From contig CAIMWE010000025.1 in assembly GCA_903845115.1 (NCBI GenBank), positions 90,751 to 154,750 on the forward strand: a stretch of 64,000 nucleotides of DNA, in the 5' to 3' direction. Below, in pieces: positions 1 through 64,000 of this stretch. How positions within the stretch are numbered: the first letter of the stretch is position 1; each line of letters starts with the position of its first letter. Source of the stretch: an uncultured Acidobacteriota bacterium (GTDB lineage: Bacteria > Acidobacteriota > Thermoanaerobaculia > UBA5066). The position numbers and the translations under genes are program-made. Below the pieces are notes generated by a model. That model was not told where the DNA came from. It did not search any database and worked only from the letters and a program-made list of their open reading frames with translations.

Positions 1-606
1 GTCTACGTGACCGTCGGGGCGCTGGCCGGCGGCCTCGGAGAGGCGCTCACCCAGAGCGGGCGCTTCGGCCTGTTGCAGGGGGTGCTCCAGATCGCCGCGG
101 GATTGGTCGTCATCGTGATGGGGCTGGACATCCTCGGCTGGCTTCCGTTCCAGGTGGCGTTCGGGTTCGCCCCCGTTTCGTGGGCGACGGCGCTCCTCCG
201 CCGAGCACTCTCCCTGGCTCCCGTCCTCGCCACGGCTTCGGCGGATCCGGCCCCGCTCTCCTCGGAGGCGGACGGGCCCTCCTCTCCTTCCCGGACCGGC
301 GTGCCCTGGCGCCCGGCGTTCCTGGCCGGCCTGGCGAACGGGCTGATGCCCTGTGCGCTGACGCTGTCGATCGCAGTCCAGGCAGCGACCTCGCGGAGCG
401 CCGCCTCGGGGGCGCTCCTGATGGCGGCATTCGGCGCCGGAACGCTGCCGTCGATGGTCGCCGTCGGACTCCTCTTCGCCCACCTCACGCATGCGGCGCG
501 CGCGGCGCTCCTGAAGGCGGCAGCAGCGCTGATCATTCTCATGGGCGTCATGCAGATCTGGCAGGGCGTCACCTACACCCGGGTGATGGGGAAGCTGGTA
601 CTCTGA
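1..606 (+). CDS. Sulfite exporter TauE/SafE / DsbD_2-type membrane protein, 5' truncated by window edge
   Basis: Frame is open to base 1; multiple hydrophobic helices; GLANGLMPCAL motif typical of TauE/SafE (DsbD_2-like) proteins. Confidence 0.75.
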   Translation, partial: VYVTVGALAGGLGEALTQSGRFGLLQGVLQIAAGLVVIVMGLDILGWLPFQVAFGFAPVSWATALLRRALSLAPVLATASADPAPLSSEADGPSSPSRTGVPWRPAFLAGLANGLMPCALTLSIAVQAATSRSAASGALLMAAFGAGTLPSMVAVGLLFAHLTHAARAALLKAAAALIILMGVMQIWQGVTYTRVMGKLVL

Positions 607-632
607 TGATCGAGATCGGAAGGAGAAAGGCC

Positions 633-1262
633 ATGAAACGCCGTGATGTCGTCAAGGTTCTGCTCGCCTCCGCGGGGGCCGTTCCCCTGGCACTGGCCGC
701 GGCTACGGGATCGGCTCCCGGATCGGCGGCAGGCAAGTGCGATGGGGACGGAACGCCTGCCCAGTTCGTTCCGAAGAACGCCCCGGACGGCAAGCCGCAG
801 GAGAACGACCTATCCAAGTTCCCCAGGTGCCCCTACTGCGGGATGGACCGCAAGCAGCTCCACCACTCCCGCCTGTTGATCCACTACGCGAACGGCGTGC
901 CCGACGGGGTTTGCTCGCTTCACTGCGCCGCGATCAGCCTCTCCATCAACATCGATGCCGAGCCGAAGAGCGTGTGGGTGGGCGACAACGCCTCGGAGGC
1001 CGAGACCAAGCCCCTGGTGGAGGCCGACAAGGCGAGCTTCCTGATCGGCGGCAGCGCCCCGGGAGTGATGTCGGCTCGCAGCAAGGTGGCTTACGGGAGT
1101 GAGGCGGCCGCGAAGGCGGCTCAGGCCGCGCAGGGAGGCGAGATCGGTGGATTCGAACAGGCCCTCCTGGCCGCCTACACCGACATGTCGAAGGACGTGG
1201 CCCGCATCCGGAAGAACCGCGAGGAACGGCGGTCCCGGATGAAAGCCGGGCCGAAGGGCTAG
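633..1262 (+). CDS. NosL-like protein with N-terminal signal
   Basis: ATG at 633 after an AGGAG-type RBS; MKRRDVVKVLLASAG signal; FPRCPYCGMDRKQ CxxCGM motif typical of NosL-like proteins. Confidence 0.65.
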   Translation: MKRRDVVKVLLASAGAVPLALAAATGSAPGSAAGKCDGDGTPAQFVPKNAPDGKPQENDLSKFPRCPYCGMDRKQLHHSRLLIHYANGVPDGVCSLHCAAISLSINIDAEPKSVWVGDNASEAETKPLVEADKASFLIGGSAPGVMSARSKVAYGSEAAAKAAQAAQGGEIGGFEQALLAAYTDMSKDVARIRKNREERRSRMKAGPKG

Positions 1263-1762
1263 TGGATTCCGTCGGAAGGCGGTCCTTCCTGCTGGCCGGC
1301 GCCGGCCTGGTGTTGTCGCGAGTCGCGCGAGGGGCGGACGGAGCGCCTCCGATACCGGGTCCGCGCGACCTCTGCCCCGTCTGCGGGATGCTCGTCGCGA
1401 AGTACCCGAACTGGGTGGCGATCGTGGAGCACGAGGGCGGGCGGGCGCGCTTCTTCGACGGCGCCAAGGACCTGTTCAAGTACCTCTTCGACGTCCCGAA
1501 GTACGGAGGGAGCGGCAAGTCGGCGGGGGTAGTCCGCCGGTGGGTGACGGAGTTCTATGGCCTGACCAGGATCGAGGCCAGGAAGGCTCTATTTGTCGTC
1601 GGGTCGGACGTCCTGGGGCCGATGGGGAACGAACTGGTGCCGCTGGCCTCGCGCGAGGAGGCCGAGGAGTTTCTCGCAGACCACAAGGGCCGGCGAATCC
1701 TGACGTTCGCCGAGGTCAGCCGGGACCTTGTGGAGAAGTTGGACGCCGGGCGATTCGAGTAG
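1262..1762 (+). CDS. NosL family protein, Tat-like signal
   Basis: GTG start overlaps the previous stop; RRSFLLAGAG twin-Arg signal; DLCPVCGMLVAKYPNWVA motif. Confidence 0.7.
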   Translation: MDSVGRRSFLLAGAGLVLSRVARGADGAPPIPGPRDLCPVCGMLVAKYPNWVAIVEHEGGRARFFDGAKDLFKYLFDVPKYGGSGKSAGVVRRWVTEFYGLTRIEARKALFVVGSDVLGPMGNELVPLASREEAEEFLADHKGRRILTFAEVSRDLVEKLDAGRFE

Positions 1763-1772
1763 GAGCGAAGAC

Positions 1773-2429
1773 TCACCAGGGTGAGCCGTAGAGCCCCTTC
1801 ACGAGGATCCAGGCCGAGAGCCCGACCAGTAAACCCCCGCTCACGAGCCTCACCAGCAGCGGACGGGAGCGCAGGAAGACTGTCTTCTCCCGGAACGCCT
1901 GGGAGGCGTATCCGGCGATGAGCATGGGAAGGCCGAAGCCGAGGCTGTAGAACCCGAGCAGGGCCATTCCTTCGCCCAGGTGGGCCCTGGCTGCGACGAT
2001 TCCGAGGATCGCGCTCAGGAAGGGGCCGACGCACGGGATCCAGACGAGCCCGAGCGACGCCCCGAGCACTGCACCCGACCAGAGCCCCTTCTTACGTTCC
2101 GTCGAAATTCCGACCTGCAGGCGCTTGAACGGGTTGACGTCGGCCAGAACCAGGAGGCCGATGATCCCGATGAGGATGGCGACCGGCTTCTCCAGCCTTA
2201 CCAGGAGCGGCCCGATGACGGCGCCGAAGAGGGATGAGAGGGCCCCCATGAGGACGAAGGTGGACATCAGGCCGGTCACGATCGCCAGGGGCCTGAAACG
2301 GTGCTCTCCCGGCTGGCCGGCCATCACGATGGGCAGGACGGGAAGGACGCAGGGCGAGAGCGTGCTGGCGAAGCCCGCTCCAATGGCGAAAACGGCGTTG
2401 GCCAGGCTGAACCCGGCGATGGAATCCAT
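1773..2429 (-). CDS. ccdA: Cytochrome c biogenesis CcdA/DsbD-like transmembrane protein
   Basis: GAGFASTLSPCVLPVLPIV and GLVWIPCVGPFLSAIL motifs, six or so hydrophobic helices. Confidence 0.85.
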   Translation of the reverse strand: MDSIAGFSLANAVFAIGAGFASTLSPCVLPVLPIVMAGQPGEHRFRPLAIVTGLMSTFVLMGALSSLFGAVIGPLLVRLEKPVAILIGIIGLLVLADVNPFKRLQVGISTERKKGLWSGAVLGASLGLVWIPCVGPFLSAILGIVAARAHLGEGMALLGFYSLGFGLPMLIAGYASQAFREKTVFLRSRPLLVRLVSGGLLVGLSAWILVKGLYGSPW

Positions 2430-2444
2430 TCCGGGACTCTCGGC

Positions 2445-2873
2445 TCAGCGGCCCGGCTTGGTGGGGATACCCGAGAGGATGGTCTCGGCGGGCTGGATGC
2501 CGGGCGAGTAGCGGTGAATCTCCTTGCCGTCGGGGCCCACCAGCAGCAGGTTGGGGAGCGAGCGGATGCCGTACTGGTAGAAGACGTCCCGGTCGGCCGA
2601 GACGTCGGTCCGGACGTAGCGGAGCGTCGCGAGCGACTCCCACTTCGCGCGGCTCTCCTTCAGGATCTCGTCCTGCGTCTGGCATGGCCGGCCCGCGGGG
2701 TTCATGAAGAAGATGAGGGTGGGCTTGGGGGCGGACGTGGCTTCCGCCTTCGCAGGTACCGGTGTCGCCTTGGGTCTTGTTCCGGTCTCCGCGGCCGTCA
2801 TCGACAGGGAAAGGGCCGCCATCGCGACCAGAGCCAGAGTGGAGCCAGAGAAGGGTGTCCGTCGGAAATGCAT
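2445..2873 (-). CDS. Secreted thioredoxin-fold protein
   Basis: Signal peptide; TLIFFMNPAGRPCQTQDEIL (single-Cys variant of CxxC) and YGIRSLPNLLLVGPDGKEIHR thioredoxin core; ATG at 2873. Confidence 0.7.
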   Translation of the reverse strand: MHFRRTPFSGSTLALVAMAALSLSMTAAETGTRPKATPVPAKAEATSAPKPTLIFFMNPAGRPCQTQDEILKESRAKWESLATLRYVRTDVSADRDVFYQYGIRSLPNLLLVGPDGKEIHRYSPGIQPAETILSGIPTKPGR

Positions 2874-3068
2874 GTGCTCTATCTCCTTGGCCGAAGCAGC
2901 GTGAAGCCTCGAGATGCCATAACCATATAAGCATATCATAGAACTAGAGTCACTCGCTCTCCGTGTCCCGAACCCTGCCACGGGCGCTGCCTGCAAGCGG
3001 AGCGATCGTTACCGGTGAGCGATGCTCGGCCAAGAAGCGGAGAACCCATGGCTCGGACCGTGCCAGGC

Positions 3069-4415
3069 TCATGGAATGGCGCCGAACGCGGCAAGAGCAG
3101 CGCCGAGGGCGAGGACGAAGGCCGGGTGCCACCTGAACCGGAGGAGCAATCCCAGGGCAGCTGCCGCGAGGAGCAGCGCGCGCCAGCTCGGAATGGCGGG
3201 AGCCCACAGGAGAACGGCGGCGGAGGCAATGAGACCGACGACGGCGGGGCTGACTCCCGACATGAAGTCGGCGAATCGCTCGGAATTGCGGAAGCGCTCG
3301 TAGCCCATGCACAAGACGGTCATCAGGACCAGAGCGGGTGTCAGGAGCGCTCCGGTCGCCAGGAGAGCACCGGGAACGCCCGCGAGCTTGTATCCGACGA
3401 ACGTCGCCAGGACCGCGATCGGTCCCGGGGTGAGGTTGCTGATGGCGACACCGTCCAGGAATTCGGCGGGGCTGAGCCACTGGAGGTCGTGGACCAGGTG
3501 ATGGCTCAGGATCGCCACGAGAACGAACCCGCCCCCGAAGAACACGAGGCCGAACTTGAAGAACGTGATGACGAGGGGGACGAGGCCGAGGGCGGGAACC
3601 TGTGTCGATGCGCCCGCCACCACGGGGACCACGCCGAGCAACGGAGGGAGACCACTCCCCGCCGGCTTTTCGGACGGCGGGCCGGGGGAACGCGGCGCGC
3701 TCGGTTTCCTGGGCCCAAGGAGTATGCGGGGACCGAAGAAGAGGCCGGCGCTGCCCGCGGCGAGGAGAGTGAGCGCGGGATTGACCTTGGCCAGGCTGGC
3801 CACGAGAGCAGCGATGCCGAGGACCCACGCCGGCCAGGTTGTGAGGACTCGCTGACTGGCCGAGAGCGCGGCGGAGAGGATGAGCGCGATGACGACGGGG
3901 CCGAGGCCCGCGAGCACGCCTGCCAGCGCCGGGAGCGAGTGAAATCGGAAGTAAAGGAACGAGAGGAGGATCACCAGGCTCACGGAGGGCAAGAGGAAGC
4001 AGAACGCGGCGAGAAAGGCGCCGCGAAGGCCGTGCCGCCGGTAGCCGATGAAGAAAGCGGCGTTGAGCGCGAATGGCCCCAGGAGCTGCCCGAGGGCGAC
4101 GCCGTGGAGGAACTCGTCGGGTTCGACGAGACGGCGCCGCCGCACGAGCTCTCGCTCCATCAGGGCGATGACCGCCATCCCGCCGCCGAATCCGATGGCG
4201 CCCAGCTTGAGGAACAGGGCGGCCATCTTCGGGAGAGGAAGGTCCGCCTCGAGGGCCGATGACTCTCTCGAGGGAGGGCTGGAATCCTCGTCCGTCGAAC
4301 ACGCGTCCTCCGTCCGGCCCCTCGCGGGGAGGTCATCGCGGGCCGGCGGAGAGTCACCAGCGGTGACCGGACCCGCCTTCGCAGGCTCCACGGATCGGCT
4401 TCCTTGACGATGCAT
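3069..4415 (-). CDS. chrA: Chromate transporter, two CHR domains
   Basis: FLKLGAIGFGGGMAVIALMERELV...LGQLLGPFALNAAFFIGYRRHGLRGAFLAAFCFLLPS and second repeat FFKFGLVFFGGGFVLVAIL...NLTPGPIAVLATFVGYKLAGVPGALLAT. Confidence 0.9.
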   Translation of the reverse strand: MHRQGSRSVEPAKAGPVTAGDSPPARDDLPARGRTEDACSTDEDSSPPSRESSALEADLPLPKMAALFLKLGAIGFGGGMAVIALMERELVRRRRLVEPDEFLHGVALGQLLGPFALNAAFFIGYRRHGLRGAFLAAFCFLLPSVSLVILLSFLYFRFHSLPALAGVLAGLGPVVIALILSAALSASQRVLTTWPAWVLGIAALVASLAKVNPALTLLAAGSAGLFFGPRILLGPRKPSAPRSPGPPSEKPAGSGLPPLLGVVPVVAGASTQVPALGLVPLVITFFKFGLVFFGGGFVLVAILSHHLVHDLQWLSPAEFLDGVAISNLTPGPIAVLATFVGYKLAGVPGALLATGALLTPALVLMTVLCMGYERFRNSERFADFMSGVSPAVVGLIASAAVLLWAPAIPSWRALLLAAAALGLLLRFRWHPAFVLALGAALAAFGAIP

Positions 4416-4450
4416 AACCAGATGATTATATTCTGATACGAGGTGGGATC

Positions 4451-5596
4451 GTGAAACTATCAGCAGGCGAACTGGAGCGGCGGAAGCAGGTCAACGAGCG
4501 GCGGCGGGCGGCATTCGCTGTCCTCGGACACGACGGGGGACGGGCCGCCGCCCTCGTCCTCGACGGCGTCGGCCCTCTCGAAGGACCGGTCCTCGACCTC
4601 GGATCGGGGATGGGGGTCATGGCCCGCGAGCTCGCGCGCCGCGGTCTCGCGGTGGAGAGCGTCGACGTGAGCGCGGAGGACCTGGAGGTCGCCGCCTCCT
4701 TGACCGAAGGGACGGGCCTCGAGTCGCGGGTGCGTTTCACTCCGGCGGACGGGGCGGCCCTTCCGTTTCCAGACGGCGCCTTCGCGTCGGCCGTCTCGTT
4801 CAACGTCCTTCATCACCTGACGGACGGGGCGTCCGTCCTCCGCGAGGTGGTCCGGGTTCTGCGGCCGGGAGGGGTTCTCGTGCTCGTCGACTTCTCGAGA
4901 GAAGGGTTCGAGTTCGCCGGGCGCGTCCTGGCGGAAGAGGGGGGAGTGCACCCGGAGGGTCCGGTGACTCTCGACTGGGCGCGCGGCTTCCTGGGGGGAA
5001 TCGGCCTCACCGAGACGGGAGCTGCGGAAGTCCATCACGAGCGGTTCACGACCTTCCGCACTCCGGTGGACGCGGCTCACGAATCGGTGCCGCCGACGTT
5101 CAGATCCCTGGATCGGGCCGGGCTCTTCACCGCCCTCGACGTGTTCGCGAAGAACTGGCTGGCCCACGACGGGAGCTGGTTCCTGGCCGTCGAGGAACGG
5201 TCCGGAATGGATGCCGCGATGGAGCTGGACGCCGCCGCGTGGCGTCTGTTCGCGGCTGCGGAGGCGCGCCGGATCATGGAGGCGTACGCGATCCCGAAGA
5301 ACGGCGGTCTCGATTCCCTCGCCCGTGCTCTCTCCTTCCGTGCCTACAGCTTCGTGAATCCGAGCCGGATCGAACGGAACGGGAACGTCCTGCGATTCTT
5401 CATGACCTCGTGCCGCGTCCAGGAGACCCGGCGGCGCAAGGGCCTTCCCGACTTCCCGTGCCGGCCCGTCGGACAGGTGGAGTTCGAGACCTTCGCCCGC
5501 ACCGTTGACCACCGCATCGCGACGAAGTGCGTCCACTGCCCTCCGGACGCCGACGCGAACGGGCATTGCGCCTGGGAGTTCACGCTGAAGGGGTAG
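4451..5596 (+). CDS. Class I SAM methyltransferase fused to C-terminal DUF6125-like domain
   Basis: VLDLGSGMGVMARELARRG SAM-binding motif; C-terminal MELDAAAWRLFAAAEARRIM...FFMTSCRVQETRRRKGLPDFPCRPVGQVEFETFARTVD...KCVHCPP. Confidence 0.8.
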   Translation: MKLSAGELERRKQVNERRRAAFAVLGHDGGRAAALVLDGVGPLEGPVLDLGSGMGVMARELARRGLAVESVDVSAEDLEVAASLTEGTGLESRVRFTPADGAALPFPDGAFASAVSFNVLHHLTDGASVLREVVRVLRPGGVLVLVDFSREGFEFAGRVLAEEGGVHPEGPVTLDWARGFLGGIGLTETGAAEVHHERFTTFRTPVDAAHESVPPTFRSLDRAGLFTALDVFAKNWLAHDGSWFLAVEERSGMDAAMELDAAAWRLFAAAEARRIMEAYAIPKNGGLDSLARALSFRAYSFVNPSRIERNGNVLRFFMTSCRVQETRRRKGLPDFPCRPVGQVEFETFARTVDHRIATKCVHCPPDADANGHCAWEFTLKG

Positions 5597-5610
5597 GGCC
5601 CTCCGGGCGG

Positions 5611-5632
5611 CCCGGCCGCCGGCGCGGCCGGG
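5611..5632. terminator. Perfect 9-bp GC hairpin between convergent genes
   Basis: CCCGGCCGC-CGGC-GCGGCCGGG; lies between 4451..5596(+) and 5735..6466(-); no U-tract. Confidence 0.4.
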
Positions 5633-5663
5633 AAGGGACGGCGCGGGACCGGAAAAGGGGGAT

Positions 5664-5689
5664 GCGGCGAGCGCAGGGACGCTCGCCGC
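5664..5689. terminator. Perfect 10-bp hairpin, possible bidirectional terminator
   Basis: GCGGCGAGCG-CAGGGA-CGCTCGCCGC in the same convergent intergenic gap. Confidence 0.5.
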
Positions 5690-5734
5690 CAGCCATGGTC
5701 TTCCCAGGGCGCCCGCCCACCGCGAGATCGCAGT

Positions 5735-6466
5735 TCACTTCCGGGGGCCGGCTCCCGTGCACGGCCCGTCGGCGATCCCTTCCACGGGGTTCCCCTCGGC
5801 GTCGTAGATCACCTTGTGCTCGGCCGGCGTGGCGATGATCTCGTCGTATTCCACCACGGGGATGAACTGCGGGGTGTAGGCGGCGCCGGCCGCCTCGAGG
5901 AGGCTCACGAACGAGCGGAGGTGATTGCGGGAGCCCTTGGCCAGGTTCTGGCAGAGAGTGTCGACGTCAGCGTTGTCGGCCGCGGCCAGGAGACCCTCGA
6001 CGTCGGAGATGTCCAGATCCTCGATGGTGGCTCCCACCGTCAGGGCGGAGACGAGGCTCGCCCGACCGCTCTCGACGAGGCTGACATAGAGGGCCTGCAG
6101 GCGGGCGTTCGAGAAGACACCCGGGGCCGCGTCGGCCACCGGGTTGGCGAGGGCGTAACGGTCGAGGAGGAAGGCGACGGCGTCCATGTGCTGCTGCTCG
6201 GCGGCGGCGATGTTGGTGAAGGCGCGCTGGCCCCAGGTGGCCGCCATCGCGATGTAGACGTCGCGAGCGAGCTTCTCCTCCTCGATGGTGAAGAGGAGGC
6301 CGGCCTTCTCGGCGTCGTTCAGGGGCTGGACGGGCAGCGTGGACATGTACGAGGTGAGGCCGTCGCACGGGGGCGCGGCGGGCTTGCCTTTGGCGGTGGC
6401 GGCGAGCGGCGCGGCGAAAGCGAGGGCGGCGGCGAGCGCGAGGATCTTGATGGCGGGGCTTTTCAT
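5735..6466 (-). CDS. DUF2202 ferritin-like secreted protein (copy a)
   Basis: Signal peptide; EEEKLARDVY, AAAEQQHMDAV (ExxH) and GSRNHLRSFV motifs. Confidence 0.85.
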   Translation of the reverse strand: MKSPAIKILALAAALAFAAPLAATAKGKPAAPPCDGLTSYMSTLPVQPLNDAEKAGLLFTIEEEKLARDVYIAMAATWGQRAFTNIAAAEQQHMDAVAFLLDRYALANPVADAAPGVFSNARLQALYVSLVESGRASLVSALTVGATIEDLDISDVEGLLAAADNADVDTLCQNLAKGSRNHLRSFVSLLEAAGAAYTPQFIPVVEYDEIIATPAEHKVIYDAEGNPVEGIADGPCTGAGPRK

Positions 6467-6601
6467 GGTCTTGTTCCTTCCGGACTCCTTCGTCCGTTCA
6501 TGGGGTGTGCTTCGATCGGGGTTACGGTCGGATGGGGGAGGAGCGGTCCCGGCTCTCCCGGGGCCGCTCCGGACGGTCTGGTCGGGCGATGGGCGCCGGG
6601 C

Positions 6602-6946
6602 TCAGCCGCGGCCGCCGCGCCGGCCGGACGATCCCCGGCTGCCCGACCCCTGGCTGCCCTGCGGGCCCGTCCCGGTGCAGGTCCCGGACCCGGAGCCGAT
6701 GCCGGATCCGGCGCCCAGGCCGCCGTTCAGGGAAGGCGCCGTCTTGTTCGACGTGCCGAAGCCGTTGCCGTCCTTGGGACCGACGCCCTGGTTTCCGGTC
6801 CCGTCGCCCGGGCCGAGCTTCCGTCCCGACTCCGCCTGGGGGCCCTTGCCGTTCTGGGTGGCCTGCTGGGCGCTGGCGGGAAGGGTGGCGGCGAGGAGGA
6901 AGGTCCCCACGATGAGGGCCGCGGTGGTCTTGCTGTTGAAGTTCAT
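6602..6946 (-). CDS. Short secreted Gly/Asp-rich protein (GDG protein, copy a)
   Basis: ATG at 6946 with AAAGGGGAAC RBS; signal MNFNSKTTAALIVGTFLLAATLPASA; GPGDGTGNQGVGPKDGNGFG. Confidence 0.75.
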   Translation of the reverse strand: MNFNSKTTAALIVGTFLLAATLPASAQQATQNGKGPQAESGRKLGPGDGTGNQGVGPKDGNGFGTSNKTAPSLNGGLGAGSGIGSGSGTCTGTGPQGSQGSGSRGSSGRRGGRG

Positions 6947-7009
6947 TTTGTTCCCCTTTCTTGCTTGCCCGGGTTGCCCTCGCTGGGGCTCCGGGTCACC
7001 AGCCTTCAT

Positions 7010-7026
7010 CTCAAGAGTCGTGCCAC
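7010..7026 (-). promoter_or_regulatory. Putative sigma54 -24/-12 promoter of GDG protein a
   Basis: Minus strand reads GTGGCACG-ACTC-TTGAG: perfect TGGCACG, N4, then TTGA in place of TTGC; about 64 nt upstream of the ATG. Confidence 0.55.
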
Positions 7027-7118
7027 GGGAAGGCCGTAAAGCCGGTGAATGCGCTGGAGGCCGCATGAACAGAGGCTTTGCTTGCGTTGAAGGGGCGCCG
7101 GACCGGAGTTCTCGGGCG

Positions 7119-7134
7119 CTGCAGTTCTTGCAGG
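7119..7134 (-). promoter_or_regulatory. Putative activator (UAS) site, CTGCA-N4-CTGCA
   Basis: Minus strand CCTGCAAGAACTGCAG; 13/16 identical to ACTGCAAAACCTGCAG at 11311-11326; about 95 bp upstream of the -24 box. Confidence 0.5.
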
Positions 7135-7163
7135 CCGGCAGAAAGAGTCGCGGGGGCTCCGCG

Positions 7164-8552
7164 TCAGCCGGACCCGGGCTCCGCGTCATCGCGGCCGGGT
7201 TCCCCCCACTCCTTCAGCTTGCGGGCGAGGGTCTTTCGCTCGATACCGAGGATCCGGGCCGCGGCCGTCCTGTTCCCGCCCATCGCCGCGAGGACCTCGA
7301 GCGCGTGGCGACGCTCGACCTCCGCGAGGCTGGGGAACTCCTCGGCCTTCCCTCGAACGGCCGGGGGGGGTGGACTGGCCAACGGAGGCGTCGCGGCTGG
7401 GCTGGACGCCGCCAGGAGGTTCCGTGCGACGCCGGCGTCCCCGAGGGCGCCGGTGTCGATCAGGAGGCGCGTCACGGCGTGCTCGAGCTCTCTCACGTTC
7501 CCGGGCCACTCGTGCCCCGCGAAAGCCGAGAGGACGCCCTCGGTTGCGGACGGAGCAGCAGGCAGCCCCAGTTCCTTCGCGGCGTTCCTGCCGAAGTGGT
7601 CGACGAGGAGGGGGAGGTCCGAGATCCTCTCCCGGAGCGACGGCAGGCGGATCTCGTATCCGGCGAGCCGGAAGTAGAGATCCTGGCGGAATGCGCCGGT
7701 GGACGCGAGCGCGGAGAGGTCCCGGTGGGTCGCCGCCACGACGCGCACGTCGACGCTCTCCCCCCGCTCCGCGCCGACGGGACGGACGGTCTTCTCCTGC
7801 AGGAAACGGAGCAGCTTGGTCTGGAAGGCCGCGGAGACGTCGCCGATCTCGTCGAGGAACACCGTTCCGTGCTGGGCCTCGCGGATGGCTCCCCGGCGGT
7901 CGCGGTCGGCCCCGGTGAAGGAGCCGCGGACGTGCCCGAAGAGCTCGCTCTCGAGGAGCGTGTCCGGGATCGCCCCGCAGTGGACGGCGACGAACGGCCC
8001 GTCCGGATGCCGGCCGAACCTGTGGAGGGCCCGGGCGACGAGCTCCTTGCCGGTCCCTGTCTCGCCAAGGACGAGGACGGCGACCGAGAGGTGCGCGACG
8101 CGCGCCACGGCGTTGTAGACCTCGACCATCGCTGGGTGAGAGCCGACGATGAGGCTCTCCGGCCCGTCGGGACCGGCGGCCACCGCCTTTGGACGGGGTG
8201 CGAGGGCCCGCTGGACGCGGGCGACGAGAACGGTGACGTCGAACGGCTTGGCGAGGTAGCCCGCGGCACCGAGCCGGGCGGCGACCGTCGCGGTTTCGAC
8301 GGTTCCCCTCGCCGTCATCAGGAACACCTGCGGAGGGTTCTTCCCTTCCCTCAGGCGCGAGAGGAGGGACAGCCCGTCCTCGCCGGGCATGTAGATGTCG
8401 CTGAGGACGAGGTCGACGGGGCCGAGCGAGAGCTGCGCGATCGCCTCCGCGACGCTGGCCGCGCTCCGGACGGCGTGGCCGGCCTTCTCCAGGGCGAGGG
8501 CCGCCATCTCGCGAACGGCTCGGTCGTCGTCAACGACGAGAATCGAGGCCAA
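7164..8552 (-). CDS. NtrC-family sigma54-dependent response regulator (REC-AAA-HTH_8)
   Basis: ILVVDDD REC domain; GETGTGKELVARALH Walker A; GSFTGA loop; C-terminal AARILGIERKTLARKLKEWG Fis-type HTH. Confidence 0.9.
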   Translation of the reverse strand: MASILVVDDDRAVREMAALALEKAGHAVRSAASVAEAIAQLSLGPVDLVLSDIYMPGEDGLSLLSRLREGKNPPQVFLMTARGTVETATVAARLGAAGYLAKPFDVTVLVARVQRALAPRPKAVAAGPDGPESLIVGSHPAMVEVYNAVARVAHLSVAVLVLGETGTGKELVARALHRFGRHPDGPFVAVHCGAIPDTLLESELFGHVRGSFTGADRDRRGAIREAQHGTVFLDEIGDVSAAFQTKLLRFLQEKTVRPVGAERGESVDVRVVAATHRDLSALASTGAFRQDLYFRLAGYEIRLPSLRERISDLPLLVDHFGRNAAKELGLPAAPSATEGVLSAFAGHEWPGNVRELEHAVTRLLIDTGALGDAGVARNLLAASSPAATPPLASPPPPAVRGKAEEFPSLAEVERRHALEVLAAMGGNRTAAARILGIERKTLARKLKEWGEPGRDDAEPGSG

Positions 8553-10326
8553 GGCCAGACTCCTTCCCCGGTCGGGCCCCGTCGAGGAGGGGGAGGGCGA
8601 TCTCGAAGACGCTGCCCGATCCTTCCCCGCCCCGCACCGAGACGCGGCCGCGATGCCAAGCTACCACCTCGTGGACGAGCGAGAGCCCCAGCCCCAGGCC
8701 GTCAGTGCCGGTCGCGCCGCTGCCCCGCACGAAACGCCCGAAGACCTGCTCCCGCTCCGCCTCGGGAATTCCCGGTCCCTCGTCGGCGACGGCGACGAAG
8801 GCCTCGTTGCCCCGCCGCCCGGTCGTGACCAGGACGCTGGCGCCGGGCGGCGAGAACTTCAGCGCGTTCCCGATCAGGTTGTCGATCGCGCGCGACAGCG
8901 AGGGCTCGTCCCCCAGGACGAGGATCTCTTCGCCGGCACTGCCCCAACGCACACGCCCTGCGGATGCTGTCCCGAGCGCAAGGGCTCGCTTCCCCGCGAG
9001 GGCGCCCAGATCCACGGGTCCGGCCGTCCGGTCGAAGTCCCGGAGGCGCAGGCGCTCGGCGGCGTTGAGCGATTCGATCATGCCGCCGAGTCGCTCCGTC
9101 TCCTCTCCGACCATCGCCGTCACGCGCTGTCGTTCCTCCGGGGTCAGGTCGAGGCCGGAGAGGAGCTGGGTCAGGCCGCGAACGGCGGTGAGGGGGGTCT
9201 TCATGTCGTGGACGGCGACGCGGCGCGCCTCTCGCTCCTCCTCCCGCGCGGCGGCAGACAGGGAGGCCGCCTTCTCGTCCCGCCGGACCGCGAGGGCTTC
9301 CACCCAGAGGGTCGAGGCGAGACCCGCGATCGAGAGCGTCGCGAGGGGCAGCTCGATTCCTGCCGCGAGGAGCGGAATGCCGAGGACGGCCGGCAGGATC
9401 GCGAGCGCCGCAAGCGAAGATCGGCGACGCTTGCGTCCGGCTCTTCCGACGGCGAGCGCGAGGGCGGCCAGGGCCGCGCTGCAGGTGGCGGAGACGAGGG
9501 GTGGGGCGGGCTGGAGGAGCCCGTGGCGGAGGATGCAGGCCGTGGCGGCCGCGTGGACGAGGACGCCCGGCTCGGGCGTTCCGGGCGGTCCCCCGGGAGT
9601 GACGTACCGGTCTCCGAGGCCGGCCGCGGTGATGCCGAGGAGGACGACACGGTCCCGGAGCGCGGAGCCGGCCTGCCCGGCGAGCGCGGCGGCCGCACCG
9701 ACGACCGTTACGTCTCCGGGCCGGCACCGGAAGTCGGGGACCAGGACTCGCCCGACCGGAACCGGGCGCCGCCAGCCTTCCGAGAGGCCCGCTGCGGCGA
9801 GGGAGAGCGCCGTCCGCGAGACACCCCTCCGCTGCTTGGTCGAGCTCAGCCTGCGCACGACGCCGTCGTGGTCGACGTCGAAGGAGGTCTCGGCGATCCC
9901 CGCGGCGGCCCGCAGCGGCGCGGCCGGTTCGACCCAGCCCGCCTTCGCGTCCAGGGCCACGGCGAGGATCGACGGGAGGCGGCGCAGACTCGCCGCCAGG
10001 GTTTCGTCGTCAGCGGCCGGTTCCGCGAGGAGGACGTCCACGGCCAGGCCTCGGCTCCCGCCGAGTCGTACCGCGTCGACGAGCTCGGCCAACCGCGCCC
10101 TGGGCCAGGGCCACGGTCCCACGACGTCGAGGGCGTCCTCGTCGATGGCGACCACGGCCACTCCCGCCGGAGAGCGCGAGGGGAGGAAGCGCAGGAAGGC
10201 GTCCCGGACCGGGAGGTCGATGGAGGCCGGCAGACCGGAGGCCAGGGAAAGCGCCACGCCGATGAAAACGGCAGAGACGGCGGCCACCGCGAGGGCGGGC
10301 GGGCGAGGAACGCGGCTCTCGGGCAT
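8530..10326 (-). CDS. CHASE2 sensor histidine kinase
   Basis: ATG at 10326; extracellular VAVVAIDEDALDVVGPWPWPRARLAELVDAVRLGG CHASE2 motif; VHDMKTPLTAVRGLTQLL H-box; HATPase DNLIGNALKFSPPGA...GLGLGLSLVHEVVAWHRG. Confidence 0.9.
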   Translation of the reverse strand: MPESRVPRPPALAVAAVSAVFIGVALSLASGLPASIDLPVRDAFLRFLPSRSPAGVAVVAIDEDALDVVGPWPWPRARLAELVDAVRLGGSRGLAVDVLLAEPAADDETLAASLRRLPSILAVALDAKAGWVEPAAPLRAAAGIAETSFDVDHDGVVRRLSSTKQRRGVSRTALSLAAAGLSEGWRRPVPVGRVLVPDFRCRPGDVTVVGAAAALAGQAGSALRDRVVLLGITAAGLGDRYVTPGGPPGTPEPGVLVHAAATACILRHGLLQPAPPLVSATCSAALAALALAVGRAGRKRRRSSLAALAILPAVLGIPLLAAGIELPLATLSIAGLASTLWVEALAVRRDEKAASLSAAAREEEREARRVAVHDMKTPLTAVRGLTQLLSGLDLTPEERQRVTAMVGEETERLGGMIESLNAAERLRLRDFDRTAGPVDLGALAGKRALALGTASAGRVRWGSAGEEILVLGDEPSLSRAIDNLIGNALKFSPPGASVLVTTGRRGNEAFVAVADEGPGIPEAEREQVFGRFVRGSGATGTDGLGLGLSLVHEVVAWHRGRVSVRGGEGSGSVFEIALPLLDGARPGKESGLGLDSRR

Positions 10327-10373
10327 GGAGGATCGATATTGTCCTCTGCGTTTCACCGCTCCGCCGGGCAAGA

Positions 10374-10390
10374 GTGGCCCGGGAGTTGCG
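10374..10390 (+). promoter_or_regulatory. Putative sigma54-like promoter of FecR gene
   Basis: GTGGCCCG-GGAG-TTGCG: one mismatch in -24, intact TTGC at -12, GG-to-GC distance 12 bp. Confidence 0.4.
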
Positions 10391-10416
10391 TCGATCAAAC
10401 CGGAGGTCTCGACGTG

Positions 10417-11154
10417 ATGAGAATGCGGCGCGTCGCCCCTTACGTCTTCGTCGTGCTCGCGATCGCTGCCGTCGCGCTCGCCGAACAGCCGGCTGGGCTG
10501 CCGGTCGTGTACCGATTCGACGAGGTGAAGAGCAAGGTGATGCGCCTCCCCGGGGCTGATCCGAAATCCGAGGAAGTCAAGGCAAAGGCCGGAGACGCCG
10601 CAGCAGCCGGCGACACGGTCCGGACCGGCTTCTGGGGCCGGGCGATCCTCTCGGTCCCGGACCGGGCCTGCCGATTCGAGGTCTTCTCGTCCACCAGGGT
10701 CCGGCTCGCCGGCGGCGAGCCCGGCGTGATCCTGTTCCTCGAATCCGGGAGGCTCGAGGCCTTCTTCGACAAGTTCACGGGGGCGGCCGAGGAGCGACGT
10801 GTCGCCGCGCCGGGTGCGCTCCTCGTCGTCCGGGGAACGCGGTACGGAGTCGAGACGGGAGCTGGAGAACAGTCCACTCTGGCAGTGTTCGAGGGGACGG
10901 TGGAAGTGCTCCCCACGGCGCCGGGCGCTCGTCGTCTGCTCGTGGGACCCGGCGAGTACGGCGTCTTCGGGCCGAAGATCTCGCCTCGAAAGGGAGCCAT
11001 AGCCCCGGGCGCGGATGAGAGATCGTGGCGGAGCCGGGGCACCGCCGCGCTGGAAGGCTCTTCCGGGCTGCAGCAGGGGCAGGGCCCCCAGACTCCGCTC
11101 GGAACCGGCTCGCAAGGCCGCGGTGGCCCGTCCGCGTCTCGCGGCGGACACTGA
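10417..11154 (+). CDS. FecR-domain secreted protein
   Basis: VFSSTRVRLAGGE..., ARRVAAPGALLVVRGTRYGVETGAGEQSTLAVFEGTVEV FecR core; signal peptide; divergent from the CHASE2 kinase. Confidence 0.75.
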   Translation: MRMRRVAPYVFVVLAIAAVALAEQPAGLPVVYRFDEVKSKVMRLPGADPKSEEVKAKAGDAAAAGDTVRTGFWGRAILSVPDRACRFEVFSSTRVRLAGGEPGVILFLESGRLEAFFDKFTGAAEERRVAAPGALLVVRGTRYGVETGAGEQSTLAVFEGTVEVLPTAPGARRLLVGPGEYGVFGPKISPRKGAIAPGADERSWRSRGTAALEGSSGLQQGQGPQTPLGTGSQGRGGPSASRGGH

Positions 11155-11270
11155 CACCCATCCCCGTCGGCTCGTCAGGTCCGGCCCCGGCCAGTTCGTT
11201 GTGTGGGCATCGCGAGCAATACGCCGTCGTCCGGGCGTTCGGGCAAACGCATTCGCGGGCCCTGTTCCAC

Positions 11271-11326
11271 CTGCAACCCCCACTTCCATTGCAGTCGCAT
11301 TGCAGGTCCGACTGCAAAACCTGCAG
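11271..11326. promoter_or_regulatory. Cluster of five TGCAG/CTGCA half-sites (putative enhancer/UAS)
   Basis: Half-sites at 11271, 11290, 11301, 11312, 11321; includes perfect inverted repeats TTGCAGTCG/CGACTGCAA (11289-11297/11309-11317) and TGCAGGT/ACCTGCA (11301-11307/11319-11325). Confidence 0.55.
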
Positions 11327-11365
11327 CTGGATCGTGAAGACCCGCAGGAAATGGGCTTCGGGGAC

Positions 11366-11382
11366 CTGGCACGAGGGATGCG
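11366..11382 (+). promoter_or_regulatory. Putative sigma54 -24/-12 promoter of GDG protein b
   Basis: CTGGCACG-AGGG-ATGCG versus consensus YTGGCACG-N4-TTGCW; GG-to-GC distance 12 bp; 58 nt upstream of ATG 11440. Confidence 0.65.
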
Positions 11383-11439
11383 ATGCAGCAGATGAAGCCG
11401 GTGAGACCACCGGACCGAAGAAAGCAAAAGGAGAACTCC

Positions 11440-11709
11440 ATGAAACCTCGCTCGCTCATCGCGCCGGTCGCACTCCTCCTCGTCTCCGCGTTCGCCCTCT
11501 CGGCCAGCGCCGCTCCGGCCTCGAACGGACCCGCCGTCAAGAAACAGGCCCCGGCCGCCAGCACCCAGGGCAAGGGCAACGGCCCCGGCGATGGCAGCGG
11601 TCCCTACCAGCCCGGCGACGGGACCGGCTACGGCGCGAAGAAGGGCATCGGCGACGGCACCTGCATCCCGCTCGGCGACCAGATCCGCCGGATGTTCGGG
11701 AAGAAGTAA
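11440..11709 (+). CDS. Short secreted Gly/Asp-rich protein (GDG protein, copy b)
   Basis: RBS AAAGGAGA before ATG 11440; signal MKPRSLIAPVALLLVSAFALSASA; GNGPGDGSGPYQPGDGTGYGAKKGIGDGTC. Confidence 0.75.
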   Translation: MKPRSLIAPVALLLVSAFALSASAAPASNGPAVKKQAPAASTQGKGNGPGDGSGPYQPGDGTGYGAKKGIGDGTCIPLGDQIRRMFGKK

Positions 11710-11726
11710 CCCTGCCGAATCGATGC

Positions 11727-11759
11727 GAGGCGGGGTCTCGATCGTCGAGACCTCGCCTC
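11727..11759 (+). other. Strong intercistronic stem-loop
   Basis: GAGGCGGGGTCTCGA-TCG-TCGAGACCTCGCCTC: 15-bp stem with one G-U pair. Confidence 0.7.
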
Positions 11760-11776
11760 TTCAGAGGAGAAGGAAC

Positions 11777-12580
11777 ATGAAGAGAGCCGTCGTCGTCGCC
11801 CTCGCGGTCAACGTGGTCGCCGCCCTCGCCCTTCCGCTCGTCGCGGCCGGCGGTCCGCCCCCGGGACGCGGCGCCGGGATGGGGGCTGGCCGGGGAGCCG
11901 GGGTCGCCGCCTATCTCGCGACGCTTCCGATGCAGTCGGTCGATTCGAAGGAGAAGGCCGGGCTGGCCTGGGTCCGGGAGGAAGAGAAGCTCGCCCGGGA
12001 CGTGTATGCCGAGCTCGGACGCACCTGGAACGTCCGCATCTTCTCGAACATCGCTGCCGCCGAGCAGCAGCACATGGACGTGGTGAAGCTGCTCCTGGAG
12101 CGTTACTCCCTTCCCGACCCGGTCGGGCAGAACGCGGCCGGCGTCTTTGCCGACGCCAGGCTGAAGACCCTCTACGATGGTCTGGTCGCCAGGGGAAAGA
12201 CCTCGCTCGTCGACGCCATGAAGGTCGGGGCGGAGATCGAGGATCTCGATCTCTCGGACGTCGAACGGGAGCGGGCAGGCACGGACAACCAGGACATCGG
12301 CGCCATCTATCAGAATCTCGCGAAGGGCTCCCGGAATCATCTCCGGGCTTTCGTCCGGAACCTCCAGGCGAGCAGCGCCTCGTATACCCCGACGCACATC
12401 ACCCAGGCCGAATTCGACGCGATCGTCGCCGGATCGAACGAACGTGGCTGCCGCGACGCATCCGGAAATCCGGCCGCCGCCGGCGCATCCTGCAACGGCA
12501 GCGGCAACGGGAACGGGAACTGCAATGGCAGCGGCAACGGTAATTGCAACGGGGGCGGCCGCGGCCGTTGCCGCGGGTAG
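11777..12580 (+). CDS. DUF2202 ferritin-like secreted protein (copy b) with Cys/Asn/Gly tail
   Basis: EEEKLARDVYAELG, AAAEQQHMDVV, GSRNHLRAFV conserved with copy a; C-terminal CNGSGNGNGNCNGSGNGNCNGGGRGRC. Confidence 0.85.
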   Translation: MKRAVVVALAVNVVAALALPLVAAGGPPPGRGAGMGAGRGAGVAAYLATLPMQSVDSKEKAGLAWVREEEKLARDVYAELGRTWNVRIFSNIAAAEQQHMDVVKLLLERYSLPDPVGQNAAGVFADARLKTLYDGLVARGKTSLVDAMKVGAEIEDLDLSDVERERAGTDNQDIGAIYQNLAKGSRNHLRAFVRNLQASSASYTPTHITQAEFDAIVAGSNERGCRDASGNPAAAGASCNGSGNGNGNCNGSGNGNCNGGGRGRCRG

Positions 12581-12596
12581 ACGTTACGATCCATCG

Positions 12597-13790
12597 ATGC
12601 GGCTGTCCGGAACGCCCGTCCGTCTCGTCGTCCTCCCTGCAGGGATCCTGGCGGTGGCTCTCGTGGCCACCGCCTTTCTCGCGTCCAGCTCGCTCTCCCA
12701 GCGCGACGCCGCAGTGCGTGAGGGAATCCTGGTCCGGGCCGGCCACGACGTCGAGACAAGGCTTCGGGAAGTCACTCCGGCGGACGCCCCAGCCGTCCTG
12801 CAGGCCTTCCTGGGCGAGAACGCCGAGACGATCGAGGGGATCGAGGTTGCCGGGCCCGACGGCCCGATCGCCTCGGCCGGCACGGCCCGGCCAGGGGCCT
12901 TCGAGATGCCCGCGGCCCTCGGGCGGGAGTGGCGATCCCTGGTCGTTCCCGGCGGTGGACGCGGGCGCGGCCAGGGCGGGCCGGGAATGGCACCGTTCCG
13001 GCTCCGACTCTCCCCGTCTCCGTGGCTCGGGCAGGAAGGGGTGCTGTCGATGGTGGTGGCGGGAGGCGGGCTCGTCGCGGGCCTGGCCCTGGTCGGGCTC
13101 TCGCTCTTCGCGGCGCGGGGGCTCGAACAGCGGCAGCGGCTGCTGACGGCCGAGGCCGAGCGGCGTCGCCTCGCCGCCGTCTCGCTGGCCGGCGCCGGGC
13201 TGGCTCATCGGGTCCGGAACCCGCTCGCGGTGATCAAGGGGACCGCCCAGCTCCTCGAGGAGAAGCTCTCCGGACAGGAACGCGAGCGCGCGACCCGGAT
13301 CGTGGCGTCCAGCGAGAGGATAGAGTCGCTCCTCTCCCGGCTCCTCGACTTCGCAAGACCCACCGAGGCCGAGCCGGAGGAGCTCGACCTGGCCGACCTC
13401 GCGCGCCAGGTGGCCTCGCGGACGGTCCCTCCGGCCAGCGTGGCCGCCGCCGGACCCGTCTGGGCCTTCGTCGACCGCGATCAGGCCGAGAGCATCCTCG
13501 AAGAGCTCCTCGCGAACGCCCGCGCTTTCGATCCCGGGGGCCCGATCGAGGTCACCGTGTGCGCCGAGAGGGGGACGGCCCTCCTGGAGGTCCTCGACCG
13601 GGGGCCGGGTCCGGGTGTCGATGCCGGACGGGCGTTCGACCCCTACGTGACGTCGCGCCCCGACGGGACCGGCCTGGGCCTGGCGATCGTGAGGGCCCTG
13701 GCCGAGACCAACGGCGGCTCGACGTCTCTGGCAGCGCGCAGCGGCGGCGGCACGGTCGCGTCGTTCCGGGTCCCTTCCGGGGGAAACTAG
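12597..13790 (+). CDS. Sensor histidine kinase
   Basis: ATG 12597; two TM segments; AGLAHRVRNPLAVIKGTAQLLEE H-box; GTGLGLAIVRALAETNGG HATPase. Confidence 0.85.
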   Translation: MRLSGTPVRLVVLPAGILAVALVATAFLASSSLSQRDAAVREGILVRAGHDVETRLREVTPADAPAVLQAFLGENAETIEGIEVAGPDGPIASAGTARPGAFEMPAALGREWRSLVVPGGGRGRGQGGPGMAPFRLRLSPSPWLGQEGVLSMVVAGGGLVAGLALVGLSLFAARGLEQRQRLLTAEAERRRLAAVSLAGAGLAHRVRNPLAVIKGTAQLLEEKLSGQERERATRIVASSERIESLLSRLLDFARPTEAEPEELDLADLARQVASRTVPPASVAAAGPVWAFVDRDQAESILEELLANARAFDPGGPIEVTVCAERGTALLEVLDRGPGPGVDAGRAFDPYVTSRPDGTGLGLAIVRALAETNGGSTSLAARSGGGTVASFRVPSGGN

Positions 13791-13793
13791 GGC

Positions 13794-15071
13794 GTGGCTC
13801 GAATCCTCGTCGTCGATGACGAAGCCCCGTTCCGGACCCTGATCCGGGAGATCCTCGAGGAAGCCGGCCACGCCGTGGTCGAAGCGCGCGACGGCGCGGA
13901 GGCGCTCGCCTTCCTCGAACGTTCCCCGGTCGACGTCGTCCTGACGGACCGCCGGATGCCGAAGATGGACGGGATCGAGCTGCTGCGGCGCCTCCGGACG
14001 AGGCCCAGGCCGCCGAAGATCGTCGTCCTGACCGCCTTCGGCACGATCCCGGAGGCGGTGGAGGCGGTTCACCTCGGCGCCTCTGACTACATCACCAAGC
14101 CCCTTCCCTCGCCAGGGGCCCTCGTCGACCTTGTGGCAAGCCTCCTGCCGCGGGAGGAGGACGGCCACGAGTTCGTCTCGGCCGACCCCAAGACCGCAGA
14201 GGTGTTGACCGTCGTCGATCGGGTCGCCCCCCGCGACGTCTCCGTCCTGGTCACCGGGGAGTCGGGAACCGGGAAGGAGCTGATCGCGAGGAGGCTCCAC
14301 GCACGGTCAAGTCGCGCCTCGGGACCGTTCGTGGCTGTGAATGCCGCCGCCCTCCCCGATTCGCTGGCCGAGAGCGAGCTGTTCGGGATCGACAGGGGTG
14401 CCTACACCGGGGCCGACCAGCCGCGCGCGGGGCGTTTCGAGGAGGCATCGGGCGGCACCCTTTTCCTCGACGAGGTGGGGGAGCTCTCGCTCGCGATCCA
14501 GGCGAAGCTCCTACGGACGCTCGAAGAGCGGACGGTTCGCAGGCTCGGAGGCACCCGCGATCTCCCGGTCGATGTCCGGCTGGTCGCGGCCACGAATCGC
14601 GACCTGGAGGCCGAGGGAGCGAACGGGAAGTTCCGGACCGATCTCTATTTCCGGCTCGCCGTGGTCGGGATCCACCTGCCGCCTCTCCGCGAACGTCCCG
14701 CCGACATCCCGGCCTTGGCGCGCCACCTCGTCGGGATCCTGTCGGCGCGGCACGGAGTAAATCCCGCGCCGCTTTCGGCGGGAGCGCTGGACTCCCTGGC
14801 AGCGTGGAACTGGCCGGGCAACGTCCGGGAGCTGCGGAACGTCCTGGAGCGGGCGATCGTGATCCGGGGAAACGAGCCCCTCCGGCCCGAGGACTTCGTG
14901 CTCGGCTCCGGGCGCCCTTCGGCGGCCCCTCTCCACCGCGAGCAGCGCGAGCGGGAGGCGGTCCTGGAGGCCCTCCGGCTGAGCGGCGGCAGGCGCGACG
15001 AGGCCGCGAAGCACCTGGGGATCTCGGTCCGGACGCTTTACTACCGGCTCAAGCAGTGGGGGGTCGGCTGA
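13794..15071 (+). CDS. NtrC-family sigma54-dependent response regulator
   Basis: GTG start; [40 protein letters not shown] variant of GAFTGA; Fis-type HTH AAKHLGISVRTLYYRLKQWG. Confidence 0.9.
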   Translation: MARILVVDDEAPFRTLIREILEEAGHAVVEARDGAEALAFLERSPVDVVLTDRRMPKMDGIELLRRLRTRPRPPKIVVLTAFGTIPEAVEAVHLGASDYITKPLPSPGALVDLVASLLPREEDGHEFVSADPKTAEVLTVVDRVAPRDVSVLVTGESGTGKELIARRLHARSSRASGPFVAVNAAALPDSLAESELFGIDRGAYTGADQPRAGRFEEASGGTLFLDEVGELSLAIQAKLLRTLEERTVRRLGGTRDLPVDVRLVAATNRDLEAEGANGKFRTDLYFRLAVVGIHLPPLRERPADIPALARHLVGILSARHGVNPAPLSAGALDSLAAWNWPGNVRELRNVLERAIVIRGNEPLRPEDFVLGSGRPSAAPLHREQREREAVLEALRLSGGRRDEAAKHLGISVRTLYYRLKQWGVG

Positions 15072-16050
15072 GCCGTCCGGCGAGCGCCTCGAGGTGCGTC
15101 TCGTCGGTTCCACAACATCCTCCGAGCACCCTCAAGCCGAACTCGTCCCGGAGTGCGCCCATCGCGGACGAGAAGCTCTCCGGGCCTTCCGTGTCGAGGT
15201 CGGCCCTCCCGTCGAGCTCCTCGGGGCTGAGACGTGACGTGTTCGCCTGAATGCCGGCCAGCCTCAGACGGGTGGATCCGGCGGTCTGCGGAGTGGAGAG
15301 GGCCCGGCGCAGAAGGTCCGGGTGGACACAATTCACGAGGAATGCAGCTGGCGGGGGGGACGCCGCCCGGTCGATCACGTCGATCGCCGCGTCCAGGGGC
15401 GTTCCGTCCAGCAGTCGGCCGGTCTCCCTCACCAGGAAGCTGATCAAGTAGGGGGGGCCCGCGACCGAGAGGGCCCTCGCCATTCCGATCGCCTCCGGAA
15501 GGGCGGGCATCGTCGACGCGAGGAGGAAGTCGACCCCCGCCGCCGCGAGCGCCGCCGACTGCGTCCGGTGAAACGCCTCGGCCTCTCCGGCGGGGAGGCC
15601 CTCCTCTGCCCGGTAGGCGTCCCCCCGGCAGCCCAGCAGGCCGCCGACGAAGACGGTCCCGGCGGCGGCGTCCGAGCGGTCCCGCACGCCGGAGAGGAAC
15701 CGGACGGCCGCTCCGTTCAGGTCGGTCTCCCCGGAAAGGCCCGCGAGCCGCATCCGTTCGGGATTCGCGCGCCACGTGGGAGACAGGAGAAGGAGGGGAA
15801 GCCGGTGCCGGGTCGCCACCTCGAGATAGGAGCGGTAGATTCGCTCGAGAACGGCACGGCCTTTCTCGTCGAGGGCGAGCGACGCGTTCGCGAGGTGCGG
15901 GTCGAGCGGCACCTCGCCTCCGCGGCGGATCCGCTCGACGACGGCCCCCTCGGTCAGGACCGGGCCGCCCGAATCGAGCGAGCGGAGAAAGCTCAGAGCG
16001 TCACGACCTCGATCGAAGGCGGGTCGACCAGGTGCTTCTTCACGGCGCAT
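15049..16050 (-). CDS. Homocysteine S-methyltransferase family protein (start uncertain)
   Basis: GGPVLTEGAVVERIRR, LASTMPALPEAIG, GGCCGTDETHLEAL zinc motif; 3' end overlaps the convergent regulator by 23 bp. Confidence 0.75.
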   Translation of the reverse strand: MRREEAPGRPAFDRGRDALSFLRSLDSGGPVLTEGAVVERIRRGGEVPLDPHLANASLALDEKGRAVLERIYRSYLEVATRHRLPLLLLSPTWRANPERMRLAGLSGETDLNGAAVRFLSGVRDRSDAAAGTVFVGGLLGCRGDAYRAEEGLPAGEAEAFHRTQSAALAAAGVDFLLASTMPALPEAIGMARALSVAGPPYLISFLVRETGRLLDGTPLDAAIDVIDRAASPPPAAFLVNCVHPDLLRRALSTPQTAGSTRLRLAGIQANTSRLSPEELDGRADLDTEGPESFSSAMGALRDEFGLRVLGGCCGTDETHLEALAGRLSRPPTA

Positions 16051-16388
16051 TGGTCGGCAGCCCGGACGATCGCCGTCCGGTACTTCTCTGGAAATTCGGG
16101 CGGCAGCGTCATCGCGATCCGGATCAGGACGATGAGCTTCGTCTCGGGGCTCCGCTCCCACGTCATCGACAGGGAGAGGCCATCGGCCGGTATCTTCCGC
16201 TCCTGACAGAAACGGAGCGCGTAGTACCCAGCGCAGGTCCCGATCGACGCGAGGAAGAGGTCAAAGGGTGCTGGGGCCGTTCCTCCTCCACCGTACTTCT
16301 CCGGCTGATCGGTCCGGATCGTGGTGCCCTCGAAAGTCGCCTCGACGGCGACGCCGCCGGGGAAGGTGATTGACATGGCACTCGCCAT
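15993..16388 (-). CDS. OsmC family protein
   Basis: GGTAPAPFDLFLASIGTCAGYYALRFCQERKI and DQCAVKKHL motifs. Confidence 0.85.
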   Translation of the reverse strand: MASAMSITFPGGVAVEATFEGTTIRTDQPEKYGGGGTAPAPFDLFLASIGTCAGYYALRFCQERKIPADGLSLSMTWERSPETKLIVLIRIAMTLPPEFPEKYRTAIVRAADQCAVKKHLVDPPSIEVVTL

Positions 16389-16519
16389 CGGTCGTCCTCC
16401 TGCCTAGAGAAGAATTGTCATGCTGAACTGCGAAAATAGCTGGGAGTCCATGCCCGTCGATGTCACGGAAGAACTCCAGCGTCTGGCCCTCTTGGGGCGG
16501 TGGGATGAAACACAGTGAT

Positions 16520-16855
16520 TCAAACACTTCTCTTTTGGTTGCAACGCATCGTCTCGCCTGGGCTCCGTCGACAGGCTTTCGAGGGTATGCCCGCGAGGCG
16601 GGCAATGACGTCACAGGCGCATCCCTGGAATAGGCGTTCCAGCTCGGTTCGTGGAACCTGGGCGGTCGCCGCGATCCGGCATGCGTCCGGGAAGCGATGT
16701 GTTCTGAGGCACTCCTCGCGCGCGAAGGCCAGGATTTGCCAGTGAACGGGAGAGAGGGTAAGCCCGAGCTCGAGGGCCCTCTCCTCGGCCACGTCCGGAG
16801 TCCATTCGCAATCCTCCTGGGGACTGTGGGGTGGCAGGGAGAAACGGGGGGGCAC
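16520..16855 (-). CDS. TusE/DsrC/DsvC-like sulfur relay protein
   Basis: EERALELGLTLSPVHWQILAFAREECLRTHRFPDACRI...LFQG...ARLAGIPSKACR resembles the DsrC/TusE core and C-terminal arm. Confidence 0.65.
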   Translation of the reverse strand: MPPRFSLPPHSPQEDCEWTPDVAEERALELGLTLSPVHWQILAFAREECLRTHRFPDACRIAATAQVPRTELERLFQGCACDVIARLAGIPSKACRRSPGETMRCNQKRSV

Positions 16856-17224
16856 GATCCTACTCTAGCGAAAGCCATACCAACGTACGGAGCGAAAACC
16901 GCAGGGGCTCCTTGTCAGCGGGGTCGCTTCTTTTCCGGGCCGATGCTCGGAGGGCGGTCGGTCTGGCAAGCGGCGGCTGGAACGGTTCGTGCCTTTCCCT
17001 TGCCGAGGCGCCGATCGCGGCTGTCACGGCGCGGGAGGCTCGAGTCCTGCATAAACGCGACATGACGCCCATCCCGTGAGGGGGTGTGGCTGCCGTCAAT
17101 TCTCAGGGAGGTGGGAACGATTCCATCGCACCGCCCCGGAGACGGTGCTCCGACCGAGAGGTTTCCTGAATCCTTTCCAGCACTGACGGCTCTATCAAAG
17201 CGAGAAGGAAGGGAGAAACAGACC

Positions 17225-17431
17225 ATGAACAAGCTGTTCCCGCCGAATGAGCACGCCCTCGATCGTCTCCTCCGGGTATTGGTAGGGGTCGCCATCCTCT
17301 CGTTGGCCTTCGTCGGACCGAAGACGGCGTGGGGTTATCTGGGGGCGGTCCCCCTTCTGACCGGGGCGATCGGAAGCTGTCCCCTGTACACTCTTCTCGG
17401 ACTCTCGACGTGTCCGATGAAGAAAGCCTGA
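17225..17431 (+). CDS. DUF2892 (YgaP-like TM) protein
   Basis: DRLLRVLVGVAILSLAFVGPKTAWGYLGAVPLLTGAIGSCPLYTLLGLSTC. Confidence 0.75.
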   Translation: MNKLFPPNEHALDRLLRVLVGVAILSLAFVGPKTAWGYLGAVPLLTGAIGSCPLYTLLGLSTCPMKKA

Positions 17432-18003
17432 GCGGGGAAGACGACGCGCGGCTGCTCGCCCGCGCCGCGCTGGGCGATGGAAATGCCTTCGAGATCCTCG
17501 TTGTCCGGCACCGGGCGGCGGTTTACCGCTACGCGCGGTCCGTCGCCGCAGGTGCCTCCGACGCGGAGGACGTCCTTCAGGAGACCTTCCTTGCCGCATG
17601 GCGGGGCGCGGGCGGATTCGAGGGTCGATCCTCAGTCCGGACTTGGCTCCTCGTCATCGCTCGGAATCGAGCCCTTCGCTCGCGGGAACAGTTGGCGGCT
17701 CGTCGGGAGGATGGGGGAGCGTCGCTGGTCGAGCTCGGAATCCGGGCCGGCTTCGGGTCGGATGATCCGGAGAGGATCGCCGTGGCGGCCGAACGCAGGA
17801 ACGCCCTTGACGGGGCACTTGCCTCGCTCGACCGCGAGGACCGCGAGATCCTCGTCCTCCGTGATATCGAGGCTATTCCGGGGGAAGAGTGCGCGGAAGC
17901 TCTCGGGCTCTCGGTGCCGGCGATGAAGAGCCGGCTTCACCGGGCACGTCTCCGCCTCGTCGCCGCGGTCCATTCGACGACGGGCGAAAAGAGCGGCCGA
18001 TGA
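17410..18003 (+). CDS. ECF-type RNA polymerase sigma factor
   Basis: GTG start; AEDVLQETFLAAWRG (sigma2), REILVLRDIEAIPGEECAEALGLSVPAMKSRLHRARLRL (sigma4). Confidence 0.85.
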   Translation: MSDEESLSGEDDARLLARAALGDGNAFEILVVRHRAAVYRYARSVAAGASDAEDVLQETFLAAWRGAGGFEGRSSVRTWLLVIARNRALRSREQLAARREDGGASLVELGIRAGFGSDDPERIAVAAERRNALDGALASLDREDREILVLRDIEAIPGEECAEALGLSVPAMKSRLHRARLRLVAAVHSTTGEKSGR

Positions 18004-18287
18004 GCCAGGAGAGGCCGGGCCAGCGCCTGGTGGGAGACCTCTGGTGCGAAGACGTGCTCGCCGTCCTCTCGGACCTGGTCGACGGCGAGCTGGGCTCCGA
18101 GGTCCAAGACAGGGTTCGGGCTCACGTTGCCGGCTGCGACGAATGCAGCCGATTCGGGGAAGAATTTGCGCGCGTGATCCGTGCCCTGCGAGAGGGGCTC
18201 GGGCCTGCGGAGGAGCCGGGACCGAATGTGGAAGCTCGGCTTGCCTCGCGTCTGGCATCGGTCCTCGAAAAGAGGAGCGGAAGGTAG
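18000..18287 (+). CDS. zf-HC2 anti-sigma factor
   Basis: CEDVLAVLSDLVDGELGSEVQDRVRAHVAGCDECSRF; ATGA overlap with sigma gene. Confidence 0.75.
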   Translation: MSQERPGQRLVGDLWCEDVLAVLSDLVDGELGSEVQDRVRAHVAGCDECSRFGEEFARVIRALREGLGPAEEPGPNVEARLASRLASVLEKRSGR

Positions 18288-18351
18288 GTCCCCGCGCAGG
18301 GGCCTTGGACGCCGTCGAATGACAGGACTTCATGGGAAAGGGAGTATCTAG

Positions 18352-19809
18352 ATGAGCAGGCTGGTGATCCTGGGAGCGGGAATCGCGGGACAGACGGCGG
18401 CCCTCCACGCGGCGCGAAAGCTGGGGCGGAACCACGAGGTCGTGGTCGTCTCGCCGAACAGCAAGTGGAACTGGATCCCGTCGAACATCTGGGTCGGCGT
18501 CGGGGTGATGAAGCCCGAGGACGTCACCTTTCCCCTCAAGCCGGTCTACGACAAGACCGGGATCACGTTCCACCAGGCCAAGGCGGTCAGCCTCCACCCC
18601 GAGGGGGACGAGAGCGGCCCGAGGCCCTTCGTGACGGTGGAGTTCACCGAGCCCGGCAGGGCTGGCCAGGTGGAGAAGGTCCCTTACGACTACCTGATCA
18701 ACGCCACGGGGCCGAAGCTGAACTTCGGGGCGACGAAGGGGCTGGGCCCTGCCGCCAACAGCCACTCGGTCTGCACCTACGATCACGCCGCCCAGGCCTC
18801 GAAGGCGCTGGACGAGGTCGTGGCACGGATGAAGAAGGGCGAGAAGCAGACCCTCGTGATCGGGACCGGCCACGGGATGTGCACGTGCCAGGGGGCGGCG
18901 TTCGAGTACATCTTCAACGTCGAGTCGGAGCTCCGGCACCGGGGGGTCCGGGACAAGGCGCGGATCGTCTGGCTCTCAAATGAGCACGAGCTGGGCGATT
19001 TCGGGATGGGCGGGATGTTCCTCCGCCGGGGCGGGTACGTCACCCACAGCCGGGTCTTCACGGAGTCCCTCTACACCGAGCGGGGCATCGAGTGGATCAC
19101 GCAGTCCCACGTGAAGGAGGTCGCCCCGGGCGAGATCTTCATGGAGAACCTCGACGGGGAGGAGAGCTCCATCAAGGCCGACTTCTCGATGCTGATCCCG
19201 CCGTTCGCCGGCGTCGGGCTGAAAGCCTTCGACCGCGCCGGCGCCGACGTGACCAGTTCCCTCTTCGCGCCGAGCGGCTTCATGTTCGTCGACGCGGACT
19301 ACTCGAAGAAGCCCTTCGAGGAGTGGAAGCCCTCCGACTGGCCGGAGGTCTACCAGTCGCCGAAGTACCCGAACGTCTTCGCGGTCGGGATCGCCTTCGC
19401 GCCCCCCCATCCCATCTCCAAGCCGATGGTCTCGACGAAAGGGACGCCGATCTCGCCGACGCCTCCCAGGACCGGGATGCCGTCCGGGGTGATGGCGCGC
19501 GAGGTCGCCCTGAACGTCGTCGACCTGATGACGGGGCGCGAGAAGGAGCCGACCCGGAAGGCATCGATGGCCCGGATGGGGGCGGCCTGCATTGCGTCGG
19601 CGGGGGCCGGCGTTCTCCGTGGGACTGCCGTCTCCATGACGCTCTACCCGATCATCCCCAACTTCGAGAAGTACCCCGACACCGGGCGCCAGCTGAAGTA
19701 CACCTTCGGCGAGATCGGGCTCGCCGGGCACTGGATCAAGCACCTGCTCCATTTCGGGTTCATCTACAAGGCGAAGGCGAATCCCCTCTGGATCGCCATT
19801 CCGGAGTAA
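18352..19809 (+). CDS. sqr: Sulfide:quinone oxidoreductase-type FAD protein
   Basis: LVILGAGIAGQTAALHAARKLG; NWIPSNIWVGVGVMKPEDVTFPL; GTGHGMCTCQGAAFE; Cys-rich redox positions. Confidence 0.75.
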   Translation: MSRLVILGAGIAGQTAALHAARKLGRNHEVVVVSPNSKWNWIPSNIWVGVGVMKPEDVTFPLKPVYDKTGITFHQAKAVSLHPEGDESGPRPFVTVEFTEPGRAGQVEKVPYDYLINATGPKLNFGATKGLGPAANSHSVCTYDHAAQASKALDEVVARMKKGEKQTLVIGTGHGMCTCQGAAFEYIFNVESELRHRGVRDKARIVWLSNEHELGDFGMGGMFLRRGGYVTHSRVFTESLYTERGIEWITQSHVKEVAPGEIFMENLDGEESSIKADFSMLIPPFAGVGLKAFDRAGADVTSSLFAPSGFMFVDADYSKKPFEEWKPSDWPEVYQSPKYPNVFAVGIAFAPPHPISKPMVSTKGTPISPTPPRTGMPSGVMAREVALNVVDLMTGREKEPTRKASMARMGAACIASAGAGVLRGTAVSMTLYPIIPNFEKYPDTGRQLKYTFGEIGLAGHWIKHLLHFGFIYKAKANPLWIAIPE

Positions 19810-19821
19810 GAGAGGAACGCC

Positions 19822-19968
19822 ATGCCGGTCCGCACACAGTTCGGCCAGTCCTACTACCCGCCCGTCCCGACCCCCTTCACCCAGAGGATGAGGACGAATC
19901 TCCTCTGGCAGCTATTCCGCTTCCTCGTCATCAACGTGAAGATCCTGAGAATGGTGCGAAAGCACTAG
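19822..19968 (+). CDS. 48-aa small protein downstream of sqr
   Basis: Not in the supplied ORF track; RBS AGAGGAA before ATG; MPVRTQFGQSYYPPVPTPFTQRMRTNLLWQLFRFLVINVKILRMVRKH. Confidence 0.6.
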   Translation: MPVRTQFGQSYYPPVPTPFTQRMRTNLLWQLFRFLVINVKILRMVRKH

Positions 19969-19999
19969 GAATCGGCGGCAGCCGACTCCCGACCGCGGC

Positions 20000-20161
20000 T
20001 CAGCCGCCGCGCTGGCCGAAGAGGCGTTCGAGTAGAGACTTCGGCGGCGGGCAGGTGCAACGATTCTGGAGGGGCACGTCTGCGAGGGCCTGTTCGACGT
20101 GCTGCCCGCATCCCGCCCAAGTTGGCTTCTTACAGATCGGACACTGAATCTGCTGACACAT
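20000..20161 (-). CDS. 53-aa Cys-rich protein, putative zinc-binding
   Basis: MCQQIQCPICKKPTWAGCGQHVEQALADVPLQNRCTCPPP; I recognise the CxxCxKPTWAGCGxHxxxAL pattern from small conserved proteins. Confidence 0.65.
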   Translation of the reverse strand: MCQQIQCPICKKPTWAGCGQHVEQALADVPLQNRCTCPPPKSLLERLFGQRGG

Positions 20162-20489
20162 GAGGGCCGGATTCTCGCACGGCCTGACGGGATCACGCGC
20201 CCCCCTCCAGCGAGAGAGGGCTGCGGCTCCATCTTGACCGAGCCTCGGTCGAGTCGAGCCGTTGGTTCTTCGTCCGGAGAGCCGCAATGAAGCGCTGCGG
20301 CCGGGAACCGGCACGCCATCCGAGGGGTTCTCCCCGACGGCGAGCTCGGGCCCCTCTGGGAGGAGCCCGGACCATCCGCGTTCGTCCCAGTGCGACGAGT
20401 AGAATCGAGGGCGGACCGAGGGCCTCCTCGCCCGTGCGTACCCAGGTTCTCGAGACGCGGGCAGCGAGCCCCATGGGAAGGGAAGCCGA

Positions 20490-20885
20490 ATGATGAGCAT
20501 CCTGGAACGGGTTCTGGGTCCCGCATCGAAGTCCGACCGGCGCTTGCCTTACACGTACGAGGCGAAGGTCCCGGTCTCGGGAGCCAAAGGGGTGGTCCAG
20601 CACTACCTGAACGACACCCTGTGTGGTCTCCTCGAGGCCCTGGACAACGCGGGGATTTCTCCCGACGAGGTGCAGATCGTCGAGGTCCGGCCCGAAGGGG
20701 ATGCCCCCGTGCTCATCGAGCACTGCACGGGGCCGGGCGGCAAGTGGCTTCGGCGCCCCGAAGCCTGTCGTTCGTTCAAGGCCCACTACGCGGGACACAC
20801 GGACGAGGGCCGATGCTGCTACGTGGACCGCAGCCGGGAAGCCGCCGGGCCGTTCGTGGAGCTCGAGCCCACGAAGGAGGGCTAG
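20490..20885 (+). CDS. Conserved hypothetical protein
   Basis: Intact ORF directly abutting the CGGC gene; no recognised family. Confidence 0.6.
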   Translation: MMSILERVLGPASKSDRRLPYTYEAKVPVSGAKGVVQHYLNDTLCGLLEALDNAGISPDEVQIVEVRPEGDAPVLIEHCTGPGGKWLRRPEACRSFKAHYAGHTDEGRCCYVDRSREAAGPFVELEPTKEG

Positions 20886-21332
20886 ATGAGCGCTCCCGTG
20901 AAGATCGGCATCATCATCTGCGACCGATACAAGGGCTGCGCCGGGGGCAAGTGCTTCCGCGCCCTGCGCGAGCGAGAGGGGGCCTTTTCCGCCTACGCGG
21001 GCCGCGACGTGGAGCTCGTGGGGTTCACCTCCTGCGGCGGCTGCCCCGGCGGGAACATCGAGTCCGCTCCGGAGGAGATGAAGAAGAACGGCGCCGAGGT
21101 CGTCCATCTGGCCACGGGATTCCTCGTCGGATACCCGCCGTGCCCCCACGTCGAGCACTTCAGGAAGATGATCCCCGCGCGATTCGGCCTCGAGGTGGTG
21201 ATCGGCACGCACCCCGTTCCCCAGAAGTACTACCAGGCGCACTGCGCGCTGGCCAGCTGGACGGCGCCGGAGTGGAAGGACCTGCTCTCGCCGAGCCTGG
21301 CCGACGAGGCGACGCGGATCCGGTACAACTGA
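20886..21332 (+). CDS. CGGC domain protein
   Basis: IGIIICDRYKGCAGGKCFRAL...GFTSCGGCPGGNI motif. Confidence 0.85.
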   Translation: MSAPVKIGIIICDRYKGCAGGKCFRALREREGAFSAYAGRDVELVGFTSCGGCPGGNIESAPEEMKKNGAEVVHLATGFLVGYPPCPHVEHFRKMIPARFGLEVVIGTHPVPQKYYQAHCALASWTAPEWKDLLSPSLADEATRIRYN

Positions 21333-21458
21333 CGGCGGCGGGGCAGGTCGCGTCCGGCGGCTACAGGCAATCGCCGGAGTCCAGACGGCCCTCCTCTCGG
21401 GGACGGCCGGCAAGGCCCTCGCGTCGCCGCTCGCCCTCTTCTTCCGGCTCGACCCGCG

Positions 21459-23105
21459 CTACCGGCCCGGCGCGCCGGCGGCAGGGGCCGGCGCCGCGGG
21501 CGGGACCTCGCCCGCGCCCTCGGTCGGCAACGGGATCCCGTTCGCCCGGAACATGCCGAGGAGCCCCGTCCTGTCGACGCACTTGAGGTACGCCTCGCGC
21601 GGCTCGACGACCTTCCGTTTCACGAGGTCGAGCAGCGAGTCGTTGAGCAGGATCATCCCCTGGTTCCGCGACGTCTGGAGGACCGACGGTAGCTGGAACG
21701 TCTTTCCGTCCCGGATCAGGTTCGCGACGGCGTTGTTGGAGAGGAGGATCTCGAGCGCGGCCACCCGCCCCCCGCCGATCTTCTTGCAGAGCGTCTGGGC
21801 GACGACCGCCTTGAGCGAGTCGGCCAGCATCACCCGGATCTGCTGCTGACGGTCCGCCGGGAACTGGTCGACGATCCGGTCCACGGTCGACATCGCCGTG
21901 GTCGTGTGCAGCGTGCCGAAGACGAGGTGGCCCGTCTCCGCGGTCTCGATCGCGATCGCGATCGTCTCGAGGTCCCGCATCTCCCCGACGAGGACGATGT
22001 CGGGATCCTCCCGGAGGGCGGCGCGGAGGGCGTCCTTGAACCCGCGCGTGTGGGTCCCCACCTCCCGCTGGTTCACGAGGCACTTCCGGTTCTGGTGGAC
22101 GAACTCGATCGGGTCCTCGATCGTGATGATGTGGTCGGTCCGCGTCTTGTTGATGTGGTCGACGATGGCGGCGAGCGTGGTCGACTTGCCCGAGCCGGTC
22201 GGGCCCGTGACGAGGACGAGGCCCTTCGACAGCTCGGCGAGCCTCACGACCGCGTCGGGGAGGTTCAGCTGCTGGGCCGTCAGGATCTCGATCGGGATCT
22301 GCCGGAAGACCGAGCCGACGCCGAACCGGTCGCGGAACACGTTCACCCGGAAGCGCGCCACGTCCGGGATCTCGTAGGCGAAGTCGGTATCGTTTCGCTC
22401 CACGAATTCGGAGCGGTTCCTCTCCGGCATGGCGCCGCGGAGGAGCCGCTCGATCTCGTCGGAGTGGAGAAGGGGGATGTCCTCCTGGGGCCGCATGTCG
22501 CCGTGAATCCGGAAGATGGGGATGTTCCCGGCCGACAGGTGGACGTCGGACGCCTTCATCTCGAGCATCCGGATCAGGAGGTCGTCGAGGGGGCGGCCCG
22601 TCTGGACCTTCGGGTGCGGCGGCCCTGGAGCCGGCTCGGGCGGCGCCTCTGCCGGGAGCGACGGCGCCGAAACCGCGGGGGCGGGAGGCGGCAGGGCGGC
22701 CGACGGGGGCGGCGGAGGGAGCGGGGAGACCGGGGCGACCGGCGCGACCGGGGAGACCGGGGAGACCGGGGCTGTTGCTCCAGGCTGCCGGACCCGCGCG
22801 ACCATCAACGCGACCCGTCCCTGGACCATCCCGAAGCGCACCTCGACCGGCTCCGAGTCCGGGTGGATGAGGACGGGAATCCGGGCCCTCTCCTCGGCGA
22901 GCGCGGCAGGGATCGCGCCCGGCCTCAGCTCGGCGACCACCGCGAGGAAGGTCTCGTCCGAGAGGGGCTCCCGTCCCACCACGGTCCGCGTGTGGCCATG
23001 CGTCAGGTAGAGCTTCTCGCGGGGGACGAGGTAGAGCGCGTCCCCGTCCGTCTGCAGGAAGCTCCGGACCAGCGCTTCGACCTTGGACGGTGCGTAGGTC
23101 GTCAT
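21459..23105 (-). CDS. pilT: PilT/PilU-type twitching motility ATPase with N-terminal extension
   Basis: LVLVTGPTGSGKSTTLAAIVDHINK Walker A; ASDVHLSAGNIPIFRIHGDM; LREDPDIVLVGEMRDLETI; LHTTTAMSTVDRI. Confidence 0.9.
   Translation of the reverse strand: MTTYAPSKVEALVRSFLQTDGDALYLVPREKLYLTHGHTRTVVGREPLSDETFLAVVAELRPGAIPAALAEERARIPVLIHPDSEPVEVRFGMVQGRVALMVARVRQPGATAPVSPVSPVAPVAPVSPLPPPPPSAALPPPAPAVSAPSLPAEAPPEPAPGPPHPKVQTGRPLDDLLIRMLEMKASDVHLSAGNIPIFRIHGDMRPQEDIPLLHSDEIERLLRGAMPERNRSEFVERNDTDFAYEIPDVARFRVNVFRDRFGVGSVFRQIPIEILTAQQLNLPDAVVRLAELSKGLVLVTGPTGSGKSTTLAAIVDHINKTRTDHIITIEDPIEFVHQNRKCLVNQREVGTHTRGFKDALRAALREDPDIVLVGEMRDLETIAIAIETAETGHLVFGTLHTTTAMSTVDRIVDQFPADRQQQIRVMLADSLKAVVAQTLCKKIGGGRVAALEILLSNNAVANLIRDGKTFQLPSVLQTSRNQGMILLNDSLLDLVKRKVVEPREAYLKCVDRTGLLGMFRANGIPLPTEGAGEVPPAAPAPAAGAPGR
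22723..22767 (-). repeat. Five tandem 9-bp units encoding a Pro/Val linker
   Basis: Plus strand GGGGAGACC, GGGGCGACC, GGCGCGACC, GGGGAGACC, GGGGAGACC. Confidence 0.9.
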
Positions 23106-23159
23106 TCTTTCCTCCCGCCGCGCGCAGCCGCGGCCGGCTCCTCCCGGTCCCGGGAGCGC

Positions 23160-23624
23160 TCAGAACGAGACACGGGCGATCCGGGTCCGGTTGACGAGGA
23201 CGATCCGGCTCCCGAGGCCGAGCGTGAAGAAGCGCCCCTCGGCGTTGATCACGTCGGACATCCGCGCCGCTCCCTCCGGAGCCCAGGACCGGAGGACCCC
23301 CGCGACCTCGAGCCCCGTGTCGAGGTGGACGGTCACGACGTCGAACGACGCCCCCGGCTCGCCCAGGTCGGGGACCCCCTTCGACCCCTCGTCGATCTCC
23401 ACCGTCAGGATGGCGTCGCGCGAGAGGATGGTGCTGCCGCCGCCCGTCAGGCCGACGGCGAGGAACGCCCGCGGGCCGTCCAGCAGGGCGTCCAGCGTCG
23501 TCCAGCCGTCGGACCGCGCCGGGTCGGGCAGGAGCCAGAAGACGACCTCCAGCCGGCTCCCGTCCGTCAGCTGGACGACGGCAGGACAGGGGGAGGTGGC
23601 GGGGCGCTCCGGGCCGTCTGTCAT
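23160..23624 (-). CDS. Conserved hypothetical protein
   Basis: Single intact ORF immediately downstream of pilT on the same strand. Confidence 0.6.
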   Translation of the reverse strand: MTDGPERPATSPCPAVVQLTDGSRLEVVFWLLPDPARSDGWTTLDALLDGPRAFLAVGLTGGGSTILSRDAILTVEIDEGSKGVPDLGEPGASFDVVTVHLDTGLEVAGVLRSWAPEGAARMSDVINAEGRFFTLGLGSRIVLVNRTRIARVSF

Positions 23625-23993
23625 GGGACCTCCACTTCGCCCCCCCATGGTAGGCGATTCCCGCGTGTCCGCCACGACCGGCCCCCCCTTCCCACCGTCA
23701 TGACACCGGTCCATAGAGCCTGGAACCCGGCGTGAAGAGCCCGGCATCCGGCGCTCGGGTCCCCGAATCCAAGGCCTTCCCCCCTCCCGACGACGTGATG
23801 TGAATCCTCCACCGCTGAAAACCTCGACGGGCCAACGGGCCCGAAGGACCTTGCGGAATCGCTGAACCCGGGCGAGGGCACGTACAGGCTGCCGATCGAC
23901 CGGAGTATTCTCGATCGTGGTGTCCGGCCAGGGTCCACCAGGTGCCGGTCTTTCGACGGGTCCTCGCACGAGCAAAGTTAGAGGGAGAGTCAG

Positions 23994-25733
23994 ATGAGAG
24001 CACTCTCGCGAGTCCTGGCAGCTTTCGCGGCGTTCACCGCTTCCGTCCCGGGCGCCGCCGCTCCCGGCGCCGCTGCGCCTCCCCCGGCGGCGAAGGAGAC
24101 TCCCCGAGCGGGGCTCCGGCTCTTCGTCAACGGCACCGTCGTGACCGTGGACGGGAAGATGTCCGAGGCGCAGGCCGTCGCGGTGAGGGACGGCCGGATC
24201 GTCGTTGTCGGGACCAACGAGGAGGTCCTCAAGCTCAAGACGCCGGAGGCGGCCGTCGTCGACCTCGCGGGCAAGACGCTGATGCCCGGGTTCGTCGAGG
24301 TCCACACGCACCCGATCCTCAAGATGGTGGTCGAGAGCTACACGGTGGACATCCGGCCCACGACCGGGCACACCGACGGCGCCGCGATCTGGGCGACGAT
24401 CCGGGAGACCGTCGCGAAGGCCAAGCCCGGCCAGTACCTGGTCTTCTTCGGGTGGGACCCGCTCCTGCAGAAGGGGCTGAAGAACCCCACCCGCAAGGAG
24501 CTCGACGCGATCGCGCCGGACAACCCCCTCTTTCTCTGGGGCACCAGCGTCCACATCGGATTCGCGAACACGGCCGCTTTCCGATACGCCGGGATCGACC
24601 GGAACACTTCCGATCCCACCGGCGCCATGGGGGGGACGTTCGGGCGCGACGCGGACGGCGAGCTGAATGGCCGGATCGACCAAGGGGGGCCGATCGCGAT
24701 GCTGCTGAAGCCCTACCTGACGAAGGTGATCGGGGATCCGCAGCAGGCGACCGACGCCGTCTACAGGGGGTGGCTCGCGAACGCCCGGGACGGGGTCACG
24801 ACGGTCAGCGACGCCGTCCTCCTCGACGAGGCGATGCTGCTTTACGGGATGGTGGCCGGGAAGCAGGGGTCGATCCGGGTCCGGGGCTACGCGATCGACT
24901 ACCAGAAGTACCCCCCCGGCCGCGGCACGGAGATGGTCCAGGCGACGGGAGGGAAGCTCTTCGTCGACGGGAGCCCGTGGACCGGGACGATCACGATGAC
25001 GAAGCCCTACCTCGTCAACGACACGACCGTGAAGGTCATGGACACCCCCGCCGGCTACGTGCAGAAGCCGTACGTCAGCCAGGCGGAGCTCGACGCGTTC
25101 GTCGGCGACATCCTCCGGACGAAGCGCTCCGCCGCCATCCACGCCGAGGGGGACGCCGCCATCGAGATGGCCCTGGACGCCGTCGAGAAGGGGCTCCGGG
25201 CCTACCCGACGGAGGACCACCGGATCCGCCTGGAGCACGCTCCGATGATCCGGGACGACCAGCTGGCGAGGGCGAAGAGGCTCGGCGTCCAGGTCTCGTT
25301 CCTCATGGCGCACGTCAGGTACTGGGGGGACGTCGTCACGACGCTGGTCGGGGAGGAGCTGGGGGAGCGCTGGTGCCCGGTCGGCTCCGCGAAGAAGGCG
25401 GGGGTGAACTACTCGTTCCACTTCGACGGCCCGACCTCCCCGAACCGGCCGCTCGAGACGCTGCAGACGGCGACCACGAGGAGGACGGTGAGGGGGAGGG
25501 TCCTGGGCCCCTCCGAGAGGATCTCCGTCGACGACGCGATCCGCGGCTACACGGTCAATGCCGCGTACCAGCTCTTCCTCGACAAGGAGGTCGGCAGCAT
25601 CGAAGTCGGGAAGGCGGCCGACCTGATCGTCCTGAGCGAGAACCCGCGCAAGGTCGACCCCGAGAAGATCTCGGGTATCAAGGTCCTCGCGACCTACGTG
25701 AACGGCAAGGAGTACTGGCGGGAGGGGATGTAG
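23994..25733 (+). CDS. Secreted amidohydrolase (YtcJ/Amidohydrolase_3 type)
   Basis: Signal peptide; GKTLMPGFVEVHTHPI; IHAEGDAAIEMALD; SIEVGKAADLIVLSENP. Confidence 0.85.
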   Translation: MRALSRVLAAFAAFTASVPGAAAPGAAAPPPAAKETPRAGLRLFVNGTVVTVDGKMSEAQAVAVRDGRIVVVGTNEEVLKLKTPEAAVVDLAGKTLMPGFVEVHTHPILKMVVESYTVDIRPTTGHTDGAAIWATIRETVAKAKPGQYLVFFGWDPLLQKGLKNPTRKELDAIAPDNPLFLWGTSVHIGFANTAAFRYAGIDRNTSDPTGAMGGTFGRDADGELNGRIDQGGPIAMLLKPYLTKVIGDPQQATDAVYRGWLANARDGVTTVSDAVLLDEAMLLYGMVAGKQGSIRVRGYAIDYQKYPPGRGTEMVQATGGKLFVDGSPWTGTITMTKPYLVNDTTVKVMDTPAGYVQKPYVSQAELDAFVGDILRTKRSAAIHAEGDAAIEMALDAVEKGLRAYPTEDHRIRLEHAPMIRDDQLARAKRLGVQVSFLMAHVRYWGDVVTTLVGEELGERWCPVGSAKKAGVNYSFHFDGPTSPNRPLETLQTATTRRTVRGRVLGPSERISVDDAIRGYTVNAAYQLFLDKEVGSIEVGKAADLIVLSENPRKVDPEKISGIKVLATYVNGKEYWREGM

Positions 25734-25933
25734 GAGCCTTGAGCGAGACGGGGATTCCCCGGTACCCCGCCGCCTTCGCCGCGGCCTCGTCCGTTTAGAC
25801 GGGGTCCGTCTCGCCGATTCCCTTGGCGAAGAAGCGGAGCCGCCCGGCCTCCACCGTCACCGACGAAGGGGGCGCAGGAAGTGCGGTTGAGCGGGGGCCC
25901 CTGGAAAGGCATCATCCGGAGCTGGAGCTAGCG

Positions 25934-27064
25934 ATGAGACGTCTTCCGATCCTTCTCCTGGCGATCCTTCTCCTGGCGGCTCTTCTCGCCGCGCCCGCCC
26001 GGGCGGCCGAGCCGATCCGCGTCGGCCTGCTGGCTCCGCTGACGGGCTCGTGGGCGAGCGAGGGGGAGGAGATGAGGCGGGTCACGGAGCTCGTCGCGGC
26101 CGGCCTGAACGCACGCGGAGGCCTTCTCGGCCGCCGCGTGGAGGTGGTCGTCCAGGACGACGGCGGAGACCCGCGGACCGCCTCGCTCGCCGCGCAGCGC
26201 CTCGCCTCGGCCCACGTCGCCGCCGTCGTCGGGACCTACGGCTCGTCGGTCACCGAGGCGACCCAGGGGATCCTCGACGAGGCCGGCATCGTCCAGGTCG
26301 CGAACGGCTCCACGGCGGTCCGGCTCACCGCGAAGGGCCTCCGGCTCTTCTTCCGGACCTGCCCGCGGGACGACGAGCAGGGACGCGTCGCGGTGGCGGT
26401 CCTGGCCGGCACCAGCGCGAAGAGGGTGGCGATCCTGCACGACAGCACCTCGTTCGCGAAGGGGCTCGCGGACGTGGCGAAGGCCGGACTGGCCGGGGCA
26501 GGGCTGACGCTCGCCGCCTTCGAGGCGCTGACCCCCGGCGACCGGGACACCACCGCCGTCCTGACGAAGCTGAAGGCCGCGAAACCCGACGTCGTCTTCT
26601 TCACCGGCTACTACCCGGAGGCCGGCCTCCTCCTCCGGCAGAAGCGCGAGATGGGGTGGGGAGTCCCGTTCCTCGGCGGCGACGCGACCAACAACCCGGA
26701 CCTGGTGAAGGTGGCCGGGAAGGCCGCCGCCGAAGGGTTCCTCTGCCTCAGCCCGCCGCTCCCCCAGGACCTCGACGGACCCGAGGCGAAGGCGTTTCTC
26801 TCGGAGTACCGGGCGCGCTACGGGGCTCCCCCGCTCTCGATCTGGGGAGTCCTGGCGGGAGACGGGCTCCGCGTCCTGGCCCGTGCGATCGAGGCGGCGA
26901 AGTCGACCGACGGGCCGAAGGTCGCGGAGGCCCTCCGGTCGTCGGTCAAGGAGTTCCCCGGCCTCACCGGGAAGATCTCGTTCGACGGAAAGGGCGACCG
27001 CGTCGGGGAGGTCCACCGCGTCTACCGCGTGGACGCGAGCGGCGCCTTCGTCCTGCGGAAATAG
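25934..27064 (+). CDS. livJ: Branched-chain amino acid-type ABC transporter substrate-binding protein
   Basis: Signal peptide; EPIRVGLLAPLTGSWASEG...QDDGGDPRTASLAAQRL; followed by livHMGF. Confidence 0.85.
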   Translation: MRRLPILLLAILLLAALLAAPARAAEPIRVGLLAPLTGSWASEGEEMRRVTELVAAGLNARGGLLGRRVEVVVQDDGGDPRTASLAAQRLASAHVAAVVGTYGSSVTEATQGILDEAGIVQVANGSTAVRLTAKGLRLFFRTCPRDDEQGRVAVAVLAGTSAKRVAILHDSTSFAKGLADVAKAGLAGAGLTLAAFEALTPGDRDTTAVLTKLKAAKPDVVFFTGYYPEAGLLLRQKREMGWGVPFLGGDATNNPDLVKVAGKAAAEGFLCLSPPLPQDLDGPEAKAFLSEYRARYGAPPLSIWGVLAGDGLRVLARAIEAAKSTDGPKVAEALRSSVKEFPGLTGKISFDGKGDRVGEVHRVYRVDASGAFVLRK

Positions 27065-27073
27065 CCCGTCGAG

Positions 27074-27979
27074 ATGGAGGAGCTCCTCCAGCAGCTGACG
27101 AACGGTCTCGCGGTCGGCGGGATCTACGCCCTCGTCGCCCTCGGCTACACCATGGTCTACGGGGTCCTCCGGCTGATCAACTTCGCCCACGGCGAGCTGT
27201 TCACGCTGGGGGCCTACCTCGGGTTCACCTTCCTCACCTCGTTCGCCTTCGCCGGGCGGGTCGGTCCGATCGCCGGGCTGGGCCTCCTGGCGCTCCTCGT
27301 CATGGGGCTCGTCGCGGTGACGGGCGCCCTCCTGGAGCGGGCCGCCTACCGCCCCCTGCGCGACGCCCCGCGGCTCTCGGCGGTCGTGTCGGCGCTGGGA
27401 GCCTCGATCTTCCTGCAGAACGCCCTGATGCTCGTCTACGGCGCCCGTTTCCAGGTCTATCCGGACGAGGCCCTCCCGAACAGGGCCGTCCGTCTCTTCG
27501 GAGCCCAGGTCCCGGTGATGAGGGCGCTCGTGGTCGCCGCGTCGGCAGCGTTGATGGCCGCCCTCTGGCTGTTCGTCCACCGGACGCGATTCGGGACCGC
27601 GATCCGGGCCGCGGCGATCGACCGGGACGCGGCGCGCCTGGCCGGGATCGACGTCGACCGCGTCGTCCTCGCGGTCTTCCTGATCGGGCCGGCCCTCGGC
27701 GGGGCCGCGGGGCTGATGGTGGGGCTGACGTACGGACAGGTCGGCTTCACGATGGGATGGGGCTACGGGATGAAGGCGTTCACGGCCGCGATCCTGGGCG
27801 GCATCGGGAACGTCCCGGGCGCGATGCTGGGCGGCCTCCTCCTCGGGGTCGTCGAGGCCCTCGGCAGCGCCTACCTCTCCACCGCCTGGAAGGACGCCTT
27901 CGCGTTCATCGTCCTGATCGCCGTCCTCCTCGTCCGGCCGACCGGCCTCCTCGGGGAACGGATCGCGGAAAAGGCATGA
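27074..27979 (+). CDS. livH: ABC permease LivH-type
   Basis: QQLTNGLAVGGIYALVALGYTMVYGVLRLINFAHGELFTLGAY. Confidence 0.93.
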   Translation: MEELLQQLTNGLAVGGIYALVALGYTMVYGVLRLINFAHGELFTLGAYLGFTFLTSFAFAGRVGPIAGLGLLALLVMGLVAVTGALLERAAYRPLRDAPRLSAVVSALGASIFLQNALMLVYGARFQVYPDEALPNRAVRLFGAQVPVMRALVVAASAALMAALWLFVHRTRFGTAIRAAAIDRDAARLAGIDVDRVVLAVFLIGPALGGAAGLMVGLTYGQVGFTMGWGYGMKAFTAAILGGIGNVPGAMLGGLLLGVVEALGSAYLSTAWKDAFAFIVLIAVLLVRPTGLLGERIAEKA

Positions 27980-28908
27980 GCCGGAGAGGCGCCCCGGCCG
28001 TCGCCGCCGCGCTCTTCGCCGCTCTGCTCTGCATCGCGCCGTTTCTCCTCTCGACGTACTGGGTCGACGTCCTCGACAGCGTCGGCCTCTACGCCCTCCT
28101 CGCGCTCTCCCTCAACCTGATCCTCGGCGAGGCGGGCCTCTACGACATGGGGCACGCGGCCTTCTTCGCCGTCGGGGCCTACACGGCTGCCATTCTCTCG
28201 ACCAGCCTGGGGATCCCGGTCCTCCTCACCCTTCCCGCCTCGGGCTGCGCCGCGGGGCTCTTCGCCGCCCTCGTGGCGCTCCCCGTCCTGAGGCTCCGGG
28301 GCGACTACCTGCTGATCGTCACGATCGGCGTCGGCGAGATCGTCCGGATCGCCCTCGTGAACGACGCCTTCGGCCTGACCGGCGGCTCCAACGGCATCTT
28401 CGGGATCCCGCGCCCGGTCCTCCTCGGGTGGCGGCTCCGGACGCCGGAGCAGCTCTTCTTCCTGATCTGGGGCGCCGTCGCCGTGACGGTCCTCGTGTTC
28501 GGCCGGCTCTCGGCCTCCCGGTTCGGCCGGGCGCTGCGCGCGATTCGCGACGACGAGGTCGCCGCCGAGGGGAGCGGCATCGACACCGCGCGGGCGAAGC
28601 TGACGGTCTTCGTCCTCGGCTCGGCGTGGGCGGGGATGGCGGGGACCCTCTTCGCGGCGAAGATGACGGTGATCTCGCCCGAGTCGTTCGGCTTCTGGGA
28701 ATCGGTCCTCGTCTTCGCGATGGTCCTGCTCGGCGGGGCGGGCTCGATCCCGGGCGTCCTCCTCGGCGCCTTCCTCGTGGCCGGCCTCCCGGAGCTCTTC
28801 CGGGGCCTCGCCAGCGCGAGGATGCTCGTCTTCGGCCTCGCCCTCATGGTGATGATGGTCGTGAGGCCGCGCGGGCTCTGGCCGCGCCGGGCGGGAGGCG
28901 GGCCGTGA
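27976..28908 (+). CDS. livM: ABC permease LivM-type
   Basis: LSLNLILGEAGLYDMGHAAFFAVGAYTAA; RLSASRFGRALRAIRDDEVAAEGSGID; ATGA overlap with livH. Confidence 0.93.
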   Translation: MSRRGAPAVAAALFAALLCIAPFLLSTYWVDVLDSVGLYALLALSLNLILGEAGLYDMGHAAFFAVGAYTAAILSTSLGIPVLLTLPASGCAAGLFAALVALPVLRLRGDYLLIVTIGVGEIVRIALVNDAFGLTGGSNGIFGIPRPVLLGWRLRTPEQLFFLIWGAVAVTVLVFGRLSASRFGRALRAIRDDEVAAEGSGIDTARAKLTVFVLGSAWAGMAGTLFAAKMTVISPESFGFWESVLVFAMVLLGGAGSIPGVLLGAFLVAGLPELFRGLASARMLVFGLALMVMMVVRPRGLWPRRAGGGP

Positions 28909-29675
28909 GCCTCCTCGAGCTCCAGGGCCTCTCGAAGCGGTTCGGCGGGGTGGCCGCCGTGGACGGCGTGTCGTTCGGCGTTCCCGACGGGGTCACGGGG
29001 CTGATCGGGCCGAACGGCGCCGGGAAGACGACGGTCTTCAACCTGATCACCGGGAACATCCGCCCCGACCGCGGGACGGTGACGTTCGCCGACACCGACA
29101 TCACCGGCCTCGCGCCACACCGGATCGTGGCGCGCGGGATCGCCCGGACGTTCCAGGCGATCCGCCTCTTCGGAGGTCTCTCGGTCCTCGACAACGTCCT
29201 CGCCGGCGCCGACGCCGGCCTGCGGGCGGGCCTCCTCGCCTCGGTCCTCCGGCTCCCGGCCCAGCGCCGGGAGGAGCGGGACGTGCGCGAGGCGGGCCTC
29301 GCCGAGCTGGAGTTCGTGGGCCTGGCGGGGAAGGGGGCGGCGCCCGCTGCGAGCCTCGCGCACGGCGAGCGGAGGCGCCTCGAGATCGCCCGCGCGCTCG
29401 CCGCCCGGCCGAGGCTCGTCGTCCTCGACGAACCGGCGGGCGGCCTGAACGAGTCCGAGACGGCCGACCTTTCGGGCCTCGTGCGGCGGATCCGGGCGCG
29501 CGGCGTCACGGTCCTCCTGATCGAGCACGACATGGGGTTCGTGATGGAGGTCTGCGAAAGGCTCGTCGTCCTGGAGCACGGCGTGAAGATCGCCGAGGGC
29601 CCGCCGGAGGCGATCCGGCGCGACCCGCGGGTGATCGAGGCGTACCTCGGCGCGGCGGAAGGGGACCCGGCGTGA
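28905..29675 (+). CDS. livG: ABC ATP-binding protein LivG-type
   Basis: LIGPNGAGKTTVFNLITG; GIARTFQAIRLF; LVVLDEPAGGLN. Confidence 0.93.
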   Translation: MSLLELQGLSKRFGGVAAVDGVSFGVPDGVTGLIGPNGAGKTTVFNLITGNIRPDRGTVTFADTDITGLAPHRIVARGIARTFQAIRLFGGLSVLDNVLAGADAGLRAGLLASVLRLPAQRREERDVREAGLAELEFVGLAGKGAAPAASLAHGERRRLEIARALAARPRLVVLDEPAGGLNESETADLSGLVRRIRARGVTVLLIEHDMGFVMEVCERLVVLEHGVKIAEGPPEAIRRDPRVIEAYLGAAEGDPA

Positions 29676-30379
29676 GGTTGACCGTGGAGTCCCTCCGGGC
29701 CGGCTACGGCGGGGTCGAGGCGCTCCACGGCATCGGCCTCCGCGTCGAGCCGGGCGAGATCGTCGCCCTGCTCGGCGCGAACGGGGCCGGCAAGTCGACG
29801 GCCCTCCGGGCGATCAGCGGGCTCCTCCGCCCGGCCTCCGGGGCCATCCTCCTCGGCGGGACCGCGCTCCACACGCTCCCCCCGCACCGGATCGTCCAGC
29901 ACGGTGTCGTCCAGGTGCCCGAGGGGCGGCGGCTCTTCGGGACCCTGACCGTCCGCGAGAACCTCGACATGGGGGCCTTCACGCGCCGCGACGAGGAGGA
30001 GATCGCCGGGAACCGCCGGATGGTCCTCCGCCTCTTTCCCGTCCTCGCCGAGCGCGAGCGGCAGCTGGCCGGGACTCTCTCCGGCGGCGAGCAGCAGATG
30101 CTCGCGATCGGCCGGGCGCTGATGGGCGCCCCGAAGCTGCTCCTCCTCGACGAGCCGAGCCTCGGTCTCTCGCCCCTTCTCGCCAGGGAGATCTTCCGGA
30201 CGCTCCGCGAGATCAACGCGGCCGGCGTGACGATTCTCCTCGTCGAGCAGAACGCCCGCGCCGCCCTCGCCCTGGCCCACCGCGCCTACGTCCTCGCCAC
30301 CGGGTCGATCGTCCTGGAAGGGCCGGCCGCGTCTCTCCGCGAGGACCCGGCGGTGAAGAGGGCGTACCTGGGGGGGTGA
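29672..30379 (+). CDS. livF: ABC ATP-binding protein LivF-type
   Basis: LLGANGAGKSTALRAISGL; TLSGGEQQMLAIGRALM; LLLLDEPSLGLSPLL. Confidence 0.93.
   Translation: MRLTVESLRAGYGGVEALHGIGLRVEPGEIVALLGANGAGKSTALRAISGLLRPASGAILLGGTALHTLPPHRIVQHGVVQVPEGRRLFGTLTVRENLDMGAFTRRDEEEIAGNRRMVLRLFPVLAERERQLAGTLSGGEQQMLAIGRALMGAPKLLLLDEPSLGLSPLLAREIFRTLREINAAGVTILLVEQNARAALALAHRAYVLATGSIVLEGPAASLREDPAVKRAYLGG
30227..30272 (+). repeat. 46-bp direct repeat, copy 1 (inside livF)
   Basis: GTGACGATTCTCCTCGTCGAGCAGAACGCCCGCGCCGCCCTCGCCC. Confidence 0.95.
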
Positions 30380-30469
30380 GCGGTAAGGAGCTGGTCCCCG
30401 GGAAAGATCGGTGCCGTGAGCGCGGCGCTCGAGCGCGCCACGGGATCCTGGGCGGTATCCTACCGAGGC

Positions 30470-30730
30470 GTGCCGACGATCAGCGTCTTCTATGGGATCG
30501 TGATCCAGATGTTCTGGCGGGACCACGCCCCGCCGCACTTCCACGTTCTCTACGGAGAGTACGAGGCCACGCTCGACCTGAGAGAGCTGCGGCTCCTCCG
30601 AGGAGCCCTGCCGCGGCGAGCTCACGCTCTCGTCCTGGAGTGGGCCGCCGAGCACCGGGACGAGCTGATGGAGGATTGGAACCTATGCAGCCGACTGCAA
30701 CACCCGAAGCCGATCGAGCCGCTGACGTAG
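30470..30730 (+). CDS. DUF4160 protein
   Basis: PTISVFYGIVIQMFWRDHAPPHFHVLYGEYEATLDL...HALVLEWAAEHRDELMEDW. Confidence 0.85.
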   Translation: MPTISVFYGIVIQMFWRDHAPPHFHVLYGEYEATLDLRELRLLRGALPRRAHALVLEWAAEHRDELMEDWNLCSRLQHPKPIEPLT

Positions 30731-31029
30731 TCCCTCCGCCGGAAGCAGCCGCCCCGTGGCGAGTCCTGTCGGTCGTGGCGGATTCGGAGGCGAAGCGTCT
30801 GCACGTGACGTTCGTCGACGGCACCGAAGGAGCCGTCGAGCTCGACGCCTTCTTGAAGGACGCGGCCGTGGAGAGCACTGTCTTCGGCCCCCTGCGTGAT
30901 GAGGCCTATTTCGGGCTCGTCGGGATCTCCCTCGGCGCGGTGCGATGGCCGAACGGCGCGGACCTCGCACCTGATGCGATGTACGACCAGATCCGCGAGC
31001 ACGGGCGCTGGGTGGTCGGTCCGGGGTGA
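30685..31029 (+). CDS. DUF2442 protein
   Basis: LHVTFVDGTEGAVELDAFL...DEAYFGLVGISLGAVRWPNGADLAPDAMYDQIR. Confidence 0.85.
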   Translation: MQPTATPEADRAADVVPPPEAAAPWRVLSVVADSEAKRLHVTFVDGTEGAVELDAFLKDAAVESTVFGPLRDEAYFGLVGISLGAVRWPNGADLAPDAMYDQIREHGRWVVGPG

Positions 31030-31071
31030 CGATCCTCCTCGTCGAGCAGAACGCCCGCGCCGCCCTCGCCC
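31026..31071 (+). repeat. 46-bp direct repeat, copy 2 (livF fragment)
   Basis: 45/46 identical to 30227-30272. Confidence 0.95.
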
Positions 31072-31113
31072 GCTGCCGTGCAAGGGACGGGGGCTCGGTG
31101 CTAACGTGATCTC

Positions 31114-32823
31114 GTGAACCCGGAGCGAAAGAGGCCTCCCGCGGGAAGGCTGGCGCGCTTCGCCCCAGGCCTCGCCGCGCTCCTTTCGTACGACCGGGCG
31201 AACCTCGGGCCGGACGTCATGGCCGGCCTCTCGGTCGCGGCCGTCGCCCTTCCGGTCGGCGTCGCCTACTCCCAGCTGGCGGGCCTCCCCCCCGTTCACG
31301 GCCTCTACGCGTCGATCCTCCCCCTCGTCGCCTACGCCCTCTTCGGCACGTCGCGCCAGCTGGTCATGGGGCCCGACGCCGCGACGTGCGCCCTCGTCGC
31401 CGCCTCGGTCGCCCCCATCGCGGGGGGAGACAAGGACCTCTACCTCTCGCTCGCCGTCGCGCTCACTTTCCTCGCCGGCCTCCTGGCGATCGCTGGGAGC
31501 TTCCTCAAGCTCGGCGGCCTCGCCGATTTCCTCAGCAAGCCGATCCTCGTCGGCTTCCTGCACGGGATCTCCCTCAGCATCCTCCTCGGGCAGGCGGGAA
31601 AGATCCTCGGGTTCCCCGTCGAGTCGAGGGGCATCGTGAAGCCTCTCCTCGAGATCGTCCGGAAGCTCCCGCAGACCCACTGGCCCACGCTGGCGGTCGG
31701 CGCCCTGACCTTCCTCGTCCTCGCCCTCGCCCCCCGCTTTCTGCCGGCCTTTCCCCGCAACCTGGTGGCCATGGTCGCCGCAGGTGCCGCCGTGGCGGCC
31801 CTGGGCCTCGACACGATGGGCGTGGCCGTCCTCGGGAAGGTCCCCTCGGGCCTCCCGCACATCGGCCTGCCAGTCTTCCCTCTCGCAGCCCTTCCTCACC
31901 TCATCGGCTCCGCCGCCGGTCTCGCCCTCGTCACCTTCACGAGCATGATGCTCACCGCGCGGAGCTTCGCGTCGAAGAACGGGTACGACCTCGACGCCGA
32001 CCGCGAGTTCGCCGCTCTCGGCGCCGCCAACGTGGCGGCCGCCCTGTCCCAGAGCTTTGCCATCAGCGGCGCCGACTCGAGGACGGCAGTCAGCGACGCG
32101 GCTGGAGGGAAGACCCAGGTCACCGGCCTCGTGGCCGCCGCGTCCCTCGCCGTCGTCCTCCTCTTCCTCACCGGGCCGCTCCGCAACGTCCCGGTGGCGG
32201 CCCTCGGAGCGGTCCTGATGCTCGCCTCCGTCTCGCTCGTCGACCTCGGGACGCTCCGGATGCTCTGGAAGATCGACCGGGTCGACCTCTTCATCTCGCT
32301 CTTCGTCACCTTCGGCGTCGTCGTTTTCGGCGCGATCGACGCGATCCTGGTCGCGGTCGCCGCGGCGGTCGTCCGCTACGTCCGGTTCGTCTCGCGCACG
32401 AGAACCGAGATCCTCGGGAAGGTGCCCGGCCTCCCGGGGTTCCACGCCGTCGACCGGCATCCCGAGGCCCAGCTGACGCCCGGCCTCGTCCTCTTCCGCT
32501 TCAATGGCCCGGTCGTCTTCTTCAACGCCCCCCACTTCAAGAGGACGCTCCTCGGCGCGGTCGACGCCGCCGGGCCCGACGTGAGGTGGGTCGTCCTCGA
32601 CATGATCCCGATCCCCCTCGTCGACGCGACCGGGCTCTTCTCCTTCGACGAGACGGCCCGGGCGCTCAGGACCCGGGGGGTGAGGTTCGTGGCCGCGGGC
32701 CGCATGACGGAGTGGCGCGACTGGAGCCGGAAGCGGGGCTTCACCGAGCCCGACGAGCTGGCCCTCGGGTTCCCGGACCTCGAGAGCGCATGGGAGGCGT
32801 TCGCCGCCGGCGGGGAGGCCTGA
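31114..32823 (+). CDS. SulP-family anion transporter with STAS domain
   Basis: DVMAGLSVAAVALPVGVAYSQLAGLPPVHGLYASILPL; C-terminal STAS VRWVVLDMIPIPLVDATGLFSFDE. Confidence 0.9.
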   Translation: MNPERKRPPAGRLARFAPGLAALLSYDRANLGPDVMAGLSVAAVALPVGVAYSQLAGLPPVHGLYASILPLVAYALFGTSRQLVMGPDAATCALVAASVAPIAGGDKDLYLSLAVALTFLAGLLAIAGSFLKLGGLADFLSKPILVGFLHGISLSILLGQAGKILGFPVESRGIVKPLLEIVRKLPQTHWPTLAVGALTFLVLALAPRFLPAFPRNLVAMVAAGAAVAALGLDTMGVAVLGKVPSGLPHIGLPVFPLAALPHLIGSAAGLALVTFTSMMLTARSFASKNGYDLDADREFAALGAANVAAALSQSFAISGADSRTAVSDAAGGKTQVTGLVAAASLAVVLLFLTGPLRNVPVAALGAVLMLASVSLVDLGTLRMLWKIDRVDLFISLFVTFGVVVFGAIDAILVAVAAAVVRYVRFVSRTRTEILGKVPGLPGFHAVDRHPEAQLTPGLVLFRFNGPVVFFNAPHFKRTLLGAVDAAGPDVRWVVLDMIPIPLVDATGLFSFDETARALRTRGVRFVAAGRMTEWRDWSRKRGFTEPDELALGFPDLESAWEAFAAGGEA

Positions 32824-33909
32824 TCAGCCCGGCTCCCCCTGGATTCGCCTCGACAGCGCCACGAGGGAGCGGAAGACCGTCTCGACCGTCTCCTCCTCGA
32901 TCCCCGCTTCCGCCGCCCAGCGGCGCCGCTCCTCGAAGAGGGCCGCCTCGCGCGCCGGGTCGTGCACCTTCTGTCCGGCCTGGGCCTTCGCGTGCCCGGC
33001 GCGGCGCGCCAGCTCCGACCGTTGCACGATCAGCTTGACGATCTTCCGGTCGACGGCGTCGATCAGGTCGCGGGTCTCGCGCAGCTCGGCGGGCGGGGCG
33101 TTCGTCGCCGGGATGGAGAGCGCCGCGCTTCCCCGGCTGGCCGGGACGCTCTCCGGGTGCTCGAGCGCCGCGTGGATCGCCGAGAGGGAGGCGAGGAGCT
33201 TCTCGCGCTCCCCGGCGGCGTACGGGTTCTCCAGCTGGATCGCCTTGAAGAGGTGCCCGGCATCCTCGCGGACCGACGCGATCGTCCGGGCGATCGCCTG
33301 GAACGACGGCGGGGTGAACGGGACGTCGCCGTTCACGCCGGTGTCCAGCAGCCCCTTGGCGATGAAGAAGGTGAGCGCGTGCGTCCCGGCCATCACCCGG
33401 TCGTGGGCCTCGGGCTCCTGCACGATGATGAGGCAGCCGATCCGCTCGTACAGGTCCCGGAGCCTCTCGACCGCCTCGGGATGGGCCGGGTTGGGACAGA
33501 GGACGACGCGGAGCGGGCGCTCGGCGAGGGAAAGGCTGACCGGGCCGAAGAGAGGGTGCGAGGCGGCCCACGGGATGCTCTCCCCCAGGATCTCGCGCAT
33601 CGCCTCGACGGGATGGACCTTGACGCTCCCGACGTCGAAGACGAGCTGTCCCGGACGGAGGAGGGGACGGATCTGCCGCAGGATCGCCGGCATCGCGGGA
33701 ACCGGGACCGCGACCCCGATCATGTCGGCCCCGGCGACGAGGGAGGCCAGGCTCGGCGCCTGGAGGTCGGCCGGGACGTCGGACCCTGGATCGAAGGCCC
33801 GGACGGGGATCCCCTCCCCGGCCAGGAGCGACGCGAACGCCCGGCCGAACCGGCCGTAGCCGATCAGCCCGACCGACGGGGCCTGGCCAGGTTCGAAGTG
33901 AAGACGCAC
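32824..33909 (-). CDS. tyrA: Prephenate dehydrogenase with C-terminal chorismate mutase domain
   Basis: SVGLIGYGRFGRAFASLL; VLCPNPAHPEAVERLRDLYERIG; C-terminal RDLIDAVDRKIVKLIVQRSELARRAGHAKAQAGQKVHDPAREAALFEER. Confidence 0.85.
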   Translation of the reverse strand: MRLHFEPGQAPSVGLIGYGRFGRAFASLLAGEGIPVRAFDPGSDVPADLQAPSLASLVAGADMIGVAVPVPAMPAILRQIRPLLRPGQLVFDVGSVKVHPVEAMREILGESIPWAASHPLFGPVSLSLAERPLRVVLCPNPAHPEAVERLRDLYERIGCLIIVQEPEAHDRVMAGTHALTFFIAKGLLDTGVNGDVPFTPPSFQAIARTIASVREDAGHLFKAIQLENPYAAGEREKLLASLSAIHAALEHPESVPASRGSAALSIPATNAPPAELRETRDLIDAVDRKIVKLIVQRSELARRAGHAKAQAGQKVHDPAREAALFEERRRWAAEAGIEEETVETVFRSLVALSRRIQGEPG

Positions 33910-33918
33910 CGGTAGACC

Positions 33919-35580
33919 CTAGGGAGTCGGTGGGCGAGAGTCAAGCCGATCGGACCGGCACTCGGCCCGAAAGGCGGGATTTTCCGCGACCGAAGAGACC
34001 TTCCGGATCTCCCCGGCCGAGAGCGGGCGGAACCCCGTCCGCGTACCTTCCCACGGGAGCTCGCCCGCGATCGAGCGCGCCGCCTCGCGCGAATGGCAGC
34101 TCGCGCAGCTCCGGGCCCGGCTTCCCGTGGAGTGCGGCTCGATCGGGGCGTAGAGACGGACCGTTCGTTCCCCGCCTCCCGCCGGGAGGACCGACATCAG
34201 CATCCCCGGAATCGCCGGGACGATCGCGCCGTCGCCCCGGACGCCGAGCGCGGGCCGGCCTGCCCCGAACCCCTCCGACTTCTCGGTCCAGCGCCCCGCG
34301 GTCTCGGCCGAGGCCGAGAAGTCCCACTGCTTCCCCGCGGGATCGAGGGCGGTGTGGCAGGTGGTGCAGAGCGGCGCCCAGGCCGCGTGGCAGGCGCTGC
34401 ACGAGAGGCGTTCGTGCCCCTTCAGCCCGTGGTTCCGGTCGCGGGGCGTCGGCTTGACCGCGACCGGCTTCCCGTCGCTCTTCCGGAGGAGGACCCATCC
34501 CTTTCCGCCCGGCGAGGGACGCAGGTTCCAGACGGGAGTCCCCCGCCTTCCGAGCCGGACCCTCTCGTCCTCCGGCCGGGACTCCTTCCGCGTCCGCAGG
34601 AGGTCCCGGGTGACCGGGTCCGTCCCCTCCCTCCACGCCGCTTCTCCGTCCGGCCCCGCCGGCCCGTGGCACGCCTCGCAGGTGATCTCGACCTGCTGCT
34701 CCTTGTGGGCGGGCCGCGTCCCGTCCCCCATCAGGTCGGTGTGCAGGTGGCAGTCGACGCAGCCGAGGCCGGAGGCGAGGTGGACGTCGGCCGAGGCCCG
34801 GCAGACCGGCCGGCCGTCCTCGAGCGCCCCCGCCGTCTCCGTCCCGGAGGTCCGGCGCTGGTCCGGCTCGACCTCGAAGAGGCCCTGGTAGGTGAGGGCG
34901 ATCCTCCCGCTCCGGCTGTGGCACCCGAAGCAGCGGTCGTCGCCGATCCGGCTGTCGACCGGGGGGTGCGGCCGCTTCTCGCCCTCCGTCCTCCTCGCCA
35001 CGTGACACGCCGCGCACCCCGACCCGTTCCCCCGGATCGCGTCGTCGCGGCCGTTCCGGCGCGTCCCCAGGTGGCATCCGGCGCAGAGCTTCCGGAGGTG
35101 GTCCTCGGCCGGCGACGGACGGTCCCTCGAGATCAGCCTCGCCATCGTGTCGGCGGTCTCGGGGACCGGGATCTCGCCGAACGCAAAGCGGTCCACGCCG
35201 ATGATCCCGCTCCCCCGAGCCATCAGGGACGACGCCACCCGCTCCGCTTCCCGCGGGTGGCAGCCGGTTCGCCCGCACGTGGAGGCAACCGTCGACAGCG
35301 CTCCCGGCTCGGGTTCCATCCCCGCGTGGGCCCGCTCCTTGTCGAACGCGAGCGGGTTCCCGAGGTGGCACGACGCGCACCCCAGGGCCGCCCGGGAATG
35401 GGCGCCCCCCGGGTCCTCGTCCGGCCGGACGTGGCACGAGACGCAGCGCTCCACCGCCCCGCCCGCCCTGGAGGGCCCGCTCCCGGTCTGGCGGACGCGG
35501 GCCGATTCCCGCGCGGTGACGGCGAAGAGAGCCGCGACGGCGAAGAGGAGGGCCGTGACGAACGCGGGCGTCCGGTACAA
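33919..35580 (-). CDS. Multiheme c-type cytochrome (10 CXXCH + 1 CX4CH); start approximate
   Basis: CVSCH, CASCH, CGRTGCH, CAGCH, CAACH, CFGCH, CVDCH, CEACH, CSACH, CTTCH, CASCH; TTG start near 35580 proposed. Confidence 0.85.
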   Translation of the reverse strand: MYRTPAFVTALLFAVAALFAVTARESARVRQTGSGPSRAGGAVERCVSCHVRPDEDPGGAHSRAALGCASCHLGNPLAFDKERAHAGMEPEPGALSTVASTCGRTGCHPREAERVASSLMARGSGIIGVDRFAFGEIPVPETADTMARLISRDRPSPAEDHLRKLCAGCHLGTRRNGRDDAIRGNGSGCAACHVARRTEGEKRPHPPVDSRIGDDRCFGCHSRSGRIALTYQGLFEVEPDQRRTSGTETAGALEDGRPVCRASADVHLASGLGCVDCHLHTDLMGDGTRPAHKEQQVEITCEACHGPAGPDGEAAWREGTDPVTRDLLRTRKESRPEDERVRLGRRGTPVWNLRPSPGGKGWVLLRKSDGKPVAVKPTPRDRNHGLKGHERLSCSACHAAWAPLCTTCHTALDPAGKQWDFSASAETAGRWTEKSEGFGAGRPALGVRGDGAIVPAIPGMLMSVLPAGGGERTVRLYAPIEPHSTGSRARSCASCHSREAARSIAGELPWEGTRTGFRPLSAGEIRKVSSVAENPAFRAECRSDRLDSRPPTP

Positions 35581-35588
35581 GGGCCGGC

Positions 35589-36461
35589 CTAGTGTCCCGC
35601 CAGGACCAGGATCCGGAGCGTGAACGCGGCCCATCCGGCGGCGAGGGCCGCAAGAGCGGCGAGGGCCGCGGTCCGGGCGGGCCCCGCCGCGCCCCGGAGC
35701 GACCCGAGGAGCAGGACGCCGGCGAGCGGGACGATCCAGCCCGCGGCCGCGGGGAGGTCGACGAGCATCCCCTGCAGGCCCAGCAGAGGCCAGGGCCCCA
35801 GCAGGACGCCGTGGCCGGGCGGCGGCGGGCCGAGGGGAACGGTGAGCAGCCCCGCCGCCCCGACCGAGGCGAGCGCGGCGAGGACGGAGGGCCGCGTCCC
35901 GGGCCACACCACCCGCGCGTGCTCCACGGTCAGGATCACGAGGAGGATCGAGAAGGTCCCGGCGTGGTGGAGCGCGGCCGCGCCGAGGCCGCTGCCGGGC
36001 CCTCCGAGGAGGAGCGCCGCGAGAGGGGGACCGGCGCCAGGTATCGACGACGTCATCCCCCGCCAGACGTCGGCCGCGGCCCGGGCCTCCGCGTCGCCGC
36101 GGAGGACGAATCCCCCGAGGAGGGCGAGGACGAGGAGCGGCAGGAGGGCCACGGCCCTCCACCAGACCCCGGCCGCGAGCTGCCCCTCCGTCCGCTTCCG
36201 GGCCACCTCGACGGCGTGGACGACGAGGGCGAGGAGGAGGCCGTAGCTCGACCAGGCGTGCAGACCGCGGAGGAAGGCGCCGAGCGGGATCCCGGAGGCG
36301 ATCGATTCCAGGCTCGACAGCGCGGCGGCCGGGTCGTAGTGAGGGACGAGGGCGGCGCCGCTGAGGAGCGAGACGGCCAGGAAGCCCGAGGAGAGCCGCC
36401 CGAAGCTCCCGGAGGGCTTCGCGGGCGATCCCGCGGCCGGCGTCAGATCCTCGCGATCCAC
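35589..36461 (-). CDS. Cytochrome b / b6-type membrane subunit
   Basis: GTG 36461; [24 protein letters not shown] and [24 protein letters not shown] heme-His helices; adjacent Rieske gene. Confidence 0.75.
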
Positions 36462-36847
36462 CGGTCGCCCCTCTTCTCGAGGACCGCGCGAGCGAGCGGC
36501 CGCCGGGCCGGTCCCGATGTCGCGCGCCCCTCGGAGTCGAACCGGCTGCCGTGGCAGGGGCACGCGAAGGCGCCCGACGGGAGGGGGGCGACCCGGCAGC
36601 CGAGGTGGGTGCACTCGAGCGAGAGGGCCTTCGGCGCGGAGGGGGTCCCGGTCAGGAAGAGGGGGCCGACGGCGATCCCCTGCCCACCGTCCCCCGACAG
36701 GCGCTGGACGAGGTCGGATGGGAGATCCACCTCCCTGCTTTCCCCCTTCGCGGCCAGCGACTTCCAGACGACCCCGAGCCCCAGGACCGAGAGCGCCGCT
36801 CCCGTCCAGCGCCAGACTTCGCCCAGGAAGTCGCGCCGGGAGCTCAT
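36443..36847 (-). CDS. Rieske [2Fe-2S] protein
   Basis: [12 protein letters not shown] signal/anchor; [29 protein letters not shown]. Confidence 0.92.
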
Positions 36848-38229
36848 TCGATGCCGAGTTCGTGCATCCGCCGCCAGAGCGTGCTGCGGCTGATGCCGAG
36901 GGCCTTGGCCGCGAGGCTCCGGCTCCAGTGCTGGGCCGCCAGCGCCTCGACAATCCTTCTCCTGTCCGGGTCCGCGTCCCCCGCCGCGGCCGCCGGGCTG
37001 GCCGGGATCTGGGCGGCCCGGGAGTCCGACATCTCCGCGAGCAGCTCGGGCGGCAGGTCCTCGATCTGGATGGTCTGGCCGGCGCAGAGCGTGACGGCGT
37101 ATTCCAGGGTGTTCTCCAGCTCGCGGACGTTCCCGGGCCAGGGGTAACGCTCGAGCACCGCGAGCGTGTCGGGGGAGATCCGGAGGGAACGCCCCGCCCG
37201 TCCGCCGCTGTGCGCCAGGAGGTGCGGGGCGATCAGGGCGATGTCCTCGGGCCGCTCGCGGAGCGGCGGGATGCGGATCGGGACGACCCGGAGCCGGTAG
37301 AAGAGGTCCTCGCGGAACCGGCCGTGCGCGATCGCGCTCTGAATGTCGCTGTTGGTGGCGGCGATGATCCGCGCGTCGAAGGCACGGGAGACGCTGTCGC
37401 CCACCCGCTCGAACTTCCGTTCCTGGATGACACGGAGGAGCTTGGCCTGGAGGTGGACCGGCAGGTCTCCGATCTCGTCCAGGAAGATCGTCCCCCCGTT
37501 GGCCAGCTCGAAACGCCCGACCCGGTCCTTCACCGCCCCGGTGAACGCCCCCCGGACGTGCCCGAACAGCTCACTCTCGAGCAGCTCGCCGGGAAGGGCG
37601 GCGCAGTTCACCGCGATCAGGGGCCCCGCGCTCCTGGGAGAGTGCGCGTGGAGGGCCCTCGCGAGCACCTCCTTTCCGGTGCCGCTCTCCCCCGTGATCA
37701 GGACGGTCGAGTCGCTCCGGCTGAGCGATTCGACGAGGTGGACGATCCGGAGCATCGCCGGGGAGCGGGCGATCAGCCCGTGCGACGCGATGGCCGTCTG
37801 GAGGAAGCTGACGTCGTCCTCCGCGGGCCGGAGGACGATCAGGTAGGTGGCCCTGGGGTCGCAGTGGTTCGAGACGTGCCGGGGGATGACGGCGGCGGTC
37901 AGGGAGACGAGCCGCGCGCTCCCCTCCCCGCACCGGAGGAACGCCCGGCGTCCCTCCTCGCGCCGCCCCCTGGAGAGGGACTCCCGGAGCGAGTCGGAGG
38001 GACCGAAGAGCTTCGCCCCGACCAGCTCCTCGATCGGCTTCCCGATCGCCTCGGCCGCGGCCCCCTTGAAGGTGATCTCGTCGATCGTCTGGCTGACCCG
38101 GATGATCTTGAAGTCCTCGTTCAGGACGATCAGCGCCCGGCCGAGGGCCTCGAAGACCGTTTCCAGCGTCTCGAAGCCGGGATTCCCTTCCGTCACCGCG
38201 GGCAGGACGCTGTCGCTCGACGCCATCAT
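36844..38229 (-). CDS. PAS-domain sigma54-dependent transcriptional activator
   Basis: N-terminal PAS-like [45 protein letters not shown]; Fis-type HTH. Confidence 0.88.
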
Positions 38230-39953
38230 TTCCCCTCGGCCACTTCCCGGCGGTCCGCGGCCGCCATCAGGCCCCTCAAGCTGTCGGCGATCGTCGCAGG
38301 GATCGAGGTGAACCGGACGCGTACCGACGCCTCGGACCTCTCCACCACCTTCGCGAAGAACTGGTCCCGCACCTCTCCGGCCTCCATCTCGATCCGGAGG
38401 TCGGCGAGGAGCGCCGGCAGGGGGTCGGACCGCATCTCGCCGCCCCGGAGGCAGATCGACGTGAACTCGGCCCGCGCGGCGTCCCCTTCCACCCGCTTGT
38501 CGGTGAGGAGCGAGAACCGGACGGGGAGGTTCGCCTCGAGCGGCCTCGGCGAGAAGCCGTTCGGAGGGAGCGCGAGATCGTGGGGCGGGCCGATCCCGAG
38601 GAGCTCGTGGACCGTGACCGGGTCGCGGAATCCCTTCGAGTTCAGCGCCGTGGCGGCGCCCGTCACGAGCCCTTCGCCCGCCGCCTTCCGGGTGCTGTCG
38701 GAGATCAGGATCTGCCCCCCCACCGTGAACGACTCGATCCGCCCGGTGAGATTGACGTGGCTCCCCACGACGCCGTACTTGGCCCGCTCCTCCGATCCGA
38801 TGTTCCCGACGAGGACCTCGCCCGTGTTCAGGGCGATGCCCATCTCGAGCGGCGGGAGTCCCCTCCGGGCGGCGGCCTCGTTCACCTCGCCCATGGCGAT
38901 CTGCATCTCGAGGGCGCAGGCCACCGCGCGGGTGGCGTCGTCCGCCGCCGTGAAGGGCGCTCCGAAGAGAGCCAGGACCGCGTCGCCGATGAACTCGTCG
39001 ATCGTCCCGCGATACCGGTGGATGACGCGGGTCATCGTGCCGAGGTAGGAGTTCAGGACCGCCATGACGCGCTCGGGCTCGATCCCCTCGGAGAGCGTCG
39101 TGAAGCCGCGGAGGTCGGCCATCAGGATCGTGACGGTCCGCTTCTCTCCCCCGAGGAGGAGACCTTCCGGGTCGGAGAGAAGCCGGCCAACGACGTCGTC
39201 GCTCAGGTAGCGCCCGAACGTCTTCTGGATGAAACGGTTCTTGTTCCCCAGCTCCTTCGCCAGACGCTCCGTCTTCTGCTTGGCCTCCTTCAGGCGAATG
39301 TGGGTCTCGAGCCGGGCGAGGACGACGGGGAAGTCGATGGGCTTGGTGACGTAGTCGTTGGCGCCGAGGCGGAGCGCCTCGACGATCTTGTCGCTCTCCC
39401 CCTGGGCGGTGGTCATGATGACCGGGAGGTCCGCCGGCGAGAGCCGCTCGCGGATCGACCGCAGGACGTCGAGCCCCGTCAGGACGGGCATGACGACGTC
39501 GAGGAGGATGGCGTCGAAGCTCTCTCGCTGGACGGCCCGGAGCGCCTCCGCCCCGTCCCGCGCCACGGAGACCTGGTACCCGTGCGAGCGGAGTCTCCGG
39601 GAGAGCATCTGGAGGTTGACCTCGTTGTCGTCCACCACGAGGAGCCGTTCCGAGACCTTCTCCGGACCGGTCCCGATCTCGGGAGCGGCCTCCGGAGGGG
39701 CGGGAGGGGAAACCGTCCCTTCGTCGGCCAGCCCGTCGAGGAGGGCATCGAGGTTCCTCGCCGCGGCCTGGATCCTCTGGAGGTCCGGGAGCGGCGAGGT
39801 CCACCCCTTCGCGGTCAGCTCGTCCGCGACGAGGCCCGCGTAGCCGAGGATCTGGTGGATGGGTGTCTTGAGCTCGTGGCGGAGCGTTCGGCCCGTTCTG
39901 CCGGTTCGGGGTTCCGGCTTGCCGCCGCGGCCTCGTCCGCTCTCGTCGCTCAT
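38226..39953 (-). CDS. HisKA-like/REC/class III nucleotide cyclase fusion
   Basis: LRHELKTPIHQILGYAGL; LLVVDDNEVNLQMLSRRL REC; VTILMADLRGFTTLSEGIEPERVMAVLNSYL...GDAVLALFGAP cyclase. Confidence 0.85.
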   Translation of the reverse strand: MSDESGRGRGGKPEPRTGRTGRTLRHELKTPIHQILGYAGLVADELTAKGWTSPLPDLQRIQAAARNLDALLDGLADEGTVSPPAPPEAAPEIGTGPEKVSERLLVVDDNEVNLQMLSRRLRSHGYQVSVARDGAEALRAVQRESFDAILLDVVMPVLTGLDVLRSIRERLSPADLPVIMTTAQGESDKIVEALRLGANDYVTKPIDFPVVLARLETHIRLKEAKQKTERLAKELGNKNRFIQKTFGRYLSDDVVGRLLSDPEGLLLGGEKRTVTILMADLRGFTTLSEGIEPERVMAVLNSYLGTMTRVIHRYRGTIDEFIGDAVLALFGAPFTAADDATRAVACALEMQIAMGEVNEAAARRGLPPLEMGIALNTGEVLVGNIGSEERAKYGVVGSHVNLTGRIESFTVGGQILISDSTRKAAGEGLVTGAATALNSKGFRDPVTVHELLGIGPPHDLALPPNGFSPRPLEANLPVRFSLLTDKRVEGDAARAEFTSICLRGGEMRSDPLPALLADLRIEMEAGEVRDQFFAKVVERSEASVRVRFTSIPATIADSLRGLMAAADRREVAEGK

Positions 39954-40041
39954 CCTGTTTCGGGGCGCACCCGGGGCGAAGTCTAATGCACGCCCCCCCC
40001 TCGGGGATTGACAACCGGCCCGTTTCGGCGACCCTCCAGGG

Positions 40042-40665
40042 ATGCGGAAGGGCGAGGCGACGCGTCAGGGGATCCTGCGGCACGCGGTGCGGCTGGGGAG
40101 CCGGATCGGGCTTTCCGGCCTGACGATCGGGCGTCTCGCCGACGACCTGCGCCTCTCCAAGAGCGGGGTCTTCTCCCACTTCCGCTCGAAGGAGGCCCTC
40201 CAGAAGGAGACCATCCGGTTCGCGGCCTCGATCTTCCGGGAATCGGTGATCCGTCCGGCTCTCCGGGAGCCCCGCGGGGAGGCGCGCGTCCGGGCGCTCT
40301 TCGAGAGGTGGCTGGAGTGGCCGAAGCGGGACCCGCTGCGCGGGGGCTGCTTCTTCGTGGCGGCGGCCAGCGAGCTCGACGACCGCCCCGGGACCCTACG
40401 CGACCTTCTCGTGGAGCTCCAGTCGGGGTGGCTCGACGCGCTGGGCCGGACCGTCCGGTTCGCCGTCGAGACCGGGGACTTCCACCCCGGGGTCGACCCC
40501 GAGCAGTTCGCGCACGACATGTACGGGGTGATGCTCGCCTTCCACCACGCCTCCCGCCTTCTCGCCGACGAGAAAGCGGAGGCGAGGGCCCGGAGGTCGT
40601 TCGAGGGACTGCTCGACGCTGCCCGGACGAGGCGCTCCGCGCCCACGGGAGCTGACAGCCGTTGA
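40042..40665 (+). CDS. TetR/AcrR family regulator
   Basis: RQGILRHAVRLGSRIGLSGLTIGRLADDLRLSKSGVFSHFRSKEALQ. Confidence 0.88.
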   Translation: MRKGEATRQGILRHAVRLGSRIGLSGLTIGRLADDLRLSKSGVFSHFRSKEALQKETIRFAASIFRESVIRPALREPRGEARVRALFERWLEWPKRDPLRGGCFFVAAASELDDRPGTLRDLLVELQSGWLDALGRTVRFAVETGDFHPGVDPEQFAHDMYGVMLAFHHASRLLADEKAEARARRSFEGLLDAARTRRSAPTGADSR

Positions 40666-40694
40666 GAACCCGGCCGGTCCCGGGTTCCCTCTCT

Positions 40695-42752
<2,058 letters not shown>

Positions 42753-42779
42753 TCGGGAATCGTAGCGCGCTCCCGTAAC

Positions 42780-43910
42780 ATGCCCCGGATGGGCTCCGTC
42801 GCGCGGTTTGCGCTCTTCCTCTCGATCGTCCTCGGAATCTGGACCGGATTCCACGTCTGGGCCTGGAGCCGGTTCTCCGCCTTCCCGGCGTTCACCGCGA
42901 TCCCCCGCCCGTCCCGGCTGGCTCTCTTCGGTCTTCTCTGGCTCAGCTACCCGCTCGGCCGGGTCCTCCTCCACAACGGCCTGAAGCTCCCGGGCGAGGC
43001 GCTGGAGCGGGCGGGCGCCCTCTGGATGGGGACCCTCTTCATCCTCTGCTCGTGGCTGCTCGCCGCGGACCTCCTGACCGGTTTCGGCTTCCTCTTTCCC
43101 CGCGCCGTGCTGACGGCCCGGAAGGCTGGGGTCCTGATCGGCCTCGTCCTCTCGCTCTTCGCGACGGTCCAGGCGCTGCGCGGTCCGCGGGTGGTCCGGT
43201 ACGAGACGAGGATCGCCGGACTCGCACCAGAGCTGGACGGCCTCCGGATCGTCCAGCTCTCCGACCTCCACCTCGGGAGCCTCCTGGGACGGCGCTGGCT
43301 GGAGGCGCGCGTGGAGCAGGTCGAAGCGCTCCGGCCGGACCTCCTGGTCGTCACGGGCGACCTGATCGACAGCGAGGTGGCGCCGGTCCGGCCCCTCGCT
43401 CCGCTCCTCCGGCGCCTCTCGGCCCCGCTCGGCGTCTGGGGCGTGACCGGAAACCACGAGTTCTACGCCGGGCTTCCAGCCTCCACCGCCCTCTACGCCG
43501 ACGCGGGAATCCGCCTGCTCCGCGACTCGTGGGCCGAGATCCGTCCCGGCCTGGTCGTCGTCGGGGTGGACGACCTCTCGGCCCGCCGGCAGCTCGGGCT
43601 GAACGGCGACCCGGTGGCGCGGGCCTTCCAGGGCGCGCCGGACGGGACCCGGATCTTCCTCTCCCACTCGCCCCTCCGCGCGAGGGAGGCCGCCCTCGCC
43701 GGCGCCAAGCTGATGCTCTCCGGCCACACGCACGCCGGCCAGATCTGGCCCTTCACCTACCTCTGCGCGATCCCCTACCCGTACCAGGCCGGGCTCTACC
43801 GGGAGGGGGACCTGCAGCTGGTCGTCCACCGCGGGACCGGCACCTGGGGCCCGCCGATGCGCCTCTTCCTCCCCTCCGAGATCGTGGAGGTCACGCTCCG
43901 GCGCGGCTGA
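42780..43910 (+). CDS. Membrane-anchored metallophosphoesterase (YkuE-like)
   Basis: LRIVQLSDLHLGSLLGR; VVTGDLIDSE; GVTGNHEFY; LSGHTHAGQIWP. Confidence 0.9.
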   Translation: MPRMGSVARFALFLSIVLGIWTGFHVWAWSRFSAFPAFTAIPRPSRLALFGLLWLSYPLGRVLLHNGLKLPGEALERAGALWMGTLFILCSWLLAADLLTGFGFLFPRAVLTARKAGVLIGLVLSLFATVQALRGPRVVRYETRIAGLAPELDGLRIVQLSDLHLGSLLGRRWLEARVEQVEALRPDLLVVTGDLIDSEVAPVRPLAPLLRRLSAPLGVWGVTGNHEFYAGLPASTALYADAGIRLLRDSWAEIRPGLVVVGVDDLSARRQLGLNGDPVARAFQGAPDGTRIFLSHSPLRAREAALAGAKLMLSGHTHAGQIWPFTYLCAIPYPYQAGLYREGDLQLVVHRGTGTWGPPMRLFLPSEIVEVTLRRG

Positions 43911-43967
43911 CGACGGCGTGCGGCCGCGGAGACGGGGACCGGCGATTCACTCATAATCCCGGCACTC

Positions 43968-44705
43968 ATGCGCCACGGGAAGAAGGTCGCCGTCGTCATG
44001 CCGGCTTACAACGCCGAGAAGACGCTCCTGAAGTCGTACATGGAGATCCCGAAGGAGTGGGTCGACGACATCATCCTCGTGGACGACGCGTCCACCGACA
44101 GGACCGCCGAGTTCGCCCGGTCGCTGGACATCCACGTGGTCGTGCACCCGAAGAACCGGGGGTACGGCGGGAACCAGAAGACCTGCTACGCCACGGCGCT
44201 CGAACGGGGTGCCGACATCTGCGTGATGGTCCACCCCGATCACCAGTACGACGCCTCGGTCCTGCCCGACCTGATCGAGCCGATCGCCCTCGGGAAGGCC
44301 GACGCGATGTTCGGGAGCCGGATGCTCGGCGGCCGCCCCATGGAGGGAGGGATGCCGAGGTGGAAGTACCTGGCCAACATCTTCCTCACGGCCATCGAGA
44401 ACGCCACGTTCTACCTCTACCTCACGGAGTACCACTCCGGTCTCCGCGCCTATTCCCGCCGGTACCTCGAGGCGGTCGCCCTCGAGGAGTTCTCCGACGA
44501 CTTCGTCTTCGACACGGAGATCATCGCGGCCGGCATCTGGAAGCGGATGACCATCCGCGAGGTGCCGATCGTCACCCGCTATTTCGAGGAGGCTTCGCAG
44601 ATCGACTTCGCGAGGTCCTGCGTCTACGGGCTCTCGATCCTCGCCACGATGGTCCGGTTCAAGCTCCAGAAGTGGGGCTGGCGGAAGGACCCGCTGTTCC
44701 GGTGA
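43968..44705 (+). CDS. Family 2 glycosyltransferase (DPM1-like)
   Basis: VAVVMPAYNAEKTL; DIILVDDASTDRTAEFA; DICVMVHPDHQYD. Confidence 0.9.
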   Translation: MRHGKKVAVVMPAYNAEKTLLKSYMEIPKEWVDDIILVDDASTDRTAEFARSLDIHVVVHPKNRGYGGNQKTCYATALERGADICVMVHPDHQYDASVLPDLIEPIALGKADAMFGSRMLGGRPMEGGMPRWKYLANIFLTAIENATFYLYLTEYHSGLRAYSRRYLEAVALEEFSDDFVFDTEIIAAGIWKRMTIREVPIVTRYFEEASQIDFARSCVYGLSILATMVRFKLQKWGWRKDPLFR

Positions 44706-44729
44706 TTCCGGCCCGGAGACAATGAACGG

Positions 44730-47015
44730 GTGACCGCTCCCCCCGACGGGCTCCGGGCCGCGCGGATCCGGACCGTGCTGCTGGCCGCCCTCGTCCTCGC
44801 CACGGGCGCCTTCTTGAACCGGGACCTCCTGACCGGCGAAGCGACGCCGTTCTACCGCGACATCGGCACGACCCAGCGTCCCGCCCGGGACCTGTATCGC
44901 CGGCTCGGGCCCGCGAGGCTGAACCCTCACGCGTCGTTCGGACAGCCGTACTGGGGAAACCCGAATCTGGCCCTGGCCTATCCGTTCCCGAAGGGCCCCC
45001 GGTTCCTCGGGCTCCACCTGCTCTTCCACCTCGCGCTCGGGGCGGCCGGGGCCACGTTCCTCTTCGCCCGCTTCGTCAAGGCGCCGGAAGCGGCCCTGGT
45101 CGGGGGGCTCTCGTTCGCCCTCTCCGGCTACGTCGTCTCGTCGACGGCCTTCCTCAACGCCACGACGACCATCGCCTGGATTCCGTGGCTCCTTTTCTTC
45201 GTGCACCGGCTCCGGGACGCCCCCGGACGGGCCGCCCTCGCTCCGGCCGCCGGGATCGCCACCGCCGCCGCTCTCCTCGTCCTCGGGGGAGAGCCGGCGC
45301 TGGCGTCGATCGGCCTCGTCCTCGCGGTGGCCCTCGCGGCCAGCGGGCCGCGAGGCACTCGCCTTCGCTCCCTCGGGACGCTCCTGGCCGGCGGGGCGGC
45401 GGCCGCCCTGCTCCTCTCCCCGTGGCTGCTGGAGGTGCTCCGCTCGTCGGCGTTCTCGTCCCGGCGCGCGAGGGGCTTCTCCTGGGCCGAGTTCTCGGCG
45501 GTGGCCTTCCACCCCGCCCGCTTCCTGGAGACCCTCTTTCCGCTCCTCTTCGGCGACCCTTCCCTCCTCGTGGAGGGCGGCTTCTGGGGGTTCGCGGTCA
45601 ACCAGGGGAATCCCCCCTACCTCGCTTCCCTTTCGCTCGGCGTCCTCCCGGCCGCTCTCGCGCTCGCGTTCGCCCTCTCGCCGCGCCGCGGCGAAGGAAG
45701 GCTCTTCGGTTGGATCGCCGCCGTCGCGCTCTTCCTCTCGCTCGTCCCGTTCCTCCCCGGCGCCCGGGGAGCCTACGAGGCGCTCCCTCCCCTGCACCTC
45801 CTCCGGTACCCGCTGAAGGCCTTCCTGGCGTTCTCCTTCGCCGTGTCGGCCCTCGCGGCCTTCGGAGCGGATCGACTCCTCGTCCCGGAGAGCCTCTCTC
45901 GCTACCGCTCCCGGGCCGCCTGGGTCCTCGTCGGGGCCTCGACCCTCCTCGCGACGGCGGCCGTTTTCGTCCGGCTCCGCCCTTCCGCCGCGATGCCCTT
46001 CCTGCTGAGCGGGTGGAACCCGGCGTGGGCTTCGTCCGCCGACACGGTCCTCGGCCCCGTCGTGGCGCGGATCCCGCTCCAGGCGGCCACCGCGGCGGTC
46101 CTCCTCCTCCTCCTCGCGTGGCTCCTCGACACGGCCCCCTCCAACCCGAGGGGGCGGGCTCTCCTGGTGGTCGGAGTGGCCGCCGAGCTCCTGGCGGGGG
46201 CCCGGCCCCTCCTCCCGCGGGTGCCCTCCGCCCGGCTGGAGAAAGCCCCGCCGCTCGTCGAGCGCGCGGCCGCGATCCCCGGAAGGGTGTTCGAGCGGAC
46301 CGGAAAGGACCTCGACCCCGTGCGGCGGGGGCTCTTCGGACGGGTCTGGGAGGACGGGCACGCGTCGCTCGCCGTCGCCCAGTGGTCGCAGGGGTGGGCG
46401 CTCGCCGGATCCCCGTTCGGCCTCCGGTACGCCTACGACAAGGACCCGGACGGGAGCTACTCCTACCTCGGCCGCATCGCGACGGACCTGGTGATCTCCC
46501 GGGACTGGCCCCTGCGGCTCAAGTGGCTCCGCGCCTCCGGCGTCGGCTCGGTGATCGCCAGCGACGTCCCGGCGGAGCAGCCCGGGCTCGCTCCCGTCTT
46601 CGTCGAGGGACGAGCCGGCGTCCCGGCCGTACTCTTCCGCCTGACCGAGCCGCTGGCCGGCGTCCGCAGGGTCGGCCGGGTCGTCGGATCCCGGTCGGTG
46701 ACGGAGGCCGCCGCCCTCTTCGAGGCGCCCGGATTCGACCCGGCCACCGACGCCGTGGTCGCCGGCACGCCGCCCCCCGGAACGGCCCCGGACCGCGAGG
46801 CGGACGCGCGCGTCCTGGAGGAAGGGCCCGACCGCCTGGCCGTCTCCACCTCCGGCTCGTCGGCGGGATTGCTCGTGGTCGACCGTTCCTTCACGCCGAG
46901 GGTACGGGCCGAGGTGAATGGAGCGGCGGCGAAGGTCTTCGCCGCCTACGTGCACCTCGTCGGAGTGCCGGTCCCCCCGGGACCCGCCACCGTCCGGATC
47001 TCCCTCGCTCCCTGA
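44730..47015 (+). CDS. YfhO-like polytopic membrane protein
   Basis: Many TM helices; ATFLFARFVKAPEAALVGGLSFALSGYVVSS; LHLLRYPLKAFLAFSFAVSALAAFG; C-terminal VDRSFTPRVRAEVNG. Confidence 0.7.
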   Translation: MTAPPDGLRAARIRTVLLAALVLATGAFLNRDLLTGEATPFYRDIGTTQRPARDLYRRLGPARLNPHASFGQPYWGNPNLALAYPFPKGPRFLGLHLLFHLALGAAGATFLFARFVKAPEAALVGGLSFALSGYVVSSTAFLNATTTIAWIPWLLFFVHRLRDAPGRAALAPAAGIATAAALLVLGGEPALASIGLVLAVALAASGPRGTRLRSLGTLLAGGAAAALLLSPWLLEVLRSSAFSSRRARGFSWAEFSAVAFHPARFLETLFPLLFGDPSLLVEGGFWGFAVNQGNPPYLASLSLGVLPAALALAFALSPRRGEGRLFGWIAAVALFLSLVPFLPGARGAYEALPPLHLLRYPLKAFLAFSFAVSALAAFGADRLLVPESLSRYRSRAAWVLVGASTLLATAAVFVRLRPSAAMPFLLSGWNPAWASSADTVLGPVVARIPLQAATAAVLLLLLAWLLDTAPSNPRGRALLVVGVAAELLAGARPLLPRVPSARLEKAPPLVERAAAIPGRVFERTGKDLDPVRRGLFGRVWEDGHASLAVAQWSQGWALAGSPFGLRYAYDKDPDGSYSYLGRIATDLVISRDWPLRLKWLRASGVGSVIASDVPAEQPGLAPVFVEGRAGVPAVLFRLTEPLAGVRRVGRVVGSRSVTEAAALFEAPGFDPATDAVVAGTPPPGTAPDREADARVLEEGPDRLAVSTSGSSAGLLVVDRSFTPRVRAEVNGAAAKVFAAYVHLVGVPVPPGPATVRISLAP

Positions 47016-47133
47016 GGGCCCCGGCGGTCTCCCGGCCGGCCCCGTGCCCGGACCGAGTCTCTGTGCTAGCGTGAGGCCGCCGGCCCGCGCGGCCAGCGCC
47101 GCCGGGCACGAACGTCCGGCCAGGAGAAAGAAC

Positions 47134-47604
47134 GTGAGAACAACCGTCGCCCCGATCGTCGTCCTCCTTCTCCTCGCTTCCTGCGGGAAGAAGAGCGAGC
47201 CCGCCAAGAGCCCGGTCGCTCCCGAGTCCGCTCACGCCCCGTCCAGCGCCTCCGCGCCGCCGGCCGAGGCGATCGCCGGGAAGCAGCCCCCCGCCGACCC
47301 CCTCCACGCCGGGGCGGCCACCCAGGACCCGCACGCCGGGATGGAACGTCAGGCGATCAACCCCGGAACCGGCCGCAAGGGGCGGGTCGAGGAGACGATG
47401 AACGCGGCCGGGTACACCTACCTCCGGGTGAACGAGAACGGAGCCTCCGTCTGGCTGGCCGTGATGGAGGTCCCGGTGAAGGTCGGGGACCGGGTGGAGT
47501 TCCCCGACACGCAGCCGATGACCGGGTTCAGGAGCAAGACGCTGAACCGGACCTTCGACTCGATCCTGTTCGTCCCGGGCGTCCGCGTCGAGAGATCGAA
47601 GTGA
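47134..47604 (+). CDS. Lipoprotein of unknown function
   Basis: GTG start; lipobox [11 protein letters not shown]-terminal [31 protein letters not shown]. Confidence 0.7.
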
Positions 47605-48107
47605 CCGCCGCTCCGGCCTCGGACCCTTCCCCTCTGGTCGGGGTGATCATGGGGAGCCGGAGCGACTTCGAAACGCTCTCCCCCGCCTGCGACGTCCTGC
47701 GGGAGCTGGAGGTCCCGTTCGAGACCCGGGTCGTCTCCGCTCACCGGACGCCGGACCGGATGTTCGAGTACGCGGCGACCGCCGAGGAGCGGGGCCTCCT
47801 CGTCATCATCGCCGGGGCCGGCGGCGCGGCCCACCTCCCGGGGATGGTCGCCGCGAAGACGCTCGTCCCCGTGCTGGGCGTCCCCGTCGCCGCCACGCTC
47901 CTGAACGGCGTCGACTCCCTCCTCTCGATCGTCCAGATGCCGAAGGGAGTCCCCGTCGGCACGCTCGCCATCGGGAAGCCGGGGGCGGCGAACGCGGGCC
48001 TCCTCGCGGCCGAGATCGTCGCGCTCGGCCGCCCCGACGTGCGCGAGCGCCTCCGGACCTGGCGCGCCGCCCGCGAGCGCGAGGTCCTGGAGTCCACGCT
48101 CCCTTGA
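47601..48107 (+). CDS. purE: 5-(carboxyamino)imidazole ribonucleotide mutase
   Basis: [54 protein letters not shown]. Confidence 0.95.
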
Positions 48108-49240
48108 CGGGACCCGTCCTCCCGGGCGCCACGCTCGGAATCCTCGGCGGCGGCCAGCTGGGCCGGATGACGGCGATGTCGGCCCGGACCCTCGGCTACA
48201 ACGTCGAGGCCCTCGACCCGGACCCCTCCTGCGCCGCGCGCTTCGTCGTGGACCAGTGCCACACCGCGGGGTTCGACGACGCCGAGGCCGCCGCCGTCCT
48301 CGCGAAGGGGTGCGACGTCGTGACGCTGGAGATCGAGAAGATCTCCCTGGCGAGCCTGGACGCCGCCGCGCGGTACGCCCCCGTCCGCCCCGGGTCGGCC
48401 GTCCTCTCGGTCATCCAGGACCGGGGCCGCCAGAAGGAGTGGCTGGAGGGCCAGGGCTTTCCCGTCGGGCCGTGGAGGCTGGCCCGGACCGGGGCCGAAG
48501 CCGGGGCCGCGGTGGAGGCGCTCGGAGGCCGCTGCTTCGTCAAGGCCGTCAGCGGCGGCTACGACGGCCGGAGCCAGGTCGAGACGTCGAGCGCCTCCGA
48601 AGCCCCGGCCGCCTGGGCCGCTCTCGGTGACGAGACGTGCGCCGTCGAGAAGGCGCTCGACCTCGAGAAGGAGATCTCCGTCCTGGTGGCCCGGCGTCCG
48701 TCGGGCGCCATGGCGGTCTACCCCCCGTCGCTCAACCACCACGAGGAGCGGATCCTGGAGTGGGCCGTGATGCCAGGGCCGATCCCGCGCTCCCTCGCCC
48801 GGCGCGCCGAGGCGCTCGCGAGCGCGATCGCCGCGGCGCTCGGCGTCGAGGGGCTCCTCGCCGTGGAGTTCTTCCTCCAGAAGGACGGGTCGCTGGTCGT
48901 GAACGAGCTCGCGCCGCGCCCGCACAACACCTTCCACACCACCGAGGTGGCCTGCGTCACCAGCCAGTTCGAGCAGGTGGTCCGGGCGGTCTGCGACCTC
49001 CCGCTCGGTTCGGTCGAGGTGACGCGGCCGGGCGCCATCGTCAACCTCCTGGGAGACCTCTGGGCAGAGGGGGAGCCGGCGTTCGGTGCGGCGCTCGCCC
49101 TTCCCGGTGTCCGTCTCCACCTCTACGGAAAGCGCGCGGCCCGGCCGGGCCGGAAGATGGGCCACCTCTCCGCCGTCGCGTCGACGGCCGACGCGGCCGT
49201 CGAGCTCGTCCTTCGCGCGAAGGAAGCGCTCACGCGATGA
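48104..49240 (+). CDS. purK: 5-(carboxyamino)imidazole ribonucleotide synthase
   Basis: [48 protein letters not shown]. Confidence 0.93.
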
Positions 49241-51009
49241 CCCTCCTCGACTGGGGCATCGTCGCCCTCTACTTCGCCCTCTCGATCGGCGTGGGGATGA
49301 AGTTCACGAGGAAGGGCGGCGAGTCGCTCGAGGAGTACTTCGTCGCTGGGCGGAAGGTCTCCTGGTGGCTGGCGGGCTCCGCGATGATCGCCACCACCTT
49401 CGCCGCCGACACGCCGCTCGTCGTCACCGGCCTCGTCGCCGCCCACGGGGTGGCCGGGAACTGGCTCTGGTGGAACATGGTGATGAGCGGGATGCTGACG
49501 GTCTTCCTCTACGCGCGGCTCTGGCGGCGCGCGCGGGTGATGACCGACGTGGAGTTCGTCGAGATCCGCTACGGCGGCCGCCCGGCCACGTTCCTCCGGG
49601 GCTTCCGCGCCCTCTACCTCGCCCTCCCGATCAACCTGATCATCCTCGGGTGGGTGACGCTCGCGATGGTGAAGATCCTGAACGTCGCGCTCGGCATCCA
49701 GCCCCTCTGGGCGGTGGGCCTCTGCTTCGTCGTGACCGTCGCCTATTCCGCCGCCGCCGGCATGTGGGCCGTCCTCTGGACCGACCTGATCCAGCTCGTC
49801 ATCAAGATGTCGGCGGTGATCGCCCTGGCCACCTTCGCCGTCCGGAAGGTCGGCGGCATCGGCGCCCTGAAGACCGGCCTGGCCTCCCGCTTCGGGACGA
49901 CGGACGCCGCCATCTCGTTCCTCCCCCCCGCCGGCTCCGTCTGGATGCCGACCATCGCGGTCCTCGTCTTCCTCGGCGTCCAGTGGTGGGCCGCGTGGTA
50001 CCCGGGCGCCGAGCCGGGAGGCGGGGGGTACGTCGCCCAGCGGATCTTCTCGGCCCGGACGGAGCGGGACGGCCTCCTGGCGACCCTCTTCTTCAACGTG
50101 GGTCACTACGCCCTCAGGCCGTGGCCCTGGATCGTCACCGGCCTTTGCACCGTCCTCCTCTACCCGGGCGGCGTCATGGTGAACGGGCACCTGGACGTGG
50201 AGGCCGCCTACGTGCAGGCGATGGTCGACCTGATGCCGGCCGGCTGGAAGGGGTTCATGCTGGCGGGCTTCGCGGCGGCCTACATGTCGACGGTCGCGAC
50301 CCACCTCAACTGGGGGGCGAGCTACCTCGTCAACGACGTCTACCGCCGGTTCCTGAAGCCCCGGGCTTCCGAGCAGCACTACGTCCTCGTCTCGCGCCTG
50401 GCGACCGTCTTCCTCTTCGTGGCGTCGGTCGGGGTCACGTCCCAGCTCGACTCCATCGAGAAGGCGTGGAGGTACCTCCTCGCTCTCGGCAGCGGGACCG
50501 GCCTCGTCCTGATCCTCCGCTGGTACTGGTGGCGGATCAACGCGTGGAGCGAGATCAGCGCGATGGTCGTGTCCGGAGCGGTCTCCATGGCCGCGTTCAG
50601 GCTGATCCAGAACCCGTATGCGAAGACCGACTCCCGCTTCGGCGGGGAGGAGTTCCGCGTCCAGGCCATCGTGATGCTGGTGACGGTCGTGGTGTCGACC
50701 GTCGCGTGGCTCGCGGTCACGTTCCTGACGAGGCCGGAGACGGACGAGAAGCTCGCGGCCTTCTACGAGAGGGTCCAGCCCGGCGGCCGGGGCTGGCGGG
50801 CCGTGGCGCTCCGGTGCGGCCTCGCCGAGTCCCCCGCCGAATCGGGGACCTCGCCCTTCCTCCTCTGGGCGCTCGGGGTCGTCCTCGTCTACTCGGCCCT
50901 CTTCGGCCTGGGGAAGCTCGTCTTCGGCGAGATCCCTCTCGGACTCGGCCTCCTCGCGGTGGCGGTCGCGGCGTTCGTCGTGATCATCCGGAACATCGAC
51001 AGGCGCTGA
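49237..51009 (+). CDS. Sodium:solute symporter (SSS) family transporter
   Basis: SLEEYFVAGRKVSWWLAGSAMIATTFAADTPL; ATGA overlap with purK. Confidence 0.88.
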   Translation: MTLLDWGIVALYFALSIGVGMKFTRKGGESLEEYFVAGRKVSWWLAGSAMIATTFAADTPLVVTGLVAAHGVAGNWLWWNMVMSGMLTVFLYARLWRRARVMTDVEFVEIRYGGRPATFLRGFRALYLALPINLIILGWVTLAMVKILNVALGIQPLWAVGLCFVVTVAYSAAAGMWAVLWTDLIQLVIKMSAVIALATFAVRKVGGIGALKTGLASRFGTTDAAISFLPPAGSVWMPTIAVLVFLGVQWWAAWYPGAEPGGGGYVAQRIFSARTERDGLLATLFFNVGHYALRPWPWIVTGLCTVLLYPGGVMVNGHLDVEAAYVQAMVDLMPAGWKGFMLAGFAAAYMSTVATHLNWGASYLVNDVYRRFLKPRASEQHYVLVSRLATVFLFVASVGVTSQLDSIEKAWRYLLALGSGTGLVLILRWYWWRINAWSEISAMVVSGAVSMAAFRLIQNPYAKTDSRFGGEEFRVQAIVMLVTVVVSTVAWLAVTFLTRPETDEKLAAFYERVQPGGRGWRAVALRCGLAESPAESGTSPFLLWALGVVLVYSALFGLGKLVFGEIPLGLGLLAVAVAAFVVIIRNIDRR

Positions 51010-51025
51010 GTCCTCCCCGCCCGGG

Positions 51026-54000
51026 CTACTTCCTCTTCACGACCGGCTGACCGTCTCCCACCGGGACCGGCGTCCGGGCGACGGGCGTGCAGGGGGACGG
51101 CACGAAGACGTTGGTGATCGCGATCGTGTCCAGGAAGAACCCCTCGAACTCGGTCCCGGGGTCGCTCGAGAAACGCCACCGGATCAGGACGGTCTTCCCG
51201 TCGTACTTCGGGGAGAGGTTCGTCTGGTACCTCGTCCACGAGGTCAGGCCCGAGTTGTCCGCGGGTCCCGTGAACGCCCCCTGCGTGCTGAGGTACGCGC
51301 AGGCGTTCACCGGGGGGCTGCCGGTCTGGAAGAAGGTGTCCGGGTAGCCCGCCGGGGCGGTGGGCGGAAGGTCGTCCCAGGATCTCCCTCCGTCCGTCGA
51401 GATCTCCAAGACCACGCCGTCCCACTGGAACTCGAGGTTGTACCTCGCCCAGTAGGAGAGGACGGAGCCGGTCCCGAGCGACAGCGACGGCGTCGTCAGG
51501 GACGCGCAGGTGTCGGACCTGTAGTTCGCTCCGTCGGAGGCGTTGTGATAGCTGTAGGTCCCCGCCTGGGCCTGGGTGCTCGTCAGCTGCCAGGGAGCCA
51601 TTGCCGAGAGCCAGGCCGTGCCGTCTCCCCCTCCGTCGGTGAAGGTCCCGAGAGGACCGGGCGAGCCGGCCGGAGTGGCGAAGAGGCGGACGAGGTTGCC
51701 CTCCTCGTTTCCGCCGTTCGGGCCCGTGCCGAAGGACGCGGCTTCCTCGGCCCGCACGACGTAGTGGTAGGTCACCGCCGGCGCGAACCCGGGGGCCCGG
51801 TCGTCCCAGCTCGTCCCCGAGACGACCGAGGCGCGAAGGGTGTCCCGGTTCGGAAGGAAGCCCGGGGTCGTGGAGCGGTAGACGTTGTAGGTGATCGCGG
51901 CGGAGGGGGAGCAGGACGGAGTCGCGGCGGCCCACGTGACGTGGACGCGACACGCCGGCGACCCCGCCACGGCGGAGACGATGCCGCCGAACGCGGGGAC
52001 CAGGTCGCACCCGCCCGCCGGCGTCAGCGGGACGCAGGAGGAGACGGGGCCCTCGCCACAGGCATCGGCGCCGCGGAGCCGGTACCCGTAGGTCCTGCCT
52101 CCTTCGGCCCGGGCGTCGGTGTAGGTCGACCCCGTGGCGGACCCGACGTACTGGAAGCTGCCGGCCGCCGCACCGCAGCCGCCCTCGACCCGGTAGACCT
52201 GGGTCGCCGTGGCGCCGGGCGCGGGGGTGAACGAGAGATTGGCTCCCATGGCGGGATGGCTCACGGCCTGGAGCCCCGTCGGAGCGGCCGCCACGCCGCT
52301 GCTGCAGGCGCCGGACGAGGCGACGAGGGCGAATCCCTGCCGGTCGGTGTACGAACGGCCGTTGCCCGGCACGTCCCTCGCCGTCACCTTGATCGTGTAA
52401 GTCCCGGCCGGCGGGTTCGAGAGCCGGACCTGCTCCACGTTGTTCACCCGGTCGGCCGCCCCCCCCTCGACCGACTCGCCCGAGGCGGGGTCGAGGACGT
52501 TCCCGAGCCACGTGCGGGAGGAGGCCGACACCGACAGGTCGAGGTCGTTGACCAGGACCCGGGCCGCGCCCAGCGTTCCCTCCGGGTCGGACCAGACCAG
52601 CGTCACGCGGAGCTCCTGGCCCGCCGGCACCGTCACCGCGAACGACCGCGTCTCTCCGGTGAGGAGTCCCACGGGGCCGGCCAGGTTCCAGACCCGGAGT
52701 TTCCGGCTGTCCCCGTCGAAGTAGAGGTTGTTGTCCAGGAAGACCCGCCCCCAGCCGTAGTTGCCGTTCCCGAACGCTCCCGGCGCGGGAAGCGGCAGCG
52801 TCCCGTTCAGGAGGACCGCCTTCACGAGGGCCGCCGGGACCTCGAACGCGTCGGCCGCGGTCTTCCTCCCGGTGGGATAGAAGCCCGTGGAGAAGTACTC
52901 GCGCAGCAGCGCCGCCCCCCCGGCCGCGGTCGGACAGGCCATCGACGTCCCCGAGAGCGACTTCGTCGAGCAGTTGAAGTCGGAGTGGCTGCTGTCCCCC
53001 GCCGCCGAGACGATGGAGCTCCCCGGCGCCATCAGGTCGGGCTTCGTGCGGCCGTCGCTGGTGGGACCACGGCTCGAGAACGAGGCCGCCGACGTCGAGG
53101 CGCCGTGGAGGAGCGCCCCGACGGCGATCGCGTTCTTCGCGTTCGCCGGCGATCCCGTCGTCTGGGCCCTGGGGCCCGAATTTCCCGCCGAGAAGAAGAT
53201 CGCCATCTCCTCGTGGTCGGAGAGGAACCGGTCGACGATCCAGTCGTCCGTCGTGTACGCGCCTCCCGTGTCGCCTCCCCAGGAGTTGGAGTGCACGCGC
53301 GCTCCCCCCTGCAGGGCCTGGAGAAAGAGCGCGCCGATGTCGTTCAGGCCGTCGAGGCATCCGGTGGTGTCGTTTCCGACGTCCTGGAAGAGGAGCTGCG
53401 CATTCGGGGCCATCCCGTCGCCCGTGTCGACGCCGGGGTCGGAGGGGCTGGACGGGGTGAGGAAGTTGTCGCCGACGGCCGTGGCGCTCGTGTGCGTGCC
53501 GTGGAACACGTTGCTCGACGTGTCGCAGGCCGCGTCGTTGTCGTAGGCGGTGGCCCCCGGCTGGACCCAGTAGCCGATCACCTTCCGGTCGGGGAAGAGC
53601 GGTCCGAGGGCCGGCGGGACGGTGTTGCTGGCGTCCGTCACCGCTCTCACCCCGTTGAGGTTCGAGAAAAAGCACATGTCCGAGTCGCAGCCGGAGTCGG
53701 ACACCGCCACGATCTGCCCGGTGCCGGTCAGGCCTTGCGCGAAGAGGGTCCTTCCCCCGGGACTCGGAGCATTTCCCTGGATCGGCCCCGACGACTCGAC
53801 GTTGTGGAGGACCTTCGGCACGTGGGGCTCGAGCCACGCGACGCCGCCGAGGGAGGCCGCCCTCTTCAGGAACGTCTCGCGGAGGCTCGGCGGAACGGCG
53901 AGCCGCGCCACCGGGAAGGAGGGGTCCCGGGAGACGAAGGTCCGCGCGGCGGCCGGGAACTCCGTGACGAGGGCCTGCGACAGCTCGTCCGCCGAGGCGT

Positions 54001-54502
54001 CGGGGAACGCGACGAGCGTGATCTCGGGACGGAACGGCTCGCCCGGCCAGAGACGGGGAGAGACCCGGAAGCCCGGCGCCCACTCGCCGACCCACCGGAC
54101 GGCGGGGTGGGCGGTCAGGAGGCGCAGGCTCTCCGGAGTGAGGCGGACCTGGAAGGCCCCGTCGGGGACGTAGCCGAAGAAGCGGACTCCCGCGGACTCC
54201 AGCTCCTTGCGGGCCGCGGCCTGCCCGGGCGCGAACTGCACGAGACCGTACGCCGGCTCCCCGGCGGCCTCGACCTCCAGGTTCACCGCCGCGTAGTCGA
54301 GCCGCTCCTTCAGAGGGTCGAACTCGCCCGATTCCAGCCGCACCTTCGGCCCCCCGGACTCGACCGGCGTCCGGGGAGCCTGGGAGGCCGACCGGACCGG
54401 CACGCGCGTCAGGCCCGCCGGGGACCTGAGGGCCGGCTCGCCGGCGAGCGCCGCCGCGGCAGAAAGGAGGATTCCGAGCAGGAGCAATCGGTTCGGTCGC
54501 AT
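51026..54502 (-). CDS. S8 subtilase, secreted multidomain
   Basis: Signal peptide; IVAVSDSGCDSDMCF (Asp), NVFHGTHTSATAVGDN (His), SLSGTSMACPTAAGGAAL (Ser). Confidence 0.92.
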   Translation of the reverse strand: MRPNRLLLLGILLSAAAALAGEPALRSPAGLTRVPVRSASQAPRTPVESGGPKVRLESGEFDPLKERLDYAAVNLEVEAAGEPAYGLVQFAPGQAAARKELESAGVRFFGYVPDGAFQVRLTPESLRLLTAHPAVRWVGEWAPGFRVSPRLWPGEPFRPEITLVAFPDASADELSQALVTEFPAAARTFVSRDPSFPVARLAVPPSLRETFLKRAASLGGVAWLEPHVPKVLHNVESSGPIQGNAPSPGGRTLFAQGLTGTGQIVAVSDSGCDSDMCFFSNLNGVRAVTDASNTVPPALGPLFPDRKVIGYWVQPGATAYDNDAACDTSSNVFHGTHTSATAVGDNFLTPSSPSDPGVDTGDGMAPNAQLLFQDVGNDTTGCLDGLNDIGALFLQALQGGARVHSNSWGGDTGGAYTTDDWIVDRFLSDHEEMAIFFSAGNSGPRAQTTGSPANAKNAIAVGALLHGASTSAASFSSRGPTSDGRTKPDLMAPGSSIVSAAGDSSHSDFNCSTKSLSGTSMACPTAAGGAALLREYFSTGFYPTGRKTAADAFEVPAALVKAVLLNGTLPLPAPGAFGNGNYGWGRVFLDNNLYFDGDSRKLRVWNLAGPVGLLTGETRSFAVTVPAGQELRVTLVWSDPEGTLGAARVLVNDLDLSVSASSRTWLGNVLDPASGESVEGGAADRVNNVEQVRLSNPPAGTYTIKVTARDVPGNGRSYTDRQGFALVASSGACSSGVAAAPTGLQAVSHPAMGANLSFTPAPGATATQVYRVEGGCGAAAGSFQYVGSATGSTYTDARAEGGRTYGYRLRGADACGEGPVSSCVPLTPAGGCDLVPAFGGIVSAVAGSPACRVHVTWAAATPSCSPSAAITYNVYRSTTPGFLPNRDTLRASVVSGTSWDDRAPGFAPAVTYHYVVRAEEAASFGTGPNGGNEEGNLVRLFATPAGSPGPLGTFTDGGGDGTAWLSAMAPWQLTSTQAQAGTYSYHNASDGANYRSDTCASLTTPSLSLGTGSVLSYWARYNLEFQWDGVVLEISTDGGRSWDDLPPTAPAGYPDTFFQTGSPPVNACAYLSTQGAFTGPADNSGLTSWTRYQTNLSPKYDGKTVLIRWRFSSDPGTEFEGFFLDTIAITNVFVPSPCTPVARTPVPVGDGQPVVKRK

Positions 54503-54556
54503 CGCGCTGCAATGTACCAGAGGGGGGCGGGCCCGACCTCGTTTACGATCGGCCGG

Positions 54557-55147
54557 ATGAGACCCTCCTCCCTGTCGTCCTCCGCGATCGTCGCCCTCCT
54601 CCTCCTCGGGGGGCCTCTTCCCGCCGCGGCTCCTCCGGCCGCGGAGGCGGGAGCCGCGCCAGGCCCGGCGTCCGCGGCGCCCACGGCGGCGGCCGTCCTC
54701 CAGAAGGCGCGGGCCGCCGCCGGGAAGAGGAACGTCTTCGTCGCCTTTCACGCCTCCTGGTGCATCTGGTGCAAGGCCCTCGAGAAGCTGACCCTCCTGC
54801 CGGGCACGAAGCCGGTCTTCGACCGGTACTACACCGTGGCGTGGCTGACGGTGGACGAGCGGACCTCCCGCAAGTCCCTGGAGAACGCCGGCGCCGACGA
54901 GGTGCGCACCCGGCTCGGAGGCGACGGCGTGGCCCTTCCGTTCTATGGCGTCGTCGACCTCGAGGGGAAAGTGCTCGCGACGTCGGCGCGGCGCGGCCTG
55001 GACGGGAAGAAGGAGAACGTCGGCTTCCCCGCCGCTCCCGACGAGGTCGAGGACTTCCTGGCCATCTTCCGCGCGGGAGCCCCCGACCTCACCGAGAGCG
55101 AGGAGAAGGCCCTCGTGGACGGGATCGCCTCGCTCGCGAAGCGCTGA
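54557..55147 (+). CDS. Secreted thioredoxin family protein
   Basis: RNVFVAFHASWCIWCKALEKLTL (CxxC); VALPFYGVVDLEGK. Confidence 0.85.
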   Translation: MRPSSLSSSAIVALLLLGGPLPAAAPPAAEAGAAPGPASAAPTAAAVLQKARAAAGKRNVFVAFHASWCIWCKALEKLTLLPGTKPVFDRYYTVAWLTVDERTSRKSLENAGADEVRTRLGGDGVALPFYGVVDLEGKVLATSARRGLDGKKENVGFPAAPDEVEDFLAIFRAGAPDLTESEEKALVDGIASLAKR

Positions 55148-55260
55148 GCGCGCCTCTTTCCCGCAGGGAGGTGGCCCGCGTCACGGGAGTCGACAGCGGA
55201 CCCTCCGACAGCCGCTTTTCCGGCTCGATAATGACGGGGTCTCGAGGAGAGGAGGATCTC

Positions 55261-57261
55261 ATGCGCTCATCCCCGTGCCGGCGGTGGAGTCCGGTCCTGG
55301 CCGCACTGGCGGCCGTCGGCAGCCTGGCGTCGGCGCCCCCCCTCCAGGCGGGATTCTCCGGAACGGACGTCTTCATCCCCGCCAGCGCCAGGGCCGCCGG
55401 GGCCCCCCCATCCCAGTTCACCTCCACACTCTGGATCACGAACCTGTCGTCGAGCATCTCCGCGAACGCCCGGCTGAAGTTCTACGAGCGGGACACCTCC
55501 AACACCTCGCCCATCACCGTGCCGGTGTCGATCGCGCCCGGGGAGACGAAGAAGTACGAGAACGTCGTCCAGACCGTCTTCGGGCTGTCCGGCGCCTCCG
55601 GAGCGATCCGGATCCAGTCGGACATCGAACTCCTCGCCTCGTCCCGGACCTACAACCTCCCCTCCGGCTCCGACATCAGGGACGCCAACGGGCTCTTCTT
55701 CACCGGCATCCCGCAGTCCTTCGCGATCGGTTCGGGAGAGACCTCCAGCCTCCAGGGGGTCTCGCAGGGAGGGGCCGAGGACTTCCGGTACAACTTCGGG
55801 ATGGTCGAGACGGCCGGCAGTCCCGTGACGGTGCGGATCAGCGTCCGGAATCCCGACGGTACCCTGATCGGCACCAAGGACTACCCGGTCCAGGCGTTCG
55901 AGGCGAAGCAGTTCGGCGTCGCCGACGCCGCGCCCGGGATCTCCACCGCCAACGGGCGCCTCGACGGCTCGGTGATCGCGGGGTCGGGAGCGGTCCTCCT
56001 GTACGGCACCGGCGTCGCCAACGGGTCCCAGGACTCGATCGGCTTCGAGATGAGCTTTCGGAACTCCCTCCTGTCGGCCGGCGTGACCAGCCTGAACACC
56101 TTCACGGGGCCCGTGACGATCGCGGGCGGCAGCGGGATCGCCGTCTCGCCGGCGGACGGGAACCAGATCGTGATCTCGGCCACCGGGACCGGCCTGACCC
56201 TTCCCTTCTCGGGCAGCGCCCCCTCCCAGATCAACTCGGCGGTCTTCGCGGTGAGCACTCCCGGGACCTCCCTCGGCAGCAGCGCCGTCACGGGGAGCGT
56301 CATCTCGGGCGCCCCGGGCAGCGGCTCCGCCGGCGTCATCGGCTCCAACGGCGGCCTGGGAGCCACCGGGAGCGGCGTCTACGGGCAGCACTCGGCCGGC
56401 GGTAACGGGGTCTACGGCTATGCCCCCTCGGGCAAGGGGGTCTACGGGACGAGCGGGAGCAACTACGGCGTCTACGGCACCTCCTCCACCTTCGGCATGC
56501 GCGGACAGCAGGGGTCCGCCACCGGGTGGACCCTCCCGTCGAACCAGGCCGGCGTCTGGGGCGACAGCAGCGCGGGGTACGGGGTCTTCGGGACGAGCGA
56601 CACCGGCGCGGGCGTGACCGGCGTCAGCTCGTCGAAGTGGGGCGTCCAGGCGCTGGGTTACAGCACCGGCGTCGCGGCCGCCGCCCTGGGGGCCGTCACG
56701 ACGGTTCCCGGGGGATACGCGGCCTACCTGAACGGCTCCGTCCAGGTGACGGGATCGCTCTCCAAGGGGGGCGGCTCCTTCAGGATCGACCACCCGCTCG
56801 ACCCGGAGAACAGGTACCTCTCCCACTCGTTCGTCGAGTCGCCGGACATGATGAACATCTACAACGGCGTCGCCGTGCTGGACTCGAAGGGCGAGGCGTC
56901 GGTCCCGCTCCCGCCCTGGTTCTCGGCCCTGAACCGCGACTTCCGCTACCAGCTGACCTGCGTGGGAGGGTACGCACCGGTCTTCATCTCCCGCGAGGTC
57001 GAGAACAGCTCGTTCCAGATCGCGGGAGGGAAGCCGGGGCTGAAGGTCTCCTGGCAGGTGACCGGCATCCGCCAGGACGCCTGGGCCAACGCGAACCGCA
57101 TCCCGGTCGAGGAGGCCAAGGGGGCCGTCGAGCGCGGGCACTACCTCCACCCCGAGGCCTTCGGCCAGCCCGAGGAGAAGGGCGAGGACTGGGCCAGGAA
57201 TCCCGAGCTGATGAAGGAGATGAAGCAGCGGCGGGAGGCCCTCGCCTCCGAGCGCCAGTAG
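55261..57261 (+). CDS. Secreted protein with GVYG repeats and conserved KGGGSFRIDHPLDPENRYLSHSFVESPDMMNIYNG module
   Basis: ATG 55261, signal peptide; GVYGYAPSGKGVYGTSGSNYGVYGTSS repeats; C-terminal module recognised by pattern. Confidence 0.75.
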   Translation: MRSSPCRRWSPVLAALAAVGSLASAPPLQAGFSGTDVFIPASARAAGAPPSQFTSTLWITNLSSSISANARLKFYERDTSNTSPITVPVSIAPGETKKYENVVQTVFGLSGASGAIRIQSDIELLASSRTYNLPSGSDIRDANGLFFTGIPQSFAIGSGETSSLQGVSQGGAEDFRYNFGMVETAGSPVTVRISVRNPDGTLIGTKDYPVQAFEAKQFGVADAAPGISTANGRLDGSVIAGSGAVLLYGTGVANGSQDSIGFEMSFRNSLLSAGVTSLNTFTGPVTIAGGSGIAVSPADGNQIVISATGTGLTLPFSGSAPSQINSAVFAVSTPGTSLGSSAVTGSVISGAPGSGSAGVIGSNGGLGATGSGVYGQHSAGGNGVYGYAPSGKGVYGTSGSNYGVYGTSSTFGMRGQQGSATGWTLPSNQAGVWGDSSAGYGVFGTSDTGAGVTGVSSSKWGVQALGYSTGVAAAALGAVTTVPGGYAAYLNGSVQVTGSLSKGGGSFRIDHPLDPENRYLSHSFVESPDMMNIYNGVAVLDSKGEASVPLPPWFSALNRDFRYQLTCVGGYAPVFISREVENSSFQIAGGKPGLKVSWQVTGIRQDAWANANRIPVEEAKGAVERGHYLHPEAFGQPEEKGEDWARNPELMKEMKQRREALASERQ

Positions 57262-57298
57262 CCCGCCGCCGCTTCTCCTGCTCCCTATTCCGCCCTGG

Positions 57299-58534
57299 TC
57301 AGTAGGTGAGCGCGGCCGCCCACGCGCCGGTGAAGTCGTAGTGGACGGAGGTGCTGGCGCAGCTCGCGGCGGAGGCCGGCCGGCTGAAGTTCAAGGTGCC
57401 GGTGATCCCGGTGGAGGTGAAGACGACCGTCCCGGTCCAGTTGCCGGTGTTCGGGGCGGAGTCCCCTCCCGAGAACGCGATCGAGCCGTCCGAATGCTTG
57501 GTGAAGACGGTGTTCCCCCCGGACGTGGTGGACGGGGAGGCCTGGTACCAGTAGAGGTAGTTGCAGCTGTCCGGAACGGCGGAGAACGCCATGTACTGGA
57601 CGGCGGCCCCGAACAGGTCGACGCGCGCCGTCATGCCGTACGGGTCCTGGGCGCTCTTGAAGACGATCCCGTAGACGCCGTCCTTGACGCCGGTGGAGCC
57701 GCCCACCGTCTTGGTCGGCGGCGCGTAGTTCAGGGAGGAGATCGCGTTGTCGATGATGGAGGTTCCGACGACGACCGGCCCGCCGCTCTTCACCGTCACA
57801 ACGACGAAGAGGTTCTGGTCCGGCCCCGCGTAGCCGTACGCCGCCGCGATGTCCCCCAGCTGCGCCGCGGCGAGGGCGGCGAGCGTGTAGTCGCGCTGCC
57901 CGATCACCGTCCCGTCCTGCTTCTTGAGCGCCACGTTGACGATCGACGTCGTGGCGACGGTGTTCAGCATGATGAAGTTGCACCGGAACCCGGAGGTCCG
58001 GTCCGGCGAGGCGGCGATGTACGGAATGTAGCCCGTGTCCCCGGTGCCGATCGCCTGGTCGTCCACCTGCGCAGGGATCGAGAAGCCGTAGGTGCCCGGC
58101 TTGCCGGTGGAGCTGACGGCGTTCGCCACGTACGTCCGGGAGAGGACCGAGACCGGCTGGTCGGAGACGACCTTGATGCCGCCCGCGACGATCCCGAACG
58201 GCCCCGCGCCGCCGAACTTGGTCCCGATGACGTCCTCGATCGGGAGCATCTGGCCGGCGGGAACCTGGACGGTCACCGAGACGGCGCTGGTGTTGTCGCC
58301 CGTCGCGGCGTTGTTGCCGTCGATCGGCGACTGGGCCAGGTACGTCAGCGTGACGTTCGCCGTGCTCGCCCCTGGATTCACGATCCGGAGCGAGCTGACG
58401 AAGCTCTCGCCTCCCGCGCCGGTCGCCTTCGCCGTCGCGAGGACCCACTGCTTCGTCGAGGGGCTGTCCGCGAAGACGGGGAGGGCGAGAGCCAGGGCCA
58501 GGGCTGCCAGGGCCGACGATCTGAGCGATTTCAC
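57299..58534 (-). CDS. Secreted protein of unknown function
   Basis: GTG 58534; signal MKSLRSSALAALALALALPVFA; SSLRIVNPG...VSVLSRTYV...YGFSIPA architecture similar to N-terminus of 55261..57261. Confidence 0.7.
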   Translation of the reverse strand: MKSLRSSALAALALALALPVFADSPSTKQWVLATAKATGAGGESFVSSLRIVNPGASTANVTLTYLAQSPIDGNNAATGDNTSAVSVTVQVPAGQMLPIEDVIGTKFGGAGPFGIVAGGIKVVSDQPVSVLSRTYVANAVSSTGKPGTYGFSIPAQVDDQAIGTGDTGYIPYIAASPDRTSGFRCNFIMLNTVATTSIVNVALKKQDGTVIGQRDYTLAALAAAQLGDIAAAYGYAGPDQNLFVVVTVKSGGPVVVGTSIIDNAISSLNYAPPTKTVGGSTGVKDGVYGIVFKSAQDPYGMTARVDLFGAAVQYMAFSAVPDSCNYLYWYQASPSTTSGGNTVFTKHSDGSIAFSGGDSAPNTGNWTGTVVFTSTGITGTLNFSRPASAASCASTSVHYDFTGAWAAALTY

Positions 58535-58657
58535 GTGGTTGCCTCCTGTTTTCGGGGACGGGAATCTTCCGACCCCGGACCCCGGGGATTCTGCCATGCC
58601 GGACGGAAACACGAGGGACCGCCCCCGGTCCTCGCTACACTCGTAAGTGTGACACCG

Positions 58658-60115
58658 ATGATCGATCCCCCGTTCCGTCCCCTGGCCCTGGCCGCCGTGG
58701 AGCGCCTCACCCGGTATTTCGACTCGCTCGAGTCGCGCCCCGTCCTCGCCAGGACCGCACCGGGAGAGGTCCTCGCCCGGATCCCGGCGGAGGCCCCTGA
58801 GGAAGGGGAGCCGTGGGAGGCGATCGAGCGCGACCTGGACGGCTTGATCGAGCCGAACCTGACCCACTGGCAGCACCCCGGGTACCTCGCCTACTTCGCC
58901 ACCACCGGGTCGGCGCCGGCCATCGTCGGGGACTTCCTGGCGGCGGGGTACAACCAGGTCGGGATCCTCTGGAGGACCTCTCCCGTCCTGACGGAGCTGG
59001 AGCAGGGGATGGTCCGCTGGCTGATCCGGCTGGTCGGGCTTCCGGACAGCTTCGACGGGCAGCTCGCCGACACGGCCTCCGGCGGGTCGCTGATCGCCCT
59101 CGCGGCGGCCCGCGAGCAAGCGTTCCCCGACGTCCGGAAGACGGGGCTCGCGTCGCTCCCCCCGGGGGTCGTCTACTGCTCGGAGCTGGCCCACTCGTCG
59201 ATCGACAAGGCTTGCGTGGTCCTGGGTTTCGGCCTCTCCGGGCTCCGGAAGATCCCGGTGGACGCGGAGTTCCGGATGGACGTCGGCCTCCTCGCCCGGG
59301 CCGTCGCGGAGGACCGCGCGAGGGGACTGCGACCCATCGCCGTCGTCGCCACGGCCGGCACGACCACCGTGACGTCGGTCGATCCCCTCCCCGCCGTGGC
59401 CGACCTCTGCGAGCGGGAGGGGCTCTGGATGCACGTGGACGCCGCGTACGCCGGCTCGGCCGCCTCGCTCCCGGAGCTTCGCCCCCTCTTCTCCGGGTGG
59501 GAGCGGGCCGACTCCGTGATCTTCAATCCCCACAAGTGGATGCTCGTGCCGCTGGAGTGCACCGGCCTCTTCTTCCGGAGGATGGAGCGGGTCCGGCGGG
59601 CGTTCTCCGTGGTCCCGAACTACCTCGAGACCCCCGAGGGGGCGGCGGGTGTGCGCGAGTACATGGACTACGGCGTCCAGCTGGGACGCCGCTTCCGCGC
59701 TCTGAAGCTCTGGATGATGCTCCGGACTTTCGGGGCGGAAGGGGTCCGCGCGACGATCCGGGAGCACGTCGCCCTCGCCCGCCGCCTGCGGGAAGTGATC
59801 GGGTCGGAGCCCGGCGTCGTCCTGGCCGCCCCGACCCCCTTCTCGGTCGTGGCGTTCCGCTGGGCGCCGGCCGGGCTCTCCCCGGCCGAGGCCGACGGGG
59901 CGAACCGCCGGATCCTCGAGAGGATCAACGCCGACGGCCGCACCTTCATCTCCCACGCGACCGTGGAGGGGAGGTACACCCTCCGCGTCGCGGTGGGAAA
60001 CGCCCGGACCGGCTGGAAGCACCTCGAGGCGTTCCTGGAGGCCTTTCGAGTGGGGATCGCGGCCGAGAGCGGCTCGCGGAGGCAGGATCGTTCCGCAGGC
60101 CCGGCCAGAGGCTGA
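58658..60115 (+). CDS. PLP-dependent group II decarboxylase (aromatic amino acid decarboxylase-like)
   Basis: HWQHPGYLAYFATTGSAPAIVGDFL; DTASGGSLIALAAARE; MHVDAAYAGSA; NPHKWMLVPLECT (PLP Lys). Confidence 0.92.
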   Translation: MIDPPFRPLALAAVERLTRYFDSLESRPVLARTAPGEVLARIPAEAPEEGEPWEAIERDLDGLIEPNLTHWQHPGYLAYFATTGSAPAIVGDFLAAGYNQVGILWRTSPVLTELEQGMVRWLIRLVGLPDSFDGQLADTASGGSLIALAAAREQAFPDVRKTGLASLPPGVVYCSELAHSSIDKACVVLGFGLSGLRKIPVDAEFRMDVGLLARAVAEDRARGLRPIAVVATAGTTTVTSVDPLPAVADLCEREGLWMHVDAAYAGSAASLPELRPLFSGWERADSVIFNPHKWMLVPLECTGLFFRRMERVRRAFSVVPNYLETPEGAAGVREYMDYGVQLGRRFRALKLWMMLRTFGAEGVRATIREHVALARRLREVIGSEPGVVLAAPTPFSVVAFRWAPAGLSPAEADGANRRILERINADGRTFISHATVEGRYTLRVAVGNARTGWKHLEAFLEAFRVGIAAESGSRRQDRSAGPARG

Positions 60116-60267
60116 CTCGTGGGGATGGACAGGGGGATCGCCCGATCCGGCTGGCCGCCGCCGTCGAGGTGCCGATGCCGATTCTCACCGGCTTCGTCCC
60201 GTGATCGGAGAGAATGGGATCGGGGCCGGCCCGTCGACGACCACCGACCCCTCAGGAGGAGCCCGGC

Positions 60268-60636
60268 ATGTCCCGCCACGAAGAGCTGAATCGGGTCTTG
60301 CGTGGCCTTCTCTCCGGATCTCCGGAGATCGAGGCCGCGGCCATCGTCTCCGACGACGGCCTGGCCGTGGCCAGCGCGCTTCCGCCGCAGACCGAGGAAA
60401 GCCGCGTCGCCGGCTTGAGCGCCCTCCTCCTCTCGCTCGGGACACTGGTCGCCAGGGAGCTGGGGCGGGAAGGGCTCGAGCAGGTTCTCATCCGGGGGAC
60501 GAAGGAGAAGTGCATCGTGATGGTCAACGCCTCGCCCGGTACCTTCCTGATCGCCCTGACCACGCAGGAAGCGAAGCTCGGAGTCGTCTCCCTCGACCTG
60601 AAGAGGGCCGTGGCCGAGGTCACGAAGGTCCTGTGA
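60268..60636 (+). CDS. Roadblock/LC7 domain protein
   Basis: LNRVLRGLLSGSPEIEAAAIVSDDGLAVASALP...VNASPGTFLIALTTQEAKLGVV. Confidence 0.82.
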   Translation: MSRHEELNRVLRGLLSGSPEIEAAAIVSDDGLAVASALPPQTEESRVAGLSALLLSLGTLVARELGREGLEQVLIRGTKEKCIVMVNASPGTFLIALTTQEAKLGVVSLDLKRAVAEVTKVL

Positions 60637-60650
60637 CGAGGAGCGCAACC

Positions 60651-61409
60651 GTGCCTTCACTGAAGCTGTACGACGACGGGACTCACCGGAACCTGATGCT
60701 GGAGGATTACGGCCACGGCCAGATGGTCCAGGCCAACCAGCATCTGATCGTCCACGACGGCGAAGGGATGATCCTGGACCCGGGCGGGCACAAGGTCTAC
60801 AACCGGGCGCTCTCGGAGACCACGCTCCTCCTGGGCCGCTCCACGCTGAAATACATCTTCCTCTCCCACCAGGACCCCGACATCGTGGCCGCCGTGAACG
60901 GCTGGCTGATGACGACCGACGCCGTCGCCTACGCGTCTGCCCTGTGGCTCCGGTTCATCCCCCACTTCGGCCTCGACTCCCTGGTCATCGACCGGCTCAG
61001 GCCGATCCCGGACGAGGGGATGCACCTCCAGCTCGCCGGCTCGGACCTGATCATCCTCCCCGCCCACTTCCTCCACTCACCCGGGAACTTCAGCGTCTAC
61101 GACCCGGTCTCGAAGATCCTCTACAGCGGCGACCTCGGGGCGTCCCTGGGGATGGACTACCAGGAGGTGGGGGACTTCGCGGGGCACGTCAAGTACATGG
61201 AGGGGTTCCATCGCCGCTACCTCGCGTCGAGGAAGGCGATCCGCGCGTGGGTCGACATGATCCGCACGCTCGACGTCGAGACGATCGCGCCGCAGCACGG
61301 CGCTCTCTTCCGCGGCCGGGAGATGTCCGGCCGGTTCCTCGAGTGGCTCCACGGCCTGGAGTGCGGGGTCGACCTGATTCCCGAGAGATACCTCGTTCCC
61401 GATCGGTGA
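60651..61409 (+). CDS. MBL-fold, ODP-like (oxygen-binding diiron) protein, copy 1
   Basis: GEGMILDPGGHKVYNRAL, FLSHQDPDIVAAVNGWLMTTDA, LPAHFLHSPGNFSVYDPVSKILYSGDLGASLG, IAPQHGALF. Confidence 0.75.
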   Translation: MPSLKLYDDGTHRNLMLEDYGHGQMVQANQHLIVHDGEGMILDPGGHKVYNRALSETTLLLGRSTLKYIFLSHQDPDIVAAVNGWLMTTDAVAYASALWLRFIPHFGLDSLVIDRLRPIPDEGMHLQLAGSDLIILPAHFLHSPGNFSVYDPVSKILYSGDLGASLGMDYQEVGDFAGHVKYMEGFHRRYLASRKAIRAWVDMIRTLDVETIAPQHGALFRGREMSGRFLEWLHGLECGVDLIPERYLVPDR

Positions 61410-61455
61410 GCGGCTTCGATCCGTCCGGCCACCCGGTCCGACCAAGGAGACGAAC

Positions 61456-62208
61456 ATGGCGTCCATCACCCTTTTCCAGAACGCGAACCACCGGAACATC
61501 CTCCTCGAGGATTTCGGCCACGGACAGGCGGTCCAGGCGAATCAGCACCTGATCATCCACGAAGGCGCCGGGATGATCCTCGACCCGGGGGGACACAAGG
61601 TCTACACGCGGGCCATGTCCGAATCGACCGCACTCCTGGGCGACGGCGAGCTGAAGCTGATCTTCTTCTCCCACCAGGACCCCGACGTCCTGGCCGCCGC
61701 GAACGGCTGGATGATGACGACGGAAGCGACCGCCTGGATCTCCGCCCTCTGGGTCCGCTTCGTCCCCCACTTCGGGCTGGACCAGCTCGTCCTGGACCGG
61801 CTGAAGGCGATCCCGGACGAGGGGATGCGGCTCGATCTCGGCGGCTCCGAGCTCCTCGTCCTCCCCGCCCACTTCCTCCACTCGCCCGGGAACTTCCAGG
61901 TCTACGACCCGGTCTCCCGGATCCTCTACAGCGGCGACCTCGGGGCCTCCCTCGGCATGAGCTACCAGGAAGTGCCGGACTTCAAGGCGCACCTCCCCTA
62001 CATGGAAGGGTTCCACCGGCGCTACATGGCCTCGAACAAGGCTCTCCGGTCCTGGGCCGAGATGGTCCGCGGCCTCGACCTCGAGATGATCGCGCCGCAG
62101 CACGGCGCGTTCTTCCGGGGCAAGGAGATGGTCCGCCAGCTCGTCGACTGGTGCGCCGAGCTCCAGGCCGGCGTCGACATCCTCCCGCCCTTCCGGATCC
62201 CGCGGTAG
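61456..62208 (+). CDS. MBL-fold, ODP-like protein, copy 2
   Basis: Same motifs: GAGMILDPGGHKVYTRAM, FFSHQDPDVLAAANGWMMTTEA, LPAHFLHSPGNFQVYDP, IAPQHGAFF. Confidence 0.75.
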   Translation: MASITLFQNANHRNILLEDFGHGQAVQANQHLIIHEGAGMILDPGGHKVYTRAMSESTALLGDGELKLIFFSHQDPDVLAAANGWMMTTEATAWISALWVRFVPHFGLDQLVLDRLKAIPDEGMRLDLGGSELLVLPAHFLHSPGNFQVYDPVSRILYSGDLGASLGMSYQEVPDFKAHLPYMEGFHRRYMASNKALRSWAEMVRGLDLEMIAPQHGAFFRGKEMVRQLVDWCAELQAGVDILPPFRIPR

Positions 62209-62329
62209 AAAGGGCCCGGGCTCGCCGGGCCGGACGCCGGGGTGGGGGGGGGGACGAGCGGGTCGACACCTTCCTCGAGAATAGGGATACTGGGGAGGCC
62301 AGGAGTCGACCCCGGTTCAGCGAGAGGGC

Positions 62330-64000
62330 ATGAACGCACAGCTTTTCGAGAAGGCCGTCGAGACCATGCAGCTCGGCGTCACTTTCACTGACTTTTCGGG
62401 ACGGATCCTGTACACGAACCAGGCCGAGGCCGACCTGCACGGCTACACGCGCGAGGAGCTGATCGGCCGGCACGCACGCCTCTTCTCCCCCCCCGAGGCG
62501 TGGAACCCGCTCACCCCCGACCGCGCCCGGGCCGCCGGGCGCTGGAAACGCGAGCGCCTCAACGTCCGGAAGGACGGCACGACCTTCCCCGTCCAGCTCC
62601 TGTCCGACATCGTGACCGACACGGCCGGGAACCCCGCCGGAATCGTGACGACCTGCGAGGAGATCTCGGAGCGGTACGTCCGGGCCTTCCGGCTCTCGGC
62701 CGCCGGAATGGCCCTCCTGGACCTGGAGGGCCGGCACGTCCACGTCAACGCCGCGTACGCCAGGCTGCTCGGACGGACCGAGGAGGAGCTACGCGCCCTG
62801 CCGATCTCGGCCGTCGTCCATCCCGACGACCTCCCGGACGTGAGAGAGGTTTCGGGGCGTGTCTTCGCGGGGGCCGCGGCCGAGACGCCGCGGGAGGTCC
62901 GGTTCGTCCACCGGGACGGCCGCCCGATCTGGGTCCTCAGGAGCGTCGCGCTCCTGCCCGGGGAGGCGGACGAGCCGGAGGGCCTGGTCACGCAGGTCCT
63001 GGACATCACCGAGAAGAAGCAGGCCGAGGACGCCCTCTCGGCGTCCGAGGAGAGCTACCGCCTCCTGTTCGAACGGAACCTCGCGGGCATCTACCGGGTC
63101 CGCCTCGACGGGACCATCCGGAACTGCAACGAGGCGTTCGCCCGGATCCTCGGGTGGGACCGGCGGGACCTGACGGGGCGGAACATCCAGTCGCTGCTCC
63201 TCGACGGCGCGTTCCGGTCGAACCTTCTCCCCCGCCTCGAGCGGACCGGGAGCCTGAGCAACGTGGAGGCGAGGCTCCGCCACCGGGACGGGAGCACGGT
63301 CTGGGTCCTCGAGAACCTGACGAAGACCGACGACCCGGCGGGCGGCGCCCCCTTCATCGAGGGGATCATCGTCGACATCACCTCCCGCAAGCGGGCCGAG
63401 GAGCAGCTCCTTCACGACGCCCTCCACGACTCTCTCACCGGCCTCGCGAACCGCACGCTCTTCATGGACCGGCTGGAGCACGTCATCCGGAGAGCCCGGC
63501 GCCAGGGATTCCTCTTCGCCGTCCTCTTCCTCGATCTGGACCGCTTCAAGCTCGTGAACGACAGCCTGGGGCACCTGTCGGGAGACCAGCTCCTCGTGTC
63601 GGCAGCCGAGAGAATCGCCTGCGCGCTCCGCACGGAGGACACCGTCGCCCGGATCGGCGGCGACGAGTTCGCCGTCCTGCTCGACGGCGTCCGCGACGTG
63701 GAGGAAGCCCGGCAGGCCGCGGCCCGCCTCCAGGCGTCCCTGGTCCGGCCGTTCGAGGCCGGCGGCCGGGGAGTCTTCGTGACGGCGAGCATCGGGATCG
63801 CCCTCGGGAACGGCGACGGGCGCCCCGACGACCTCCTCCGCGACGCCGACACCGCGATGTACCACGCCAAGGCGGCCGGCAAGGCGCAGTCCGCCGTGTT
63901 CGAGCCGGAGATGCGCGAGCGAGCCGTCGCGACCCTCCAGCTCGAGACCGCGCTCCGCCTGGGGATCGAGCGGAGGGAGTTCGAGGTCCACTACCAGCCG
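62330..64000 (+). CDS. PAS-PAS-PAS-GGDEF(-EAL) protein, 3' truncated by window edge
   Basis: Absent from the supplied track because it is open to the window end; ATG 62330; HDALHDSLTGLANRTLFMDRL...VARIGGDEFAVLLDG; terminal LETALRLGIERREFEVHYQP looks like the start of EAL. Confidence 0.9.
   Translation, partial: MNAQLFEKAVETMQLGVTFTDFSGRILYTNQAEADLHGYTREELIGRHARLFSPPEAWNPLTPDRARAAGRWKRERLNVRKDGTTFPVQLLSDIVTDTAGNPAGIVTTCEEISERYVRAFRLSAAGMALLDLEGRHVHVNAAYARLLGRTEEELRALPISAVVHPDDLPDVREVSGRVFAGAAAETPREVRFVHRDGRPIWVLRSVALLPGEADEPEGLVTQVLDITEKKQAEDALSASEESYRLLFERNLAGIYRVRLDGTIRNCNEAFARILGWDRRDLTGRNIQSLLLDGAFRSNLLPRLERTGSLSNVEARLRHRDGSTVWVLENLTKTDDPAGGAPFIEGIIVDITSRKRAEEQLLHDALHDSLTGLANRTLFMDRLEHVIRRARRQGFLFAVLFLDLDRFKLVNDSLGHLSGDQLLVSAAERIACALRTEDTVARIGGDEFAVLLDGVRDVEEARQAAARLQASLVRPFEAGGRGVFVTASIGIALGNGDGRPDDLLRDADTAMYHAKAAGKAQSAVFEPEMRERAVATLQLETALRLGIERREFEVHYQP

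Follow-up and report, generated by a model that had tools for sequence, protein, structure and literature searches.

A candidate sigma-54 two-component regulon for secreted glycine-rich GDG proteins and ferritin-like DUF2202 proteins in an uncultured acidobacterium

How are two gene pairs, each coding for a small secreted glycine-rich protein (GDG1 or GDG2) and a ferritin-like DUF2202 protein, switched on in an uncultured, high-GC member of the Acidobacteriota, and by which of the regulators encoded beside them? The pairs lie in a 64,000-nucleotide stretch of DNA, here called the window, for which an earlier note, made from the sequence alone, had proposed a sigma-54 −24/−12 element in front of each GDG gene. 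The genes are ordered HK1, RR1, GDG1 and DUF2202 on the minus strand, and FecR protein, GDG2, DUF2202, HK2 and RR2 on the plus strand:

5735–6466, minus strand: ferritin-like DUF2202 protein with signal peptide, downstream of GDG1 (PF09968, 175 bits)
6602–6946, minus strand: GDG1, small secreted Gly-rich protein with GDGTG repeats, 114 aa
7164–8552, minus strand: RR1, NtrC-type sigma-54 activator (profile matches; loop GSFTGA)
8530–10326, minus strand: HK1, CHASE2-domain sensor histidine kinase, overlapping RR1 (profile matches)
10417–11154, plus strand: FecR-domain secreted protein, divergent from HK1 (profile matches)
11440–11709, plus strand: GDG2, small secreted Gly-rich protein, 89 aa
11777–12580, plus strand: ferritin-like DUF2202 protein downstream of GDG2, MJ0754 homologue (PF09968, 188 bits)
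12597–13790, plus strand: HK2, sensor histidine kinase with periplasmic loop (profile matches)
13794–15071, plus strand: RR2, NtrC-type sigma-54 activator (loop GAYTGA), favoured as binder of the palindrome described below

Both DUF2202 proteins score well over the PF09968 gathering cut-off of 22. An alignment of 23 proteins has Glu72, Glu98, His101, Glu157 and His190 invariant, a set that would fit a di-metal site. Homology to MJ0754, the solved DUF2202 member (PDB 3q4n, 3q4o, 3q4q and 3q4r, one entry with bound zinc), is clear both in sequence (E 5e-58, 52% identity over ~170 residues) and in the predicted model (pLDDT 84; TM 0.98–0.99 of target), with weak structural matches to ferritin-like diiron proteins coming next; the window proteins differ from MJ0754 in their signal peptides, their Gly-rich stretches and their putative sigma-54 two-component control. 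A literature search for DUF2202 and MJ0754 found no paper mentioning DUF2202. The GDG proteins match no Pfam or NCBIfam family above cut-off, and a sub-threshold TrAA12 match of GDG2 (E 5e-4) was taken as low-complexity noise. We also observed that positions 7–2429 of the window hold two NosL-like genes flanked by two DsbD-type membrane proteins, copper and thiol-redox surroundings beside the DUF2202 cluster.

The machinery for sigma-54 transcription is in place. The genome contains a single, full-length rpoN gene (541 aa, with an intact RpoN box, ARRTVAKYRE), a point that the earlier note had singled out for checking. RR1 and RR2 are both complete NtrC-type regulators, with a PF00072 receiver, a PF00158 AAA+ domain bearing a GAFTGA-type loop and a PF02954 Fis-type helix-turn-helix; their loops read GSFTGA and GAYTGA, as first noticed. 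Elsewhere in the window, another large sigma-54 activator reading frame (36844–40179, minus strand) carries GAFTGA. The two promoter candidates are:

7011–7025, minus strand: candidate sigma-54 −24/−12 promoter of GDG1, TGGCACGACTCTTGA (TGGCACG ACTC TTGA; last −12 base changed from C to A), predicted transcription start ~6999
11367–11381, plus strand: candidate sigma-54 −24/−12 promoter of GDG2, TGGCACGAGGGATGC (TGGCACG AGGG ATGC), predicted transcription start ~11393

On re-reading, the full elements, GTGGCACG-ACTC-TTGAG (7026 to 7010, minus strand) and CTGGCACG-AGGG-ATGCG (11366–11382, plus strand), proved to have the sequences, strands and coordinates that the earlier note had given, together with the common TGGCACG and, in both, 12 bp from the GG to the −12 G. 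Both are intergenic, and the distance to the start codon, put previously at about 60 nt, is 64 nt for GDG1 (ATG at 6946) and 58 nt for GDG2 (ATG at 11440). The GDG2 site has GG at −24 and GC at −12 with 10 nt between the dinucleotides, a full fit to a sigma-54 promoter; the GDG1 site has the GG and the G with the C replaced by A, and we count it as of the same type.

Given that such short motifs recur by chance, we asked how far the two sites stand out. A position-specific scoring matrix for which 29 intergenic sigma-54 sites of Salmonella were used (PMC3844500, Table 3) places them first and second among the 127,972 positions of the window, with a per-position probability of ~3e-7 (order-3 Markov null, based on one simulated match). 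In the whole 5.85 Mb genome, for which the earlier note had proposed a ranking, GDG2 is tied at rank 8–10 and GDG1 at rank 17–20 among the 100 relaxed-consensus places listed. The bare consensus with at most one mismatch matches the genome 70 times, against 74 times for the reversed pattern; a sequence match by itself therefore proves little, and the case rests on position, conservation and linked elements. That genome-wide counts do not exceed those of the reversed control is what one would expect if the boxes were chance resemblances and the genes started elsewhere. We consider this very improbable in view of the position and orientation of the sites, their conservation, the paired palindrome and the permutation test, and of a search between 5600 and 15400 that found no sigma-70-like promoter.

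One point that speaks against a sigma-54 reading is the −12 box, which at GDG1 is without the near-invariant C and at GDG2 has A in place of the first T, the one weak base per promoter to which the earlier note had already pointed. Of the six TGGCAYR-N4-TTG matches within the same genome, four continue with A and two with C. In the window's family, 2 of 8 sites beside GDG, DUF2202 or Gly-rich genes have C at −12, and some family members have poor boxes (GTGG), whereas nearly all the sites outside the family have the C. Since C is rare at this position within the family and near-general outside it, we regard the deviation as a family trait and not a reading artefact. The same variants are found among the listed Salmonella sites (zraP, ATGC, as at GDG2; STM0649.S, TTGA; PMC3844500).

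We searched for DUF2202 genes in 61 relatives, ~400 genomes of the phylum and 274 genomes of the class of a Competibacteraceae genome. Where a DUF2202 locus has an NtrC-type neighbour, a sigma-54 site (at most one mismatch, within 900 nt upstream) is present in 8 of 15 cases, or 6 of 13 without the window, compared with 0.095 on average, and 2 at most, for 200 scrambled versions of the consensus. Perfect or near-perfect boxes lie 35–72 nt before the start codons at eight loci (L046, L051, L056, L092, L094, L095, L097 and L099), several as divergent pairs, and the −12 boxes of relatives are often better than those of the window. At locus L048, TGGCACGCGAATTGG is the orthologous counterpart of the GDG1 promoter. 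The DUF2202 loci sampled from Gammaproteobacteria as a contrast set (L111–L121) have OmpR-type rather than NtrC-type neighbours and no sigma-54 site. Among individual loci, that of a Competibacteraceae metagenome-assembled genome (L056) encodes GDG repeats fused to the DUF2202 C-terminus, with TGGCACGGATTCTGC upstream and an NtrC-type regulator adjoining, and in other lineages the divergent partner genes code for envelope proteins, His-rich or of other kinds (DUF4405, BON).

Upstream of both promoters we observed the same inverted repeat, CTGCA-N5-TGCAG:

7119–7133, minus strand: putative upstream activator palindrome of GDG1, CTGCAAGAACTGCAG, centre ~−127 from the predicted transcription start
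11312–11326, plus strand: putative upstream activator palindrome of GDG2, CTGCAAAACCTGCAG, centre ~−74

Further TGCA half-sites lie just 5′ of the GDG2 copy (~11289–11311). The exact palindrome occurs five times in the 5.85 Mb genome, twice at the GDG promoters and three times within genes, and the window holds six copies with at most one mismatch against 0.55 expected, a number reached by none of 100 shuffles. A de novo search for inverted repeats (5 bp, spacers of 0–14, 13 upstream regions) returned it first. Its start lies 55–122 bp before the −24 box, a distance usual for enhancers. Each promoter has a predicted upstream activator site, and one that is kept in relatives. Because the palindrome was noticed in the window and tested afterwards, independent evidence comes from its occurrence in other genomes: there the palindrome and promoter form a unit before genes for GDG, DUF2202 or Gly-rich secreted proteins, and the examined loci, 521 kb in total, hold 9 exact copies, every one upstream of genes of the GDG/DUF2202 system. 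The palindrome also resolved loci of the window's own family with degenerate −12 boxes (L045, CTGCAGGGCTTGCAG followed by CGGCACGGCGCTTGA; L050, CTGCAAATCTTGCAG followed by TGGCATCACTATTGA; L053; L048). We stress that its count per genome, ~1 per Mb, is no higher in genomes with RR2 than in those without, so that the support it lends is positional. Five loci of other lineages (L087, L088, L090, L092 and L094), at which the divergent gene codes for a DUF4405 protein or a His-rich DxDGDG protein, have other palindromes between divergent sigma-54 sites (CGTCA-N4-TGACG; TCGCA...TGCGA); the enhancer thus seems to vary with the regulator.

The window and its genome contain other sigma-54-like sites. 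The third-ranked site of the window by the same matrix is a weaker one before the FecR gene:

10375–10389, plus strand: sigma-54-like site, TGGCCCGGGAGTTGC (TGGCCCG GGAG TTGC)

We hold it as weaker because the predicted leader is only ~16 nt. It is without a CTGCA palindrome, and where conservation of a FecR promoter was looked for, at L051 and in the paralogous cluster on contig C13, the FecR gene is co-oriented with its regulator or target gene and lies behind it. The sole perfect TGGCACG-N4-TTGC of the genome (C191:27152–27166; L002/L110) is found 72 nt before a gas-vesicle GvpA-like gene, which suggests sigma-54 control of gas vesicles, and TGGCACGAGAATTGA (C24:5552–5566; L016/L128) is found 81 nt before a gene for a small secreted Lys-rich protein.

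Which activator would act at the two promoters? The earlier note held that promoters and neighbouring activators fit together, and the complete regulators, the presence of rpoN and the arrangement kept in relatives bear this out; a pairing of one activator with each promoter is probably too simple, given the common palindrome and its association with RR2 orthologues. Defined by at least 65% identity, these are present in every one of the family's 7 DUF2202-positive genomes and in one, G006, of its 7 DUF2202-negative genomes; the copy of G013 is a contig-end fragment. Right after the RR2 orthologue, G003 and G006 have the palindrome (as near-exact variants in G006) and the gene for a secreted Gly-rich protein. 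The RR2 orthologues form one clade (97/99) apart from the RR1 clade (98/100), in a reading of the tree that leaves out the C13 regulator. This co-occurrence of RR2 and DUF2202 within the family makes it probable that RR2 drives both promoters, rather than there being one regulator per gene.

The alternative that RR1 drives GDG1 and RR2 drives GDG2, each sigma-54 promoter with its own neighbour, is an unlikely one, though adjacency recommends it, also at L048, where an RR1 orthologue (74%) precedes GDG1. It draws further support from C13 (own genome, L127, ~18,000–23,000), a complete HK1-RR1-FecR paralogue in which a CHASE2 kinase, an RR1-like regulator (63% identical to RR1, activator loop GAFTDA) and a FecR protein accompany TGGCACGGAAATTGA, a sigma-54 site before a gene for a secreted Gly-rich protein. 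However, the C13 promoter has no palindrome even though its regulator and RR1 share the recognition-helix residues LGIERKTLARKL, while an identical palindrome is present at both promoters of the window and exact or near-exact copies accompany GDG, DUF2202 or Gly-rich genes in the RR2-bearing genomes G003, G004, G005, G006, G009, G013 and G060. The co-occurrence of palindrome and RR2, together with the lack of a palindrome at C13, is why we favour RR2 for both. As a site for RR1 itself we considered GGGTC-N5-GACCC, which is found at C13, at L048 and roughly at GDG1; the repeat is no commoner in the window than chance predicts and lies partly inside the RR1 stop region, and we keep it only as a lead. 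The C13 copy adjoins, by sequence reading, a CusA-like RND efflux pump and a heavy-metal-binding-domain-like protein. Less probable still is that the palindrome belongs to another factor and that the sigma-54-like boxes are used with a different activator, one of the ~31 to which strong PF00158 matches point in the genome. In favour of this, genomes with RR2 do not have more palindromes than those without; against it, the palindrome starts within the enhancer range given above and, in several genomes, lies directly after the RR2 gene.

From these observations, we hypothesize, with a probability of roughly 0.8, that both sites are sigma-54 promoters activated through CTGCA-N5-TGCAG by an NtrC-type regulator, RR2 being favoured; that they are genuine sigma-54 promoters is well supported by what can be read from the DNA. 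HK2, a membrane kinase, would phosphorylate RR2, encoded beside it, and RR2 would probably bind the palindrome; the promoters would open only when the NtrC-type regulator, bound ~75–130 bp upstream, acts on the RpoN polymerase. Two putative operons would then be expressed, each coding for a secreted GDG protein and then a secreted ferritin-like DUF2202 protein, with HK2-RR2, downstream in the second, probably co-transcribed. RR1, the CHASE2 kinase and the FecR protein would make up a related second system, in which RR1 may serve as an additional activator of GDG1 or act elsewhere, e.g. on FecR.

The mechanism proposed for this sigma-54 two-component regulon of DUF2202 and GDG proteins is ordinary and of a known kind; the regulon and its enhancer are new. 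The closest likeness is to ZraP-ZraSR, which likewise combines an envelope sensor kinase, an NtrC-type regulator and a sigma-54-controlled secreted target, and in which sigma-54 sites are listed both for zraP and for hydH (zraS) (PMC3844500), recalling the divergent site pairs of several relatives of the window. The targets here are GDG repeat proteins and DUF2202 rather than ZraP and match no ZraP family, and against the ZraS and ZraR equivalog models RR2 reaches 331.9 of 760 bits and HK2 104.6 of 479. The system would thus work like ZraPSR but does not, on these profile scores, belong to its family. BiofilmReg of Burkholderia (PMC5192318) resembles the RR1 part in that genes for a FecR-domain secreted protein and a regulator accompany that of a CHASE2 sensor kinase; its regulator is of the CreB/OmpR type, whereas RR1 is of the NtrC type. 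Extracytoplasmic products are shared with sigma-54 regulons of the cell exterior (Desulfovibrio, PMC4641369; PMC3162934; a 2025 multi-phylum survey, PMC12316311). In Desulfovibrio, the activator site precedes the promoter, in most cases by no more than 100 nt (PMC4641369). The words "ferritin" and "DUF2202" do not occur in the text of the Desulfovibrio study (PMC4641369), nor "ferritin", "DUF" or "Acidobacteri" in the survey (PMC12316311).

For the biology of the family, the locus points to a dedicated envelope response centred on an uncharacterised ferritin-like protein, and our guess is that its signal is extracytoplasmic metal or redox envelope stress. We put forward, tentatively and at less than even odds, the wider idea of a widespread, undescribed sigma-54 two-component stress regulon for secreted GDG and extracytoplasmic DUF2202 proteins, in which the −12 drift of the family (TTGA/TTGG/GTGG) would be compensated by the conserved enhancer. 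CTGCA-N5-TGCAG is a concrete binding prediction, and the family-wide −12 change tests how much departure from the sigma-54 consensus can be tolerated when the enhancer is retained. With DUF2202 genes recurrently placed behind sigma-54 promoters and provided with their own kinase and regulator, the signal, once found, would make their function testable.

Follow-up and report, generated by a model that had tools for sequence, protein, structure and literature searches.

The locus examined here raises the question of what purpose is served by five TGCA-cored half-sites packed into 56 bp of DNA between two genes, and which protein might read them. The array occupies positions 11271-11326 on the forward strand of the window (the whole stretch of DNA analyzed, 64,000 nucleotides), and lies between a FecR-domain gene that ends at 11154 and a gene for a small Gly/Asp-rich protein, termed GDG1, that starts at 11440. 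CTGCA or TGCAG begins at 11271, 11290, 11301, 11312 and 11321, exactly as the original prediction had listed, and the last of these is the palindrome CTGCAG (11321-11326). The same prediction described an 11-bp phasing, which holds only when distances are counted from the CTGCA/TGCAG starts; measured between palindromic TGCA cores, the half-sites are 18, 11, 12 and 9 bp apart. The two interleaved perfect inverted repeats it proposed are both present (TTGCAGTCG/CGACTGCAA at 11289-11297/11309-11317, and TGCAGGT/ACCTGCA at 11301-11307/11319-11325), and ACCTGCAA/TTGCAGGT, at 11269-11276/11300-11307, forms a third. No protein family backs a coding reading of the array region, in agreement with the earlier view that no coding feature explains the cluster.

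The array is rare at every scale that was searched. It is the only site in the 64-kb window with four or five TGCA cores (counted from CTGCA or TGCAG) per 56 bp, and simulation of 180 sequences of the same length (60 per Markov order, orders 1 to 3) gave at most three. When the 290-bp intergenic region was shuffled 20,000 times, five cores never arose and four arose once. Pattern searches of the 5.85-Mb genome found the promoter-proximal pair CTGCANNNNCTGCAG, which reads CTGCAAAACCTGCAG at 11312-11326 (forward strand), in four places, two of which are upstream of the two sigma-54 boxes associated with GDG and DUF2202 genes. The pattern CTGCAANANCTGCAG has exactly two exact matches genome-wide, at these same two promoters (the focal one and its mirror, described below). 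Perfect inverted repeats, as found in the window's own genome, would suit an RNA or DNA hairpin, and a GC-rich intergenic region might also gather such sites by chance. However, both explanations are exceedingly improbable in light of the simulation and shuffle statistics and the conservation of the array across families. Moreover, the half-sites are arranged directly, not as inverted repeats, in relatives such as G111, G113 and G121, the predicted transcription start site is downstream of the array, and no Rfam RNA family matches the array region.

The array ends 40 bp ahead of a predicted sigma-54 -24/-12 element, TGGCACGAGGGATGC, at 11367-11381 on the forward strand. This element has the GG-N10-GC form and 10 of 11 consensus bases, and the genome carries one copy of rpoN (PF04552, 216 bits). 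The cluster was expected ~40-95 bp upstream of the -24 box, and the measured distance is 41-96 bp. One more TGCAG is found at 11384-11388, near the predicted GDG1 transcription start. The array and sigma-54 element are followed, all on the forward strand, by GDG1 (11440-11709), which is the first gene of the putative target operon, the gene for DUF2202 protein a (11777-12580; PF09968, 188 bits), and genes for a sensor histidine kinase, HK2 (12597-13790; HisKA and HATPase_c), and an NtrC-type response regulator, RR2 (13794-15071). GDG1 has a signal-peptide-like N-terminus and no Pfam family above the cut-off. DUF2202 protein a likewise begins with a signal-peptide-like segment, and is related to the solved structure MJ0754 (PDB 3q4n/3q4o). 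RR2 combines a receiver (PF00072), an AAA+ domain with a GAYTGA loop (PF00158) and an HTH_8 domain (PF02954) with LGISVRTLYYRLK, as expected of the NtrC family. The FecR-domain gene (start 10417) has a second sigma-54-like element, TGGCCCGGGAGTTGC, 27 bp ahead of it at 10375-10389 (forward strand); no CTGCA array accompanies that element.

A mirror module lies on the opposite strand, in the order HK1, RR1, array, sigma-54 element, GDG2, DUF2202b. It comprises a CHASE2 histidine kinase (HK1, 8530-10326), a second NtrC-type response regulator (RR1, 7164-8552) with an LGIERKTLARKLK helix, a two-core array, CTGCAAGAACTGCAG (7119-7133), that precedes its -24 box by 93 bp, a sigma-54 element, TGGCACGACTCTTGA (7011-7025), that matches 10 of 11 consensus bases and has GA where the consensus has GC, another small Gly/Asp-rich protein with a signal-peptide-like N-terminus (GDG2, 6602-6946), and DUF2202 protein b (5735-6466; PF09968, 175 bits). 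The scores of DUF2202 copies a and b compare with a Pfam gathering score of 22. The region 5735-15071 thus consists of two inverted modules, each with a histidine kinase, an NtrC-type regulator, a sigma-54 promoter, a GDG protein and a DUF2202 protein, and apparently reflects an old duplication; the paralogs share 51% identity for DUF2202 a versus b and 46% for RR1 versus RR2. Genome G013 also has both module types.

The array, judged from sequence comparisons, is very probably an upstream activating sequence (UAS), or bacterial enhancer, of the NtrC-family activator RR2, the partner of HK2. The enhancer reading of the original prediction is supported by the rarity, conservation and position of the sites and by their linkage to RR2. 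A motif search at orthologous loci, which was among the checks that prediction had named, found arrays of this half-site ahead of DUF2202/GDG genes from other genera and families, so the lack of conservation that would have spoken against the prediction was not observed. Of 149 genomes in the class, 23 contain DUF2202 relatives (the related genomes are mostly fragmented assemblies), and most full-length relatives have a TGCA-core array upstream, as a rule with a sigma-54 box behind it. In 23 such promoter regions, an unbiased tally of every 5-mer ranked CTGCA at the top (110 versus 33 expected, z = 10.3). Among 6-mers in the same regions, CTGCAG ranked first, and TGGCAC (-24 box) and AAGGAG (ribosome-binding sequence) were among the top. 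The composite CTGCANNNNCTGCAG-N75-105-TGGCACN5TTG has one match each in 12 of the 149 class genomes, whereas the reversed composite, used as a control, has no match in the same 149. In a sample of 396 genomes of the phylum, mostly from outside the class, the composite was found in the window's own genome only.

Alignment of 29 arrays, two from the window and 27 further ones from related genomes, indicates what is conserved. Cores are mostly 9-13 bp apart, with spacings of 18-21 bp where one core is missing and a few of 7 or 14-16 bp; the focal spacings of 11-12-9 resemble those in G007 (12-11-9) and G013 (11-11-9). The ~9-13 bp core spacing is kept in relatives and the inverted-repeat geometry is not. 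Thus, by sequence, what the promoters have in common is a series of TGCA cores, usually with CTGCANNNNCTGCAG or a near variant, rather than the interleaved inverted repeats. The last core precedes the best -24 match by 76-103 bp, so that repeated half-sites at looping distance from a -24 box are conserved across orthologous promoters. The two exceptions are the focal array (45 bp) and a doubtful one in G046 (132 bp). Two features of this comparison count against the enhancer reading, namely that most other arrays stand 45-50 bp farther from the -24 box than the focal one does, and that the promoters at G007, G010, G032 and some other loci are poor matches to the -24/-12 consensus. The short focal spacing could reflect either a rearrangement or a fine-tuned difference.

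Two NtrC-type regulators are candidates for binding the array, and gene context discriminates between them. Clustered cores are present within 300 bp 3' of RR2 at 15 of the 21 RR2 loci in the class. In contrast, a search of 30 RR1 loci revealed the array at only two, both with GDG/DUF2202 genes downstream; at the other 28, most of which keep the LGIERKTL helix, the 3' flank has no clustered array. Array linkage to RR2 versus RR1 gives a Fisher p of ~2e-6, a value inflated by the relatedness of the genomes. RR1 might nevertheless bind the array alone, or RR1 and RR2 might share one motif as paralogs, given that both are NtrC-type with HTH_8 and that in both the window's genome and G013 the mirror array immediately follows RR1. 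This alternative is unlikely, because the 28 array-free RR1 loci are joined by G127, where an RR1 ortholog is present but RR2 gave no hit and the loci examined carry no array, and by G010-G012, in which arrays lie before a GDG gene and no RR1 ortholog is above the cut-off. Since RR1 orthologs elsewhere lack the array, the likely binder, as judged by genetic linkage, is RR2 (13794-15071) and not the two NtrC regulators together. We likewise favor the reading that the mirror array at 7119-7133 is read by RR2.

The two regulators differ in their recognition helix, which contains SVRTLY in every RR2 and ERKT/SL or a close variant in RR1. Both regulators have a GAFTGA-type loop, a feature required to activate sigma-54, with GAYTGA in the RR2 of the window and GAFTGA or GSFTGA in its orthologs. 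A scan of genome contigs with RR2 returned only generic NtrC relatives of at most ~46% identity, which were used as the outgroup; the RR2 clade is monophyletic (20 of 20, support 0.954).

The array also remains with RR2 when the target gene changes. In seven genomes that have no DUF2202 hit (G009, G032, G133, G137, G138, G140 and G142), the array lies just after the RR2 stop codon. There it precedes a different secreted-protein gene, in most cases with a recognizable sigma-54 box. The alternative RR2-linked target is a secreted protein of ~270-300 amino acids with two similar halves and a Gly-rich linker, found at loci L158 (2974, reverse complement), L163, L164, L156 and L173; no Pfam family was found for the three proteins tested. 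In the window's own genome and in G008, G116 and G135, the array is not directly behind RR2 but precedes DUF2202 elsewhere in the genome or beyond a convergent gene. TGCA-cored operators are known for other regulator families, and some other DNA-binding protein, such as a repressor or a global regulator that competes with sigma-54 activation, might use the array, its linkage to RR2 being a case of hitch-hiking. However, this explanation is very unlikely, because the array follows RR2 across these changes of target, lies upstream of the promoter rather than over it, and has the multi-half-site geometry of NtrC-family activators such as CbrB (PMC6296734).

Several loci count against assignment of the array to RR2. 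The RR2 ortholog in G123 (locus L167) has no array nearby, and G130, a genome that is 65% complete, has an array and no RR2 hit. The RR2 ortholog in G046 is accompanied by a doubtful array only; this array-like run lacks a good sigma-54 box and was not relied on. In addition, the usual order is HK2-RR2-array-target, whereas at the focal locus the target comes first and HK2-RR2 lies behind it.

The alignment of dimers, assembly of an AAA+ hexamer and DNA looping are established for NtrC-family activators, and the RR2 system would presumably act in the same manner. HK2 would sense a signal, probably in the envelope, and phosphorylate RR2. RR2 dimers may then occupy paired TGCA half-sites separated by roughly one turn of the helix (those in CTGCANNNNCTGCAG and the neighboring ones), and several aligned dimers would allow the AAA+ hexamer to form. 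Looping of the DNA would bring the hexamer to RNA polymerase-sigma54 at 11367-11381, where ATP hydrolysis would open the promoter. The promoter would drive GDG1 and DUF2202a and possibly HK2 and RR2 behind them, in which case the operon would be self-amplifying. This possible feedback is suggested by the location of HK2-RR2 downstream of the target genes. The mirror operon, GDG2-DUF2202b, is probably a second target of RR2, activated via 7119-7133. IHF-assisted looping was considered and dropped, as a consensus scan of the spacers between array and -24 box gave mixed results, with a best focal match of 5 of 9 positions and a good match at no more than a few related promoters. Our guess is that the response is envelope- or metal-related, based on the secreted Gly-rich targets and the relationship to the solved MJ0754 structure.

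Among known systems, the enhancer of glnAp2 contains TGCAC...GTGCA dyads that are bound by NtrC. It resembles the RR2 array in that TGCA-cored half-sites, set roughly one turn from each other, precede a sigma-54 promoter, but differs in the outer bases and spacing and in its unrelated targets. ZraSR-ZraP is an envelope-stress module that likewise pairs an NtrC-type two-component system with an adjacent, sigma-54-driven gene for a small secreted protein; however, the predicted RR2 targets are GDG, DUF2202 and other secreted proteins, not ZraP. In Pseudomonas, CbrB sites at crcZ, crcY and PP2810 consist of several short subsites on one helix face (PMC6296734). CbrB is similar to the RR2 system in that an NtrC-family response regulator acts at sigma-54 promoters through forward and reverse short subsites with variable spacing, but its subsite is TGTTAC, three subsites have centers 20-25 bp apart, and IHF is involved (PMC6296734). 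In RR2 arrays, by contrast, the TGCA cores are mostly 9-13 bp apart and there is no consistent IHF match. AtoC, which acts upstream of atoDAEB in Escherichia coli, is a two-component sigma-54 activator with some targets that contain CTGCA, although it acts at an inverted palindrome of 40 bp that lacks a strict consensus, and its targets are unrelated (PMC3118216). This AtoC paper was the only relevant one found for CTGCA with sigma-54 response regulators (PMC3118216), and a search of literature text gave no match for DUF2202 or MJ0754. AtoC is also the best NCBIfam match of RR2, which scores below the equivalog cut-offs for AtoC (385 of 714 bits), NtrC (365 of 559) and ZraR (332 of 760); RR1 is also below the NtrC cut-off.

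On the basis of these comparisons, we conclude that RR2 and HK2 form an undescribed NtrC-family two-component system that probably controls secreted proteins. The motif and the proposed regulon are new, within a known class of enhancer-binding systems. Together they supply a specific DNA code, a candidate for the activator and a limited set of targets for a sigma-54 two-component system of which no description was found, and tie the uncharacterized DUF2202 and GDG proteins to a regulated response. A broader reading, which we hold tentatively and rate as slightly short of an even chance, is that RR2 and the CTGCA array constitute a portable cassette in which the DNA code was kept while the target changed (DUF2202, GDG, or the unrelated two-halved secreted protein). 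In the window's genome, the cassette would also control the second, duplicated HK1-RR1-GDG2-DUF2202b module, whose regulator would read a different code, and would thereby join two sensors in one network, with a focal enhancer that works ~45-50 bp closer than in most members. RR2 and RR1 have different recognition helices and both lie beside arrays here, which would make this locus a good test of how insulation is kept or lost in duplicated two-component modules.

The genes and proteins near RR2 show some further features. In G123, the gene that follows RR2 (L167) encodes numerous CxxCH motifs and is multihaem cytochrome-like. The tail of DUF2202 protein a is rich in Cys, Asn and Gly (CNGSGNGNGNCNGSGNGNCNGGG, window positions 12490-12580), and NGPG/GDG-type Gly-rich stretches are common to the GDG proteins and the other putative RR2 targets.
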